DNA of 57,914 nucleotides from a virus: the IMG/VR virus record IMGVR_UViG_3300010160_004367, positions 1-57,914 of that record, one strand, 5' to 3'. A program made the translations under genes and the position numbers. This document shows positions 1-57,914 of this stretch, in pieces. Position 1 is the first letter of the stretch; every line of letters starts with the position of its first letter. The notes beneath the pieces are model-generated. The model saw only the letters and a list, made by a program, of their open reading frames with translations. It did no database searches and had not been told where the DNA came from.

Positions 1-575
1 TGTTCAAAGTTCACGTAAAAAGTTGCCTCTTCTACCACAGTGTTGGGGGACACTGTGACAGCGTATTGTATAAAATTGCTGATATCTGTTAAATCAATAC
101 CGTTTCCAGTCCAGTTGGGTCTGCTACGGCTTAGTTCTGTATCCAATCGATCAGGTGTGATCAAAGTAGTTTTAAATTTCACTTGATTTTGCTTGAATGA
201 TTGTGTGCCCTGCCTGCTGGCATGACTCAGTGCAGCCTTGGCCACACGATATGTTTCAAATCTGGGTTCAGGTGCTACAATGTGTTGCTCACCCACCGAA
301 CCAATGTTGAAAATCCACCCTGACTTGCCGGCTTTTTTCCATGCATCATACACAGCAAAATATATCTGTGCTTGCCCAAAGTCAGCCCACAACTCCTGTG
401 GAGGCCCGTCAAATGCATTGTTTACAAACACATCGTATTCTAAACTCAGTGTAGCAATTTCATTGGTGTTGAGATTGATGTCAAATCCATTGCTACGACT
501 AGCACTATCAGCGCCAAACTCATCTACTAGATGTTTGCCCAGTCCTCTATTACCACCTGTTACTAACATTTTCAT
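1..575 (-). CDS. Short-chain dehydrogenase/reductase (SDR), 3' part outside window
   Basis: The reading frame starts at 575 and stays open to the window edge, giving the first 191 residues. Classical SDR marks are visible: the dinucleotide-binding glycine motif TGGNRGLG at residues 6-13, the NNA motif (VNNAFDG) near residue 51, a serine in NIGSVG near residue 91, and the catalytic pair YRVAK near residue 110. SDRs are NAD(P)H-dependent oxidoreductases of sugars, sterols or acyl groups; the substrate cannot be told here. The start is supported by AAGGAGG at 585-591, nine bases before the ATG, and by an ATGA overlap with the radical-SAM gene upstream. It is the last gene seen of the minus-strand operon, next to a radical-SAM gene, so a role in the same sugar or metabolite modification is possible (inference). 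The family call is firm; the specificity is open. Confidence 0.85.
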   Translation of the reverse strand, partial: MKMLVTGGNRGLGKHLVDEFGADSASRSNGFDINLNTNEIATLSLEYDVFVNNAFDGPPQELWADFGQAQIYFAVYDAWKKAGKSGWIFNIGSVGEQHIVAPEPRFETYRVAKAALSHASRQGTQSFKQNQVKFKTTLITPDRLDTELSRSRPNWTGNGIDLTDISNFIQYAVTVSPNTVVEEATFYVNFE

Positions 576-1678
576 CTTGTGGATCCTCCTTGATCCCATA
601 CTTTTGTAAACTTCTGACCACAAGTCATTGCACATTCAAACAGTCTATCACCGTTGTTGAATGATGCCTCTAGATCCTGCCAAAACTCATTGGCAAATAT
701 TTCTGGCAGCGTTCGGTGCTGTATGTTCAAATTGTCCAGCCCATAGCGTTGTAAAAATTCTCGCACTTGATTTTTTCCGTTGATCATGCTCAATGGATTT
801 GCCCCAGGCATACTGCCGTCTCTAAATCTTGCATCATACAAATTGTGATTGAAAAAGTTGCAGGGCAACACAACACCTTCAGCATTGATCGCTACTTTGT
901 GACCTATTAATGCATCGCATGTTATAGGCGTAGTGTCAAAATATTCTTTGATATTGATGTATTGTTTCTTCAGTTCAGGCAACGATTGCATACTGCGATT
1001 TTGATAACTTTCATCAATGGGCGGCTGTAATGTGTATTCAGCACCGGCCACTGGCCAAGAATCCATTTCAGTCATAGTAGCATGATTTAAAAATCTACCA
1101 GTCTTGCGTATCAACACATTGTGGAAGCCCATGTCTTGTCCTAACTGTTTGACCAAATCAACTTGATGTTCATTGTGACGAAACACAATAAAATTCCATT
1201 GTGCCCGACCTCCAGCCTTTATAAAAGCCTGTGCATTGCCAATGGCCTTGCTGTATTTTACATTCTTTCTGTATAAATGTAAAGTGTCTTCCAGTCCATC
1301 TATGCCAAAATCAATCTGCCCATGGCCATTTATAATACCAGCCATTTCTGTCCAGTAGTCAGGATCATGTGCTCCGCCATTGGTGTGTATATACAACCAC
1401 AGTGTGGGACTTTTATGTCTAAAGTCACGCAAGATTTCCAAAAAGTCTGGATGCATTATGGGATCGCCATAACTGCCACAGAAAAACACTTGACGCAGTC
1501 GTTGGCATAATTCTGTGTCAAACGCTTGGTCAATTGCGGCACGTGGCAAGTGCATCAACGGCATGTAAGGATTGATGCCTGCACCATTCAAGTTTCTAGG
1601 ACATTGTGGGCAGGCAGCATTGCAATAAGATGTAATTTCAATCTGATACTCGGAAACATTGTGATAATTAAATGTCAT
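572..1678 (-). CDS. Radical SAM protein with C-terminal SPASM-like cysteines
   Basis: A 368-residue protein with the radical-SAM [4Fe-4S] triad C19-x3-C23-x2-C26 (CNAACPQC), followed by CGSYGDPIMHPDF at 67-79 in the place of the usual GGE motif. Later cysteines at about 254, 273, 349 and 353 look like a C-terminal SPASM/twitch auxiliary cluster. It therefore has the conventional domain order, unlike the other nine radical-SAM proteins of this window, which carry the auxiliary cysteines first. SPASM enzymes often modify peptides or carbohydrates; the substrate is unknown. An in-frame ATG at 1720 lies inside the upstream gene. The ATG at 1678 is preferred because it makes an ATGA overlap with that gene's stop and places the Cys motif 19 residues from the start, as usual for the family. 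Confidence 0.85.
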   Translation of the reverse strand: MTFNYHNVSEYQIEITSYCNAACPQCPRNLNGAGINPYMPLMHLPRAAIDQAFDTELCQRLRQVFFCGSYGDPIMHPDFLEILRDFRHKSPTLWLYIHTNGGAHDPDYWTEMAGIINGHGQIDFGIDGLEDTLHLYRKNVKYSKAIGNAQAFIKAGGRAQWNFIVFRHNEHQVDLVKQLGQDMGFHNVLIRKTGRFLNHATMTEMDSWPVAGAEYTLQPPIDESYQNRSMQSLPELKKQYINIKEYFDTTPITCDALIGHKVAINAEGVVLPCNFFNHNLYDARFRDGSMPGANPLSMINGKNQVREFLQRYGLDNLNIQHRTLPEIFANEFWQDLEASFNNGDRLFECAMTCGQKFTKVWDQGGSTR

Positions 1679-2436
1679 GTGAGTATTTTGAATTTTTGTC
1701 CAGACAATGCCAACAAGCAATAACGTTCTTCTATTGTTAACTCGCTGTTGTTGTAATCAAAGTTTTGGAGATTGACCTGGTCCAGGTATGTGGCAATAGG
1801 CATGAACCTTTGATTTTCTTCAAGCCACTGCTCATAATAAGTTTGACAGTCTGCAGATATTTTTAAATTTACCCTGCTCAGTGCTGCGGCAAAATCTTCC
1901 CAGCCACCAAGTATGTTTTTCAATGCAAGTTGATCAGAGCTGTAGTTTCTTGGTTGCAGCAAATTTTGTGCATAGTTAAAACAGTCAAATTTATACAGTA
2001 TTTCTGGATCGGATATTTTTGATGCCAACACATGATAGTTAGGCAATAAATTTTTAGCTCTTGAATTTTTGTGCAATCCTGCTTGAACCACAAATGGCAT
2101 TTGTTCTGCTTTTACAGTGATATCAACCACTGGATACGAAAAATCAAAATAACAATGAGTCTTCAGCAGCCATTGCGCATGCACATTGTCAGATTCCAAC
2201 TGCCGAAGCTGTTCAAACAGTGCAGTTTGATCAACATCAAATGCATGCATCAATGACATTTCTGCAACTTGATTGTATTTGAAAGACTTACAATATTGAT
2301 AATCAATTTGACTTTGTCCGTCGTTAAGTGCGATGTATTTGTTTTGACTTTGTAAACTGGGATCTGAGTCCAACAGCAGTTTCAGCACAGTATCGCCGGC
2401 CATACCCGAAGTCCAACGCAATAATTTTATTGACAT
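1675..2436 (-). CDS. Unknown protein, weakly sulfotransferase-like
   Basis: A 253-residue protein not recognised with confidence. Its N-terminus (RWTSGMAGDTVLKLLLDS, residues 7-24) has the look of the phosphate-binding start of sulfotransferases or P-loop-like folds: a beta strand, a Gly/Ser-rich loop and then a helix. The rest includes WLLKTHCYFDF, which recalls the conserved K-T-H strand of sulfotransferases. No signal peptide or membrane segment is seen. It overlaps the gene before it by 10 bases and the radical-SAM gene after it by 4, so translation is probably coupled. Alternatives are a nucleotide-binding or glycan-modifying enzyme of another family; a structure prediction would decide. 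Confidence 0.7.
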   Translation of the reverse strand: MSIKLLRWTSGMAGDTVLKLLLDSDPSLQSQNKYIALNDGQSQIDYQYCKSFKYNQVAEMSLMHAFDVDQTALFEQLRQLESDNVHAQWLLKTHCYFDFSYPVVDITVKAEQMPFVVQAGLHKNSRAKNLLPNYHVLASKISDPEILYKFDCFNYAQNLLQPRNYSSDQLALKNILGGWEDFAAALSRVNLKISADCQTYYEQWLEENQRFMPIATYLDQVNLQNFDYNNSELTIEERYCLLALSGQKFKILT

Positions 2437-2942
2437 ACAACCACTGTGTCATCCACTATGACACCTCCTAACAAGTTGGCTATATCAACAGAAGAATACT
2501 TGAGTCGATGAAATTCAAATCTAGACAATGGCAAAGTCACAATGACTTTTTTGGCAAAAGTTTTGTATTTTTTGATGTCTGCAGCAATTTCTTGCCAGGA
2601 CCGATACTTTATAAAAAATGCTGTGTGTAAAATCAACAAGTTTGTAGGTGCAAGTTTTTGTATCACATAGTCCAGGATATCAGGCTGTGAAGTAGAAGCA
2701 AAAATTGTATTTGGCTTCCACTCAATGTCACAGTGAGAAAACATCTTTGGTTCAATGTATGTGGCAGAAAAATTCAGCCTTGGACCACCGCTAAACAACA
2801 CTGTTGTAGAGCCAGGATCCATGTGATCTGACACATAGCTCAAAACAGTAATTGGCATAGCATACAAGTTGATCTCGTATTGTTCTTTGGCATGCACAGG
2901 ATCAGAACTAATTTCACTGTGAATTTTTGTGAGTATTTTCAT
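2427..2942 (-). CDS. Unknown protein, alpha/beta fold
   Basis: A 171-residue protein with no family that I recognise. It has alternating hydrophobic strands (TTVLFSGG, NLLILHTAFF, KKVIVTLPLSRF) and charged helices, consistent with a small Rossmann-like or methyltransferase-like domain, but no SAM-binding glycine motif can be pointed out. There is no signal peptide or membrane span. It overlaps the upstream gene by 29 bases and the downstream gene by 10, so it is part of the gp46-linked minus-strand operon and probably translated by coupling. Confidence 0.65.
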   Translation of the reverse strand: MKILTKIHSEISSDPVHAKEQYEINLYAMPITVLSYVSDHMDPGSTTVLFSGGPRLNFSATYIEPKMFSHCDIEWKPNTIFASTSQPDILDYVIQKLAPTNLLILHTAFFIKYRSWQEIAADIKKYKTFAKKVIVTLPLSRFEFHRLKYSSVDIANLLGGVIVDDTVVVCQ

Positions 2943-3441
2943 TGATAAAATAAAATCGAGTCAGAGGATGTATCCAATTGAATCGTTGTCCGCCATCAAC
3001 AATGCCGCTGTGATAACGAATCACAGGATAACGCATGTGCGAAACTACAAAATCATATATGGCAGCATCGTAGTTGGGATTCACTGGATCTAGTGCGCAT
3101 GGATCTAATAAAAATTTATTTAATGCCAAATACAAGATGCCACCAGGTTCCAACCGGTCTAGTTCCTGATTACAAACTTCAACCACATGATCCAGTTTGA
3201 ATGGCGATTTCATCAAGTAGATGCACATCTCTCCTTGGTCACTTTTCCGACCAACAACTAATTCCACATGTTTTGAATCGCCAACATATCGTATTTTTTG
3301 AATATTGTGATATTCAACAAAGTTCAGCAGTTCTTGGTCTTGTAAAACTATGTCTCCGCCATACCACTTCAACTGTTGTTTGCGCAGTTTGTGCCAGTTC
3401 AACTGATCTTGTAAACTAGAATTATTATCCAATTTCAACAT
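2914..3441 (-). CDS. Unknown protein, possibly methyltransferase-like
   Basis: A 175-residue protein. The stretch ELDRLEPGGILYLALNKFLL near residues 92-111 resembles the strand-turn-strand found around motif VI of class I SAM-dependent methyltransferases (a xLxPGGxLxL pattern), but the N-terminal SAM-binding GxGxG loop is not evident, so the assignment is weak. The start overlaps the end of gp46 by 17 bases, reading the same DNA in a different frame (gp46 ends DVEIG, this protein starts MLKLDNN). Together with the next two genes it forms a block of three unknown genes between gp46 and a radical-SAM gene. Confidence 0.65.
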   Translation of the reverse strand: MLKLDNNSSLQDQLNWHKLRKQQLKWYGGDIVLQDQELLNFVEYHNIQKIRYVGDSKHVELVVGRKSDQGEMCIYLMKSPFKLDHVVEVCNQELDRLEPGGILYLALNKFLLDPCALDPVNPNYDAAIYDFVVSHMRYPVIRYHSGIVDGGQRFNWIHPLTRFYFINENTHKNSQ

Positions 3442-5506
3442 CCGTACTGTAACTAGTAAAGCCGTTTTCTTTCACAACTTTGAGAATATTTTCTACACGC
3501 CCTGCCAGTTCATCCCTGTGCGATACAAGCCAGATGCTCTTGTGTCGTTCACGGGTCATCTTCTTCAACAAGGCCAAACTAGCTTCAACACCCTGTGTGT
3601 CCAAGCCGGAGTCAATCATTTCGTCAATGAACAAGATGTTGATGGGGTGATACAAACTTTCCCACACATCACGGAATGCCCATGACATGCTCAAGATCAA
3701 TCTATTGCGTTCACCACGACTCAAATTATCAAAGTCCAGTTCACGCCCTAGTTCTTCAATGCTCACACTCAAGTCGTTTTGAAACTTCACAGTGTGTGGC
3801 AGTCCAATACGATCCAAGTAGTGAGTAAGGCGTGCGTTCAAATAACTCAAGTTTTGATCAATGATCTTCTTGCGAACAAAACTGTCCTTGCTGGTTAAAA
3901 GTTTTAACAAGAACTCTTGATGATCTTGCACTTTGGTCAGTTCGTTAATCTTATTGTAGTCAACCACTTGCAAGGCTTGTTGTTGCATGTCTTCGATCTG
4001 TTCGCTGTAAGGATCAGTTTCAGCATGCTTGTTGGTAATCTGTTGTAGCAAGTTGTTGACTTGTGTAGAGTGCTTGATGGCCTGTGCTTCTGTATCGTAG
4101 TGCGTGACAGGCTGTGTGCCCAGTTCCACATTCACATGCCCTACAAGTTGTTCGACATAAGGGTCAGTCTCGGCCTGTTTGGCCGAGATCTTTTGCTGTA
4201 TGTTTTCAAGTTCACTGCTGTGACGAATGGCTTCTGCTTCAGTCTGGTAATGTGTTGTAGGCTTGGCACCTAGCTCACCCAAAGCCTTAAGTGCATCTGT
4301 ATTTTCCAACCACTGGCCATTTGTGGCCAAGGCTTGTAGCGCAGATTCTTGTAAACTCTTGCGTTTGGATTCCAGCACTTGCTCGTGCTTGGTATCGTGC
4401 ATTTCCTGTCCACAGGCATAGCACTTGTGATCTTCTAACTGTGCAATTTCTGCTTTTAGTTTTTCAATGATCTTTTGTTCTTTGACTTCATCTGTGACAC
4501 AGCGAGCAATGAGTTTTTCAAGGTCAGCAATATCTTTGGCTCGTTGATTGTATGCAGCCAAGTCTTGATGTGCTTGAAGTTCAGCAGCAATATCAATGTG
4601 ACTGAGTTGATTGTAACTGGCTTGCAATGCGTCAATGTCTTTGGTTTGTGTTTGTTGCCATGCTGTTTGGTACGCCAACAATCGACCGTGTGCATCTGCT
4701 GCCTTCTTGCGTTCAGTCCACAAGGCCAGTTCTTTGTGTGCCAACAACTCTGCTTCAATGTTGACTTTGGCCAGCTCATCGTACTGGCCCACAAGATATG
4801 CAAGGTCACTGTCGTATTTCTTTTGCCACAGACCTTGACGTCTGCGTAGACTTTCAATTTGTTCTTCAATGCGTTTGTTGGCTTCTTGCACAGCACGAAC
4901 TCTAAACTCTTCAGCTGTGATTGAATCTTTGGTGGCTTTGTTTAGTTCTTTGATGCGTTCAGTACGTTCACTCAACACAGTGATGCCCAACAACTGCTCA
5001 ATTATGGTGCGCTGTTCATTGGCCTTCAAGCTCAAAAACGGTTCTGTATATGTGTTCAGTGCCAGGATGTGCTTGAACATGTCATGGCTCATACCAAACA
5101 CACGCTCAATAGCATCCTGTGTTTCACGACTGTCGCCCTGTGCATCATCCGTGGCAGTTTGTTCTTCGCTGTCCACATAAAAGCGCAACACATTGGGTTT
5201 GCGCCCACGTTCAATCTTGTATGTTTTACCATTGACAGAAAAGTCAAGACTTACCAACATGCCTTTGCCATTGGTTTTGTTTACTAGATTGTCCTTGCGA
5301 ATATTGCTGAGTGCTTGCCCATACATGGCATAACTCAAGGCATTGATAATTGTGGTCTTGCCTGTGCCGTTGCGGCTTCCGTCACCGCCCAAGTCTAAGT
5401 TCTCGCCTAATACTAAAGTAAGGTCTTGACGATCAAAGTCAATACCTTGTGTGGCGTTGCCCACACTCATAAAATTCCGAACAGTAAGGTTTTTTATTTG
5501 AATCAT
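3425..5506 (-). CDS. 46: Recombination endonuclease subunit gp46 (Rad50/SMC-like ATPase)
   Basis: A 693-residue ABC ATPase of the Rad50/SbcC type, partner of gp47 in the phage end-resection nuclease used in recombination-dependent replication and host DNA degradation. Visible motifs: P-loop SRNGTGKTT at 44-52, zinc-hook CYAC at 362-365 in the middle of a long coiled coil, ABC signature LSRGER at 595-600, Walker B ILFIDE at 624-629, D-loop SGLD and switch SHRDE at 662-666. T4 gp46 is about 560 residues; the extra length is in the coiled coil, where each arm holds a tandem duplication (242-263 with 298-319, and 412-454 with 462-504). The start makes an ATGA overlap with the radical-SAM gene that separates it from gp47. 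Confidence 0.96.
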   Translation of the reverse strand: MIQIKNLTVRNFMSVGNATQGIDFDRQDLTLVLGENLDLGGDGSRNGTGKTTIINALSYAMYGQALSNIRKDNLVNKTNGKGMLVSLDFSVNGKTYKIERGRKPNVLRFYVDSEEQTATDDAQGDSRETQDAIERVFGMSHDMFKHILALNTYTEPFLSLKANEQRTIIEQLLGITVLSERTERIKELNKATKDSITAEEFRVRAVQEANKRIEEQIESLRRRQGLWQKKYDSDLAYLVGQYDELAKVNIEAELLAHKELALWTERKKAADAHGRLLAYQTAWQQTQTKDIDALQASYNQLSHIDIAAELQAHQDLAAYNQRAKDIADLEKLIARCVTDEVKEQKIIEKLKAEIAQLEDHKCYACGQEMHDTKHEQVLESKRKSLQESALQALATNGQWLENTDALKALGELGAKPTTHYQTEAEAIRHSSELENIQQKISAKQAETDPYVEQLVGHVNVELGTQPVTHYDTEAQAIKHSTQVNNLLQQITNKHAETDPYSEQIEDMQQQALQVVDYNKINELTKVQDHQEFLLKLLTSKDSFVRKKIIDQNLSYLNARLTHYLDRIGLPHTVKFQNDLSVSIEELGRELDFDNLSRGERNRLILSMSWAFRDVWESLYHPINILFIDEMIDSGLDTQGVEASLALLKKMTRERHKSIWLVSHRDELAGRVENILKVVKENGFTSYSTDVEIG

Positions 5507-6999
5507 ATATCTTTATTATACACGTATCCCATGGCTTTTGCAATCTCAAAATGAGATTCAGTAAAATTTTGATTTCTCAAAGTATCAAAGTGCTTGCACA
5601 GTTTTAAGAACTCTTGCCCATCTGAATCAGGAGTAGATGCGATGTAGCTTAGGATATGTTTCATTTCGGGCCAAGCATGATATTGAAACTTTTCAGAAAT
5701 CAATTTTTTAGCATTACCGGTAAGATGTTTAAGATCAAATCCCGACGGGTCGGTCACATATTGTATGTTGATCTCAACTCTCAGATCACTGGCCCATTGC
5801 AGTAACTCGTCCAAGTAAAAAATGTTCATTATGCTGATTGCAGGCATGATAGCAATGCTGACATTGGGCAAGTTGAGATCAATTAATCTTTTGATGTTAG
5901 ATTCAACTTGCAACCAACTACCACCACGCTCAAGTTCAAATCTATGGCCGATGTTGTCGATGCTGAATTGTATGTCCACATGCTTGAATTTTTTCCAATA
6001 CTCAATTAAACTTTCGGGATATACAGAACCGTTGCTGTTGTAATGTAATCTCATTTGTGGAGCATGGCCTTGCTCCACCGCTTGATTGACCACGTGCAAC
6101 AGGGGCTTGATCAAAAATGGCTCGCCACCATACATGTCTATGTTGATTAAATTTGGCAGCAACTCTACAATCTCATTGATTGTGTCAGGCGCAGATTCTG
6201 CCCAGTTAAAACTGTTTATAGAAATATTTTTGTTTAATTTTGCTTCTTGAGCATACAAAGAACTTGACACAGGATTACAAATACGACATTTAAAATTACA
6301 GGTGTTTCCTGGTTTGATATCTATACTTTGTATTCTGGGATGATCCAAGTCAGCTGTTAATAATTCTTTTTTCAACATACGCATATGATACTGCCGGTTG
6401 CTGATCAATCCATTTTTTTCGTTTTCCCAGCACTTGCTACATCCACTGGGCTTGTTACCACTCAACAAGTCTTGTCGCAGAGTTTGAAATTTGGTGTTGT
6501 TAAAAGCATGATTCAGCGAATTGTGTCTGACATGGTCAACACTGTCAACATACACACAGCAAGGTCGTACTTCCCCAGAAGACGAAACTTCAACATGTCT
6601 CCAAGGCATAGGGCATAACGTGTCTGAGACTGTAAAATTATCTTGCAAACTTTCAGTATCTTCGAACACTATCTGCAATGTTTGAAATGGGTCTGTTGCA
6701 TTTAATTGGGCAATAGCAGTTGCTTGTTGGGCAATGTCATGCGGACTGCAAATCAAAACAAAAAAGTTTGATATATCAATCAAATTAGTAGCCTGATACA
6801 AATGATGCAACAGCGAATCTGGAATACTCTTTGCAGTATAAAAAATTAATCGATCGTTGTGAGCAAATGTTTCCTGATAGAAAGAATCAAAATGCCTATA
6901 CACATCAGTTGGAGAAGTGGTTAACTTGGCTAAATCAACAAAACACTTTGAATCATATAGAGTCAGCAGAGTATTTTCTAGTTGATTTATTGATATCAT
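5503..6999 (-). CDS. Radical SAM protein with N-terminal twitch domain
   Basis: A 498-residue protein. Residues 1-120 are a unique N-terminal region without cysteine motifs. An auxiliary-cluster segment follows: C129 in LCPMPW, C147-C148 in VRPCC, and C187-x2-C190 followed by W. The radical-SAM triad is C234-x3-C238-x2-C241 (CNFKCRIC) and GGEP is at 291-294. This N-terminal twitch/SPASM-like order is the same as in the eight plus-strand paralogs, closest in type to those at 48262, 52123, 53403 and 55998 (CxxPW...CC subtype). It sits between gp47 and gp46 with 4-base ATGA overlaps on both sides, so it is transcribed and probably translated with the replication nuclease. Substrate unknown. Confidence 0.88.
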   Translation of the reverse strand: MISINQLENTLLTLYDSKCFVDLAKLTTSPTDVYRHFDSFYQETFAHNDRLIFYTAKSIPDSLLHHLYQATNLIDISNFFVLICSPHDIAQQATAIAQLNATDPFQTLQIVFEDTESLQDNFTVSDTLCPMPWRHVEVSSSGEVRPCCVYVDSVDHVRHNSLNHAFNNTKFQTLRQDLLSGNKPSGCSKCWENEKNGLISNRQYHMRMLKKELLTADLDHPRIQSIDIKPGNTCNFKCRICNPVSSSLYAQEAKLNKNISINSFNWAESAPDTINEIVELLPNLINIDMYGGEPFLIKPLLHVVNQAVEQGHAPQMRLHYNSNGSVYPESLIEYWKKFKHVDIQFSIDNIGHRFELERGGSWLQVESNIKRLIDLNLPNVSIAIMPAISIMNIFYLDELLQWASDLRVEINIQYVTDPSGFDLKHLTGNAKKLISEKFQYHAWPEMKHILSYIASTPDSDGQEFLKLCKHFDTLRNQNFTESHFEIAKAMGYVYNKDI

Positions 7000-8012
7000 A
7001 AGTTTTGATATATTTGCAACAGCAATCGGTTATCGTAGAATTCTGACTCGATATTTGTGAGTTGATCAGTAACAATCTGATCCACTGACTCAAACTTGAC
7101 ATCACCGGGTGCTAGATCCACATCCACACCGGCAGTCTTGTTGGGTATCAGGGCCATTTCTCTCAAGCTGTAGTCACGGATAAACGTTTCTTTGATGAAG
7201 TTGGCTTCTTCGTATGAAATTTCAATATCCAAATTTACACGAACATGCATTTTAGGAGATAACAAATTGGCTGCGTTGTCGATGAGATTGGCTAGGCCAT
7301 ATACTCTGTATCTGGGTTGGTTGGGCCAAGCATGGTATTCAGGTTCTTTGCCCCATTCAAGTATCATCATGCCGCGTTCATCATCTCCTGCGTCGGCATA
7401 GTTGTGCGGAAAGCAGTTGCCAATGTAAGTGATGTTGTTGGCAGTTTGTCGCTTGTGAAAGTGCCCGGTGAACACATGATCAAAGCCACCAAAATCTCCA
7501 CGCTGTATGGTGCCGTGATCCGGCATCTGCACCATGGCATTCATGTAGTAGCCGGGCAGTTCAAAGTGCCCAAACATGTATCGGCCTTTTAACTTGGGAA
7601 TACGTTTGTGGTCATCACCGCATAGCCAAGGAGCAATAACAACGTCACCACTGCTGAACCAATCATTGCAAATTTCAACTTTTGGCAAATGTTTGGCCCA
7701 CTCCACACTTTGAATGTCGCGCTTGTCTCGATAATAAAGATCGTGATTGCCAGGAATAAAATATACCTGATCAAAATTGTCATTCATGTGCTCCAGGGCT
7801 CGGAGACTGTAACTCAGGGTAACAATGTTCAAACTAGCCCTGTTGTTGTGCCAATCACCAAGGAACAGGCAAGTTTCACAACCTTGTTCCCGGGCCTTGG
7901 CAGTGGCCCATTTTACAAAATCCAAACAGTCATCGTTGTGCAGTTGACTGTTGGATTTGAGTCCAAAATGTATGTCTGTGAAGACCGCAGCCTTCTTGAA
8001 TAGATTAGTCAT
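6996..8012 (-). CDS. 47: Recombination endonuclease subunit gp47 (Mre11/SbcD-like)
   Basis: A 338-residue calcineurin-like metallophosphoesterase, the nuclease subunit that pairs with gp46; T4 gp47 is about 339 residues. The metal-binding motifs appear in order: D13-x-H15 (FTDIHFG), GDWH at 52-55, GNHD at 88-91, GHFELPGY at 148-155 and GHFH at 183-186. It begins 12 bases after the gp55 stop and ends in an ATGA overlap with a radical-SAM gene, which separates it from gp46. It is expected to act with gp46 at DNA ends and replication forks. A hydrophobic +1-frame ORF lies inside it at 7589-7783 (see findings). Confidence 0.95.
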   Translation of the reverse strand: MTNLFKKAAVFTDIHFGLKSNSQLHNDDCLDFVKWATAKAREQGCETCLFLGDWHNNRASLNIVTLSYSLRALEHMNDNFDQVYFIPGNHDLYYRDKRDIQSVEWAKHLPKVEICNDWFSSGDVVIAPWLCGDDHKRIPKLKGRYMFGHFELPGYYMNAMVQMPDHGTIQRGDFGGFDHVFTGHFHKRQTANNITYIGNCFPHNYADAGDDERGMMILEWGKEPEYHAWPNQPRYRVYGLANLIDNAANLLSPKMHVRVNLDIEISYEEANFIKETFIRDYSLREMALIPNKTAGVDVDLAPGDVKFESVDQIVTDQLTNIESEFYDNRLLLQIYQNL

Positions 8013-8024
8013 CTATCTAGTATA

Positions 8025-8921
8025 CTACTCTTCGTAGGTAGTTACAACCGGTCCGGACATGGCTTCCATACTGGCTTTGCCAGAGTTCTGACGAGTCCAT
8101 GACGGATTGAGTCCGTTCATTTCAAGAATGTCATCACGGATGTTTTGATTTTTCTTTTCAATGTTCAGGATGCGAGTAAAACTATTAGTGATAGCGGCAG
8201 TATAATACGCAAAAGGGTTCTGCGATTTGGACTCGTCAAACTGGAGTCCGATTTGACTGAGTTGTAACAGGGCTTGTCCGCGCATTTCTTCATTGTAAGT
8301 GTATCCTCTCCAGTTTGATCTTGTGGCATAACGTTCGCATAGTTTCATAAACATAGTGGCCAGTTTGCGTGTCATGTTGCCGTGATCCTTAGAAAACTCA
8401 CCTGAGTCCAAATCACCCCGCCAGTGGCTTTTGCCCACCAGCACAGGGTTCTTGTCTTCGTCCACTCTGTAGTGCCAGAACGGGGGAAAGTTCACACGCA
8501 TGTGTGTGGGATCCAGCACAACATCCTCAACAAGATCTGCTAACGGGTCTTCCGTTACATCGTCTAGGTCCAGGATGTCTTCGATCTTTTTCTTTTTAGT
8601 AGCGGTTTTAGGCACTTTCTTGGGCGCCATAGGTATGTGTTCCCAAGTCATAATACGGAAAACCACCTCCGTATTTGGTATTTTTTTAGGGTCAATCACT
8701 TCACCAGTTTCACGTTTGTGACGGTCAGCACGATTGCGGCGTGCTTCTGCAATGGTCTTTTGATTGATTTTGCTTACACTGGGCAGGATCATGTCAAACT
8801 GATGATCAGTTGTTCTGTCTCGGAAACTGCAATAGGTGTTTTTGCTTAGGTGGATTTCTTTTAGGATGTCACGGTTGTTAAGGTAGTTAACCTTGGCTGC
8901 AGGTTTTGCAAGTAAAGTCAT
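8025..8921 (-). CDS. 55: Late-transcription sigma factor, gp55-like
   Basis: A 298-residue relative of T4 gp55, the small sigma factor that directs host RNA polymerase to TATAAATA late promoters. The N-terminal VNYLNNRDILKEI (11-23) matches the start of T4 gp55 as I remember it. The region-2-like core is at 200-258 (WRGYTYNEEM, FDESKSQNPFAYYTAAITNS, IEKK). T4 gp55 is about 185 residues. Here roughly 160 residues separate the two blocks and include a Lys-rich run (100-112) followed by an acidic run (114-136). The ATG at 8921 is chosen over the in-frame ATG at 8966 because a GGAGAA ribosome site lies at 8931-8936 and because the sigma70-like promoter at 8949-8976 would start transcription downstream of 8966. 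As first gene of the operon it is likely made early and turns on the plus-strand structural genes. Confidence 0.88.
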   Translation of the reverse strand: MTLLAKPAAKVNYLNNRDILKEIHLSKNTYCSFRDRTTDHQFDMILPSVSKINQKTIAEARRNRADRHKRETGEVIDPKKIPNTEVVFRIMTWEHIPMAPKKVPKTATKKKKIEDILDLDDVTEDPLADLVEDVVLDPTHMRVNFPPFWHYRVDEDKNPVLVGKSHWRGDLDSGEFSKDHGNMTRKLATMFMKLCERYATRSNWRGYTYNEEMRGQALLQLSQIGLQFDESKSQNPFAYYTAAITNSFTRILNIEKKNQNIRDDILEMNGLNPSWTRQNSGKASMEAMSGPVVTTYEE

Positions 8922-8930
8922 TGGTGGGGG

Positions 8931-8936
8931 TTCTCC
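8931..8936 (-). promoter_or_regulatory. Ribosome binding site deciding the gp55 start
   Basis: GGAGAA on the minus strand, nine bases before the ATG at 8921. It selects this start over the ATG at 8966, which has no such site and lies upstream of the predicted transcript start. Confidence 0.75.
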
Positions 8937-8948
8937 AGATATGTACTT

Positions 8949-8976
8949 ATTGTAGCATATCTGCAACAGTTGTCAA
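8949..8976 (-). promoter_or_regulatory. Host sigma70-type early promoter for the gp55-gp47-gp46 operon
   Basis: On the minus strand a perfect -35 box TTGACA (8976-8971) is followed after 16 bases by TACAAT (8954-8949), preceded by TGC as in an extended -10 element. The predicted transcript start is near 8942, giving a leader of about 20 bases that carries the gp55 ribosome site. The quality of the match suggests strong recognition by host RNA polymerase before phage factors are made (inference). Confidence 0.8.
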
Positions 8977-9007
8977 CCTTTTTATAAAATATGCAGTTTT
9001 TGATTTG

Positions 9008-9015
9008 GGTAAATA
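9008..9015 (+). promoter_or_regulatory. Candidate late promoter before the baseplate operon
   Basis: GGTAAATA lies 18 bases before the ATG at 9034 and differs at the second position from the NATAAATA motif found before four other late genes. A second A/T-rich candidate, TATAAAAT, is at 8983-8990. One of them probably drives the late operon from gp55-programmed polymerase. AGGA at 9022-9025 is the likely ribosome site for the first gene. Confidence 0.4.
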
Positions 9016-9033
9016 ACAGATAGGAATACAAAA

Positions 9034-11223
9034 ATGGCCACCTCGAATTACGATCCGAAAAAAGCAGCAACGTTCAATCAGTTGAGACAACAAGGCCTGT
9101 CTGAATCAGAGGCTCAGGCTCAGGCCGGCATCACCAAAGCAGAGAAAAAAAGTTATCAAATAAACTATGTTGGCAACAACGATCCCAAGAGTGCCAGTTA
9201 TAATCCCAATTATGGCAAAGTAGGCCCGCAAGTCACAGGCGAAAATAAAGCTGCATATGAGGCTGCAATAAAATCAGGACAAACTGAAGAACAAGCCTAT
9301 GCTACATTACAAGCAAAGCAGGCAGACTACGCGGCCACTAACACTTTTCAAGTTGGTGATGTTGCTACAAATGAAAAAACTCCACCTAACGGCAGTGTTG
9401 CACCACAGTCACAAACCACAACACCAGATACCATAAGCGGTGGTGGCAGCACAACCAGAATTGCTGGCCAAAAAGTAGATACTCCTGCTAGTAATGCTGC
9501 GCAAAAACAAGCTGATGCAAAACAAACTGAACTTGATAATTTTTACGCAAACAACCCCAGCAACGCTGAACGGGCCATGGATGGGCTTCCACCGCTGACT
9601 CCGGCAGAGTCCAAAGCACGTATTGAGAAAATTAATCAATTACAAGAAGAAACTGCTGCCTCACAGGCACAGGCAAACAGTCTCAAAGCATCAACTCCAC
9701 CCTCCACAATAGTCACACCCAATACCACCACATCTGACAGCACAACAACTTTTGAAAAAACAGCTGAAAATACTCCTGTGTCAGCACCTGCTGGCGCCGA
9801 TCCTGTGGTCAATCAACAGGCAGGCAGGCAACTGGTAAACAACAATGTGCCAGCCGGTAGTCTGACCCCTGTTCCTACACCAGTAGAGAATCCACAAGTA
9901 CAACCTGTAGCTTCGGTTGTGGTTGCGACTGATGCACCACAACCAGTGGACACTGGAGAATTGTTGACTCCTGAGCAAAGCATCGCTCGGGCACAAGGAT
10001 TGCGATTGGATGTGCCCACTGACGATCCCGCCGCTGCTGCTGCTGACTTTAATGCACGAACCAATCAGAACGTTCAAACTGCCATTGGTGTGCCACAAGA
10101 AGTTCCGGTAGAACAAAGCCTTGCTCCGGGCGAAGAATTAGTCAATACTTCTGCACCTGAACCAGTTCCGCCAGAAACATTTGAAGCTGGAGGCGGTGGC
10201 GGCAATCAAGGCACAATCACTAGAGTAACTTATCAACCTGAAGATGTTCCGCCCACTGAAGATCCAGCAGCCGGTGCCACAGAAGCGGCAGCCGCAGGCG
10301 GTAATGAAAGCACAGTGAACATTGGCACCAATGAAAATCGTGGCGGCAATGTTGAAGCAGCCACAAAACAACGAGCACAAGAGCAAGCAGCACTTCAAGC
10401 AGCATTGGGACAAACAGCCAATGGTGATTGGCGTGTGCGAATTCGTTTGGCCCCAAATTCAAATTATCTTTATAAAGCAGCCGATTCAACATCAATTCTA
10501 GCCCCGCTCAAAGCCAGCGATGGAGTGATATTTCCTTACACTCCAACAATATCAACATCATACAATGCTGAATATGATGCCACTGATTTGACACACAGCA
10601 ACTATCGCGGACAATTTTACAAAAGCAGCAATGTGGGCGACATCAGCATCAATGGAATATTCACAGCGCAAGACACACAAGAAGCTAACTATATGCTGGC
10701 AGTGATACATTTTTTCCGTAGTGTGACAAAAATGTTCTACGGACAAGATGCTGAACGTGGTGCACCACCACCCTTGGTATACTTGTCAGGCTTTGGTCCA
10801 TATCAATTCAACGGACATCCTTGTGTGGTAAAAAGTTTCAACTACAGTTTGCCTAACGACGTTGACTACATACGTACTCAGCCCAACAATTATAATGTGA
10901 ACTTGCTGAATCGCAGAGTAAAACAATCAGTTGCACCATCCAACACCATTGGATCTGTGATAGGACGATTGAGCAATGCAGTTGACTTGCTGGGTAACAT
11001 ACTGAAAAAAGGTGCGCTGCCCGGCGGCGCTGGCGGCACACCTGGCGGACAACCAGGCGTGGCACAACAAGCAGTATACAATACTGCCAACGCTACCTAT
11101 GTGCCTACAAAAATAGAAATACAACTGGGACTGATGCCTATTCAAACACGCAACCAAGTCAGTCAACAATTCAGTCTCAAAGACTATGCCAATGGCAGCT
11201 TGTTGAGAGGAGGGTTTTGGTAA
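9034..11223 (+). CDS. 48: Baseplate tail-tube cap-like protein (gp48 type) with long disordered N-terminus
   Basis: A 729-residue protein in two parts. Residues 1 to about 460 are rich in Ala, Gln, Thr, Pro and Asn with few hydrophobic residues and look intrinsically disordered. From about 464 (DWRVRIRLAP) to 660 lies a folded domain with the phrases IFPYTPTIST, LTHSNYRGQFY, FTAQDTQEANYML, HFFRSVTKMFYGQD and PPPLVYLSGFG. I associate these with the baseplate tail-tube cap gp48 of T4-like marine phages; T4 gp48 is about 364 residues. gp54-like is an alternative, since both are tube-end proteins. Expected role: it sits on the baseplate hub and seeds or caps tail-tube assembly. It overlaps gp53 by one base (TAATG). 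Confidence 0.72.
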   Translation: MATSNYDPKKAATFNQLRQQGLSESEAQAQAGITKAEKKSYQINYVGNNDPKSASYNPNYGKVGPQVTGENKAAYEAAIKSGQTEEQAYATLQAKQADYAATNTFQVGDVATNEKTPPNGSVAPQSQTTTPDTISGGGSTTRIAGQKVDTPASNAAQKQADAKQTELDNFYANNPSNAERAMDGLPPLTPAESKARIEKINQLQEETAASQAQANSLKASTPPSTIVTPNTTTSDSTTTFEKTAENTPVSAPAGADPVVNQQAGRQLVNNNVPAGSLTPVPTPVENPQVQPVASVVVATDAPQPVDTGELLTPEQSIARAQGLRLDVPTDDPAAAAADFNARTNQNVQTAIGVPQEVPVEQSLAPGEELVNTSAPEPVPPETFEAGGGGGNQGTITRVTYQPEDVPPTEDPAAGATEAAAAGGNESTVNIGTNENRGGNVEAATKQRAQEQAALQAALGQTANGDWRVRIRLAPNSNYLYKAADSTSILAPLKASDGVIFPYTPTISTSYNAEYDATDLTHSNYRGQFYKSSNVGDISINGIFTAQDTQEANYMLAVIHFFRSVTKMFYGQDAERGAPPPLVYLSGFGPYQFNGHPCVVKSFNYSLPNDVDYIRTQPNNYNVNLLNRRVKQSVAPSNTIGSVIGRLSNAVDLLGNILKKGALPGGAGGTPGGQPGVAQQAVYNTANATYVPTKIEIQLGLMPIQTRNQVSQQFSLKDYANGSLLRGGFW

Positions 11224-11525
11224 TGAGCTCCAACTATGATGCCACAAGTCCTTACTTTACCACAGGGTATAGCCAGTTCTTTTTGGATGTAATGGTCAAT
11301 CGTCCCATACCCAAAGAAAGTGACGATGTGGGATTTCAACTGAATCTCACATATCAATACCGCCCAGACTTGTTGGCACATGACCTTTACGGTGATGCCA
11401 GACTGTGGTGGGTGTTTTATCAGCGCAACCCCAACACACTGACCAAACCACCTTTGGATTTTACTGCAAATACTATTATCTATCTGCCCAAGATTACCAC
11501 ACTCAAATCAACCCTGGGGTTTTAA
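11223..11525 (+). CDS. 53: Baseplate wedge subunit gp53
   Basis: A 100-residue protein with YRPDLLAHDLYGDARLWWVF at about 46-65 and RNPNTL just after, the hallmark of gp53 in T4-like phages. T4 gp53 is about 196 residues, so this is the short form. In T4, gp53 is a wedge component that joins wedges to the hub region. The ATG at 11223 is chosen over a TTG at 11217 because GAGAGGAGGG at 11205-11214 ends eight bases before it and it overlaps the previous stop as TAATG. Confidence 0.9.
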   Translation: MSSNYDATSPYFTTGYSQFFLDVMVNRPIPKESDDVGFQLNLTYQYRPDLLAHDLYGDARLWWVFYQRNPNTLTKPPLDFTANTIIYLPKITTLKSTLGF

Positions 11526-11528
11526 GAT

Positions 11529-14500
11529 ATGGCTACAGTTGCAGAAATTGAACAACAAATAGCCGCACTCCGGGCACGACTAGGCTCCCTTGAGGATGCA
11601 AAGATAACTGTTCAAGCAGAGATTGAACGGTTGCAATTCCAAGCGGTAGACTTAAGATCTGCTGCCAGAAGACAACGAGAGGGCGGCGACATAGCAGGTG
11701 CTGATGCTTTACGAGCGCAAGCCCAGGCCTTGGACGACAGAGCCGCTGGTCTGTACAACAGTCAGGCATTTCGTGACGTAGACACAGCCGAAAGTGAAAT
11801 TCGCCGTCTTGAAAACGATTTATACAATGCACAACAGAAAGCAAAGTTTGAAGAATACCAACAGACTAAGAATCCTGCCACTGAGGAGCGCACTGCGGCA
11901 CAAAAGGCAGAAAGTGACAAAACAACTCCTGTGGTTGACAAACCAGCACCAGTGCCACCAGAAGGTGGTGACAATGCAAACGCTGCCCCCAATGCTGAAA
12001 ATCCACAACAGACACAACAAACAGTAGTGCAAGATGACAAACCACCAGTATCAAACACAACCACACAACAAAACACCAATACTCAGGGCAACCTGGACAG
12101 TTCAGGAACCATAAAGCCACAGGCTAACATTCTGGATCGATTTGCCAGCAACACCTGGTCAGCATCGGTCTACCTGCTGAGCCCTGCACAGTATACAGCA
12201 CTGGTTAGGACCAAGAAAAAAAACGTCAACGGTTATAATTTGCTGTTTCAAAGTGGCGGTGCTTCCAATAATGTAGGCGGTTACCAAGGAGCCTCAAATC
12301 CAGGATACCAAGCCAAAACCACAGCTGAAGGTGGAAATCAAACTGTGGCACCTGGTGTGCCTGGCAGCACCGGACCAGACGCAGGACGCAACCCTGCGTT
12401 TGCACAAGACTTTTACATTGACAACATTTCATTTGAAAATGCCCTGCCTGGCAAGCAAACACAAACCTCACACATGATTTCTAACTTGAAATTCACAGTG
12501 ATAGAACCGGGAAATATTACCTTGCTGGATCGTATCTATGCGGCAGTACAAGACATGGCACAGACTACCAGTAGCAAAAGCAAAAACGTAAACTACACAG
12601 CCACACAATACCTCATGGTCATACGCTGGTATGGCTACGACATTGCCGGTAATTTGATGAAAGTTGGCGCTGCTGATCCCAACACCGGGCTAACAGACCC
12701 CAATGCTGTGGTTGAAAAATTTATTCCGTTCATGATAAGAAAAGTCAATTGGAGTGTGAGCAACAAACTGGTCAGTTATGAATTTGATTGTGCGCCTGTA
12801 GGACAAATTGTGGGAGGCGGCACACGTCGTGGCACCATACCGTATGATGTGGAACTTACTTCTCGCACAGTGGGAGACTTGTTGGCTGGAAATATAATGT
12901 ATTATTCTGGAGGTCCAGGCAGTGGCTCACCAGGTGCAAGCACAACCACAACTGGCACAGCACAGTCTACAGGCGGTGCTGGCATGCAAGGCAATTCAGA
13001 AAGAATGACCACGCAAACTCCCATACAGCAGTCAGCAATGAATACAGCATCTGCTCCCAAAGCTGATGCTGCCCCCGCAAAAAACATCTTGAAACAAGGC
13101 CTGGCTGGTGCAATGACAGAATACTCTGCTCAGCTGGTCACAGACAAAAAAGTATATCAAGTGGCTGATGTGTATGAAGTGGTATTTGCCAACGGTGCTG
13201 AGGACATAAAGAATGCTGTGATTACCCTGCCAGGCGATATAACCACTCAAACGTCAACCCCCATGGGCGTTGCACCCAGTGACAACGCCAACCAAGCAAT
13301 CAGCCCCAACACCAATCCCATGAACACTGCGGCACGCAAATCAAGCATCACTGCTGGCATGCAGATGACTCAAGTGATAGATTTGGCCATTAGAAATTCC
13401 AGCTACATCTATAGCCAAGCTCTCACAGTTTATGATAACGAACAAAAAAAACAAGTGCCCAACCCTGCCGCCACTGGCAAACCAGTGCAGTGGTTCAACG
13501 TCACTTTTCAAGCAGTGCCGTTGGAGTATGACGAAGCCAGAAATGATTTTGCTTATAAAATAACATATATCATCAGCAAGTATGAAATCCCAAATTTTGA
13601 AAGCAGCTATTTTCCTGTGGGCAAGTTTCGCGGTATTCACAAACGTTACCCATACTGGTTCACTGGCGAAAACACAGCAGTGCTGGACTACACAGCCAGT
13701 TTCAATGCTGCCTACAACATGACCATATCTGGCGGCCCTGGACAAGAAAGTGCTGACGCCAAGCTGAAAAAACGAGTGACCAGCAACGGACGTGACATTG
13801 TGAAATACACCTATGCTCCTCGCAGTGATCAAAGCAGCAAAGGCGCTGATGGATTGAGCAATGAAATTGGTGCCAATGCTGCTGAATACCTGTATGCCTA
13901 TGCTGATCCTGGTGGCACCAAACTAAAAATAATCGGCGATCCTGCCTGGATACAACAAGGCAGCTTGGCTGGTGGAGTAGATGCCAGCTCGTTGTCAGTG
14001 CAACCGTTCTTGCCTGACGGCACCATAAACTTTGACAACAGTCAGGTGCTGTTTGAAATTGCCTGGCAACGACCCGAAGACTATGACCTCAGCACTGGCC
14101 TGGCCAATCCTTATGCCAGACCGGGCAACACACCAGGACAACCAGTGCAGACTAATTTTTATCAGGCTACCAAAGTCAGCAATGAGTTTCGTGGTGGCAA
14201 GTTTGAACAAACCATAACTGGAGTGTTGTATTTCTTGACCTTGCCTGATGTTAAAAAAGCCGACAGTTCTGCGGCCATAAGTGCTGCCATGGCCGCGGCA
14301 GGCGGAACATCGGCGTCACAGCCCGAAGACAACAGCTCAAACCGTGCAGAAGATGCCAAGTTTGCTAGACAAGGCAACCGAATGTCTTCTACCACGTCAG
14401 GATCAGCAGTGTTGACCGGGGACGGCGCAGCCGCAGTAACATCACAAATGGCCACTGCACAATCAGCAATGAATCAAGCCAGTGCAGAATTTGTCACCGG

Positions 14501-14735
14501 AACTCCATTGGCTCCAATATTTTCCAATCCAAATTATTCTATGTCAGCCATTACCGGCTCAACATTTGCAGCCGCAGGCATAACTCCGGCTGACACCATT
14601 GCACCAGCACGTTATCCACAGGCACCCACAGGGTCAGGAGTTGGTCCAATCATTACTAACAATGCTCCGTTGCCTTTAAATACAACACTATACAATGTAT
14701 CTCAACGGATACAAAACATGGCCAAAGATAGTTAA
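11529..14735 (+). CDS. Large baseplate/hub structural protein
   Basis: A 1068-residue protein with three parts. Residues 1-115 are a charged coiled coil (repeated Leu/Arg/Glu/Gln, e.g. ALRARLGSLEDAK). Residues 116-197 are a Pro/Gln/Asn/Thr-rich disordered linker. Residues from about 198 (ILDRFASNTWSASVYLLSP) to about 930 look like a large beta-rich folded region, followed by a low-complexity tail. It lies between gp53 and the gp5 spike gene, where a hub protein of the gp27 kind would be expected, and I see no other gp27 candidate in the window. I do not recognise gp27 by sequence, so that role is positional inference. Structural-protein status is well supported by location and composition. 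Confidence 0.75.
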   Translation: MATVAEIEQQIAALRARLGSLEDAKITVQAEIERLQFQAVDLRSAARRQREGGDIAGADALRAQAQALDDRAAGLYNSQAFRDVDTAESEIRRLENDLYNAQQKAKFEEYQQTKNPATEERTAAQKAESDKTTPVVDKPAPVPPEGGDNANAAPNAENPQQTQQTVVQDDKPPVSNTTTQQNTNTQGNLDSSGTIKPQANILDRFASNTWSASVYLLSPAQYTALVRTKKKNVNGYNLLFQSGGASNNVGGYQGASNPGYQAKTTAEGGNQTVAPGVPGSTGPDAGRNPAFAQDFYIDNISFENALPGKQTQTSHMISNLKFTVIEPGNITLLDRIYAAVQDMAQTTSSKSKNVNYTATQYLMVIRWYGYDIAGNLMKVGAADPNTGLTDPNAVVEKFIPFMIRKVNWSVSNKLVSYEFDCAPVGQIVGGGTRRGTIPYDVELTSRTVGDLLAGNIMYYSGGPGSGSPGASTTTTGTAQSTGGAGMQGNSERMTTQTPIQQSAMNTASAPKADAAPAKNILKQGLAGAMTEYSAQLVTDKKVYQVADVYEVVFANGAEDIKNAVITLPGDITTQTSTPMGVAPSDNANQAISPNTNPMNTAARKSSITAGMQMTQVIDLAIRNSSYIYSQALTVYDNEQKKQVPNPAATGKPVQWFNVTFQAVPLEYDEARNDFAYKITYIISKYEIPNFESSYFPVGKFRGIHKRYPYWFTGENTAVLDYTASFNAAYNMTISGGPGQESADAKLKKRVTSNGRDIVKYTYAPRSDQSSKGADGLSNEIGANAAEYLYAYADPGGTKLKIIGDPAWIQQGSLAGGVDASSLSVQPFLPDGTINFDNSQVLFEIAWQRPEDYDLSTGLANPYARPGNTPGQPVQTNFYQATKVSNEFRGGKFEQTITGVLYFLTLPDVKKADSSAAISAAMAAAGGTSASQPEDNSSNRAEDAKFARQGNRMSSTTSGSAVLTGDGAAAVTSQMATAQSAMNQASAEFVTGTPLAPIFSNPNYSMSAITGSTFAAAGITPADTIAPARYPQAPTGSGVGPIITNNAPLPLNTTLYNVSQRIQNMAKDS

Positions 14736-14743
14736 GGAAAAAA

Positions 14744-16246
14744 ATGTCAGAAGAAATTCAACGAAGTCGTGGTGTACCAACCAACTACAAACAGGATCGT
14801 GGTGGGGTGCCTGCACAATTTGGACCATTTGCTGGCATTGTAAAAAACAATGTGGATCCCACACGCTCGGGACGACTACAAGTTTATATTGAAGTTTTCT
14901 CTGGCGGCAGTCCTGATGATCCAACCAAATGGACCACAGTCAGTTATCTTCCCAGCTTTTTTGGCAGCACTCAACCCAATCTCACACCTGGCGCAGGAGC
15001 AGGAACTTATCCTGGCAATCAAAACTCATATGGCATGTGGTTCACACCCCCAGACATTGGTATCACTGTGCTGTGTGTGTTTGTCAATGGTGATAGACAG
15101 TTGGGATACTACATTGGCGTTGCACCCGACAACGGGGTAGGTGCCATGGTTCCTGCTATAGGCGGCAGCAACAAGTATATCACAGGCAATAAAAATCAAG
15201 AAACATACTTTGCTGATGCCCCACTGTTGCCTGTAACAGAAATAAACACTACCAATGCAGCAGTAGTCAATGCTGGCCGTTTCTTTGATCAACCCAAGCC
15301 TGTGCAAGCCGTGGTAGCTGGCGCTATGTTCCAGCAAGGGCTGGCCAATGATCCTGAACGTGGTCCCATACGAAGCAGCAGTCAACGTGAAACTCCCAGT
15401 GCTGTGTTTGGCGTGTCTACTCCGGGCATTCCCATCTATCAAGGAGGTATGAAGCCCAACGACATACGTAAAAAGATTCAAAACAATGAATTAAAACCTG
15501 CTGACGCTCGGGTTATAGGACGCATGGGCGGGCACACACTGGTTATGGACGACGGTGATCTTCAAGGCAACAATGCCTTGTTTAGATTGAGAACGCCCAA
15601 AGGTCATCAAATCACCATGAATGACTCGGGTGATTTTTTCTACATCACACATGCCAATGGGCAAACATGGCTGGAGTTTGGTCGCGAAGGCACAGTAGAC
15701 ATATTTTCAACCAATTCAGTAAACATACGCACACAAGGCGATATCAACATGCATGCTGACCGTGACATCAACATGTATGCTGGCGGCAACATACAAGTCA
15801 AAAGTGAAAAAAGCACTACCATGGAAGCAGTCACAGAGTTCAACATCACTGCACAAAAAGACTTTAAAATTTACAGCAAGGCCACTATTGGAGTCAAAGC
15901 AGACGGCTCTTTGCAGTTACAAAGTGCAGACGGCTCATGGAATGGCGGCGAATCGTTGTTGTTCACTGCCGGCGGTATAGACTTAAATGGTCCCACAGCA
16001 CCCACAGTCACATCACCCAAACCCATTGCTACAATTGAGTTGGATGACACAAAATTTAGCACAGCCAAAGGTTGGGAAGTTGACCCCAACGCACTAAAAA
16101 CCATTGTGCCCCGAGCACCCACACATGAACCTTATCCTTATCACAACAAAGGCGTGGATGTGAAAATCAAATTTGAAGAAGGCAAGCCCACACCACCTCC
16201 GGGTGCTGAACCTGTGCCAGCTGGAGTAACCATAAGAGCCAAATGA
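14744..16246 (+). CDS. 5: Baseplate central spike protein gp5-like (VgrG-type)
   Basis: A 500-residue protein. Residues 25-150 resemble the gp5/VgrG OB-fold (GPFAGIVKNNVDPTRSGRLQ, then MWFTPPDIGITVLCVFVNGD). From about 260 (GHTLVMDDGD) to 400 a run of short repeats of the V-x-I-x-G-D-x-N-M kind (DINMHADRDINMYAGGNIQV) forms the expected triple-stranded beta-helix needle. No lysozyme domain with its catalytic Glu is visible between these parts, whereas T4 gp5 (575 residues) has one. The C-terminal 90 residues are Pro-rich. Expected role: membrane-piercing needle at the tip of the tail tube. AAGGAAAAAA just before the ATG is the likely ribosome site; the end overlaps the next gene as ATGA. Confidence 0.88.
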   Translation: MSEEIQRSRGVPTNYKQDRGGVPAQFGPFAGIVKNNVDPTRSGRLQVYIEVFSGGSPDDPTKWTTVSYLPSFFGSTQPNLTPGAGAGTYPGNQNSYGMWFTPPDIGITVLCVFVNGDRQLGYYIGVAPDNGVGAMVPAIGGSNKYITGNKNQETYFADAPLLPVTEINTTNAAVVNAGRFFDQPKPVQAVVAGAMFQQGLANDPERGPIRSSSQRETPSAVFGVSTPGIPIYQGGMKPNDIRKKIQNNELKPADARVIGRMGGHTLVMDDGDLQGNNALFRLRTPKGHQITMNDSGDFFYITHANGQTWLEFGREGTVDIFSTNSVNIRTQGDINMHADRDINMYAGGNIQVKSEKSTTMEAVTEFNITAQKDFKIYSKATIGVKADGSLQLQSADGSWNGGESLLFTAGGIDLNGPTAPTVTSPKPIATIELDDTKFSTAKGWEVDPNALKTIVPRAPTHEPYPYHNKGVDVKIKFEEGKPTPPPGAEPVPAGVTIRAK

Positions 16247-17847
16247 GCACGTTTACATTTTCTTTAGAAGGCGCCGCCAGTACAGCATCATCCTTTGAGT
16301 CAAAACTTAGTGCCAACACGCCCGATGACAAATTAACTTATTCAGGAAATGATCCTATTGTATGGGATCGTATTAACAATCAACGACTGAGTCGTGGCCT
16401 AGCACCATTATCTAATCCCAGACCCACTGATGATGGGAAAACATATCCTCAAGGTCGAGGTGGCGTTACACCGCCGGGCCAAACATCAAAAACATTTGAC
16501 GTAGATGCTCCGCCAGGTATGACTCGCGAAGAAGCCTACGCAATATTTCAAAAACAGGTCAGCACCGGTGGACTCACTGGGTTCAATCCTGGAGACGTGC
16601 TCAGCGCACAAACACAAGCAGCTGACGGACTAGCGTCAGCACAAGCATCAGTGACCCAAGGGTTGTCAGGATTCCCAGGGACTGATCAAGGCACGTTAAA
16701 TTCTTTTAAAAACATTGGAGACACTGCCAAACAATCTTTAGCAGCGGGCACTACTGGAATCCCGGGTGCTGGATCAATACTGCAACAAACTGGAGCAAAA
16801 ATTGGTGGTTTGTTTAACACTCCGGTTACAAATGGAATCACCACAGCCAACTTTGCAACAACAGCACCGGCACTGGTGTCCATGTCAGGACTAAGCACTA
16901 CAGATGTTCGTGCTACCATGGCATCTGTAGGCACAGCAACAGGCCAGGATTTCAGTCAAGTCACCAACTCAGTGGGCTGTGGCAAGTATGGGTTTGACGC
17001 ACCACAGTTAGAATCAGCAGGCTTACTCAAACCAGGCACAGCCAGCACATATCTCAGTCAAGGATCAAATGATTTAACTTCAGTGTTGAAAAGTCCTGCT
17101 GTATGGACTGGCAAAGGTGGCATTAATAATCTTGACAGTTTGTTGAGTAATCCAGCCGCACAAAATTTGACTCAACAGAATTTAATGAGTTCTGGCCTGG
17201 CGTCTGCCAGTGCGCTTGGGGTGCCAGTCAGCAGCCTTAATCCCAAACAATTGGGCGGGGTAGCATCAGTGTTTAGCAAAAGTTCGGCAGGCGGCACCGA
17301 CTGGATCAAAGGCCAATTGCCGCCTGACAAACAAGCAGATTTTGATGCCAAGTTCAAAGATGCACAGTTTGCTGTTGGTTCAGCAGATGAAAAATTCAAC
17401 GATGCTATGTTGCAACAAGCGCCACCAGGAGAAGCAGTGGACACTGTGAATCGTGAAACACTGACTGCTGCCATGGGCCGGGTGTTTGGTAACGACAAGA
17501 TTCCCCCTATTGATTACAACGGTCCACCACAGCCGCCTTCTAATTTGTTTGCTGAAAACAAACGACTAAACACATTGACCAAAGAACAACAGACCAAACT
17601 GGCAGATCTAGGATCACAAGAAGCCACGGCCAAAACTGCTGACGCATTGATTGCACAGTATACTGCTATTCTCAAATATTTAAATACTTTGGCCAAAGAC
17701 TATGCATCATTGCAAAAAGATGTAGCGGGCAAGCTCTACACTGAGTTCATTGCCGAAGTGGACACAGGATTGGCCACAGTGCTGGCATTGATTGATGACA
17801 TAAGAACCCTATATCTTCCCAACTTGCGCAGACTCAAGGGTGGATAA
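16243..17847 (+). CDS. Unknown structural protein between gp5 and gp25
   Basis: A 534-residue protein rich in Ala, Gly, Ser, Thr and Gln, not recognised. A segment at about 243-262 (VGCGKYGFDAPQLESAGLLK) looks like a small ordered motif in otherwise low-complexity helical sequence. The C-terminal 110 residues (from LTKEQQTKLADLGSQ) form a predicted coiled coil. It has no signal peptide or membrane span. Translation is coupled to gp5 by an ATGA overlap, and the gene lies inside the baseplate operon, so a virion or assembly role is likely. A tape-measure-like or spike-associated role cannot be distinguished from the sequence. Confidence 0.75.
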   Translation: MSTFTFSLEGAASTASSFESKLSANTPDDKLTYSGNDPIVWDRINNQRLSRGLAPLSNPRPTDDGKTYPQGRGGVTPPGQTSKTFDVDAPPGMTREEAYAIFQKQVSTGGLTGFNPGDVLSAQTQAADGLASAQASVTQGLSGFPGTDQGTLNSFKNIGDTAKQSLAAGTTGIPGAGSILQQTGAKIGGLFNTPVTNGITTANFATTAPALVSMSGLSTTDVRATMASVGTATGQDFSQVTNSVGCGKYGFDAPQLESAGLLKPGTASTYLSQGSNDLTSVLKSPAVWTGKGGINNLDSLLSNPAAQNLTQQNLMSSGLASASALGVPVSSLNPKQLGGVASVFSKSSAGGTDWIKGQLPPDKQADFDAKFKDAQFAVGSADEKFNDAMLQQAPPGEAVDTVNRETLTAAMGRVFGNDKIPPIDYNGPPQPPSNLFAENKRLNTLTKEQQTKLADLGSQEATAKTADALIAQYTAILKYLNTLAKDYASLQKDVAGKLYTEFIAEVDTGLATVLALIDDIRTLYLPNLRRLKGG

Positions 17848-17849
17848 TC

Positions 17850-17857
17850 CATAAATA
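17850..17857 (+). promoter_or_regulatory. Late-promoter motif CATAAATA before gp25
   Basis: CATAAATA lies five bases before the gp25 ATG. If used with T4 geometry (motif at -13 to -6), transcription would start at or near the ATG and give a leaderless gp25 message. It may instead be a chance A/T-rich match within the operon. Confidence 0.4.
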
Positions 17858-17862
17858 TTAGT

Positions 17863-18237
17863 ATGACCACATTTATCGGCTTTAACACCATTGATCAATA
17901 CAAAAAATTTACGTTAACTGATTACAATTTAATTCAGCGTGACTTGTTGAATGCTTTCAACATTCGTCAAGGCGAGTTGCCAGGCCGTCCTGGGTATGGC
18001 ACAGTGATCTGGGACTTTTTGTTTGAAAATCAAGTGGAACAACTACAACAAGATCTTCGTGCAGAAATACAGCGTGTGTGTGGCGGAGATCCCAGAATAG
18101 TGTTGAACGACGTCCAAGCGTATCCACAGGCAAATGGCATTCTTTTACAAATAGAAATCACAGTTGTTCAAACAACCAATGCTGAAATACTCAGCCTTTT
18201 CTTCGACCAACAAACTCGTCAAGCCAGCTACGTATAA
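17863..18237 (+). CDS. 25: Baseplate wedge subunit gp25
   Basis: A 124-residue protein of the gp25 family (T4 gp25 is 132 residues), which is conserved in contractile phages and type VI secretion systems. Recognisable features are DLLNAFNIRQGELPGRPGYG near residues 27-46, then VIWDFLFEN and a C-terminal beta strand ILLQIEITVVQTTNAEI. In the baseplate it joins gp6 and gp53 in the wedge core and helps to start sheath assembly. It is flanked by candidate late-promoter motifs on both sides and precedes gp6, the conserved order in this phage group. Confidence 0.95.
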   Translation: MTTFIGFNTIDQYKKFTLTDYNLIQRDLLNAFNIRQGELPGRPGYGTVIWDFLFENQVEQLQQDLRAEIQRVCGGDPRIVLNDVQAYPQANGILLQIEITVVQTTNAEILSLFFDQQTRQASYV

Positions 18238-18256
18238 CTGCGCCGTTTTTATTATC

Positions 18257-18264
18257 AATAAATA
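18257..18264 (+). promoter_or_regulatory. Late-promoter motif AATAAATA before gp6
   Basis: AATAAATA sits in the 46-base gap between gp25 and gp6. With T4 late-promoter geometry, transcription would start near 18270, 14 bases before the gp6 ATG at 18284. The purine-rich ACGAGAGA at 18273-18280 would serve as ribosome site. Confidence 0.6.
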
Positions 18265-18283
18265 AAGCACAGACGAGAGAACC

Positions 18284-21200
18284 ATGGCAAAAACCACAAG
18301 ACAAACAGCGATATTTGGAGTAGAAGATTGGAAACAGATCTACCAAACCTACCGCGAAGCCGACTTCCAAAGCTACGACTTTGAAACTCTTCGTAAAAGT
18401 TTCATTGACTACTTGCGTTTGTATTACCCCGAAACATTCAATGACTACATTGAATCATCAGAATTTATTGCCTTGCTGGACGTCATGGCGTTTATGGGTC
18501 AGGCTCTGGCATTCCGCACAGACTTAAACACACGTGAAAACTACATAGACACAGCTGAACGACGAGACTCAGTGGTGCGCCTGGCAAATCTTGTGAGTTA
18601 CACAGCCAAACGCAACACAGCAGCAGAAGGCTTTCTCAAAGTATTCAACGTCACAACAACTGAAAATGTTGTGGACTACAACGGTGTGAATTTGGCCAAT
18701 GTCACTGTAAATTGGGCAGACCCCACCAACAATGACTGGCAAGAACAATTCACTGCCATTATCAATGCCAGCTTGGTTGACAGCCAAAAAGTGGGTCGTC
18801 CAGGCAATCGTCAAACCATATTGGGTGTGCGCACCGATGAATACGCCATCAACTTGGTTCCAGGCTTTTTGCCAGTGATTCCATACTCAGCCACAGTGGA
18901 CGGAGTCAACATGCCCTTTGAAGCCATGACATCTACCTCAGTGGGCCGAGACTATGTGTATGAACCCAGCCCTCAACCCAACACAAGTTTCAATGTGCTG
19001 TTTAGAAATGATCAACTGGGCTTCCAAAGCGCCAACACAGGATATTTCTTTTTCTTCAAGCAAGGTGTGTTACAGAATCAAGATTTTAACTTGACCGAGC
19101 GTATTTCTAATCGCACAGTGGACATCAACATTGAAGGGGTCAACAACACAGACCGTTGGTTGTTTCAACTGGATAATCTTGGCAACATTGCACAAGAGTG
19201 GGCATTTGTTGAAAACATCTATCAAGCCGCAGCTGAACGCAGCACCACATTGTTGCCAGTGTATTCAGTAACATCCAGAGCCAACGATCAAATCACCATG
19301 GTGTTTGGCGATGGTATATTTTCACAAATCCCTGTGGGCATATTCCGTGCTTATGTTCGTGCATCAAACGGATTGCAATACATTATCAATCCTGAAGAAA
19401 TGCAAAATGTTGTGTTGCCCATCAGCTACATTGACCGCAACGGCAACTTGCAAACCATCACATTTACCTGTGGTATCACACGTCCTGTAAGCAACAGCCA
19501 GGCACGTGAGCCCATTGCTGAAATCAAACAACGTGCTCCTGCTCGCTACTACACACAAAACCGCATGGTCAATGGCGAAGACTACAACTTGTTTCCATAC
19601 ACTGCTTACAATAGCATTATCAAATCAAAAGCATTGAATCGTGCATCCATTGGCACCAGTCGTTATCTTGACCTAATAGACAACACTGGCAAATACAGCT
19701 CGACCAACACTTTCTCCAGTGACGGCGGCTTGTGGAAAAACAATGTATACCCTACCATACTGTTTTCTTGGACCAATCGCAATGACATTGCTGATGTAAT
19801 AACCAATCAAGTGCAACCATCCTTAATCGGCCCAACTGTAAAACAGTTCTATTATGCAAACTTTCCTAGAGAAACTGTAAACACAGGTGCCACCGCAGGA
19901 TACACATGGAATCAAAGCACCACGCTGGCCAATGAAACCACAGGCTATTTTAGAAATACCACTACCAGTGCAACATGGCCTGATGGCACCCCTATCGCAG
20001 TCGGCGACAGCACATCTGATGTGTTCAAATACATTGTGCCAGGTGCATTGATAAAATTTGTTGCACCTACCGGCTACTATTTTGATCGCAATAACCGACT
20101 GGTTCAGGGCACACCCATGCGAGCAGATGAACGCACAGAAATTTGGGCCAGCGCACAGGCCATTGTAGGCGACGGATACAACGGTGGGCTAGGCAACTTG
20201 ACTTCAGGCGCTGGGCCTATCACGATCAACAACTTTGTGCCCACAGGTGCTATTATTGATTCAATTGTGCCTTTGTTTGTGACCGATTTGCCTAATTCAA
20301 TTCAACAACAAATGACTCAACAAATACTGTTGAATCGTCAATTTGGTCTGGGCTATGACAACGATGGATCCGTGACCGGATCGCCATACACTTGGTATTT
20401 GATCACCAGCAATAACTTGAATGTTGGAACACAAGAAAACATCACACCTTGGAGCCAACAGTATGCTGGCAACACATCTGGCGCAAATCTTGATGCGTCA
20501 TGGTTGGTGGCATTTACTGTGGAAAATCAAAACTACACAATCACATTCCGTGGACTCAGCTACTACTTTGGTAGTGTGCTACAAACACGTTTCTTCTTCT
20601 ATGAAGATCAACTGGTATACGACAGCCGCACAGGCACAATCATCAAGGACTTTGTGAATGTGCTGGCTGTGAACACTAAGCCAGACTCAACAGAGCCCTT
20701 GCCCGGCGACATCTATACCACAATCATTGGACAACCAGTAGAAAGCGACGGCTATGTAGATGACTTTCAAGTGTTGGTAAGCTATAGAGATTCAGACAAT
20801 GATGGCGTGCCAGACAATCCAGACTTTTTTAATGAAATTGTAGGGACCGCAACCAATCCTGGTTCGCTGGTGTTCTTGCAACAAACTGTGGACTTTGATA
20901 ATTTACAACGATACTTGCTGGTAGAAGAAGGTGTTGTGGTCTACGACTACGCTACCTATGATGAAATTGAATTAAACAAAACTGCCTGGACACCAGGACA
21001 GGTGTTTTATGCCTACAGTGAAGATGCATTTTATCAACTTAGTATCAACGTAGATAATGTTAGAACTATTGTGAGCGTGACAGGCTGGATTGCTAGAACA
21101 GGTCGTCAGGCATTGTATTTCCAATACCGTCACAACAGCCCACTGACCAACAGAATTGACCCAGGATCAACCAACATTATTGATTTGTATGTGGTTACAT

Positions 21201-21745
21201 TGAGTTACTATACTGCTTATCAAAATTGGTTGCGTGATACCACTGGCACAGTGATTGAGCCCGCAGTGCCCACAATTGATGAGCTATCGACTGAATACCA
21301 AGGCCTACAAGACTACAAAATGTTGAGTGACAACGTGATTGTGAACAGTGTGGCATTCAAACCATTGTTTGGTGCCAAGGCAGCACAAGAACTACGTGCC
21401 ACGATCAAAGTTATTCGTGCGCAAAATTCAACGGCCAGCACCAGCGAAATCAAAAGCAGTGTGTTGGCAGAAATGAACAACTATTTCAGCATAGACAAAT
21501 GGAATTTTGGAGACACATTCTATTTTTCAGAGTTGGCAGCATACCTCCACAGACAACTTGGAACAATCATCAGCTCAGTGGTATTAGTGCCACTGGACCA
21601 ACAAAAAAGTTTTGGCGATTTGTATGAAATTCGCAGTGCGCCCAATGAAATTTTTGCAAACGGCGCAACAATTAACAACATTGATGTAATTGAAGCATTG
21701 ACCAGTACCAACCTACGCACTGCACCAGGCAGCGGAGTAATTTAA
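18284..21745 (+). CDS. 6: Baseplate wedge subunit gp6
   Basis: An 1153-residue gp6/gpJ-family protein. The N-terminal 120 residues carry the conserved FETLRKSFIDYLRLYYPETF (near 45-64), SSEFIALLDVMAFMGQALAF and RTDLNTRENYIDTAERRDSV blocks typical of gp6 in T4-like marine phages. T4 gp6 is about 660 residues; the extra length is in the middle and is beta-rich. gp6 dimers form the continuous inner ring of the baseplate and drive its change of state on sheath contraction. It overlaps the following giant gene by one base (TAATG). Confidence 0.94.
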   Translation: MAKTTRQTAIFGVEDWKQIYQTYREADFQSYDFETLRKSFIDYLRLYYPETFNDYIESSEFIALLDVMAFMGQALAFRTDLNTRENYIDTAERRDSVVRLANLVSYTAKRNTAAEGFLKVFNVTTTENVVDYNGVNLANVTVNWADPTNNDWQEQFTAIINASLVDSQKVGRPGNRQTILGVRTDEYAINLVPGFLPVIPYSATVDGVNMPFEAMTSTSVGRDYVYEPSPQPNTSFNVLFRNDQLGFQSANTGYFFFFKQGVLQNQDFNLTERISNRTVDINIEGVNNTDRWLFQLDNLGNIAQEWAFVENIYQAAAERSTTLLPVYSVTSRANDQITMVFGDGIFSQIPVGIFRAYVRASNGLQYIINPEEMQNVVLPISYIDRNGNLQTITFTCGITRPVSNSQAREPIAEIKQRAPARYYTQNRMVNGEDYNLFPYTAYNSIIKSKALNRASIGTSRYLDLIDNTGKYSSTNTFSSDGGLWKNNVYPTILFSWTNRNDIADVITNQVQPSLIGPTVKQFYYANFPRETVNTGATAGYTWNQSTTLANETTGYFRNTTTSATWPDGTPIAVGDSTSDVFKYIVPGALIKFVAPTGYYFDRNNRLVQGTPMRADERTEIWASAQAIVGDGYNGGLGNLTSGAGPITINNFVPTGAIIDSIVPLFVTDLPNSIQQQMTQQILLNRQFGLGYDNDGSVTGSPYTWYLITSNNLNVGTQENITPWSQQYAGNTSGANLDASWLVAFTVENQNYTITFRGLSYYFGSVLQTRFFFYEDQLVYDSRTGTIIKDFVNVLAVNTKPDSTEPLPGDIYTTIIGQPVESDGYVDDFQVLVSYRDSDNDGVPDNPDFFNEIVGTATNPGSLVFLQQTVDFDNLQRYLLVEEGVVVYDYATYDEIELNKTAWTPGQVFYAYSEDAFYQLSINVDNVRTIVSVTGWIARTGRQALYFQYRHNSPLTNRIDPGSTNIIDLYVVTLSYYTAYQNWLRDTTGTVIEPAVPTIDELSTEYQGLQDYKMLSDNVIVNSVAFKPLFGAKAAQELRATIKVIRAQNSTASTSEIKSSVLAEMNNYFSIDKWNFGDTFYFSELAAYLHRQLGTIISSVVLVPLDQQKSFGDLYEIRSAPNEIFANGATINNIDVIEALTSTNLRTAPGSGVI

Positions 21746-24700
21746 TGGCTCGCACACGATCAGTAGATTTTTTACCACAAATATTTCAGACTCCGGTCAA
21801 CAAACAGTTCTTGTCTGCCACACTAGACACGCTGGTTCAAGAACCCAAGTTCAAACAAACTCAAGGATTCATTGGCCGGACAGTGGGACCAGGTGTCAAC
21901 CCCAATGACAAGTATGTGTCAGAACTAGATAAAACTCGCCGTGACTATCAGCTTGAGCCAGGCGTTGTTAGTTTGATCCCTGACACAGACAAAATTAAAA
22001 ATGTTATAACATACCCAGGCATCAACGATGCCATTGGATTTCAAGGCGGTGATTCAACTCGTCCTGACCAACTGTATAACAGCGATTACTATGCCTGGGA
22101 TCCGTTTGTAAATTACGATGCATTCATCAACTTCAGTCAATACTACTGGTTGCCCAGTGGTCCAGATCGTGTGGATGTATACTCAACTGGAATACCAGTC
22201 AGCGAAAACTTTGTAGTCACTCGTGCCAATGGTGCATACACATTCTCTGGCCAAAATGGAACCAACCCCACCCTTGAGTTGGTTCGAGGCGGCAGTTATA
22301 CATTCCAGGTAGCACAGAATACCAAAGAAACTGTTAACTATCGTGTGTCAAATCAAAGCATCAGTGGCTATGTAATTGATCAACAGCTCAATCCCACTCT
22401 CACACTTGTGCGTGGCAACACTTATGTTTTTAACTTGAACCTCAGAGGTGACTATCCTTTTTGGATCAAAACTCAACAGGTATTGGGCACAGGAAACGCA
22501 TATGATTCAGGTGTGAGTCGCAACGGCAGTATCATTGGTCTTGTCACATTTGTTGTGCCGCAAGATGCGCCTGACACACTGTATTATGTGAGCGAAAATC
22601 AGCCCAATCTCACAGGCACATTCAATATCATCGATGCTACCCCGGGCACTGGCGATGATTTTTGGATTCAATCTTTCCCGGGCGTAGATGGAGTAAACCC
22701 GACCACACCCAATCAAGGAACCAGAAACGTATTTGGCGTAGTCAACAACGGCACTGATCTTGGCACAATCACATTTGAAGTGCCACAAAAGACTGCACAG
22801 CAATTTTACTTTAATCTAACAGATGTTGGTCCGGTTGATTTGTTGACCACTTTGGACTACAATCAAATCAACAACCAACCTTATCTTGAGTTCATTGTTG
22901 CCACTGGTGGTATTGATGGTATAACTTATCTAAACACACGCACACTGGTATTTGTCAACAGTTCAAATGATACCAACGTATATCAAATACAACTGGTCAC
23001 TGTGGACGGTATTGAATACATCAATTTGGCTCCAATTTTTACCATTGGAGTCAATGAAAAATTCAGCATACTGTACGGAATCACTTGGTCAAACTACAGC
23101 TGGTATAAAAATGCCGCAGGAATATTTGAACAAATTCCTCAACTGACAGCCAATCTTGACAGACTGTATTATCAAGATGGTTCTGATGCCAATATTTTTG
23201 GTCAGATTCGTTTGATCGAACCAGCTGACAGCACCACTCTGGATATTGCAAATGTGTTGGGCAAGAAAAGCTACACATCTCCCAATGGTGTGGCATTTTC
23301 AAATGGATTGAAAGTTCGATTCACTGGCGATGTAATACCTGCCAGCTACGGGTCAGGAACTACAGAATTCACATGCACTGCAACCATAAACGGCAGTAAT
23401 TATATTACCACTGCATCTACTGATGGTTTGTATGAAGGCGAGCAAATTGTATTTCCCAACGGCACATTGGGCGGAATTGTGTCTGGTCAAATCTACTACA
23501 TAAAATCCATATCAGCCAATCGCATACAATTTTCAATCTCAACAGTGGTTGATGGTCCTTCGGTGCTGCTAACTGCTGCGACCGGAACCATGAATGCTGT
23601 GGCCACCAGCAATCGAGAATATTATGTGGCAGGAGTTGGCACAGCAATAGAGCTGTTGCCAGTGACTGATTTTATCACACCTGAAACTTATGTGGTTGAT
23701 GCCAATGACAGCACCATTGCTTCAGAACCTGACCAGCTGGATTATCTCACAATCAGCAGAGCCAGCAAAGATCTAAATGCATGGACTCGTAGCAATCGTT
23801 GGTTTCATTTAAGTGTGATTCAAGCCTCTGCCACCTACAACAATGTTGTGGCAAGTTTTGACAACAACTATCGTGCCAAACGCCCAATCATTGAGTTCCG
23901 CTCTGATATTCGACTATACAACATGGGAACACAGGGCAAACAGCCAGTGGATGTGATTGATTTTGAACAAACCGATGCACTCAGCAATGTTCAAGGAACA
24001 ACCAGTTACAGTGTTGATGGTTATGCATTTGTTGACGGATCACGAGTGATATTTGCAGCAGACGAAGATGCCAATGTCCGCAATAAAATTTACACAGTTC
24101 AGTTCATTGATCCAGATTCATTGCCACTTACCACGGCTGGAAATTTTGCAATCAAAGCAACATACCGCATCAACACACTGGGCACAACTGATTGGAATGC
24201 AGCAGCAGGCACCACTGGCGTTACCTATGCGGTAGGCAGCACATTTGTTGCTGCCACAGCAGGATCGGGCACAGGCACCGCATACTTTGATCAACCCATT
24301 ATCAATTTGGTATTAACTGCAGACGGCAACGTGTTGTATGACGACTCAGTTGTGTGCCTTGATGGCACCAGCTTGAAAGGACTGACTTTCTGGTATGATG
24401 GAGTTTCGTGGACTGAAGCACAACAAAAAACCAAAGTGCAACAAGCACCATTGTTTGATGTGTATGACTTACAGGGTATTAGTTTCAGCAACAAAGTCAA
24501 ATATCCCAGTAGCACTTTTATTGGCAGCAAATTGTTCAGTTATGCAGTGGGAGATACTGGCATACTTGATCCTGTGTTGCAATTTCCTTTGCAATATCTC
24601 AACATCAACAACGTTGGTGACATTGTGTTTGAAAACAATTTATACAAAGACACATTTTTATACGTGCTTGACAATGTGAGTATTACATCTGACATCAGCT

Positions 24701-27700
24701 CAGGCGCGGCAAGAGAATACGCAAGCCGAACTGTGTATGAAAAACTAATTGGCTGGCAAAATGCTGTTACTACCAGCCAAGTTTATCAACAATTTAAGTT
24801 TACTTACACTGGGCAAACTCTCAAACTTGATGTGGCTGCCAACGCTGACACTGTGATACCTTCAATTAAAATTTATGTAGGATCAGCATTTCAACCACCA
24901 GAAACCTACAGTTATACCACCACAGTGGACAGCACCACAATAACTTTAAACAAAGTATATCTACCAACAGACATCATTGAAGTGCTGGTATTGAGCGATC
25001 AAGTTAGTGAAATTGGATTTTATCAAGTGCCAATCAACTTGGAGTCCAATCCGCTCAACGGTAATAGTCCAAGTTTTACTCTGGGCACAATACGCACACA
25101 CTATGAAAGTATTTGTGAAAACTTAACTGATTTATCTGGACCAGTCAACGGCGCAAACAACAGCAGAGACCTGGGCAATCTTGTGCCTTACGGTTTGGTT
25201 ATTCTGCAACAAAGCTCGCCATTGACCATGGCTGGTTATTTTTTACGCAGTGAACAATTTAATATTTTTTCTAGCTTGCAATACAACAGCCAAGAGTATT
25301 TGAAATTCAAAGGTCAAATGCTCAATGCAGTTACTCAGCAAAATTTACAATATCAAACAGCTGGACAAATACTTGACACAGCCATTGACAGTGTGATACA
25401 AGGTCGAGTTGAAACACAACCGTTCTATTGGAGTGATATGTTGCCATCTGGTGGCTCATATGTGTCTAATTCATACACTGTTTCGTATACTACCACAGCA
25501 TCTTTCCCTACACAACAGGTATACAGTTATACTTCAGCCAATTATCTTGGCATGGATGTGTATCTCAATGACACTATTTTGATTCGTGATTATGAATATG
25601 TGGTGGCTACTGATGGTCCAAGAATTACAATTACCACAACATTGAACATTGGTGATGTGGTTCGCATTCAAGAATACAGTGCAACCTATGGCAGCTTTGT
25701 GCCCAACACTCCAACCAAACTGGGACTGTATCCTGCATACCGTCCACAGTATATAGAACAAAAAACCAGCACTGGCACTGCATTGTGTATCTTAGGACAT
25801 GATGGCAGTGTCACTCGTGTGTTCAATGATGTGCGCGATGAAGTGCTATTGGAATTTGAAAAGCGTATCTACAACAATCTGAAGTTGGATGGCAACCCTG
25901 TGCCACTCACAATCTATGATGTGTTGCCTGGACAGTTTAGAACCACTGGCTACAGTATCAATGAAATCAATAGTATTTTGAGTCAAGATTTCTTGAGCTA
26001 TGTGGCATGGAACAAGTTGGATTACCGCACACAAGACTATCAAGCCAACAATGAGTTCACCTGGAACTACAGTGGCAGCGAAGGCAAATTAGATAATTCT
26101 GCATTGCCTGGCGCCTGGCGCGGCATCTATCGCTACTACTATGACACACAACAGCCTGAACTCACACCTTGGGAAATGCTAGGACTCAGCATCAAACCAG
26201 ACTGGTGGGAGACATTGTATGGCCCTGCACCATACACACAAGATAACTTGGTGTTATGGGACGATTTAGAAAATGGCCGAGTTGCTGATCCTGCTGGCGC
26301 ATATTACTTGTCTAAATTTGCAAGACCTGGACTGACATCAGTTATTCCCACTGGCACACAAGGCGAATTGTTGAGCCCGTTTGATTCAGTAGTAGGCACA
26401 TACAACGCACAAACTTTCCGCAAGAGTTGGGCGCTGGGTGATGGCAGTCCCACTGAAGCATCGTGGTGGAATTCAAGCGCATATCCATTTGCTGTGATGC
26501 GCCTGTTGGCACTAACCCGTCCAGCCAAATTCTTTGCGCTGTTTGCCGACAGAGATTTGTATAAATTTAACACAGAGTTAAATCAATATCTTTATAATGA
26601 CCGTTATAGAATCAATGCCAAAGACATTGAAGTCTACGGCAATGGTGTCAGCAAAGCCAGTTATATTGATTGGATAGTAGATTACAATCGTCAAAGTGGC
26701 CTCAACAGCACCTCTGAACTCACTGCTGACCTTGACGCACTTGATGTTCGTTTGTGTTATCGGATGGCCAGTTTTAGTGACAAACAATACATCAAAATTT
26801 ACACTGAAAAATCCAGCCCCAATTCTGTCAACACAACACTGTTGATACCTGACGAAAGTTACAATCTAGTGTTGTATAAAAATCAACCGTTTGACCGTGT
26901 TGGTTATTCATCAGTTGTGGTGCAAAAAACAGCTGGCGGTTATGCTGTGTTTGGTTACAGCAAAACACAACCATTTTTCAACACAATTGGCAGCCAATAC
27001 ACCGGACAATTACAAACATTCACATCAGGCGGTATCACCGTACAGGTGCCCACGTTCTATACCAATCAGGTTGTGCAAGTTCCTTACGGCAATGTGTTTG
27101 CCAACGAAACCGCAGTGAGTGCATTTTTGTTAAGCTATGGCGAATACCTAGAACGCCAAGGATTGGCGTTTGATGATGCCACCAATGGATATATTCTGAC
27201 CTGGGGGCAAATGGTCAATGAATTCCTATACTGGAGTCAGCAAGGCTGGGACGAAAACTCTTTGATCAATTTGAATCCATTGGCATTCAAACTCAGTGTG
27301 ACAAAACCACAAGCAGTGATCGATAGTATTGTTGCTCAAACAAGTGAAAACATTTTGTTGGATCAGAACAATCGTGAATTGCCTACACGTAATCTAATTA
27401 TTACTCGACTAGACAACACATTCACTGTTGAACCTGCCACAGATCAAACATTGAGCAATATAGATCTCAAATACACCAGCTACGAGCACATGATTGTGTT
27501 GAACAACACCAGTGCGTTTGGTGATTTGATTTATCAACCCATAACTGGCGCACGTCAAAGTAGACTGAATTTGATTGCATACACCAGCACTGAGTGGAAC
27601 GGCAGTGTGGATGCGCAAGGATTTATTTTAAATCAAAACAACATCAAAGAATGGGATCCGTATACCACATACGCCAAAGGCGAAATTGTTTTGTATAAGG

Positions 27701-30700
27701 GTGCATATTGGAGTGCTGCCGAAATAGTTCAGCCTAGTGAATTGTTCAATGCCAACAACTGGTATCAAAGTGACTACACTAGAATTGAGCTTGGACTGTT
27801 GCCCAACTTGGCCAACAAGGCGGACCAGTTGATAAACAGTTACAATATCAACACAGCCAATCTTGAAACTGACAACGACTTGTTGAGTTTTGGCTTGATT
27901 GGATTTACTCCTCGCCAATACATGACAGCATTGAATCTTGATGATGTCAGCCAGCTCAATGTATACCGCCAATTCCTGGGCAGCAAAGGCACAATTCTCA
28001 GTGCTGAGTTATTCTCAAAAGTAAACCTTGGAAAAGAAACTGGCGACTATACCATTTACGAAAACTGGGCAGTACAACGTGCAGTGTATGGTGCCAATGC
28101 CAATCGCAGCTTGGTGCAGTTTAGGTTGAATCGTGCATTGTTGAGCAGTAATCCTAGCCTGGTGCAAGTGATTGACCCTGGGCAAGTCAGCCAAGCAGAT
28201 CAAACCATATTTTTAAATGAAATCTGGCGCCAAAGTTATCGCTTGACCAGTCCCAACATATTGCCTACTACTACCACTGTGCCCACGGATACTGCTTTGC
28301 CTTCGGCAGGATATGTTAATGTCAACGATGCCGACATCACAGTATTTGATATCAACAATACCGACAGCTTGGCTGCAAACATTGATGCAATTGAAGTTGG
28401 CACAACCATCTGGGTGGCAAAAACCAATGTCTATGACTGGGACATTTATCGAGCCGCAGCAGTGCCCGGAATCATTGCACACGTTTGTGACAATTTAGAC
28501 GGCACCAGTTTGGTAATTTTCTCCCAACAACATGGACTCAGTGTTGGTGAAAAATTAATTATCAAGTTCTTTGACGCTGAAGTCAATGGGGTATACGATG
28601 TAATCAGTGTTGTGAGTTTGGAAAAAATTACCATCGCATTTAGTTTTGTGGGCAATAGAACTGTGGTGGACGGAACTGGCATTGGCTTTACACTGGCCAC
28701 ACAGCGTGTGGCTCAAGCCAGTGACATCATCAACTTGCCATATGCCAATACCTTGCAACCTGGTGCCAAAGTCTGGGTTGACAACAACGGTGCTGGCCTG
28801 TGGGAAACTTTACAAAAAGAAGAAGTATTCACGCAGTTGACTGAACTAGCACCAGTGTTGAACGATGTGAATCAGCAATACGGATCTAGTGTTGCACAGT
28901 CAAGAGATAAATTCTCTGCACTGGCAGGAAGTCCAAGATATCGATTCCCTGCAGGTGCTACACTGTGGAACGTTGCCAACAGTTATGCTGAAGATTCTAT
29001 TGTGTATATTGTAGATCCTTATCAAACTGAGTTTTTCCAAGCATCACAACCAGTGCCACAAGGCATAGATATTTTCAACGTCACATACTGGACTCCGTAT
29101 TCATTGACTTCGCTGCCAACAAAAGGTGGCGTGTATGTGTATGTCAAGAGCACCAATAGCAATCAATATGTCCCTGTTAGTCCATTGGTTGCAGGTGATG
29201 CTGTGCTTACACTAGATGTGACCGGAGTGCGAAGTTACGGCACCGCGGTTGACTTTGGCAACAAAGCCTGGGCAGTTGCTGGGGCTCCGGGTAGTTTGGG
29301 ATCACTGGGACAAGCCGACAACGGATATGCTTGTGTGATTTATCTAGCACCTGATCTTGGAACACCTGACACCATTCCTTACGGACAATGGCAGTTGCTG
29401 ACCACACCAGACAGTGTGTCAGTTGACCAGGGAGAATTTGGTTACAGTGTGGCCATGAGCCTGGATGAACGTTGGATGTATATTGGTGCACCCGGAGTGA
29501 ACAAGGTATACGCCTATGGTCGTGTGGATTGGGAAAATCAAGTTCTTAACTTGTATGGCGATGGCGAAACCACAGTGTATGGCATCAGCAGCATGATACA
29601 AATTGACACTGCCACACAACTAGAAGTTCTAGTGGGCGGTGCAGAGCAAGTATTAAATGTTGATTACACAGTTGACAATGCATTTACCAACGTTACATTT
29701 TTTACAGCGCCGACCGAAGGCGACGCATTGCAAATCAAACGCACCAGTCGCAAGCTCCTGGACTACGGCACATATTATGGTGTGACACAAACCAGCACCA
29801 GTGGCAGTGGAGTCAATGCTGAATTTACCATCATTCGTCAACGCAACGAAGTTGGTCAAGGCAATGCACCTGCTGCCACAGTGGGCTTGGTAGCAGTCAG
29901 CAGCGCAGGCTCGAGTTATGCTGTGGGCAACACTGTGACATTTGCCTACACCAAATTTGGTGGAGCATTGGTCAATGGCAGCATTGTGTTGACCATCACC
30001 AGTGTGAATGGGTCTGGTGGTATCACAGGATTTTCAACTTTTTACAATCCCTCAGTGTTAACTACTGTGTTTAGTTTGAATGAGTATTTCTTCACTGCCA
30101 CTAACATCTACAGCTTCTCAGTCTTGGTTGATGAAGTTCTACAGCGTCCCAACATTGATTACACATTTGATTCTGGGACACAAGATTTGACTTTTGTCAA
30201 CAGTCCAGCTAGAGGATCCAGTATTCTCATACGTGCTGAAGGATATTTTGAATATGTAGACACGCTCACTGATCCAACATTGGGAGTCACGGATCAGTTT
30301 GGTTACTCAGTTAGCACCAGCACAGATGGACGTCAAGTCATAATTGGCACACCGTACAGCACACAAGATGGCGAAGTTGCTGCTGGGTCTGTGTATGTGT
30401 TTGATCGCAATGTGCAAAAATTTATCTACGGAACTGATCCCAGCAGTGTGAGTTTTGCACTACTGGGTTCTGTCACTGAACCAGTCAGTGTGTTGGTAAA
30501 TGGCACATTCTTGATCAATGAAGAAAATTCTGTATTAGACGCTGCCAACACATTCACAGTGTCAGGACCCACTGTCACAATCAATGCTGATTTGATGGTA
30601 GGCGATATTATTGAAATTGAAACCAATCAATTTACACAAGTACAAAAAATTACACAAAGTACAGCCGAACCCGCAGCTCATTTTGGACAAGCTGTTGATC

Positions 30701-33700
30701 TTTGCAGTTATAATTGTAGTTTGTATGCTGGCGCACCCAACAGCAGTGTGCAAGAATTTCATGGAGGTATTGTAGAACGCAACGTCAATCAAAGTCGTGC
30801 ATTTGGTATCATCACAGCCACTGTGGCCAATCCTGTGTTGACCAGTACAGGTAACACACTTCGTGTTAATGACATTGATGTTGCGGTCCCTGCCAGCCCC
30901 AATAATACCGTTGCTGGCCTGGCCGAAGCCATCAATGCCGCGGTGCCCAATGTTGAAGCCACAGTCAGTGTTGCAGGTTACCTGACCATAGCAGTTAAAA
31001 ATTCAGCAGCCGCAGCAGTGGGTAACAAACTACAGGTTGCACCAGGCAGTGCGGGAGGGGAAGTTACTTTTACTGAGCTTGGATTTGAAACTTTTGTCTA
31101 CACACAAACAATTTTGAGTCCTTATCCACAGACTTATGCACAATTTGGCGCCAGCCTCAGCATTGATGATTCAGCAGTGAATCTAGTGGTTGGTTCACCA
31201 AACGGCACCATGTATATTCCCACAGACTTTGACAATTATACAGCATTGTGGGATGCAGGCGCAACAGAATTTTTTGACCTGCTGTTCCAAAGCGGAACTG
31301 TTTACACTTACGATTTGTTACCAAGTTCATCCAGCTCTGTCAGCAACCCTGACAAGTTTGTGTTTGGTCAGCAAATTGTCAATACTGATATTGCACCGTA
31401 TGACCAATACGGCACTTCTGTAAGTTATGTCAGTGGTGTGTTGTTGTCAGGTGCGCCAGGCAACGAGCGTGACGACAGCACAATGAGCGCCAACTATGGC
31501 CGTGTGTTTGTGAGTGAAAACCCCAACCGTGTGCCAGCTTGGACAGTGCTGACAGTAGAACAACCTGTGGTAGATATCAGACTGTTGAATTCTGTGTATG
31601 CTTACGACAGAATCACTTCTGCCACAGCTGAGTATTTTGATTTCTTTAACCCACTACAAGGAAAAATCCTTGGCGCAGCTCGACAGAATCTAGATTACAT
31701 TGGTGGACTTGATCCAGCCAGTTACAACGTGGGTCCAGTGAACATTAGAGGAACTACCTGGGGCTCAGCACATGTGGGCGAAACTTGGTGGGATACCAGC
31801 ACTGTGAGATTCATTGACCCCAATCAAGATGACATTGTGTATGCCAGCCGTCGTTGGGGACAGCTATTCCCTGGCAGCACAGTGGATGTGTATCAATGGA
31901 TTGTGAGTGACGTTGCGCCAGCAAACTATGTTGGACCAGGTATTCCCCACAACACATTGAGCTATGCAATCAACACTGTGTTAACACAAACTGGCACATT
32001 TGTAACAGAGTATTATTTCTGGGTTCGTGGATTGACCACAACTGCCACACAAAAAGGCAAAACTTTACCAATCAGCACAGTGGCCAATTACATCGAAGAT
32101 CCTCGAGCCAGCGGTATTGCGTATGTTGCTCCTATCAATGCCAGCACCATTGCACTTTACAATGCAGCTGATTACATTGTGGCACAAGACACCATTCTCA
32201 GTATTGAATTTGATCGCGAAGCCACTGACAGCAATGTTCACGTTGAATACGAATTGGTGCCACAAGACAAAGCAGATGGTTGGATCAGCAGCAACTTGTA
32301 TCGCAAATTACAAGACAGCTTTTGTGGAGTCGACACATCGGGCAACCTAGTGCCTGACGTTAACCTTGGACCAGCAGAACGCTACGGAGTGCAATTCCGT
32401 CCACGTCAAAGCATGTTCATTGACAGATATGCTGCACTGAAAAATTATCTCACAAGAGCAAACACTGTGCTTGCAAGATATCCTGTGACTGAAAATCGCA
32501 CGTTTATTTTGCTCAACAGTCAAGAGCCTGAACCCAGTGCATCTTCTGGTGAATGGAACAAACGTGTGGCCAATCTTGAAATCTTGGGCTTCCAGGACAT
32601 TTATGCAGTGCCTGTAGGCTACAAGTATCTGGTAGATTCAGACAGTAGAAATCGCGGACTTTGGACCATTTACACAGTGGGCACCACGTCAACCTCAGCT
32701 GGAGTTATCAGATCACTCACTCTGACTCGAGTGCAAAACTATGACACTCGTCAGTATTGGAGTTATGTTGACTGGTATCTACCAGGCTACAACACCAGCT
32801 CACAGATTATTACCACTGTGCCAAATTACGCTGGACTTGGATTCTTGGACTTGCCAGTTGGTAGCAGTGTCAAAGTTCTTGCAAACACACAAAACAAGTA
32901 TGAAATTTATATTCGTACACTGACTGGATGGGATCGTGTTGGATTGCAAGATGGCACCATTGAATTTTCTGCAACACTATGGGATTATGCATTGGGACGA
33001 TTTGGATATGACGTAGAAGTGTTTGATGCACAGTATTTTGATCAGGAACCCGTGATTGAAACACGCAAGATCATACAAGCCATCAATGAAGAATTGTTTG
33101 TTGATGATTTGTTAATTGAACGCAATCGCAGTTTGACATTGATGTTTAACTTCGTGCTCAGCGAATTCTCAGCACCTGGATGGTTGATCAAAACCAGCTT
33201 GATTGATGTTGAGCATAGAATTCGTAGCTTGCTTCCATATCAAAACTACACACAAGACAACCAAGAGTTTGTGTTGGATTACATCCAAGAAGTCAAACCT
33301 TATCATGTTCAAGTCAAAGAATTTAATTTGATCTACAACGGCTTCAATGAGTGGTTTGGTGACATGACTGACTTTGATTTGCCAGCATACTACAACTCCA
33401 GTTTGGAGGTTCCACAATATACCAGTCCCATATTGTTGCCTTACAATCATGGCAACGCAGTGGGATCAACATCCAACAAATTGAGTGATTTGCCCAGCGA
33501 CTCTACTGTGTGGGCTAGTTGGCCATACAATCAATGGTTTGGCAATTACACGTTGAGTGTTGACAGTGTGGCAGTGGTTGCTGGCGGAACAGGGTATACA
33601 ACACCACCAACCGTGGTATTCACAGGCAATGCTATTGTTCCGGCTCAAGCAGTTACAGTGCTAAACAGTCAAGGCGAAGTGGTTGCAGTGAATGTAACTT

Positions 33701-36700
33701 ACGCAGGCAGCGGTTACACTGCCACTCCTACAGTCACAATTGAAGGCGGCGGCGGCGCTGGGTCAGGCGCTGTGGTATATCCTAGAATGACCGGCCAGGG
33801 TATTGGCCAAGATTATAGCACACAAACACCAGGCCCAGTGCAGAACTACAATCTAGCACGTTCTCTGCGCACAGTGATGAAATATGACCGTTGCCAATAC
33901 CAAACTTCTGTGCAAACTTGGAGTTCAAACGGCACATATGAGAATGGCACCTTGGTGCGTTACGATGATCGTGTTTGGTCAGCTTCCAGCTCTGACGGCA
34001 GCAGTGCTGTGGTCGGACCAACATTTGACATTGAAAATTGGACTTTGGTTAATGCAGCCACATACACCTATCCAGGGTCTCTGTATCCCACTGGGTTGAC
34101 TGGTGTTGACCGTACCATGGGTTTGTATGTGCCTGGAGTAAACGAACCAGGACTTCAATTGCCATTGCTGGTGGACGGTATTGATTATCCTGGCACACAA
34201 GTCTGGGGCGATTATTTTGCTGGCAACATCACTTTGGATGCCAACTACCAGAGCCAATTTGCAGACATCTATCTTGGCACACGCTACAGCGACATCAATG
34301 TTGATGGCGGCGAGTTTATTGGTCCATACGAAGGGCATGCTCCTGAAGAGTTGGTCAATGGCAGTGAATATGACACACTAGATCTGCGTGTTTACACTCG
34401 CCCAGGTGCTGACTGGACTGTTGACGGCCACGGATTCCAAATAAAACAAATCAACTACATATACCATCCAGCAATTACCAATGTATACAGTTGGGCTGGA
34501 ATCGTTAATGCTCCTGTGCAAGTATTGGTTGCCAATCTCTCCACTGGATACAAACTAGTGCAAGACCACGATTATGTGGTGGATTACAATGTTCAAAACA
34601 TCACAATACTTGGCGGTGTAAGTGCTGAACAAATTATCAATATAGCAGTGTTTGAGCTGGGAGGCGGTAATCAATTGTATCGCGGATCTTACCAGGGACA
34701 AGATATTGTTGCTACTGATAATTCTACTATTATACCAGTCAACTACAAAGAAATTGTGGAATTTGCAGTGTTCCAGAACGGTCAACCTACTGCGCAACCT
34801 ACATATCGTCCTTACAGCGAATCTATTGAATGGAATCTTAACAATTCATACTCTGCATTGGATATAGTATACAATGACAACTTGGTCACATGTACTTCTA
34901 CAAATTCAACATACAGCACTATCACCTGTAACGATGCCAGTGCCTTGGTAGAAGGCCAGCCCATTGTGTTCTCAGGCACAGTGTTTGGTGGTATAGTTGC
35001 TGGCACAACATATTATGTGTTGAGCGTTCCAAATGCCACACAATTCTTTATTACCAGTGTTGCTGGTTCTACCACAGCATTGACATTGACTGATGCGTCA
35101 GGTTCAATGACTGGGACTCCAACTGGCACATACTATCGTGCTATACAATCAGTCATCCCGGGCATATTCTTGAACAACACCACATATTGGTTGCCGTTTG
35201 TGCCAACATTGAATACCAAAGTGACATTTGCCACTGAAATTGCAGCAACTGATGGAGTATCTTTAACTGCCATGGGCATTGCAACGGCATTTTCAATAAC
35301 CAACACCACAGTTACCACAAATGCAATTACCTTGCAAGGTAGCACCAGTGGACTGAGTGTGGGACAACAAGTTTCGTTCTCAGGCAACAGCCTGGGTGGC
35401 ATTGAAGCTGGTGTTGTTTACTATGTGTTGAGCATCGTCAACGGCAACAGCTTTACTGTTGAAGCCACGCTAGGTTCAGGCATTGCTGTGACATTGATAA
35501 CTGATGCTGCTGTCTGGACTGGAGAACTGACAGCTAAATTTGTTCCAACAAACTACACCAGCTGGAGCACACCAATTGTTCAAACATTTGTGGTAGACAA
35601 CAACACATACACCACAAAAACATTTATTCTAACCAATAGTTTGGAAGGAACCAATCCTGCAAATCTCATTGTGCTACAAAATGGTTTGAGATTGCAGCCT
35701 CCACAAGGCATCGAATGGATTGGCGATGACAGCAGTGTCAGTTTTGGGTTGCCACAACGCGGCGGCTACGATCAAAACATTATTAATCCTCCATCAGATA
35801 TCTCTGTGTGGGTAGACAATGTATTACAAGTGCAAAGCGTTGGAGCCATTGTTGGTGATTACAGTGTCACAGCCTGGGATGGCAGCAATGTGCCAGGACG
35901 ACAAGTGGTGTTCAACACAGCACCGGCCGCTGGTGCAAGAATTTTGATATCAGTCAGCACTGTAGCAGATTATAACGTATCAGGCGACCAACTGCAAGTT
36001 ATTCCAAACATCAACATTGGTGACTATATCACTGTCATCACCTGGAATGATACTGCGGAACAAAATATATTGACTTTGGTATTTAACGGGCCGGTGCAAA
36101 CTGGTTTGACCATCAATGAACCATATGACAGCACCAACTATGACAGTGGTTCTGTAGACTATGCTCCTGGAGCATATGACTATACCATTGGCACAGCAGT
36201 GGCCGTAAATGATTTTGATTTGCAACGCACTGGAGTGAGTGCCAACAGACTATGGGTAACATTGAATGGTTATCAGTTGTTTGAAGGGTCAGATTTCACA
36301 GTAGACGGACAATACTTGATACTGGCATCTGGGGCAATCCCAGTTGGGGCAATTTTGGCGGTTACAGAATTTACAGAAAGCATTGTGCCTGAAGCTGTGG
36401 CGTTCCGTATATTCCAAGACATGCGTGGAGTTCAAGCAACTTACAGAATGACTCCCGCAACCACCACTGTGCTGACTCAGTCATTGAGCACCACAGCAGA
36501 CACAATATATGTTGACAATGCCAGCAACTTGACTGAACCCAATCTGCCAGATGGTATTTTTGGTATTATCACTGTTGACAGCGAGCGTATCATGTATCGT
36601 TACAGAGATACTGCTTTGAACACAGTAAGTGGTTTGCAACGCGGCACCGCTGGCACAGCCATATCCGCCCACGCAATTGGTTCTATTGTTTACGATATTG

Positions 36701-37113
36701 GTTCAGGCAATTTGCTGACATCAGCTTATCAAGATTACATAGTTAAAGATACCACCTTGGGCGATGGCACAACCACTGTGTTTTATGCTCCAAACATAGA
36801 CATCAGCGACTTCAGTGATTCAAGCACAACTTATGTAGAAAGTATTGAAGTTTATGTGGGCGGCATACGCCAATACAACTACAGCGAAACCAGTGCTGAT
36901 TCACAATATCGTTACATCGTAACTGACTTTGGTCCATTGGCAATTGAGTTTGTCACTGACGGCACTTACCAAGCTCCTGCAGCCGGTGTTGAAGTCACTA
37001 TTCTGCAACGCCGAGGAAAGAGTTGGTATCAACCAGGTATCAACACTGCCAGCGATGGCGTAGCACTGCAAGAAACTGACACCGTAGCCGCAAGGTTTTT
37101 GTGTGACAGATAA
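21745..37113 (+). CDS. Giant baseplate/tail structural protein (5122 residues) with FG-GAP propeller
   Basis: A single open frame of 5122 residues with no frameshift, directly after gp6, where T4 has gp7. The N-terminal 140 residues (e.g. VDFLPQIFQTPVNKQFLSAT, DYYAWDPFVNYDAFINFSQY) are of a kind I associate with the largest structural protein of T4-like marine phages. Visible parts: three copies of a GGI-x2-G-x2-YY(V/I) beta module at about 558-600, 4400-4460 and 4536-4600; six FG-GAP-like blades at about 2497-3245; two GSGYT-x-PTV repeats near 3946 and 3988; a GLQRGTAGTA motif near 4960; and a conserved-looking C-terminus (LQRRGKSWYQPG). Expected role: peripheral wedge or arm protein, perhaps with glycan- or receptor-binding modules (inference). 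There is no membrane span. Confidence 0.85.
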   Translation: MARTRSVDFLPQIFQTPVNKQFLSATLDTLVQEPKFKQTQGFIGRTVGPGVNPNDKYVSELDKTRRDYQLEPGVVSLIPDTDKIKNVITYPGINDAIGFQGGDSTRPDQLYNSDYYAWDPFVNYDAFINFSQYYWLPSGPDRVDVYSTGIPVSENFVVTRANGAYTFSGQNGTNPTLELVRGGSYTFQVAQNTKETVNYRVSNQSISGYVIDQQLNPTLTLVRGNTYVFNLNLRGDYPFWIKTQQVLGTGNAYDSGVSRNGSIIGLVTFVVPQDAPDTLYYVSENQPNLTGTFNIIDATPGTGDDFWIQSFPGVDGVNPTTPNQGTRNVFGVVNNGTDLGTITFEVPQKTAQQFYFNLTDVGPVDLLTTLDYNQINNQPYLEFIVATGGIDGITYLNTRTLVFVNSSNDTNVYQIQLVTVDGIEYINLAPIFTIGVNEKFSILYGITWSNYSWYKNAAGIFEQIPQLTANLDRLYYQDGSDANIFGQIRLIEPADSTTLDIANVLGKKSYTSPNGVAFSNGLKVRFTGDVIPASYGSGTTEFTCTATINGSNYITTASTDGLYEGEQIVFPNGTLGGIVSGQIYYIKSISANRIQFSISTVVDGPSVLLTAATGTMNAVATSNREYYVAGVGTAIELLPVTDFITPETYVVDANDSTIASEPDQLDYLTISRASKDLNAWTRSNRWFHLSVIQASATYNNVVASFDNNYRAKRPIIEFRSDIRLYNMGTQGKQPVDVIDFEQTDALSNVQGTTSYSVDGYAFVDGSRVIFAADEDANVRNKIYTVQFIDPDSLPLTTAGNFAIKATYRINTLGTTDWNAAAGTTGVTYAVGSTFVAATAGSGTGTAYFDQPIINLVLTADGNVLYDDSVVCLDGTSLKGLTFWYDGVSWTEAQQKTKVQQAPLFDVYDLQGISFSNKVKYPSSTFIGSKLFSYAVGDTGILDPVLQFPLQYLNINNVGDIVFENNLYKDTFLYVLDNVSITSDISSGAAREYASRTVYEKLIGWQNAVTTSQVYQQFKFTYTGQTLKLDVAANADTVIPSIKIYVGSAFQPPETYSYTTTVDSTTITLNKVYLPTDIIEVLVLSDQVSEIGFYQVPINLESNPLNGNSPSFTLGTIRTHYESICENLTDLSGPVNGANNSRDLGNLVPYGLVILQQSSPLTMAGYFLRSEQFNIFSSLQYNSQEYLKFKGQMLNAVTQQNLQYQTAGQILDTAIDSVIQGRVETQPFYWSDMLPSGGSYVSNSYTVSYTTTASFPTQQVYSYTSANYLGMDVYLNDTILIRDYEYVVATDGPRITITTTLNIGDVVRIQEYSATYGSFVPNTPTKLGLYPAYRPQYIEQKTSTGTALCILGHDGSVTRVFNDVRDEVLLEFEKRIYNNLKLDGNPVPLTIYDVLPGQFRTTGYSINEINSILSQDFLSYVAWNKLDYRTQDYQANNEFTWNYSGSEGKLDNSALPGAWRGIYRYYYDTQQPELTPWEMLGLSIKPDWWETLYGPAPYTQDNLVLWDDLENGRVADPAGAYYLSKFARPGLTSVIPTGTQGELLSPFDSVVGTYNAQTFRKSWALGDGSPTEASWWNSSAYPFAVMRLLALTRPAKFFALFADRDLYKFNTELNQYLYNDRYRINAKDIEVYGNGVSKASYIDWIVDYNRQSGLNSTSELTADLDALDVRLCYRMASFSDKQYIKIYTEKSSPNSVNTTLLIPDESYNLVLYKNQPFDRVGYSSVVVQKTAGGYAVFGYSKTQPFFNTIGSQYTGQLQTFTSGGITVQVPTFYTNQVVQVPYGNVFANETAVSAFLLSYGEYLERQGLAFDDATNGYILTWGQMVNEFLYWSQQGWDENSLINLNPLAFKLSVTKPQAVIDSIVAQTSENILLDQNNRELPTRNLIITRLDNTFTVEPATDQTLSNIDLKYTSYEHMIVLNNTSAFGDLIYQPITGARQSRLNLIAYTSTEWNGSVDAQGFILNQNNIKEWDPYTTYAKGEIVLYKGAYWSAAEIVQPSELFNANNWYQSDYTRIELGLLPNLANKADQLINSYNINTANLETDNDLLSFGLIGFTPRQYMTALNLDDVSQLNVYRQFLGSKGTILSAELFSKVNLGKETGDYTIYENWAVQRAVYGANANRSLVQFRLNRALLSSNPSLVQVIDPGQVSQADQTIFLNEIWRQSYRLTSPNILPTTTTVPTDTALPSAGYVNVNDADITVFDINNTDSLAANIDAIEVGTTIWVAKTNVYDWDIYRAAAVPGIIAHVCDNLDGTSLVIFSQQHGLSVGEKLIIKFFDAEVNGVYDVISVVSLEKITIAFSFVGNRTVVDGTGIGFTLATQRVAQASDIINLPYANTLQPGAKVWVDNNGAGLWETLQKEEVFTQLTELAPVLNDVNQQYGSSVAQSRDKFSALAGSPRYRFPAGATLWNVANSYAEDSIVYIVDPYQTEFFQASQPVPQGIDIFNVTYWTPYSLTSLPTKGGVYVYVKSTNSNQYVPVSPLVAGDAVLTLDVTGVRSYGTAVDFGNKAWAVAGAPGSLGSLGQADNGYACVIYLAPDLGTPDTIPYGQWQLLTTPDSVSVDQGEFGYSVAMSLDERWMYIGAPGVNKVYAYGRVDWENQVLNLYGDGETTVYGISSMIQIDTATQLEVLVGGAEQVLNVDYTVDNAFTNVTFFTAPTEGDALQIKRTSRKLLDYGTYYGVTQTSTSGSGVNAEFTIIRQRNEVGQGNAPAATVGLVAVSSAGSSYAVGNTVTFAYTKFGGALVNGSIVLTITSVNGSGGITGFSTFYNPSVLTTVFSLNEYFFTATNIYSFSVLVDEVLQRPNIDYTFDSGTQDLTFVNSPARGSSILIRAEGYFEYVDTLTDPTLGVTDQFGYSVSTSTDGRQVIIGTPYSTQDGEVAAGSVYVFDRNVQKFIYGTDPSSVSFALLGSVTEPVSVLVNGTFLINEENSVLDAANTFTVSGPTVTINADLMVGDIIEIETNQFTQVQKITQSTAEPAAHFGQAVDLCSYNCSLYAGAPNSSVQEFHGGIVERNVNQSRAFGIITATVANPVLTSTGNTLRVNDIDVAVPASPNNTVAGLAEAINAAVPNVEATVSVAGYLTIAVKNSAAAAVGNKLQVAPGSAGGEVTFTELGFETFVYTQTILSPYPQTYAQFGASLSIDDSAVNLVVGSPNGTMYIPTDFDNYTALWDAGATEFFDLLFQSGTVYTYDLLPSSSSSVSNPDKFVFGQQIVNTDIAPYDQYGTSVSYVSGVLLSGAPGNERDDSTMSANYGRVFVSENPNRVPAWTVLTVEQPVVDIRLLNSVYAYDRITSATAEYFDFFNPLQGKILGAARQNLDYIGGLDPASYNVGPVNIRGTTWGSAHVGETWWDTSTVRFIDPNQDDIVYASRRWGQLFPGSTVDVYQWIVSDVAPANYVGPGIPHNTLSYAINTVLTQTGTFVTEYYFWVRGLTTTATQKGKTLPISTVANYIEDPRASGIAYVAPINASTIALYNAADYIVAQDTILSIEFDREATDSNVHVEYELVPQDKADGWISSNLYRKLQDSFCGVDTSGNLVPDVNLGPAERYGVQFRPRQSMFIDRYAALKNYLTRANTVLARYPVTENRTFILLNSQEPEPSASSGEWNKRVANLEILGFQDIYAVPVGYKYLVDSDSRNRGLWTIYTVGTTSTSAGVIRSLTLTRVQNYDTRQYWSYVDWYLPGYNTSSQIITTVPNYAGLGFLDLPVGSSVKVLANTQNKYEIYIRTLTGWDRVGLQDGTIEFSATLWDYALGRFGYDVEVFDAQYFDQEPVIETRKIIQAINEELFVDDLLIERNRSLTLMFNFVLSEFSAPGWLIKTSLIDVEHRIRSLLPYQNYTQDNQEFVLDYIQEVKPYHVQVKEFNLIYNGFNEWFGDMTDFDLPAYYNSSLEVPQYTSPILLPYNHGNAVGSTSNKLSDLPSDSTVWASWPYNQWFGNYTLSVDSVAVVAGGTGYTTPPTVVFTGNAIVPAQAVTVLNSQGEVVAVNVTYAGSGYTATPTVTIEGGGGAGSGAVVYPRMTGQGIGQDYSTQTPGPVQNYNLARSLRTVMKYDRCQYQTSVQTWSSNGTYENGTLVRYDDRVWSASSSDGSSAVVGPTFDIENWTLVNAATYTYPGSLYPTGLTGVDRTMGLYVPGVNEPGLQLPLLVDGIDYPGTQVWGDYFAGNITLDANYQSQFADIYLGTRYSDINVDGGEFIGPYEGHAPEELVNGSEYDTLDLRVYTRPGADWTVDGHGFQIKQINYIYHPAITNVYSWAGIVNAPVQVLVANLSTGYKLVQDHDYVVDYNVQNITILGGVSAEQIINIAVFELGGGNQLYRGSYQGQDIVATDNSTIIPVNYKEIVEFAVFQNGQPTAQPTYRPYSESIEWNLNNSYSALDIVYNDNLVTCTSTNSTYSTITCNDASALVEGQPIVFSGTVFGGIVAGTTYYVLSVPNATQFFITSVAGSTTALTLTDASGSMTGTPTGTYYRAIQSVIPGIFLNNTTYWLPFVPTLNTKVTFATEIAATDGVSLTAMGIATAFSITNTTVTTNAITLQGSTSGLSVGQQVSFSGNSLGGIEAGVVYYVLSIVNGNSFTVEATLGSGIAVTLITDAAVWTGELTAKFVPTNYTSWSTPIVQTFVVDNNTYTTKTFILTNSLEGTNPANLIVLQNGLRLQPPQGIEWIGDDSSVSFGLPQRGGYDQNIINPPSDISVWVDNVLQVQSVGAIVGDYSVTAWDGSNVPGRQVVFNTAPAAGARILISVSTVADYNVSGDQLQVIPNINIGDYITVITWNDTAEQNILTLVFNGPVQTGLTINEPYDSTNYDSGSVDYAPGAYDYTIGTAVAVNDFDLQRTGVSANRLWVTLNGYQLFEGSDFTVDGQYLILASGAIPVGAILAVTEFTESIVPEAVAFRIFQDMRGVQATYRMTPATTTVLTQSLSTTADTIYVDNASNLTEPNLPDGIFGIITVDSERIMYRYRDTALNTVSGLQRGTAGTAISAHAIGSIVYDIGSGNLLTSAYQDYIVKDTTLGDGTTTVFYAPNIDISDFSDSSTTYVESIEVYVGGIRQYNYSETSADSQYRYIVTDFGPLAIEFVTDGTYQAPAAGVEVTILQRRGKSWYQPGINTASDGVALQETDTVAARFLCDR
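29233..31470 (+). repeat. Six FG-GAP-like beta-propeller repeats in the giant protein
   Basis: Protein-level repeats beginning near residues 2497 (YGTAVDF...VAGAPG), 2563 (FGYSVAM...YIGAPG), 2849 (FGYSVST...IIGTPY), 2977 (FGQAVDL...YAGAPN), 3131 (FGASLSI...VVGSPNG) and 3219 (YGTSVSY...LSGAPG). Each has the FG-x-S-(V/L) start and a (G/S)(A/T/S)P turn 12-18 residues later, the pattern of integrin-like FG-GAP blades. Spacing is irregular, with insertions between blades. Confidence 0.7.
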
Positions 37114-37117
37114 CACG

Positions 37118-37125
37118 GATAAATA
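37118..37125 (+). promoter_or_regulatory. Late-promoter motif GATAAATA
   Basis: GATAAATA lies in the 19-base gap after the giant gene, eight bases before the ATG at 37133. T4-type geometry would start transcription near 37131. Confidence 0.55.
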
Positions 37126-37132
37126 AAAGACC

Positions 37133-37285
37133 ATGTCAAATACAGCACCAAAACAGTCAACTGAGACTCAACAAAAAGAGGCACAGCCCCGTCGTCCCAA
37201 TGAAACAGGCACAATCAGCGTTCAGGCCCACATGAGAATTTTTGATCCAAAAACACAAAAAACTTACGTGGAGGGAAGAGCATGA
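37133..37285 (+). CDS. Small baseplate-associated protein of 50 residues
   Basis: A short gene of 50 codons. Residues 1-25 are polar and probably disordered. Residues 28-46 (ISVQAHMRIFDPKTQKTYV) form a probable beta hairpin. The phrase MRIFDPKTQKTYVEGRA closely echoes VKIHDPNTGEVLVDKKNA near the start of the next gene, which hints at a shared small fold. Support for being real: it fills the only gap between two structural genes, has a late-promoter motif just upstream, and ends with an ATGA overlap onto the next gene. Function unknown; virion component likely. Confidence 0.7.
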   Translation: MSNTAPKQSTETQQKEAQPRRPNETGTISVQAHMRIFDPKTQKTYVEGRA

Positions 37286-37890
37286 TCATTCAGCCTGGAC
37301 TGTGCAAAATTGAGGGATTTGTCAAAATACACGATCCCAACACTGGTGAAGTTCTTGTGGACAAAAAGAACGCAATCCATTACGAAAACATCAGTTTGGC
37401 CATGGCTCAGACCCTGAGCAATCGTGACATAGGATACATTTATTTGATGGCATTTGGCAATGGTGGCAGCTCAGTAGATCCCACAGGGGTTATCACATAT
37501 TTGCCCCCGAATACCACAGGGCAAAACGCTGACTTGTATAACCAAACTTATGCCAAAGTGGTTGATGATAACTCAGCCGCTGACACAGACCCAGAAAACA
37601 ACAAAATGACGCCGCTACATACCAGTGGCAACGTTTACAGTGATATTCTTGTGACTTGTTTACTGGATTACGGTGAGCCACCAGAACAGCAGGCATTTGA
37701 TAATTCAACCAATTTTAACGGTGAATATGTGTTTGATGAACTTGGATTAAAGACCTGGAATGGCTCTGCAGATAATCTACGTCTAATTACTCATGTAATT
37801 TTTCATCCAGTACAAAAGAGTTTGAATCGCCAGATTCAAATTGATTACACACTGCGTATACAGACGCTGAGTAACATAAATGCTGTATAA
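37282..37890 (+). CDS. Conserved baseplate wedge-type structural protein
   Basis: A 202-residue protein with the phrases KIHDPNTGEVLVDKKNAIHY (15-34), MAFGNGGSSVDPTG, LLDYGEPPEQQAFDN and FDELGLKTW, and a beta-rich C-terminus. I recognise this as a type found after the largest baseplate protein in T4-like marine phages, usually labelled virion structural protein. By position it may replace T4 gp8 (334 residues), but I cannot show homology to gp8. No membrane span or signal peptide. It is translationally coupled to the 50-residue gene before it, and a late promoter for the next gene overlaps its 3' end. Confidence 0.8.
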   Translation: MIIQPGLCKIEGFVKIHDPNTGEVLVDKKNAIHYENISLAMAQTLSNRDIGYIYLMAFGNGGSSVDPTGVITYLPPNTTGQNADLYNQTYAKVVDDNSAADTDPENNKMTPLHTSGNVYSDILVTCLLDYGEPPEQQAFDNSTNFNGEYVFDELGLKTWNGSADNLRLITHVIFHPVQKSLNRQIQIDYTLRIQTLSNINAV

Positions 37891-37893
37891 ATA
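37886..37893 (+). promoter_or_regulatory. Late promoter TATAAATA before the fibre gene
   Basis: An exact match to the T4 late-promoter consensus TATAAATA, overlapping the last codons of the previous gene. The predicted start is near 37899, 16 bases before the ATG at 37915, with AGGA at 37902-37905 as ribosome site. Confidence 0.75.
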
Positions 37894-37914
37894 TAGCAAC
37901 CAGGAATAACTGAC

Positions 37915-40458
37915 ATGGCATATACAATTAATCTAACAAACGGTACAGTTTTTGCTACCATTGCCGATGGTACTATAAATCAAATTGCAAGTGGCACACC
38001 GGCTGTGCCACTGGTCACTTTGGTGGGTAAAAACTATGCTGGATACGGTGAATTTTTGGATGAGAACTTTGTTCACATACTGGAAAGCGGATCAAACTCT
38101 GTGGCGCCCACATCCCCTTTGACCGGGCAGTTATGGTGGGACAGCAGCAACAACATATTGAAAATTTACAGTGGCGCAGGCTTCAAATCAATCACTGGAT
38201 CAACCAGTTCAGCCAGCGCACCCACAACAACTGTGATAGCAGGTGATTTGTGGTTTGACAGCTCAAATCAACAGTTGAAAGTATACACTGGCTCTGCTTG
38301 GCTGGTAGTAGGTCCTGGCTACACCAGCGCACAAGGCACAAGTGGTGCTATTCCTGAAACAATTTTAAACAACGTTGGTGCTACCAAATACATCACCAGT
38401 TTGTATGTAAACAATGTGCGTGTGGGTGTGGTGTTTGATGGCGCCAGCTTTACTCCACAGGCCAGTTTGCAAGCAGCGTTCCCCACAATCTATCCAGGCT
38501 TGACATTGAGTTCCACTGTGAGTGGCGCAGTATTTGCTGGATCAGCCACAAACGCACAGTTGTTGGACAGCTTGGACAGCAGCCAATTCATGCGCACAGA
38601 TGCAAATACTTCTACAACTGGTATCCTGCGTGTGCAAAACAACACAGGCATATTTGTGGGCGTGAGCAATGTGTTCAACGTCAACACCACATCAACTGAT
38701 GCCAACGTCAAAAGCAATATTTCGGGTGGTAATTTAATTATTCAAGCCAACGTGGCTGGCACCACATACAATGTGGCCACTGCATTGGGTGCCAATGGCA
38801 CTTTTGCTGTGAGCAATGCTGCCACTGTGGGCACAACATTGGCAGTGACAGGCAACAGTTCTGGTGGTAATTTGACCACTGCTGGTCAAGTGAGTGCAAC
38901 TGCCAACATCACTGGCGGCAACATTATTACAGCAGCCTTGGTACAAGGTGCTACTGTGAGCTCAACAGCCAACGTACAAGCAGGTAATTTGCGCACAGTG
39001 GGATTGATTTCAGCAACTGGTAACATCACCAGTGCAGCCAATATTGCAGGCACATATATTTTGGGCAACGGCTCACAACTCACAGGTTTGAGCCTGGGTG
39101 TTAGTGTTACTAAATTTGTCAATGGAACCACAGAAGGCAACATTGGTGTTGCAGACGGCAACATAAATTTCAATGTGACTGGAACCAGCAATGTGTTGGT
39201 GCTCACCACTGGCACTGCATATTTTGCAGGTGGAGCCAATGTAACCAGTGTGGAAAAAGGCGGATCAAATGTTGTAGGCAACATTGGTGCAACCACCGGC
39301 GGCTGGTTCAACCAAGCATTTATTGCTGGAGTTAATTCTACAACAGTCAGTGCCAGTGGCAACGTAACTGGCGGCAATTTGATTACCGCAGCAGCAATAT
39401 CAGCAGCTTCGGTCAGTGCGTCGGGCAATATCACAGGTGGTAACGTGCTGGGCGGCGCCAACGTTAACGCTACCACACACACAGGAACCACTGTAAGTGT
39501 AACTGCTAACATAACCGGCGGCAATGTGTTGACCAGTGGATTGATATCTGCCACAGGCAACATCACCGGCGGTAACATTGCAGCCACAAATCACACAGGC
39601 ACCACAGCCAGTGTGACCGGCAACATCACAGGTGGCAACATACTAACCGGTGGCTTGGTTTCAGCAACAGGCAACGTCACAGGCAATTATATTCTAGGTA
39701 ATGGAGCACTACTAACTGGTGTTATTACATCAGTGGCCAACATCAACAACGGAACTTCAAATGTTGTAGTTGTAAGCTCAGGCGGCAATATTTCAGTTGG
39801 AGTTGGAGGCACATCAAACGTAGCTGTGTTTGCTACCACAGGTGAATATGTCACTGGATTGATCTCAGCAAGTGGCAACATCACAGGCGGCAACATGCTA
39901 ACCGGTGGTTTGGTTTCAGCTGTGGGATCAATTACTGGCGCAAGTTTGACAGTGTCAACTGGCAACATTGCTGGTGGTAACATCAACAACAACAACACCG
40001 CTGGCGTGGGCAATATTGGCACGGCCACAGTTGGATTTAACACTGTGTTTGCGTTGGCAACATCAGCACAATACGCTGACTTGGCAGAACGCTATGCAGC
40101 CGACGCAGTTTTAGAACCTGGTACAGTTGTGGACCTAGGCGGCACACACGAGATTACTCAATCCCAACAAGATTTAAGCGATGCGGTATTTGGAGTTATA
40201 AGTACATCGCCGGCACATTTGATGAATGCAGGTGCAGGTAATGACACAACACATCCTCCTGTGGCCATAATTGGGCGTGTGCCAACCAAAGTAACTGGTG
40301 CAGTGCGCAAAGGCGATAGACTGGTAAGTGCAGGCAACGGAACAGCCAGAGCAGCACAACCTGGCGAAGCCACATGGTTCAATGTTATTGGTCGCGCTTT
40401 AGAAAACAAAGATTTTGAAGAGTTGGGCGTGATCGAAGCCACAGTGAGCGTGAAATAA
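37915..40458 (+). CDS. Tail fibre-like protein with NITGGN repeats and C-terminal peptidase-G2-like domain
   Basis: An 847-residue protein. The N-terminus has two copies of a G-x-LW(W/F)D-x5-LK-x-Y-x-G module (about 76-97 and 103-126) seen in fibres of T4-like aquatic phages. The middle (about 325-690) is a repetitive beta-rich shaft built on S-(A/V)-(T/S)-G-N-I-T-G-G-N units. The C-terminal 130 residues (ADLAERYAADAVLEPGTVVD, GVISTSPAHLMN, VTGAVRKGDRLV) resemble peptidase_G2/intramolecular-chaperone ends that trimerise fibres and may cleave themselves off; that activity is inferred. Likely a trimeric side fibre or adhesin-bearing tail fibre. It has its own TATAAATA promoter. Confidence 0.8.
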   Translation: MAYTINLTNGTVFATIADGTINQIASGTPAVPLVTLVGKNYAGYGEFLDENFVHILESGSNSVAPTSPLTGQLWWDSSNNILKIYSGAGFKSITGSTSSASAPTTTVIAGDLWFDSSNQQLKVYTGSAWLVVGPGYTSAQGTSGAIPETILNNVGATKYITSLYVNNVRVGVVFDGASFTPQASLQAAFPTIYPGLTLSSTVSGAVFAGSATNAQLLDSLDSSQFMRTDANTSTTGILRVQNNTGIFVGVSNVFNVNTTSTDANVKSNISGGNLIIQANVAGTTYNVATALGANGTFAVSNAATVGTTLAVTGNSSGGNLTTAGQVSATANITGGNIITAALVQGATVSSTANVQAGNLRTVGLISATGNITSAANIAGTYILGNGSQLTGLSLGVSVTKFVNGTTEGNIGVADGNINFNVTGTSNVLVLTTGTAYFAGGANVTSVEKGGSNVVGNIGATTGGWFNQAFIAGVNSTTVSASGNVTGGNLITAAAISAASVSASGNITGGNVLGGANVNATTHTGTTVSVTANITGGNVLTSGLISATGNITGGNIAATNHTGTTASVTGNITGGNILTGGLVSATGNVTGNYILGNGALLTGVITSVANINNGTSNVVVVSSGGNISVGVGGTSNVAVFATTGEYVTGLISASGNITGGNMLTGGLVSAVGSITGASLTVSTGNIAGGNINNNNTAGVGNIGTATVGFNTVFALATSAQYADLAERYAADAVLEPGTVVDLGGTHEITQSQQDLSDAVFGVISTSPAHLMNAGAGNDTTHPPVAIIGRVPTKVTGAVRKGDRLVSAGNGTARAAQPGEATWFNVIGRALENKDFEELGVIEATVSVK
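38892..39990 (+). repeat. NITGGN shaft repeats in the fibre gene
   Basis: At least seven near-exact copies of (S/T)-(G/A)-N-(I/V)-T-G-G-N and several degenerate ones (TGNVTGNY, TGNIAGGN), separated by 15-30 residues. They are also visible as repeated DNA around aacatcac(a/c)gg(t/c)gg. The repeats make a long antisense frame at 38886-39587 appear open. Confidence 0.8.
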
Positions 40459-40471
40459 TTAGGAACAAAAG

Positions 40472-41485
40472 ATGACATATTCAAGCGGTAGCACAATCTT
40501 AGCAGCAGATTACAATGGTTTTATTGGACCAACATCATCGGGCGGCACCGCTGGTGCTAACTTGAATGACATATGGGGCACAGGGGCGACTGACAAAGGC
40601 TGGGGGCAAACTGCACTTGCCAATCCTGCAGCTACCAACACAGTCACAGCAACTCAATGGTCTGGCCTGGTTAATAATTTGGCATCAGCAGGCAGCCATA
40701 CCAACACTGTGCTCACTTCGAGAACAGCACCCGTAACTGGTAACACCATCAGTGTGTTGGCTAACGTCAGCACTGACCTTACCAGTGTGACCACAAACCG
40801 TGGCAATGCCGCAGCATCAGGAACAACCAGCAGTACCTGGACTGGTGCCATTGACAAAACCAGTGCCACTGGATCAGGAGCTGCTGCCTGGACCATTACC
40901 TGGACTCAAACAGTCACATTTCCCAGTGCTGCGCAAGCGCGATATTTCTGGAACGCCGGTGGCCTAGTCACACTAGACATGAGCTTTACCGCCAATGCAG
41001 TAGACAACGATCCAGACTGGACACGCTTGGTTGGATACATGGGCAAACTGACCATGGCTGGCAGAGTTAACGGTGCTACACAAACCATTGCTGCTGTGGG
41101 CTACACAGGATTTAATCGTGGCGGCACTGGCGGAACACAGACCACGCTGGCATCAACCACCGGCTGGTATTCATTGACAGCCGGCGCTGCTGCTACCACA
41201 ATGATACAGATAAATGATGCCACATATTTGTACACTTCCAATTTTATAAGAACCACAGCCGCAGTTGATGCAACATCAACCATACTGACTTTGGTAACCA
41301 CCTGGAATGCTCCTGCCAAAACAGGTTGGGGGCAGGTAAACAACATTTCAGGCGGCACAGCCACAGCCAGCCCGTTCACCGCATTTGGCACAGCACCTGC
41401 GGTGCTTTGCCGATATGTCCCACCGAGCACTACCTATCTAACCAATAGTTGGGGCACACCTGCCATAGCCAGTTCAGTGGCTTGA
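40472..41485 (+). CDS. Tail fibre/collar-type structural protein
   Basis: A 337-residue protein rich in Thr, Ala, Gly and Ser, with a beta-rich pattern throughout and no hydrophobic membrane span. The start (SSGSTILAADYNGFIG) is of a kind common in short fibre and tip proteins of T4-like aquatic phages. The N-terminal 130 residues look like a helical attachment region, and the rest (from about 140) like a beta-sandwich tip. It lies directly after the large fibre gene and before the operon terminator, a usual position for a receptor-binding or fibre-attachment protein. The exact role is not determined. Confidence 0.72.
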   Translation: MTYSSGSTILAADYNGFIGPTSSGGTAGANLNDIWGTGATDKGWGQTALANPAATNTVTATQWSGLVNNLASAGSHTNTVLTSRTAPVTGNTISVLANVSTDLTSVTTNRGNAAASGTTSSTWTGAIDKTSATGSGAAAWTITWTQTVTFPSAAQARYFWNAGGLVTLDMSFTANAVDNDPDWTRLVGYMGKLTMAGRVNGATQTIAAVGYTGFNRGGTGGTQTTLASTTGWYSLTAGAAATTMIQINDATYLYTSNFIRTTAAVDATSTILTLVTTWNAPAKTGWGQVNNISGGTATASPFTAFGTAPAVLCRYVPPSTTYLTNSWGTPAIASSVA

Positions 41486-41503
41486 TCGGTTAAATTTCTT
41501 TTG

Positions 41504-41528
41504 AAGAGGTAGACTTCTACCTCTTTTT
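41504..41528 (+). terminator. Rho-independent terminator ending the late structural operon
   Basis: A perfect 9-bp stem (AAGAGGTAG / CTACCTCTT) with an ACTT loop, running into a T-tract at 41524-41528. It lies 19 bases after the fibre-gene stop and separates the structural genes from the accessory operon. Confidence 0.88.
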
Positions 41529-41544
41529 CATATACAATAATCCA

Positions 41545-41853
41545 ATGGATACTAAAAAACTTGTTGATCATGCACGAGCAAGGTTTGATCATGCGGCCGC
41601 ACGACGAGTGCTTAAAGAAAAATACCAAGCAAAAATGGTGTTTGCTCACGCTGGCGGAATGTGGCGTGCTGGACCAGACCTGCTGACCACACTGTTGAGT
41701 TGCGCACAAGACAAAGATGTTGTGATTTTGGACTTGTACGAAACTCCAATACGCATCAACGTAACTGAATTGTTTGCAAAAGCACACGAACGTTGGCAAG
41801 AACAAATGAACGCATGGCAGGTGGAATGGGAAAAAACCAATCAAAATCGTTGA
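41545..41853 (+). CDS. Conserved small unknown protein, first gene of accessory operon
   Basis: A 102-residue protein, mostly helical and charged (HARARFDHAAARRVLKEKYQ at 9-28, then AKMVFAHAGGMW and VVILDLYETPIRINV). It resembles a small conserved protein of unknown function in T4-like aquatic phages, from memory only. There is no strong ribosome site; TACAAT at 41533-41538, with TAGACT 17 bases upstream inside the terminator, may be a weak promoter that would make the message nearly leaderless (low confidence). Its end overlaps the start of the glycosyltransferase-like gene. Function unknown. Confidence 0.72.
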   Translation: MDTKKLVDHARARFDHAAARRVLKEKYQAKMVFAHAGGMWRAGPDLLTTLLSCAQDKDVVILDLYETPIRINVTELFAKAHERWQEQMNAWQVEWEKTNQNR

Positions 41854-42656
41854 GCAAAGGCGCATTGATTTTTGCGTTCAACAATGAGCACATGGATTAC
41901 ATTGCCATGGCTGCATGGTCGGCTCGAAACATTCGAAAACACTTGAATCTGCCAGTGGCCATAGTAACTGACGATCCTGAGAAGGCCGCCAAATATGATT
42001 TTGATCACATTATCACATCCAAGCCAGACAGTGGCGGCACACGATACTTTGTTGACTACCAACAAACAGTCACTTGGTATAACGCTGGTCGAGCAACAGC
42101 ATATGAATTGTCACCTTTTGAACAAACACTGTTGTTGGATGCTGACTATGTGATAGCCAGCGACACACTGTTGCAAGTGATGGAAATGCCACAGCAATTT
42201 GTGGCGTTTGACCGCAGCCTTGATCCTGCTGAAGAATCCGAAGCTGATCCGATGTTGACCAAATTTGGCAACCCTCGCATGCCCATGTGGTGGGCCACAG
42301 TAATGATGTTTCGTCGTGGAAATCTCAGCCAATACGTTTTTGATTCCATGCAAATGGTTCGAGCAAATTGGCAACACTACAGACATTTGTTTAACATAGT
42401 AGAAGGAACATATCGCAATGACTATGCATTGAGTATTGCCCTGGGAATTTTAACCGGACATGAACAATCAGTGCATGCAATTCCTTGGCCCATGATCAAC
42501 GTCATGCCCAGTCAATCATTGAAAAAATTAGATGCTGATCAATATCAAATTGATTGGACTACCACTGACAATCGAGCAAGAAGCATAATGTTTGGTGGCG
42601 TGGATTTTCATGCCATGGGCAAAAAACATTTGGAGGATATAATTGCAGATAATTGA
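41826..42656 (+). CDS. GT-A-type glycosyltransferase-like protein
   Basis: A 276-residue protein with an N-terminal Rossmann-like start (KGALIFAFNNEHMDYIAMAA) and the metal/nucleotide-sugar motif LLLDADYVIASD (DAD at about 105-107), a pattern of GT8-like transferases. MWWATVMMFRR and the C-terminal GVDFHAMGKKH fit the acceptor half of such enzymes. Donor and acceptor are unknown. The start is uncertain: ATG 41826 overlaps the previous gene by 28 bases, and a TTG at 41850 overlapping its stop is an alternative. It belongs to the cluster of sugar enzymes before the radical-SAM array. Confidence 0.75.
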   Translation: MGKNQSKSLSKGALIFAFNNEHMDYIAMAAWSARNIRKHLNLPVAIVTDDPEKAAKYDFDHIITSKPDSGGTRYFVDYQQTVTWYNAGRATAYELSPFEQTLLLDADYVIASDTLLQVMEMPQQFVAFDRSLDPAEESEADPMLTKFGNPRMPMWWATVMMFRRGNLSQYVFDSMQMVRANWQHYRHLFNIVEGTYRNDYALSIALGILTGHEQSVHAIPWPMINVMPSQSLKKLDADQYQIDWTTTDNRARSIMFGGVDFHAMGKKHLEDIIADN

Positions 42657-43413
42657 TGAACAAGGATATGTAATTGTTGCAGTAAACACCCACACAGTTG
42701 ATTATGTTGGGTGTGCCCAACGGTTGGCAGCGACCATAAAACACTGGGACCCGGGATCAAAGGTTTGTTTGATAACAGATCGAGAGCACTTAAATCCAGT
42801 GTTTGATCATGTGCGACTGTTGGCTCCACAAGACAATCCCTATGCCAATGATGCACAGCTATTTGCATTGACACCATTTCGTGAAACCATCAAGCTAGAA
42901 GCAGACATGTTGATTGTGTCGCCTATTGCACATTGGTGGGATCAATTTAGACACCGTGATGTTGTGATATCCACAGGATGTAACAATTGGCAAGATTCAG
43001 AAAGCAAATCAAGATATTATCGTCAGGTATTTGATTTCAACCGTTTACCAGATGTGTATAACGCAATTACCTATTGGCGACTGAGCCGCACAGCACAAGA
43101 ATTTTTTGAGTTGATTGGACAGATATTTGCCAATTGGGAAGAATTCAAACGACTGATCAAGTTTCCTGATCAAGTGCCATCTACTGATTTGGTTTATGCC
43201 ATGGCTGCTGAAATCATGGGGCGAGATCGTGTGACCATGCCATTCAGCACATATCCAAAAATCACACACATGAAAAGACTGCATGCCGGGACCACAACTG
43301 AACAATGGCCAGTTGAACTGGTATGGGAATACAGTGATTGGCGTTTGCGTATTCAAACCGTGGAACAAATTGGTGCATTTCATTATCATGTAAAAGACTG
43401 GAAAGCACAATGA
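42643..43413 (+). CDS. Second GT-A-type glycosyltransferase-like protein, TTG start
   Basis: A 256-residue protein distantly similar in plan to the gene before it: VAVNTHTVDYVGCAQRLAAT, KVCLITDREHL, then KLEADMLIVSP, where EAD takes the place of DxD. The C-terminus ends IGAFHYHVKDW, like the HAMGKKH end of its neighbour. It may be a transferase with a changed metal site, or an inactive relative. The start is TTG at 42643, supported by GGAGG at 42632-42636 with six bases of spacing and a 14-base overlap with the previous gene. The end overlaps the kinase gene as ATGA. Confidence 0.75.
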   Translation: MQIIDEQGYVIVAVNTHTVDYVGCAQRLAATIKHWDPGSKVCLITDREHLNPVFDHVRLLAPQDNPYANDAQLFALTPFRETIKLEADMLIVSPIAHWWDQFRHRDVVISTGCNNWQDSESKSRYYRQVFDFNRLPDVYNAITYWRLSRTAQEFFELIGQIFANWEEFKRLIKFPDQVPSTDLVYAMAAEIMGRDRVTMPFSTYPKITHMKRLHAGTTTEQWPVELVWEYSDWRLRIQTVEQIGAFHYHVKDWKAQ

Positions 43414-44159
43414 CCAAACAATTCAAAATATTATTAATAGGTGATGACTGCAACGACATTTACACATACGGTCATGTAAAACGCATCAGCCCTGAAGCAC
43501 CTGTGCCCATATTTGAACCGGTTTATACCATTCATCATGATGGCATGGCAGGCAATGTTCGAAAGAATCTAGAAGCATTAGGATGTGCGGTTGATTTCCT
43601 AAGAGACAAAGACAGGGTCAGTGAAAAAAACAGACTGATTGACGAACGCACCAAACAACAATTACTGCGTGTGGACCGAGATGTTGAAGGCAAACCCATC
43701 ACATTTGAAACAGCAATACCTCCTGTATACGATGCGATAGTTATCAGCGACTACAACAAAGGCACAGTGACTTACAAACTCATAGAAGAACTGGTTCAAG
43801 AAGTCAATGTGCCTATCTTTGTTGACACAAAGAAAACAGACCTGGCAAGATTAACAGGTTGCTATGTCAAGATCAATGCATTAGAAAAAAGTCGCGCAAC
43901 AAGTTTACCTGACTCAGAGCATTTGATTGTCACTCACGGCAGCGATGGTGCAGAATGGAATGGTTGGGTATTTCCTGCTGAGATTGCAGGTGATGTTGTT
44001 GATGTATGCGGAGCAGGAGATACATTTTTAGCGGCTCTTGCATACAAATTTTTAGAGACTAATAAAATGAATGAAGCTGTTATATTTGCAAACAAGGCCT
44101 CAGCTGTCACAGTGCAACACATAGGTGTATATGCACCTCGCTTGGAGCAAATCAAATGA
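43410..44159 (+). CDS. HldE/RfaE-type heptose-phosphate kinase (PfkB family)
   Basis: A 249-residue PfkB-family sugar kinase. Its start GDDCNDIYTYGHVKRISPEA (11-30) and following PVPIF match the N-terminal kinase domain of HldE, which phosphorylates heptose 7-phosphate at C1 in ADP-heptose synthesis for LPS. GMAGNVRKNLEALG (45-58), SDYNKG (113-118) and GAGDTF (201-206, with the catalytic Asp at 204) are in order. HldE kinase domains are about 315 residues, so this one is shortened, and no nucleotidyltransferase domain follows. The ATG at 43410 (ATGA overlap) is used rather than an upstream in-frame codon within the previous gene. It could activate a related sugar rather than heptose. Confidence 0.85.
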   Translation: MTKQFKILLIGDDCNDIYTYGHVKRISPEAPVPIFEPVYTIHHDGMAGNVRKNLEALGCAVDFLRDKDRVSEKNRLIDERTKQQLLRVDRDVEGKPITFETAIPPVYDAIVISDYNKGTVTYKLIEELVQEVNVPIFVDTKKTDLARLTGCYVKINALEKSRATSLPDSEHLIVTHGSDGAEWNGWVFPAEIAGDVVDVCGAGDTFLAALAYKFLETNKMNEAVIFANKASAVTVQHIGVYAPRLEQIK

Positions 44160-44515
44160 CAAGACTCAAAGGACATGTGGAAAAAGGCTGGGGCTCAGAA
44201 TTGATCTGGGCCAGCAATGATCGCTACTGCGGTAAAATGATGAACTTCAACACCGGTGCACGATTCAGCATGCACTTCCATCGCGAAAAAGAAGAAACTT
44301 GGTATGTGCAATCTGGCAAATTCATTGTGCGGTGGATTCTCACAGACACCGCAGAACAACGAGAACAAGAATTAATTAAGGGTGCAGTATGGCACAATCC
44401 TCCACTGTTTCCGCATCAACTGATTTGTGTGGAAGCAGGCACAGTATTGGAAGTGTCAACAGCAGACAGTGTGGAAGACAACTACCGCGTGTTGCCCGGA
44501 GACAGTCAAACATGA
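44156..44515 (+). CDS. Cupin, sugar-phosphate isomerase-like
   Basis: A 119-residue single-domain cupin. Residues 34-54 fit cupin motif 1, G-x5-H-x-H-x4-E-x6-G, with H40, H42 and E47 as metal ligands, and PHQL at about 82-85 supplies the last His. Phrases such as VEKGWGSELIWA and LEVSTAD resemble the cupin part of mannose-6-phosphate isomerase type II enzymes. It is coupled by ATGA overlaps to the kinase before and the small gene after. Likely a sugar-phosphate isomerase or epimerase working with the kinase (inference). Confidence 0.82.
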   Translation: MTRLKGHVEKGWGSELIWASNDRYCGKMMNFNTGARFSMHFHREKEETWYVQSGKFIVRWILTDTAEQREQELIKGAVWHNPPLFPHQLICVEAGTVLEVSTADSVEDNYRVLPGDSQT

Positions 44516-44847
44516 CACCCGACCAACTGCAACAACTGTTGCAGGCCATGCCTGCACCCAAACCAGTATTTTGGAGATTGTATTACAGTGACGACGGCAA
44601 ACCAATTCAATACACCATGGAAGACTTGCCAGGTACATACATTGACGTTGACCCAGTGACGTATTCTCGTGGCAACATGAATATTCGAGTAGTCAATGAA
44701 CAAATAGTAGAAGTATTTTTTAGAACAACCAAAAAACTGGTTCCTGGCAACTCTGGATCCCCTTGTCATCCTGACAATGTCGCTGTAATCGTTGCCGAGG
44801 ACCAACCTCATACCAAATGGAAACAAAAAACATATGAATCAAATTGA
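44512..44847 (+). CDS. Conserved small phage protein, unknown function
   Basis: A 111-residue protein. MTPDQLQQLL begins a short helix, followed by PKPVFWRLYYSDDGKP and YTMEDLPGTYIDVD, then KKLVPGNSG and a charged C-terminus. I associate it with small conserved hypotheticals of T4-like aquatic phages, from memory. It has no catalytic motif, membrane span or signal peptide. Start by ATGA overlap with the cupin gene; its last 14 bases overlap the next gene. Confidence 0.75.
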   Translation: MTPDQLQQLLQAMPAPKPVFWRLYYSDDGKPIQYTMEDLPGTYIDVDPVTYSRGNMNIRVVNEQIVEVFFRTTKKLVPGNSGSPCHPDNVAVIVAEDQPHTKWKQKTYESN

Positions 44848-45760
44848 TATTGCAGACCTAGACTGTGTATACTTGAGCTATGACGAACCTGAAAAAGAAG
44901 AGTTTTGGGTCCGTATCAAAAACATGGTGCCTTGGGCCACCCGAGTAGATGGTATTAAAGGCTCAGATGCAGCACACAAGGCCGCGGCCACAGCCAGCAC
45001 CACTGAACGCTTTATCTTGATCGACGGAGACAATATTCCTGATGCTGCTTTTTTCAATCAAACATTGACATTTGTCACACCTGACTGGGAACAAGCAGTG
45101 TTTCGTTGGCGTGCTAGAAATCACATCAATGGACTCATGTACGGCAATGGCGGCGTGAGTTCATGGACACGTGAGTTTGTGTTCAACATGCGCACACACG
45201 AAGCCACCGACGGGCGTGTGGAAACAGAAGTAGAGTTTTGTTTTGATCCCTTATACTGGGCCATGCACGACTGCTACTCAACCACATATCCCAATGGTTC
45301 AGCATTTCAAGCCTGGCGTGCTGGATTTCGTGAAGGTGTTAAAATGTGCTTGAACAAAGGTTCCAAGCCCACAGTGGAACAGTTTCAACAACAAGTGCAT
45401 CAACGCAACTTGGATCATTTGACCATATGGCACAACATTGGTGCAGATGTCAACAATGGACAGTGGGCCATGGCTGGTGCCAGACAAGGCACATACATGA
45501 CCATGCTCACAAACTGGGATCATAGACTGGTGCAAGACTTTGATGCACTAGCAGAAATCTGGGACACAGTCAAAGATTCAGATCCTAGATTGCTGGGTGG
45601 CCGCGTGGCCGATGACTTGTATAGCCAGTTGGACTTGCCAATGGCCATATTTGAAGGTGAGCAAAGCCGGTTTTTCAAACAGCACTACCGTAGCAACTGG
45701 TCCAACCGTGGCATCATGGTGCGAGAGATTGATGTTATCCGCCAACAAGAAGGCTGGTAA
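44834..45760 (+). CDS. Glycosyltransferase-like protein with DGD motif
   Basis: A 308-residue protein. The N-terminus CVYLSYDEPEKEEFWVRIKN, then RVDGIKGSDAAHKAAATAS and RFILIDGDNIPD (DGD at 64-66), has the order of a GT-A transferase: first strand, nucleotide loop and DxD. The rest is mostly helical. I recognise this kind of protein in T4-like phages, where it stands near sugar genes. The start at 44834 is preferred over the in-frame codon at 44792 inside the previous gene. It is the last gene before the radical-SAM array and touches the first of them as TAATG. Acceptor unknown. Confidence 0.75.
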   Translation: MNQIDIADLDCVYLSYDEPEKEEFWVRIKNMVPWATRVDGIKGSDAAHKAAATASTTERFILIDGDNIPDAAFFNQTLTFVTPDWEQAVFRWRARNHINGLMYGNGGVSSWTREFVFNMRTHEATDGRVETEVEFCFDPLYWAMHDCYSTTYPNGSAFQAWRAGFREGVKMCLNKGSKPTVEQFQQQVHQRNLDHLTIWHNIGADVNNGQWAMAGARQGTYMTMLTNWDHRLVQDFDALAEIWDTVKDSDPRLLGGRVADDLYSQLDLPMAIFEGEQSRFFKQHYRSNWSNRGIMVREIDVIRQQEGW

Positions 45761-47157
45761 TGAACAAAGGTGATGAGTCAATAGACAACAAAAGCAAGTT
45801 CCTTGGTGCTGCTGAACAAATGAAACAGAAACTAGGACCTGCTCTTTGTCTGGCCAAGTGGAAGCAGGTTAGCCTACATCTCACCACCGGACTCAACAAC
45901 TCATGCTACCATCCTCCATTGCATGCTATTGATGCAGACGCAATAAAAGTAGATCCCAGGGCATTACACAATACTGCACACAAAAAAGCTCAACGTGTGA
46001 TGATGTTGCACAACGAAAAACCTGCTGAGTGCTCCTACTGCTGGAACATGGAAAATGAAGGCAAGCTCAGTGACCGACACTATCGATCAGGCGAGCCCTG
46101 GGCTGCCATAGATTTTGAATCAATAAAAAACTCAACAGGAGAAGAAAATGTTATCCCCAGTTATGTTGAAGTTAATTTCAACCATGCTTGTAATCTCAAG
46201 TGTAGTTATTGTAGCCCTCAGTTTTCAAGCTCTTGGCAGGACGAAGTTGCAAGGCTTGGCGCTTACCCTACTAGCAGTGCTCATAATGCTCCTGAGCATT
46301 TTGTGGGCCAACGACGCCCCATACCCACAAGAGAACACAATCCCTACGTTGACGCCTTCTGGTCTTGGTGGCCCGAACTCTATCCGCACCTAGAACATTT
46401 CCGCATGACTGGTGGTGAGCCACTGCTGGATCGGAATACCTATCGTGTGTTTGACTATGTGTTGGAGAATCCCAGTCCACGATTGCATTTGAATGTCACA
46501 AGCAATTTCTCAGTGGATGAGAAGTCATGGCAAAAATATCTAGACTATGTCAAACGCATCTGTGATGGACGCATAGAACACTTCATGCAGTATGTGAGCT
46601 TAGACGGCTGGGGTGCTCAAGCAGAATACATGCGGCATGGTCTAGACTTTGACTTGTTGTGGGACCGAGTAAATCAATTCCTTACTGAAGTTCCCAACTA
46701 CTCAAGCCTGACATTTATTATCACAATGAACAATCTCAGCGTGACTAGTTTGGACAAACTGTTTGCTGGCATACTAGGACTACGCAAGGTATACAGCAAC
46801 ACCTATCAGCGTGTGTGGTTTGACACACCTGTGTTGCGTGAACCTGCCTGGCAGAGTTTGCAAATACTTCCTGAAAGTTATGCAGATCGATTAGAATTGT
46901 TGTGGGCATGGATGATACGTCAAATTGAAACAGAAGAAGCACCGTTCCGAGGATTCAAAGACTACGAACTGCACAGACTGGATCGTGACATTGCTTGGAT
47001 GAGATCAGCACAGTTGAAAGATCACAGTCGTGCAAAAGCAGACTTCTATCGCTTCTTCAGCGAACATGACCGACGTCGTAGCACAGATTTTTTAGCAACA
47101 TTTCCTGAAATGAAGTCATGGTGGGAGGAGTGCGCATACCATGCTAGGCAATCGTAA
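45760..47157 (+). CDS. Radical SAM protein, N-terminal twitch, subtype A
   Basis: A 465-residue protein. Auxiliary cysteines come first: C30 (LCLAKW), C49 (SCYHPPLH) and C91-x2-C94 (CSYCW). The radical-SAM triad is C144-x3-C148-x2-C151 (CNLKCSYC), GGEP is at 218-221, and the C-terminus has HDRRR...FPEMKSWW. Subtype A is defined here by C-x-x-KW and SC(H/Y)-H-x-P near the N-terminus instead of CxxPW and CC; it is shared with the genes at 49402, 50736 and 54607. Substrate unknown. A +1-frame ORF for a two-span membrane protein lies inside at 46148-46393. Start by TAATG overlap. Confidence 0.88.
   Translation: MNKGDESIDNKSKFLGAAEQMKQKLGPALCLAKWKQVSLHLTTGLNNSCYHPPLHAIDADAIKVDPRALHNTAHKKAQRVMMLHNEKPAECSYCWNMENEGKLSDRHYRSGEPWAAIDFESIKNSTGEENVIPSYVEVNFNHACNLKCSYCSPQFSSSWQDEVARLGAYPTSSAHNAPEHFVGQRRPIPTREHNPYVDAFWSWWPELYPHLEHFRMTGGEPLLDRNTYRVFDYVLENPSPRLHLNVTSNFSVDEKSWQKYLDYVKRICDGRIEHFMQYVSLDGWGAQAEYMRHGLDFDLLWDRVNQFLTEVPNYSSLTFIITMNNLSVTSLDKLFAGILGLRKVYSNTYQRVWFDTPVLREPAWQSLQILPESYADRLELLWAWMIRQIETEEAPFRGFKDYELHRLDRDIAWMRSAQLKDHSRAKADFYRFFSEHDRRRSTDFLATFPEMKSWWEECAYHARQS
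46137..46141 (+). promoter_or_regulatory. Internal ribosome binding site for nested ORF
   Basis: AGGAG, followed by six bases and the ATG at 46148, all inside the radical-SAM gene and in the +1 frame. It is a near-ideal Shine-Dalgarno arrangement where none is needed for the enclosing gene. Confidence 0.5.
46148..46393 (+). CDS. Possible nested gene: two-span membrane protein, holin-like
   Basis: An 81-residue +1-frame ORF inside the radical-SAM gene. It has a hydrophobic span at about 6-26, a short basic loop (GRTK at 30-33), a second span at 36-53, and a Pro-rich polar tail. Support: AGGAG six bases upstream, and in the enclosing frame about 30 of the first 51 overlapped codons end in T, against roughly a quarter to a third elsewhere in the gene (hand count). 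Against it: +1 frames of genes are often hydrophobic, and T-ending codons are partly a consequence of that. The plan recalls two-span holins, and no other holin was recognised in the window. Not proven; comparative data would decide. Confidence 0.4.
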   Translation: MLSPVMLKLISTMLVISSVVIVALSFQALGRTKLQGLALTLLAVLIMLLSILWANDAPYPQENTIPTLTPSGLGGPNSIRT

Positions 47158-48265
47158 AATCATTGTAGACACCTGGGCCGAAGTATGGGACCTGCTTGAG
47201 CCGTATGCGGATGGAAATTTTTGGCAATGGCCTGAACAACTGGAACCTGATGCTGTTTACATTGTAGGCCGCGTGGTATTCAACGACAACTGGAAAGCCA
47301 TAACAGATTGGGCAACACAACATCCAGGCAATGTTGTGTTTTCCAATCCTGCCGAAGGCAGTCAAACCATGTGGACTCAACTTCAACGATTGAGAATCAT
47401 GAACCATGTGCAAGATGGACGTATTGGATTGTTGGCATCTGGTGACCTAGAACCTGGCTATAACTATTGCAAAACAGATTGTTATTTTTCTCATATTGTA
47501 GAATATTTAGAAAATTTACGTGCGCACGAATTTTATTCGCAGGTATATCACAAAACACGCAAGCCTTATGACTTCTTATTCCTTAATGGTCGGTTGCGTC
47601 CACATCGCAAATATCTAATAGATACCATGCGTGATCGAAAGTTGTTGGATCGAGCACTGTGGACCAATTTGCAAAATCAAGTGGACATGAGGTGGTCAAG
47701 TCAGCTGCCAACCCAAGACTTAGAACCAATAAGACTATTGCCGCCTGAGTATGAAATTGAACCAGCAAGATCAAATTTAGAATTGGTTGGACCAAACACT
47801 GGATTTGTCAAGTATCAATTGTTCAACAATATTCAAGAAGGATGCACCTGGGGAGATGCGGTTATCAATCCTGCTGCCTATATTGACACTTATTTTAGTG
47901 TGGTTTCAGAAACCATATTTGACTATCCTTATACATTTCGCACAGAAAAGATTTGGAAACCCATGATCATGGGCCACCCATTTGTGGCAGCGGCCAATCG
48001 CGGTTTCTACAGAGATTTACACTCGGCAGGATTTGAAACATTTGGTAATCTGATTGATGAGAGTTTTGATCTAATAGATGATCCTCGAGATCGTGCTGAT
48101 AGAATCGTTGACGTTGTGGCAGATATATGTTATAATGGTGCTGCTGAGTTTTTGGCAGCTGCCAAGGCAGTTTGTAAGCATAACTATCAACAACTTCGTG
48201 AACACAATCGTCGTGAACGTGCAGAACTGCCCAATCGTCTGGCTCAATACATCAACAATATATGA
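47141..48265 (+). CDS. Glycosyltransferase-like protein (fucosyltransferase-type C-terminus)
   Basis: A 374-residue protein. The N-terminal half is unfamiliar. The C-terminal half has FLFLNGRLRPHRKYLID (145-161), VVSETIFDYPYTFRTEKIWK (254-273) and PMIMGHPFV, a pattern shared with glycosyltransferases whose donor-binding C-domain reads TEK-(I/L)-x-K-x5-G-x-PF. It is the only non-radical-SAM gene in the array and may supply or finish the glycan on which the array acts (inference). Start at 47141 overlaps the previous gene by 17 bases, with GGAGG upstream near 47125; end overlaps the next gene as ATGA. Confidence 0.72.
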   Translation: MLGNRKIIVDTWAEVWDLLEPYADGNFWQWPEQLEPDAVYIVGRVVFNDNWKAITDWATQHPGNVVFSNPAEGSQTMWTQLQRLRIMNHVQDGRIGLLASGDLEPGYNYCKTDCYFSHIVEYLENLRAHEFYSQVYHKTRKPYDFLFLNGRLRPHRKYLIDTMRDRKLLDRALWTNLQNQVDMRWSSQLPTQDLEPIRLLPPEYEIEPARSNLELVGPNTGFVKYQLFNNIQEGCTWGDAVINPAAYIDTYFSVVSETIFDYPYTFRTEKIWKPMIMGHPFVAAANRGFYRDLHSAGFETFGNLIDESFDLIDDPRDRADRIVDVVADICYNGAAEFLAAAKAVCKHNYQQLREHNRRERAELPNRLAQYINNI

Positions 48266-49389
48266 ATGCTCATTATTGCATTTTACCTTTTATTCATTTA
48301 CACATAAATGAAAAAGATCAAGTCAAGTTGTGCTGTTATTCAACTGCATTAACACAATACAATGCTGAGTTTGATTATGTAACCAATGAACATTATCAAC
48401 AAGTAAGAAGTCAGCTTCGGCAAGGCTTACCAGTAAGGCAATGCGAATCTTGCTACAAGATAGAACAAGCCGGCGGTGAAAGTTTTAGAATAAGAGACAC
48501 CGCAGAGTGGCAACAAAAATTAAAAATTCAAGATTTAGATACGTTTGAACCTCAACTGATCTATTATGACATACGCAATGACAACACTTGCAACTTGAGT
48601 TGTCGTATATGTCATCCTGGTGCAAGCAGTCAATTGGAAAAAGAATACAAAAAACTAAACTGGCCTATCAAACCGTCTTCAAGAAAACACAAACTAACCA
48701 AAATTGTTGATTTAGATACCATACAGCAATTACAGATTGCTGGTGGAGAGCCAACAATCATGCCTGAATTTAAAGAATTTTTAGAAAATGCCATTGCCCA
48801 AAATCGAACTGATATTGCATTAAAAATTATAACAAATGCTACCAACGTTAACTTGTCTTATCAAACTCTGTTAAATGCATTCTCTGACAAAGAATTCATA
48901 GTCAGCATAGACGGCTATGATTTAATCAATCGGTATATACGATGGCCGAGTGATTGGGAAACATTGATCACAAACATACACAGGTTGTATGAAATAACTG
49001 ACCGTGTGTCATTCAATGTCACAGTAAGCATGTGGAACGTTGGCAATCTAAGCAAACTGATTTTGTTTTTAGAAAAAGAATTCAACAACCCTTTGATATT
49101 TTTAAATGAAGCTGTGCCAAATGGCAGAGCAAACATAAGCCCATTTAATCGGCCAGACCAGGACATTGTGCTTGCTGACTTAGAAAAATTAAAAAATTGT
49201 GCATCGTATCAACTCGAAGATCATTTCAAAAACAAAGTGGATTACTTTTTATCAAAAATGAAAACTCGTACAGTTGACCTAAACTCGTTGAGAAAATTCT
49301 TTGATTACAATGATCAGTTGGATCAATCTCGAAATGTAAAACTGGAAGACTTTGTTCCCGAATTATATGCATGCAAGAGTTATCTGTAA
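48262..49389 (+). CDS. Radical SAM protein, N-terminal twitch, subtype B
   Basis: A 375-residue protein and one of the shortest of the array. Auxiliary cysteines are C6 (YCILPF), C24-C25 (KLCC) and C61-x2-C64 (CESCY). The radical-SAM triad is C110-x3-C114-x2-C117 (CNLSCRIC), GGEP is at 161-164, and the C-terminus has LDQSRNVKLEDFVPEL. Subtype B (CxxP(W/F)...CC) is shared with the genes at 5503, 52123, 53403 and 55998. A short IRNDNTCNLSC lead matches the usual strand before the cluster loop. Substrate unknown. ATGA overlap with the preceding transferase-like gene. Confidence 0.88.
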   Translation: MNAHYCILPFIHLHINEKDQVKLCCYSTALTQYNAEFDYVTNEHYQQVRSQLRQGLPVRQCESCYKIEQAGGESFRIRDTAEWQQKLKIQDLDTFEPQLIYYDIRNDNTCNLSCRICHPGASSQLEKEYKKLNWPIKPSSRKHKLTKIVDLDTIQQLQIAGGEPTIMPEFKEFLENAIAQNRTDIALKIITNATNVNLSYQTLLNAFSDKEFIVSIDGYDLINRYIRWPSDWETLITNIHRLYEITDRVSFNVTVSMWNVGNLSKLILFLEKEFNNPLIFLNEAVPNGRANISPFNRPDQDIVLADLEKLKNCASYQLEDHFKNKVDYFLSKMKTRTVDLNSLRKFFDYNDQLDQSRNVKLEDFVPELYACKSYL

Positions 49390-49401
49390 ATACAATCCCT
49401 T

Positions 49402-50739
49402 ATGAATGATTTAGAATTTAAACAACAGGTGTTAGATCCTGTGTCCTCAAGTTTTTGTGCAGCAAAATGGTATAACGCTACCATTTGGTTAGGAAGTGGG
49501 CAGACAACAAGTTGCCATCACCCGCCAGCTCATTTGATTGACGTTGATAAAGTCAATAACAACTCTAGGCTGCTGCACAATACTGACCAGAAGAAAGAAG
49601 ACCGGCGCAAAATGCTTGCAGGCGAACGTCCCGCAGGCTGTGAATACTGCTGGAAGATCGAAGACATGGGTCGCGATGCTGTGAGTGACCGTGTTTACAA
49701 ATCAAAAATTTATCCTATAGAGGCCCTACATGAAGCAGTCAAAACTCCCATCGAACATGATGTCAATCTTAGAACTCTCGAAATTAGTTTTGATCGCACT
49801 TGTCAATTTGCTTGTTCTTATTGCAATCCTGCTTTTAGTTCCACTTGGGTCAATGACATCCGCAAGCATGGACCTTATGTTGGACTTGTTAGCGATGGCA
49901 GGAACCATTTTACTCACACTCATGATAATAGTCAACTTTATAAATTCGGTGAGACTAATCCGTACGTGGACGCCTTCTTCGACTGGTGGGAACAAGACCT
50001 CCACAAGACCCTCCAAGAACTCCGCATAACTGGCGGCGAGCCCTTAATGTCGGGCTACACCTGGAAGCTGATTGAGTGGTTCAAAACCAACCAAGGACGT
50101 AGCAACACCCGGTTGGCAATCAACTCAAATCTTGGCATTGACATGGACAAGATGAAAGACTTTGCCATGGCAGTTCACGCACTGCCTGAAGTGGATCTAT
50201 ATACCTCAATGGAAGCCACATTTGGTCAAGCAGAATACATTCGTGACGGACTAGACTATGACCAATGGCTGAACAATGTGTTATTTTTGTTGGAAGGCCA
50301 ATTTGTCAGTGCAGTGCATGTGATGTGTACAATCAATGCACTGTGCTTGGATAGTCTTGTGGACCACCTTAACATGATGTTGAGTTTGAAACAACGTTAT
50401 GGGCGTGATCAACTTAACTTTACGTTGAACATCTTACGATTCCCCAGTTTCCAAAGTGCATTAGTGTTACCAGATCACATACGCAATCGTTATCGACTGC
50501 AACTTGAAGCCTGGTTGTTTCACAATCGTGAAAACCCTTGTTTGCATGAACACGAAGTTAATCACGTTCAGCGGCTGATTGATTACCTTGACACAGTAAA
50601 GACACCACATTCAGAAGCATTTGAACAACCTAAACTGTTGAATGATTTCAAACAGTTTTACACACAATATGATCAACGCAGAGACAAAATGTTTGCTAGA
50701 ACATTTCCTAATCTGGCAGAATGGTATAACACACTATGA
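49402..50739 (+). CDS. Radical SAM protein, N-terminal twitch, subtype A
   Basis: A 445-residue protein. C19 (FCAAKW), C38 (SCHHPPAH) and C80-x2-C83 (CEYCW) form the auxiliary set. The radical-SAM triad is C134-x3-C138-x2-C141 (CQFACSYC), GGEP is at 211-214, and the C-terminus has YDQRRDKMFARTFPNLAEWY. It is the closest relative of the next gene (50736), and the pair looks like a tandem duplication. The segment between the triad and NPYVDAFF is poorly conserved between paralogs, and here it encloses a +1-frame membrane ORF (49730-50029). A 12-base gap precedes it, the only gap within the array. Confidence 0.88.
   Translation: MNDLEFKQQVLDPVSSSFCAAKWYNATIWLGSGQTTSCHHPPAHLIDVDKVNNNSRLLHNTDQKKEDRRKMLAGERPAGCEYCWKIEDMGRDAVSDRVYKSKIYPIEALHEAVKTPIEHDVNLRTLEISFDRTCQFACSYCNPAFSSTWVNDIRKHGPYVGLVSDGRNHFTHTHDNSQLYKFGETNPYVDAFFDWWEQDLHKTLQELRITGGEPLMSGYTWKLIEWFKTNQGRSNTRLAINSNLGIDMDKMKDFAMAVHALPEVDLYTSMEATFGQAEYIRDGLDYDQWLNNVLFLLEGQFVSAVHVMCTINALCLDSLVDHLNMMLSLKQRYGRDQLNFTLNILRFPSFQSALVLPDHIRNRYRLQLEAWLFHNRENPCLHEHEVNHVQRLIDYLDTVKTPHSEAFEQPKLLNDFKQFYTQYDQRRDKMFARTFPNLAEWYNTL
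49730..50029 (+). CDS. Possible nested gene: two-span membrane protein
   Basis: A 99-residue +1-frame ORF inside the radical-SAM gene. Two strong hydrophobic spans lie at about 19-39 and 51-73, joined by a short polar loop (SMTSASMD), with a basic C-terminal tail (RLIRTW...K...R..K). This suggests both ends in the cytoplasm, as in class II holins. GAGG at 49720-49723 lies six bases before the ATG. In the enclosing frame about 40 of 66 codons over the spans end in T, against about 14 of 70 downstream (hand count). It begins just before the Cys triad and ends just before GGEP, the same place as the nested ORF at 46148. The +1-frame hydrophobic bias is the main alternative explanation. Confidence 0.4.
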   Translation: MKQSKLPSNMMSILELSKLVLIALVNLLVLIAILLLVPLGSMTSASMDLMLDLLAMAGTILLTLMIIVNFINSVRLIRTWTPSSTGGNKTSTRPSKNSA

Positions 50740-52142
50740 CTTTCCCTGCTGATCTTTCCAAAATAAAAGTATGGAAAGAGCAAACACTCGACAGCAAGAG
50801 CAAAAGTTTTTGTGGAGCAAAATGGTATCATTCTAGCATGTGGCTGTGGAGAGGATGGACAGCCAGCTGCCATCACAATCCTCCACATCAAATTGATCAA
50901 GCGGAAATTGCACAAACTCCCAGTGCATTGCACAATACATCGAAAAAAATCAATGAACGTGCAATGATGCAACGTGGCGAAAAACCCTTGGATTGCCAAT
51001 ATTGCTGGGCAATAGAAAACATCGATTCAGACATGTTAGCAGACAGAGTTTGGTATAGCAAAAGTATGTCAAGCAAAAGTTTGCAGGTGGCATTTGAAAA
51101 TTCACCTGAAACTCATGTGAATCCAACATATCTTGAGTTGGGGTTTGACAGCACATGTAATCTGGCATGCAGTTATTGTTGTCCTGACATCAGCAGTTCT
51201 TGGATGCGCGATATCAAACAAAATGGTGTGTATCAAAATATCATCACTGATGAACGTGAACATTATACTCGTGCTGGCAGTGTTGGGGACAACTACAGCT
51301 ACGGTGAAGAAAATCCCTATGCTGATGCATTTTTTAAATGGTGGGAAACAGATCTGCACCTCTCATTGAGGAACATACATATCACTGGCGGCGAGCCGTT
51401 GATGAGTGGACATTTTTGGAAATTTTTAGATTGGTTGGAACAGAACCCCAACAAAAGTCGTGCATCTATATCCATACAAACAAACTTGGCCTACGATTCA
51501 GACATGTTGAATAGATTCCTTGACAAGATCTCAACAATAAGAACGGGTTTTGCAATTTCCACTAGTATGGAATCCACAGGATCAAAAGCAGAATATGTTA
51601 GAGATGGTGTGAACTGGGAACAATGGTGTAAAAATATAAACATATTAACCAAGAACAAACGCATAAACCGTGTGGAGATTTTCTCCACAATGAGTGCAGT
51701 ATCATTAAACGGGTTTGTGGAATTTTTAACTTGGTTAGTAGAACAAAAGAAACAGATGGGCAAATCTTATTTTGATCTGTATATAAGTTATGTGAGATGG
51801 CCTACTTTTCAAAATGTAATGGTGCTGCCTGCAGAAATAAAAAAACAATACAGCAATGAGTTGCAATATTTTGTTGACAACAATCAACAATGGTTTTCGA
51901 CCAAAGAAATAAATTTTATAAACAGACTGATATCATATCTTGTCGACGTGCAATCTCCGCATAGTGGAAGCATAGTATCAGACGGAACATTAAATTTTGT
52001 TGATCAGCAATTTGCTCACAACACTTTATCAATGCAAAAAGATTTTAAAAGTTTTTTCTCTCAGTATGATCAGCGCAGAAATAAAAAATTTACTGCAACG
52101 TTTCCTAACCTAGAAGAATGGTATGACTCAATACAAGTATAA
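50736..52142 (+). CDS. Radical SAM protein, N-terminal twitch, subtype A
   Basis: A 468-residue protein, paralog of the gene before it. C26 (FCGAKW), C45 (SCHHNPPH) and C87-x2-C90 (CQYCW) form the auxiliary set. The radical-SAM triad is C141-x3-C145-x2-C148 (CNLACSYC), directly followed by another Cys at 149. GGEP is at 218-221, and the C-terminus is YDQRRNKKFTATFPNLEEWY. Shared phrases with 49402 include NPYADAFFKWWETDL. The matching +1 frame (51133-51369) is open and hydrophobic, but it opens with TTG, has no ATG near its start and no good ribosome site. It starts by an ATGA overlap and overlaps the next gene by 20 bases. Substrate unknown. Confidence 0.88.
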   Translation: MTFPADLSKIKVWKEQTLDSKSKSFCGAKWYHSSMWLWRGWTASCHHNPPHQIDQAEIAQTPSALHNTSKKINERAMMQRGEKPLDCQYCWAIENIDSDMLADRVWYSKSMSSKSLQVAFENSPETHVNPTYLELGFDSTCNLACSYCCPDISSSWMRDIKQNGVYQNIITDEREHYTRAGSVGDNYSYGEENPYADAFFKWWETDLHLSLRNIHITGGEPLMSGHFWKFLDWLEQNPNKSRASISIQTNLAYDSDMLNRFLDKISTIRTGFAISTSMESTGSKAEYVRDGVNWEQWCKNINILTKNKRINRVEIFSTMSAVSLNGFVEFLTWLVEQKKQMGKSYFDLYISYVRWPTFQNVMVLPAEIKKQYSNELQYFVDNNQQWFSTKEINFINRLISYLVDVQSPHSGSIVSDGTLNFVDQQFAHNTLSMQKDFKSFFSQYDQRRNKKFTATFPNLEEWYDSIQV

Positions 52143-53406
52143 CAGCAGTGATCTGGTGCGTCCCACAGAACTCACAGACCGTGAGCAATTTTTGTTGACT
52201 GAATCAAAAACATTTTGCATATATCCTTGGATACACTTGCATGCCTATCCCACAGGTGAAGCATATCCTTGTTGCCATGCTGAGATGGGTGTGGGACAAG
52301 TTGGTAATTGTCGTATCCAGCCGTTGGAAGAAATTTGGAACAATACCAAGCAACGACAGTTACGCATGGACATGCTGACCGAAACAGACAACTCCACTTG
52401 CGGTCGCTGTTACGAGCAAGAGAAATCAGGATTCTTCTCAGGACGTCAAAGCGCCAACAAGCATCATGGGCATCATGTTGCTCGGGTGCATAACACTGAA
52501 GACAACGGCCACTTGGAACAATTTGAAATGACCTACTGGGATATTCGTTTCTCAAACTTGTGCAATTTAAAATGTCGCAGTTGCGGGCATATCTTTTCAA
52601 GCCAATGGTATCAAGACCAAGCCAAGCTGGCAGGTGGCGACTGGAAGGATCGCAACACTGTGTTGAACTATGCAGGACGCACTGAAACGGATATGTGGGA
52701 ACAATTAGAACCGCACTTGGATTACGTGGAGCAAATTTACTTTGCTGGCGGCGAACCCTTGCTGATGGAAGAACACTATCGTATTTTGGAAGAACTTGTT
52801 CGACGCAAAATGTTCCATGTGCGATTGATTTACAACACAAACTTCACGCACACTGAACTCAAGGGCAAGAGTGTATTTGAATACTGGAAACTGTTTGACA
52901 GCGTGGCAGTGGGTGCAAGTTTGGATGCTTCCGGTGTGCGAGGAGAATATATTCGCAAAGGCACTGACTGGGCTGTGGTAGAACACAACCGTGTTGAAAT
53001 GCTGAAAATTTGTCCAGGCGTTGATTTTTACATTAGTCCTACCTTGAGTATTCTCAACGCACGCCACTTGCCTGAGTTTCATCGCAACTGGGTAGAACGC
53101 GGATTAATTCGACCACAGGACTTGAATGTAAATATATTACAAGATCCTGCACATTATAGAATTGATATTGCTACCAAAGAATACAAAGAAGAATTAAGCA
53201 CAAGGTATTTGAATCACATCATGTGGTTGCGTGATCAAGATCCACTGGGTCGCGCCACACAAGGGTTTGAATCAGCAATAACTTTTATGAACACCACAGA
53301 CAACACTCACTTGATAGATACGTTTTGGCGTAAAACACACGAGCTAGATAATATTAGACGAGAAAGCATTATGGATGTGATTCCAGAACTGGCAGCATTA
53401 AAATGA
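52123..53406 (+). CDS. Radical SAM protein, N-terminal twitch, subtype B
   Basis: A 427-residue protein. C32 (FCIYPWIHLH), C50-C51 (AYPCC) and C93-x2-C96 (CGRCY) are the auxiliary cysteines. The radical-SAM triad is C147-x3-C151-x2-C154 (CNLKCRSC), GGEP is at 209-212, and the C-terminus is LDNIRRESIMDVIPELAAL. It resembles 55998 in the WDIRFSNLCNLKCR / WDYRFSNLCNFKCR lead to the triad, so these two are likely sister copies. The 20-base overlap with the previous gene may reflect a somewhat later true start. Substrate unknown. Confidence 0.88.
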   Translation: MTQYKYNSSDLVRPTELTDREQFLLTESKTFCIYPWIHLHAYPTGEAYPCCHAEMGVGQVGNCRIQPLEEIWNNTKQRQLRMDMLTETDNSTCGRCYEQEKSGFFSGRQSANKHHGHHVARVHNTEDNGHLEQFEMTYWDIRFSNLCNLKCRSCGHIFSSQWYQDQAKLAGGDWKDRNTVLNYAGRTETDMWEQLEPHLDYVEQIYFAGGEPLLMEEHYRILEELVRRKMFHVRLIYNTNFTHTELKGKSVFEYWKLFDSVAVGASLDASGVRGEYIRKGTDWAVVEHNRVEMLKICPGVDFYISPTLSILNARHLPEFHRNWVERGLIRPQDLNVNILQDPAHYRIDIATKEYKEELSTRYLNHIMWLRDQDPLGRATQGFESAITFMNTTDNTHLIDTFWRKTHELDNIRRESIMDVIPELAALK

Positions 53407-54617
53407 ACATACCACACGATAAGTTTTGCGTGTTACCCTGGATTAGTATTGAAGCCTCGCCTGTTGGAACAGTGCGTCCTTGTTGCCTTGCTGACAACGA
53501 AATTGTAGACGATTCGGGCCGCAAATTTGAGTTGAGCACAGCCAACTTTGCTGATATACAAAACTCAAATCACATGCGCAGCCTGCGTGAACAGTTTCTT
53601 GCAGGTGAGCGCCCACAAACTTGTCGCAAGTGCTGGAATGAAGAACGTGGCGGTCGCACCAGCAAGCGTATGCACACACTAGACAGACTCAAACACACAA
53701 TCACAGACACAGAGTGGACCGCAGACGCCAAGCACTTGATGTTTTTGGATCTAAAACTGGGAAATATCTGCAATTTGAAATGCCGCATTTGTGGCTCATG
53801 GTCGAGCAGTCAATTTGCTTCAGAAGAAATCAGTTACTTGCCGCGAGAACAACAAAAATCAAGTCATGCATATCAAATGCTACGTGCAGGTGCCTGGCCC
53901 AGAGAGAACACTCAATTCTGGCAGCAGATTGACAGTGTGCTAACAGACATTCGCTATATTGAATTCACTGGTGGCGAACCGTTCATGATTGACGAACACT
54001 TTGACATGTTGCAGGGCATTGTTGATCGTGGCATCGCACACCAAGTTGAAATACACTACAACACCAATGGCACACAGTATCCTGAACGTGGTGAGGCAAT
54101 TTGGCGGCATTTCAAAACTGTTGAGATTGCATTCAGTATTGATGACATTGGAGAGAGATTTGAATATCAACGTAGCAACGCCAATTGGTCGGGGGTCTGC
54201 GCAAACCTAGATCGTTTTAGAGATCTCAAAGAATGTCACAAGAATATAGTGCTACAAATTTGCACCACAGTAAACGTATTCAATGTGCGTTACTTAGATC
54301 AAGTTGCCCAATGGATTGATCTGAACAAAGAAAGTTTTAATTTTGTATACTGGAACATGATGCACGATGCATGGTATTTCAGTATTGCCACACTGCCAGA
54401 CACTGCCAAAGCAGCCATAACACAACATCTACGTTCAGCAGATGTTCCGCCACAGTATCGTGGAGAATTTGATCGCATTGTGGATTTTATGAACACTGGT
54501 GCAAGTTCAGACGGTGCCATCTTGCGTATGAAGGTTGCAGATTTAGATCGCAAACGCAATCAAAATTTGCGTGATATAGAACCTGAATTTGCTGAGCTAA
54601 TCAATTATGAATCTTAA
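53403..54617 (+). CDS. Radical SAM protein, N-terminal twitch, subtype B
   Basis: A 404-residue protein. C9 (FCVLPWISIEASP), C27-C28 (VRPCC) and C74-x2-C77 (CRKCW) are the auxiliary cysteines. The radical-SAM triad is C123-x3-C127-x2-C130 (CNLKCRIC), GGEP is at 190-193, and the C-terminus is LDRKRNQNLRDIEPEF. It is the closest of the array to the minus-strand gene at 5503: both have VRPCC, the lead DLKLGN / DIKPGN before the triad, HYN(S/T)NG after GGEPF, and a similar FSIDDIGERFE / FSIDNIGHRFE stretch. Its copy was therefore placed next to gp46/gp47 by transfer or duplication within the phage lineage (inference). ATGA overlap at the start. Confidence 0.88.
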   Translation: MNIPHDKFCVLPWISIEASPVGTVRPCCLADNEIVDDSGRKFELSTANFADIQNSNHMRSLREQFLAGERPQTCRKCWNEERGGRTSKRMHTLDRLKHTITDTEWTADAKHLMFLDLKLGNICNLKCRICGSWSSSQFASEEISYLPREQQKSSHAYQMLRAGAWPRENTQFWQQIDSVLTDIRYIEFTGGEPFMIDEHFDMLQGIVDRGIAHQVEIHYNTNGTQYPERGEAIWRHFKTVEIAFSIDDIGERFEYQRSNANWSGVCANLDRFRDLKECHKNIVLQICTTVNVFNVRYLDQVAQWIDLNKESFNFVYWNMMHDAWYFSIATLPDTAKAAITQHLRSADVPPQYRGEFDRIVDFMNTGASSDGAILRMKVADLDRKRNQNLRDIEPEFAELINYES

Positions 54618-56001
54618 ATTATATTTTGGCAAAGAAGACTATGACAATTTAGCAGGGCCTGATTGGCCCAGTTACGAGTCTATCTGTGCTGGCGTGACAG
54701 CAAAAGATCCTGAAATACAAAAAGAGATAGACGGGTATTTAGATATGTTTCGCAAGGATGGTATCAAGTTTCCTATCAACACTGCCACAGCATGTCAAAG
54801 TAAATGGACCTGGAGCACAATTTATTTAAATCAGCTATCCACCGCCAGTTGTCACAGAGTGCAACCTCTACCATTTGAACTAGAAAATTTTGACAATTTT
54901 CATAACATACCAAAAAAATTACAAGATCGTCAACTGATGTTGGAAGGAAAATGGCCCAAGGGAGGCTGCGAATATTGTCAGGTAATAGAAGAAGCTGGCG
55001 GCCACAGTGATCGTCAACACAACTTGGAAATACGCGGATTGACTCCTCCAGAGGTAGAACTAGACCCCACTGCTGTTAATGTAAGCCCTCGCATAGTAGA
55101 AATATTTGCGCAGAACACTTGCAACTTGTCATGCATTTATTGCAATGGTAATTTGAGCAGTCAAATCGAAAGAGAAAATATCAAACACGGAAATTTCAAT
55201 TCAAATGGAGTTAGAATTCCAATAATCACAACTCCTACTCAAGCTGCAAAAGAATACTTTGATCGCTTTATTTCTTGGCTGGACCGTAATGTAAACACTT
55301 TGAATAGACTGCACTTGCTGGGTGGCGAAACATTTATACAACACGAATTAATGACTGCTGTGTTGGGCATACTAGAAAAGAATCCCAACCCTGACTTGCA
55401 GTTTTGTATTTTCAGTAACTTGAATGTTCCTGACAGTGCATGGGATAGATATGTTCCTCGCATATTGGATTTACAAAAACGTGGTTATATAAAATACTTC
55501 GATTTGACAGCCAGCATTGATTGCTGGGGACCTGAACAAGAATATGTTCGTTCAGGATTGAATTTAGAAAAGTTCGAAAAACGTTTTGCATGGGCAGCCG
55601 ATCAAGACCCAACTCGGTTGAGATTGAATGTGAATCAAACAGTGACTGGGATGACAATAAAAACCATGCCAGGACTGATTGAAAAAATCAAACAATACAG
55701 CAAGCACAGACACATTGGGCATTATTTTCAATTCTATACTGGAACACACATGTTTCAACATCCCAATGTGTTTGCCTACAGCATGTGGGAAAAAGATTTT
55801 AAAAATATACTTGCAGTCATGCCAACTGATACCATAGAACAGCAAGAAGCCATACCTCGCATGATTGGACTGCAACGATATCTTCAACAAAGGGTTGACC
55901 ATAATCACAGTGAAATTAAAAAATTGCATGTGTATCTAGATGAGCTTGATCGCCGCCGCGGCACTGATTGGAACAAATTGTTTGGATATTTAAAAGTATG
56001 A
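54607..56001 (+). CDS. Radical SAM protein, N-terminal twitch, divergent subtype A
   Basis: A 464-residue protein. It carries an extra N-terminal stretch of about 35 residues compared with other subtype A members. C63 (ACQSKW), C82 (SCHRVQP) and C121-x2-C124 (CEYCQ) form the auxiliary set. The radical-SAM triad is C172-x3-C176-x2-C179 (CNLSCIYC). GGET at 239-242 replaces the usual GGEP. The C-terminus ends LDRRRGTDWNKLFGYL and lacks the FPNLxEWY end of its relatives. It is the most divergent of the four subtype A proteins, and its +1 frame is interrupted, with no membrane ORF. It overlaps the preceding gene by 11 bases. Confidence 0.86.
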   Translation: MNLKLYFGKEDYDNLAGPDWPSYESICAGVTAKDPEIQKEIDGYLDMFRKDGIKFPINTATACQSKWTWSTIYLNQLSTASCHRVQPLPFELENFDNFHNIPKKLQDRQLMLEGKWPKGGCEYCQVIEEAGGHSDRQHNLEIRGLTPPEVELDPTAVNVSPRIVEIFAQNTCNLSCIYCNGNLSSQIERENIKHGNFNSNGVRIPIITTPTQAAKEYFDRFISWLDRNVNTLNRLHLLGGETFIQHELMTAVLGILEKNPNPDLQFCIFSNLNVPDSAWDRYVPRILDLQKRGYIKYFDLTASIDCWGPEQEYVRSGLNLEKFEKRFAWAADQDPTRLRLNVNQTVTGMTIKTMPGLIEKIKQYSKHRHIGHYFQFYTGTHMFQHPNVFAYSMWEKDFKNILAVMPTDTIEQQEAIPRMIGLQRYLQQRVDHNHSEIKKLHVYLDELDRRRGTDWNKLFGYLKV

Positions 56002-57275
56002 GTCTATGCATGGCGCCCTGGGTGCATACCTATCTAAGTCCGCAAACAGAACGACGTATGTGTTGTGCGTCAAGAGAACCTGCGCAGAACTTTGAGCAAT
56101 ACATAGACACAGCCGCAGGCACTGGTCAATACATTCCTATCACACTGGATGAGCACTGGAACTCACCGCACATGATGAGTGTGCGCAGTAGAATGATGGC
56201 TGGCGAAACACTCCCCGAGTGTGAAGTATGCAATGACAAACTGTTGAACACAGACGTTTACCGCACATATTTTTGGCATTTGTTCAAACATAAGTATCCT
56301 GACATCTGGGAAACTACCGACACAGCAGGCCGCACCACAATGCAGCCTGTGAGTTGGGATTATAGATTCAGTAACCTGTGCAATTTCAAATGTCGTATGT
56401 GCGGTGACATGCTGAGCTCAAGTTGGGAAACAGAGCAGAAGCAACACAACATGGTTGACTGGTCGAATTCCAAGAACACCTGGATGCGGCCTGAGGTGCG
56501 TCGAGAGATTTCAGCATTCCAAGACAGTCAAATAGAGGCTGAGTTTGCTGAGGCAGTGGAACAGCATCGTGTTGAAGAAGTATACTGGGTAGGTGGCGAG
56601 CCCCTGATGTACGAACAACATTGGCGTTATATGAAGCGCATAGTTGAATTAGGGGATGGGCCAAGAGTATATGCTAGATACAATACAAATTTATCCAGAG
56701 TGGATTATCGAGGTGTTAATCTATATTGCAATATTCTTAGTGGGCTACGTGATTGGCAGATATGTGCGAGTCTCGACGGCACAGGCGCAATTGGTGAATA
56801 CATTAGAACAGGCCTTGAGTATGATCAGTGGCTTGACAATTTTGGTCAAGCAGTTGCGATCCAACGTCACAGACGTCAAGTACGAATTGACTTTACGCTC
56901 ACTCTGCCCGGAATGTTCGAAGTTACACGTATTAGACAACTTGCCCAAGAGTTCAGAGTCGACGTCCTTGCTAAAGTAATATTCTCATTCTCACCAGACA
57001 TCATAATGAGTCCACTGGCATTGCCAAAATCTTTGTTAGACGCCTGGGTTGATGAATTGGTGCCAGAAGTGAACGGTGCTCTACGTGATGTATTGTTGCA
57101 ATTAAAACAACGACCCACATTTGAACAGCAATGGCCAGATCAATATCGTGCAGGCCTTGCAAAGGGCAAGGCACGTGTGTTACAATTAGAAAGCATACGC
57201 ACACAGAAGATCACAATGGCAGAAATACTAGCTGATCGTCCTGCAGTGCTAGAATGGTGGAACAACATTGCTTGA
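55998..57275 (+). CDS. Radical SAM protein, N-terminal twitch, subtype B
   Basis: A 425-residue protein. C4 (LCMAPWVH), C22-C23 (RMCC) and C75-x2-C78 (CEVC) are the auxiliary cysteines. The radical-SAM triad is C128-x3-C132-x2-C135 (CNFKCRMC), and GGEP is at 199-202. The C-terminal pattern ESIRTQKITMAEIL...AVLEWW is longer than in its relatives. The ATG at 55998 is preferred over an upstream in-frame codon at 55968 because it gives the ATGA overlap and the usual distance to the first Cys. A +1-frame ORF with one membrane span lies within at 56656-56979. Over that stretch the enclosing frame uses no TTG among about 11 Leu codons, whereas TTG is common just after it. Confidence 0.88.
   Translation: MSLCMAPWVHTYLSPQTERRMCCASREPAQNFEQYIDTAAGTGQYIPITLDEHWNSPHMMSVRSRMMAGETLPECEVCNDKLLNTDVYRTYFWHLFKHKYPDIWETTDTAGRTTMQPVSWDYRFSNLCNFKCRMCGDMLSSSWETEQKQHNMVDWSNSKNTWMRPEVRREISAFQDSQIEAEFAEAVEQHRVEEVYWVGGEPLMYEQHWRYMKRIVELGDGPRVYARYNTNLSRVDYRGVNLYCNILSGLRDWQICASLDGTGAIGEYIRTGLEYDQWLDNFGQAVAIQRHRRQVRIDFTLTLPGMFEVTRIRQLAQEFRVDVLAKVIFSFSPDIIMSPLALPKSLLDAWVDELVPEVNGALRDVLLQLKQRPTFEQQWPDQYRAGLAKGKARVLQLESIRTQKITMAEILADRPAVLEWWNNIA
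56656..56979 (+). CDS. Possible nested gene: single-span membrane protein
   Basis: A 107-residue +1-frame ORF inside the radical-SAM gene. One hydrophobic span at about 17-34 (IIEVLIYIAIFLVGYVIG) is followed by RYVR, a probable amphipathic helix at 43-70, and a polar tail with CPEC at 84-87. Unlike a typical accidental frame it has ordered-looking composition, and about 8 of 17 Leu codons are TTG, in keeping with the phage's habit. The first ATG has AGGGG directly against it, which is poor spacing; a second ATG at 56671 has AAGAG three bases before it. Support is therefore codon use and protein character rather than a ribosome site. It might be a small lysis or membrane-effector protein (inference). 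Confidence 0.38.
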   Translation: MGQEYMLDTIQIYPEWIIEVLIYIAIFLVGYVIGRYVRVSTAQAQLVNTLEQALSMISGLTILVKQLRSNVTDVKYELTLRSLCPECSKLHVLDNLPKSSESTSLLK

Positions 57276-57914
57276 TAGAATTGAAATAGACCTGCGTGGC
57301 GCAGACACACTCACACTGCACATTGATGTAGCAGACAACAGCCTAAGTCGTAAATGGCTCACAGCTTTGAACAATATCATACGCAGTGATTTACACTTGG
57401 AAAAGAACTACTGCTGGTTGGGCTGGACTGAAAGTGAACGCAATGCTGAATATATCATCAACCAAATCAACAACAGTATTCAAGTAATCAACTCAGCCAA
57501 CTTGGGCTACACAATTGATGATCATTTCACCGTGGCAGAAACCATACAAGACAACTTGGATGTTGACCATGAGCGCATGAATTGGTTACATCGTTACTTT
57601 GAAGATTTGCAAGGACATTCAGGACACATGAGTGCTTATTGGAGTCAAGCTGATGCCGCCACACGTTGGCACATACGTCAACTCAATCTGCTGTGTCACG
57701 AATATGAAAGCCTTGTGCTCAGCATGCGCAAGGTGCTACAAGCACCCGAATGGCGTAGACCCAGTCAGCTGATGTGCTGGCTCAACGCACCAAGATTTGC
57801 ATTAGACACAGAGGACTATGAACTGTTTGGGATAGACACAATCAACCGACAAATGGGCGGAGTGTATGTGGGTGTAAACAAGGCAGTAAGCAAAGCACAC
57901 TGGGAAGTGTTCAA
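57268..57914 (+). CDS. Unknown conserved phage-type protein, truncated by window end
   Basis: The frame opens at TTG 57268 (overlapping the end of the previous gene by 8 bases) and stays open to the window edge, giving 215 residues. Features are SRKWLTALNNIIRSDLHLEK, NYCWLGW, LHRYFEDLQGHSGHMSAYW, RQLNLLCHEYESLVLSMRK and QAPEWRRPSQLMCWLNAP, mostly helical, with no membrane span. I associate this wording with conserved hypothetical proteins of aquatic phages, from memory. GGTGGA at 57256-57261 is a possible ribosome site; no ATG is available upstream of the conserved part. Function unknown. Confidence 0.72.
   Translation, partial: MLDRIEIDLRGADTLTLHIDVADNSLSRKWLTALNNIIRSDLHLEKNYCWLGWTESERNAEYIINQINNSIQVINSANLGYTIDDHFTVAETIQDNLDVDHERMNWLHRYFEDLQGHSGHMSAYWSQADAATRWHIRQLNLLCHEYESLVLSMRKVLQAPEWRRPSQLMCWLNAPRFALDTEDYELFGIDTINRQMGGVYVGVNKAVSKAHWEVF

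Follow-up and report, generated by a model that had tools for sequence, protein, structure and literature searches.

The window, the whole stretch of DNA that was analysed, is a 57.9-kb virus record (IMGVR_UViG_3300010160_004367) that carries T4-like genes for SbcCD-like nuclease subunits, a late sigma factor and baseplate proteins. A 5122-aa ORF at 21745–37113 probably encodes a giant tail or adhesin protein. The T4 late-promoter-like motif ATAAATA occurs four times, at 17851, 18258, 37119 and 37887, each time in or beside a short gap before structural genes and nowhere inside the radical-SAM cluster, and this total is not above chance for the window. The first 20 or so codons of an ORF starting at 44792 (44792–44850) are strongly conserved at synonymous sites (ratio 0.31, z −8.4); this segment probably shares its sequence with the end of the gene before it, and the true start of the ORF is probably a later ATG. 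A run of radical-SAM genes is located downstream of the tail genes. Next to its member rSAM1, at least seven more radical-SAM genes, some with SPASM domains, stand in a row at 48262–57275, an unusually dense cluster. The features of rSAM1 are as follows:

45760–47157, plus strand: rSAM1, the enclosing radical-SAM gene, 465 aa
46137–46141, plus strand: internal Shine–Dalgarno (SD) sequence AGGAG, 6 nt upstream of the ATG at 46148
46148–46393, plus strand: overprinted ORF in frame +1, 81 aa, predicted to form two membrane helices
46157–46228, plus strand: predicted helix TM1, residues 4–27 of the +1 protein (AlphaFold2, excess of T-ending codons)
46189–46212, plus strand: codons of the CxxxCxxC Fe-S motif of rSAM1, beneath TM1 of the +1 protein (translation, alignment)
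46247–46315, plus strand: predicted helix TM2, residues 34–56 of the +1 protein (AlphaFold2, excess of T-ending codons)

The enzyme belongs to the radical SAM superfamily by both motif and profile: CxxxCxxC is invariant across 19 aligned rSAM1 homologs, and the protein matches PHROG radical-SAM families with E 2e-9 and PF04055 with E 1e-4 and 23 bits, the latter under the curated cut-off of 29.5 bits. Relatives of the enzyme are absent from genome contigs, which therefore give no clue to the host.

The internal ORF starts with ATG at 46148 and ends with a stop at 46391–46393, 81 codons in frame +1 relative to rSAM1. The sequence-only reading had described an 81-residue ORF six bases after a perfect AGGAG, with two membrane spans and a basic loop, lying where the enzyme uses T-ending codons at about twice its usual share, and had taken these features together as a sign of dual coding. 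Each of the features is there: the ORF and the SD have the spacing described, two hydrophobic stretches flank a loop containing K and R, and among the first 61 overlapped codons 31 end in T, whereas the rest of rSAM1 has 103 such codons in about 404. This excess is high over both helices and absent over the loop. With the protein held fixed and the synonymous codons of the window sequence reshuffled, an open run of such length spanning the motif arises with P = 0.004.

Is the second frame under selection? Among 384 viral-contig stretches encoding rSAM1 relatives, the best 80 were kept. Synonymous differences were taken for 31 sister pairs off the tree, in an alignment by codon that held 63 non-redundant genes. 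Expected stops were obtained by fixing the protein and redrawing synonymous codons from each gene's own usage. The overlap tests were done by script and are comparable in method to synplot2 (PMC4227794) and OLGenie (PMC7531306). Relative to a gene average of about 1.0, synonymous differences drop to 0.67 at codons 115–129 and to 0.44–0.48 at codons 125–149, stay at 0.55–0.68 up to codon 189, and are back up by codons 195–209, the lowest z (−8.8) falling inside the overlap. The span of reduced change (0.44–0.68) thus matches the SD and the ORF only, with values near 1 elsewhere in rSAM1. Over the ORF, the 63 homologs hold 7 stops in the +1 frame where 172 are expected, and the frame is open in 59 of 63 against an expected 1.6, counts that come from related sequences and hence are not independent events. 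In the same redraw test the hydropathy of the +1 product is 1.46, against 0.41 expected, and +1 stops are near expectation in other windows of the same genes. The Gly126 codon of the enzyme, at the SD site, is GGA in 93% of intact homologs, and the SD is retained together with a start codon, ATG or at times GTG, even across a codon insertion.

Constraint of this kind might also reflect an RNA structure, a codon-speed programme or some other nucleic-acid element, the open +1 frame being a by-product of T-ending codons. An excess of such codons does by itself remove some +1 stops. However, stop avoidance is specific: at NTA and NTG codons within intact ORFs, contexts that create a +1 stop occur once and sense contexts 151 times, compared with 345:571 and 915:1584 outside the ORF. 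Substitutions that leave the enzyme unchanged but alter the +1 residue occur at 0.32 per site, against 0.50–0.57 in control regions, whereas changes silent in both frames, though such sites are few, are not reduced (0.90 per site against 0.69–0.90 in controls), which argues that the constraint acts on +1 coding and not on an RNA element. Expressed as dSN/dSS, the overlap gives 0.35 and the controls 0.64–0.73, with dSS, which rests on few sites, not reduced. (Rates of stop-creating silent changes were set aside, since the label "open" filters on absent stops and the comparison would be partly circular.) The T-ending excess is, moreover, missing from homologs that lack the ORF but retain the protein motif, as it is from the rSAM5 and rSAM6 families, and a nucleic-acid element would not account for a start and SD that persist across a codon insertion. 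This explanation is accordingly given very little credence.

Long +1 ORFs do arise in this window by chance. A +1 run in rSAM4 (51133–51369) looked significant when only the window was considered, but close orthologs have it interrupted, and an ORF in gene 47141 (48078–48311) is likewise interrupted in relatives; both were rejected as chance. The idea that 46148–46393 is a functionless ORF of the same sort is hardly credible, as it is contradicted by the conservation tests, which the two chance ORFs, serving as controls, fail. Dual coding at 46148–46393, by the comparative evidence, is near certain: the synonymous-conservation test proposed for it is passed decisively, and the avoidance of stops is specific to the +1 frame. 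At the level of sequence comparison, then, the start, the SD, the open frame and the hydrophobic pattern are all conserved, with constraint specific to the +1 frame. Stops in that frame are common just upstream of 46148, so that internal initiation is the simplest way into it.

The ORF is not retained everywhere. When distant homologs were added, giving 115 lineages, it was intact (a start and at least 52 open codons) in 84 and not intact in 31, and it must therefore be dispensable. On the tree of lineages there are at least 12 changes between the intact and broken states, compared with an average of 27 when labels are shuffled. In broken lineages the TM1 stretch holds 43 stops where 48.9 are expected, about the neutral rate, while the same stretch of intact lineages holds none. 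The z-scores for hydropathy and T-ending codons are near 0.5 in broken lineages but reach 2.9 and 2.8 where the ORF is intact, and an SD-like motif is found in 80 of 84 intact but 13 of 31 broken lineages. Since the signature vanishes where the ORF is broken, it follows the ORF and not the enzyme family. Freely interrupted +1 frames, which the sequence-only reading had named as evidence against dual coding, do exist among the homologs, but these are a minority in which the whole signature is lost. In four distant lineages (L191, L194, L195 and L210), only an open stretch the size of the first helix is left in rSAM1 or rSAM3; these are possibly single-helix versions or decaying remnants.

A paralog further along the cluster has the same arrangement:

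49402–50739, plus strand: rSAM3, paralogous radical-SAM gene, 445 aa, 34% identical to rSAM1
49719–49723, plus strand: internal SD AGAGG, 6 nt ahead of the ATG at 49730
49730–50029, plus strand: second overprinted +1 ORF, 99 aa, two hydrophobic stretches

In 130 non-redundant rSAM3 homologs (paralog sets for the rSAM3 and rSAM4 tests were built by best-match assignment), 54 stops are observed in the +1 frame against 410 expected, and the frame is fully open in 103 against 3.0 expected. The Glu106 codon, at the SD site, is GAG in 78% of sequences. Stops in the +1 frame are frequent at codons 105 and 108, right before the ORF; with such stops right upstream of both ORF starts, read-in from the enzyme frame by a +1 frameshift was rejected. 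The rSAM1 and rSAM3 small proteins align over no more than 11 residues, and either a common or a parallel origin would fit them. Both ORFs are intact in 58 cases, neither in 20, and one only in 11 and 11, a count that ignores phylogeny and makes their co-occurrence suggestive. The overprinting signature was not found in the rSAM5, rSAM6 or gene 47141 families. Gene 47141 does have a stretch close to its 3′ end (48100–48240) where synonymous change is lowered, with a ratio of about 0.66–0.73; no alternative frame is kept open there in relatives.

What does the +1 frame encode? In relatives the product is 59–87 aa long, and an AlphaFold2 model built from an alignment of 51 small proteins has two helices (residues 4–27 and 34–56) at a mean pLDDT of 66, which is low confidence. 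The product is likely a membrane protein, its insertion being suggested by hydropathy, and once translated it would presumably take the shape of a helical hairpin. The net charge is positive at both the N-terminus and the loop, and the topology was therefore not called. No match of known function was found for the small protein in Pfam, PHROGs, PDB sequences or phage genomes, and neither overprinted product, that of rSAM1 or that of rSAM3, matches a known family.

The sequence-only reading had called the ORF holin-like and had recognised no other holin candidate in the window. Class II and pinholin-type holins have two membrane helices in about 60–80 aa, and the +1 protein resembles them in size and in its two predicted helices, which lie within the one to three membrane helices of a holin. 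It differs from them in having no family match, no established dual-start motif, no clear topology and no adjacent endolysin. As a holin or pinholin-like effector, it would build up in the inner membrane and open or depolarise it for the endolysin. Lysis genes of leviviruses commonly take the form of small hydrophobic +1 ORFs (PMC7693330), and the endolysin encoded by relatives is hydrophobic over a stretch at its N-terminus, both of which fit such a role. On the other hand, no holin family was matched by the window protein, searched against Pfam and PHROGs, nor by 51 relatives searched against PHROGs, the positive charge at the N-terminus and loop does not make a clear holin topology, and the late-promoter-like site is absent from the radical-SAM cluster. 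The endolysin, too, is elsewhere. In a 225-kb relative, the gene for a SleB-type endolysin (PF07486, E 3e-25; PHROG endolysin) has immediately behind it one for a 103-aa protein with three transmembrane segments (3-TM), and this lysis cassette is about 130 kb distant from the rSAM1-type gene. (The cassette lies at 16603–17486 of L292, or 75103–75986 of G001.) The endolysin gene overlaps the conserved 3-TM ORF by a few bases. Among 15 large relatives the endolysin is found in 10 and the 3-TM protein in 8, and both occur in lineages with an intact and with a broken overprinted ORF. Since the window is a 57.9-kb fragment and the cassette is so far off in the relative, the want of another candidate in the window says little.

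The 103-aa ORF has no family match either; judged by position only, it likely represents a new holin family and is a better holin candidate than the overprinted protein. The T4 holin family PF11031 had no matches in 20 relatives. Ten records gave none for the endolysin families PF01510 and PF13539 and a single match for PF00959, in G011, within a 791-codon frame. Of the holin-like description, then, size and the two predicted helices stand, but family match, linkage to an endolysin, sole candidacy and a readable topology do not. With no family match and a separate lysis cassette, a holin identity was rejected as unlikely, indeed improbable, and the essential holin is most likely the product of a different gene.

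A real overprinted gene that codes for a two-helix membrane protein other than the essential holin is thus, with good confidence, the best explanation. In such a gene, ribosomes would initiate internally at the SD and ATG within the radical-SAM mRNA and translate in the +1 frame, making a small two-helix inner-membrane protein together with the enzyme; rSAM3 would, with low certainty, yield a counterpart. Any specific function is doubtful. The protein could, again with low certainty, be a non-essential, host-facing membrane protein, acting in exclusion, host takeover or the tuning of lysis, with its expression tied to that of the radical-SAM cluster. More speculative, and rather unlikely, is the idea that rSAM1 and rSAM3 each carry a two-helix protein across the Fe-S core, and that this pair is made along with the enzymes and works with them as a single unit. 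If true, the pair may, for example, form a heteromeric membrane effector or serve as membrane partners of the enzymes, and would represent a new module in tailed phages, an enzyme plus a hidden membrane protein.

Classical examples of nested lysis genes in phages are phiX174 E within D and lambda Rz1 within Rz. The ORF in rSAM1 is similar in that a small membrane-associated product is nested in another frame of a phage gene, but here the enclosing gene encodes an auxiliary radical-SAM enzyme instead of a structural or lysis protein. Another comparison is with the levivirus single-gene lysis (sgl) genes in rep (PMC7693330), which are likewise small, hydrophobic, SD-preceded ORFs, lie wholly inside the gene of an enzyme in its +1 frame, and are likewise clade-limited, with losses. 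However, sgl genes sit mostly in poorly conserved parts of rep (PMC7693330), whereas here, in a large dsDNA tailed phage, the ORF lies over the most conserved catalytic motif, is retained across a broad clade and in two paralogs, and would at most be a candidate lysis gene beside a separate endolysin. The overlapping genes of phage Fc02 (PMC9936078) are also small ORFs in alternate frames, but these map to the repressor region, the phage being temperate, and have a tested exclusion activity.

Large dsDNA phages have little need for saving space, yet over the most constrained part of an enzyme, in each of two paralogs, a second frame is kept for a likely membrane protein. Aquatic viromes commonly contain this gene family, and standard gene callers easily miss it. 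The intact, broken and possibly single-helix versions offer a natural series for the birth and loss of overprinting genes. Phage radical-SAM genes may therefore hide second products, which matters for knock-out or expression tests of the function of the enzyme.
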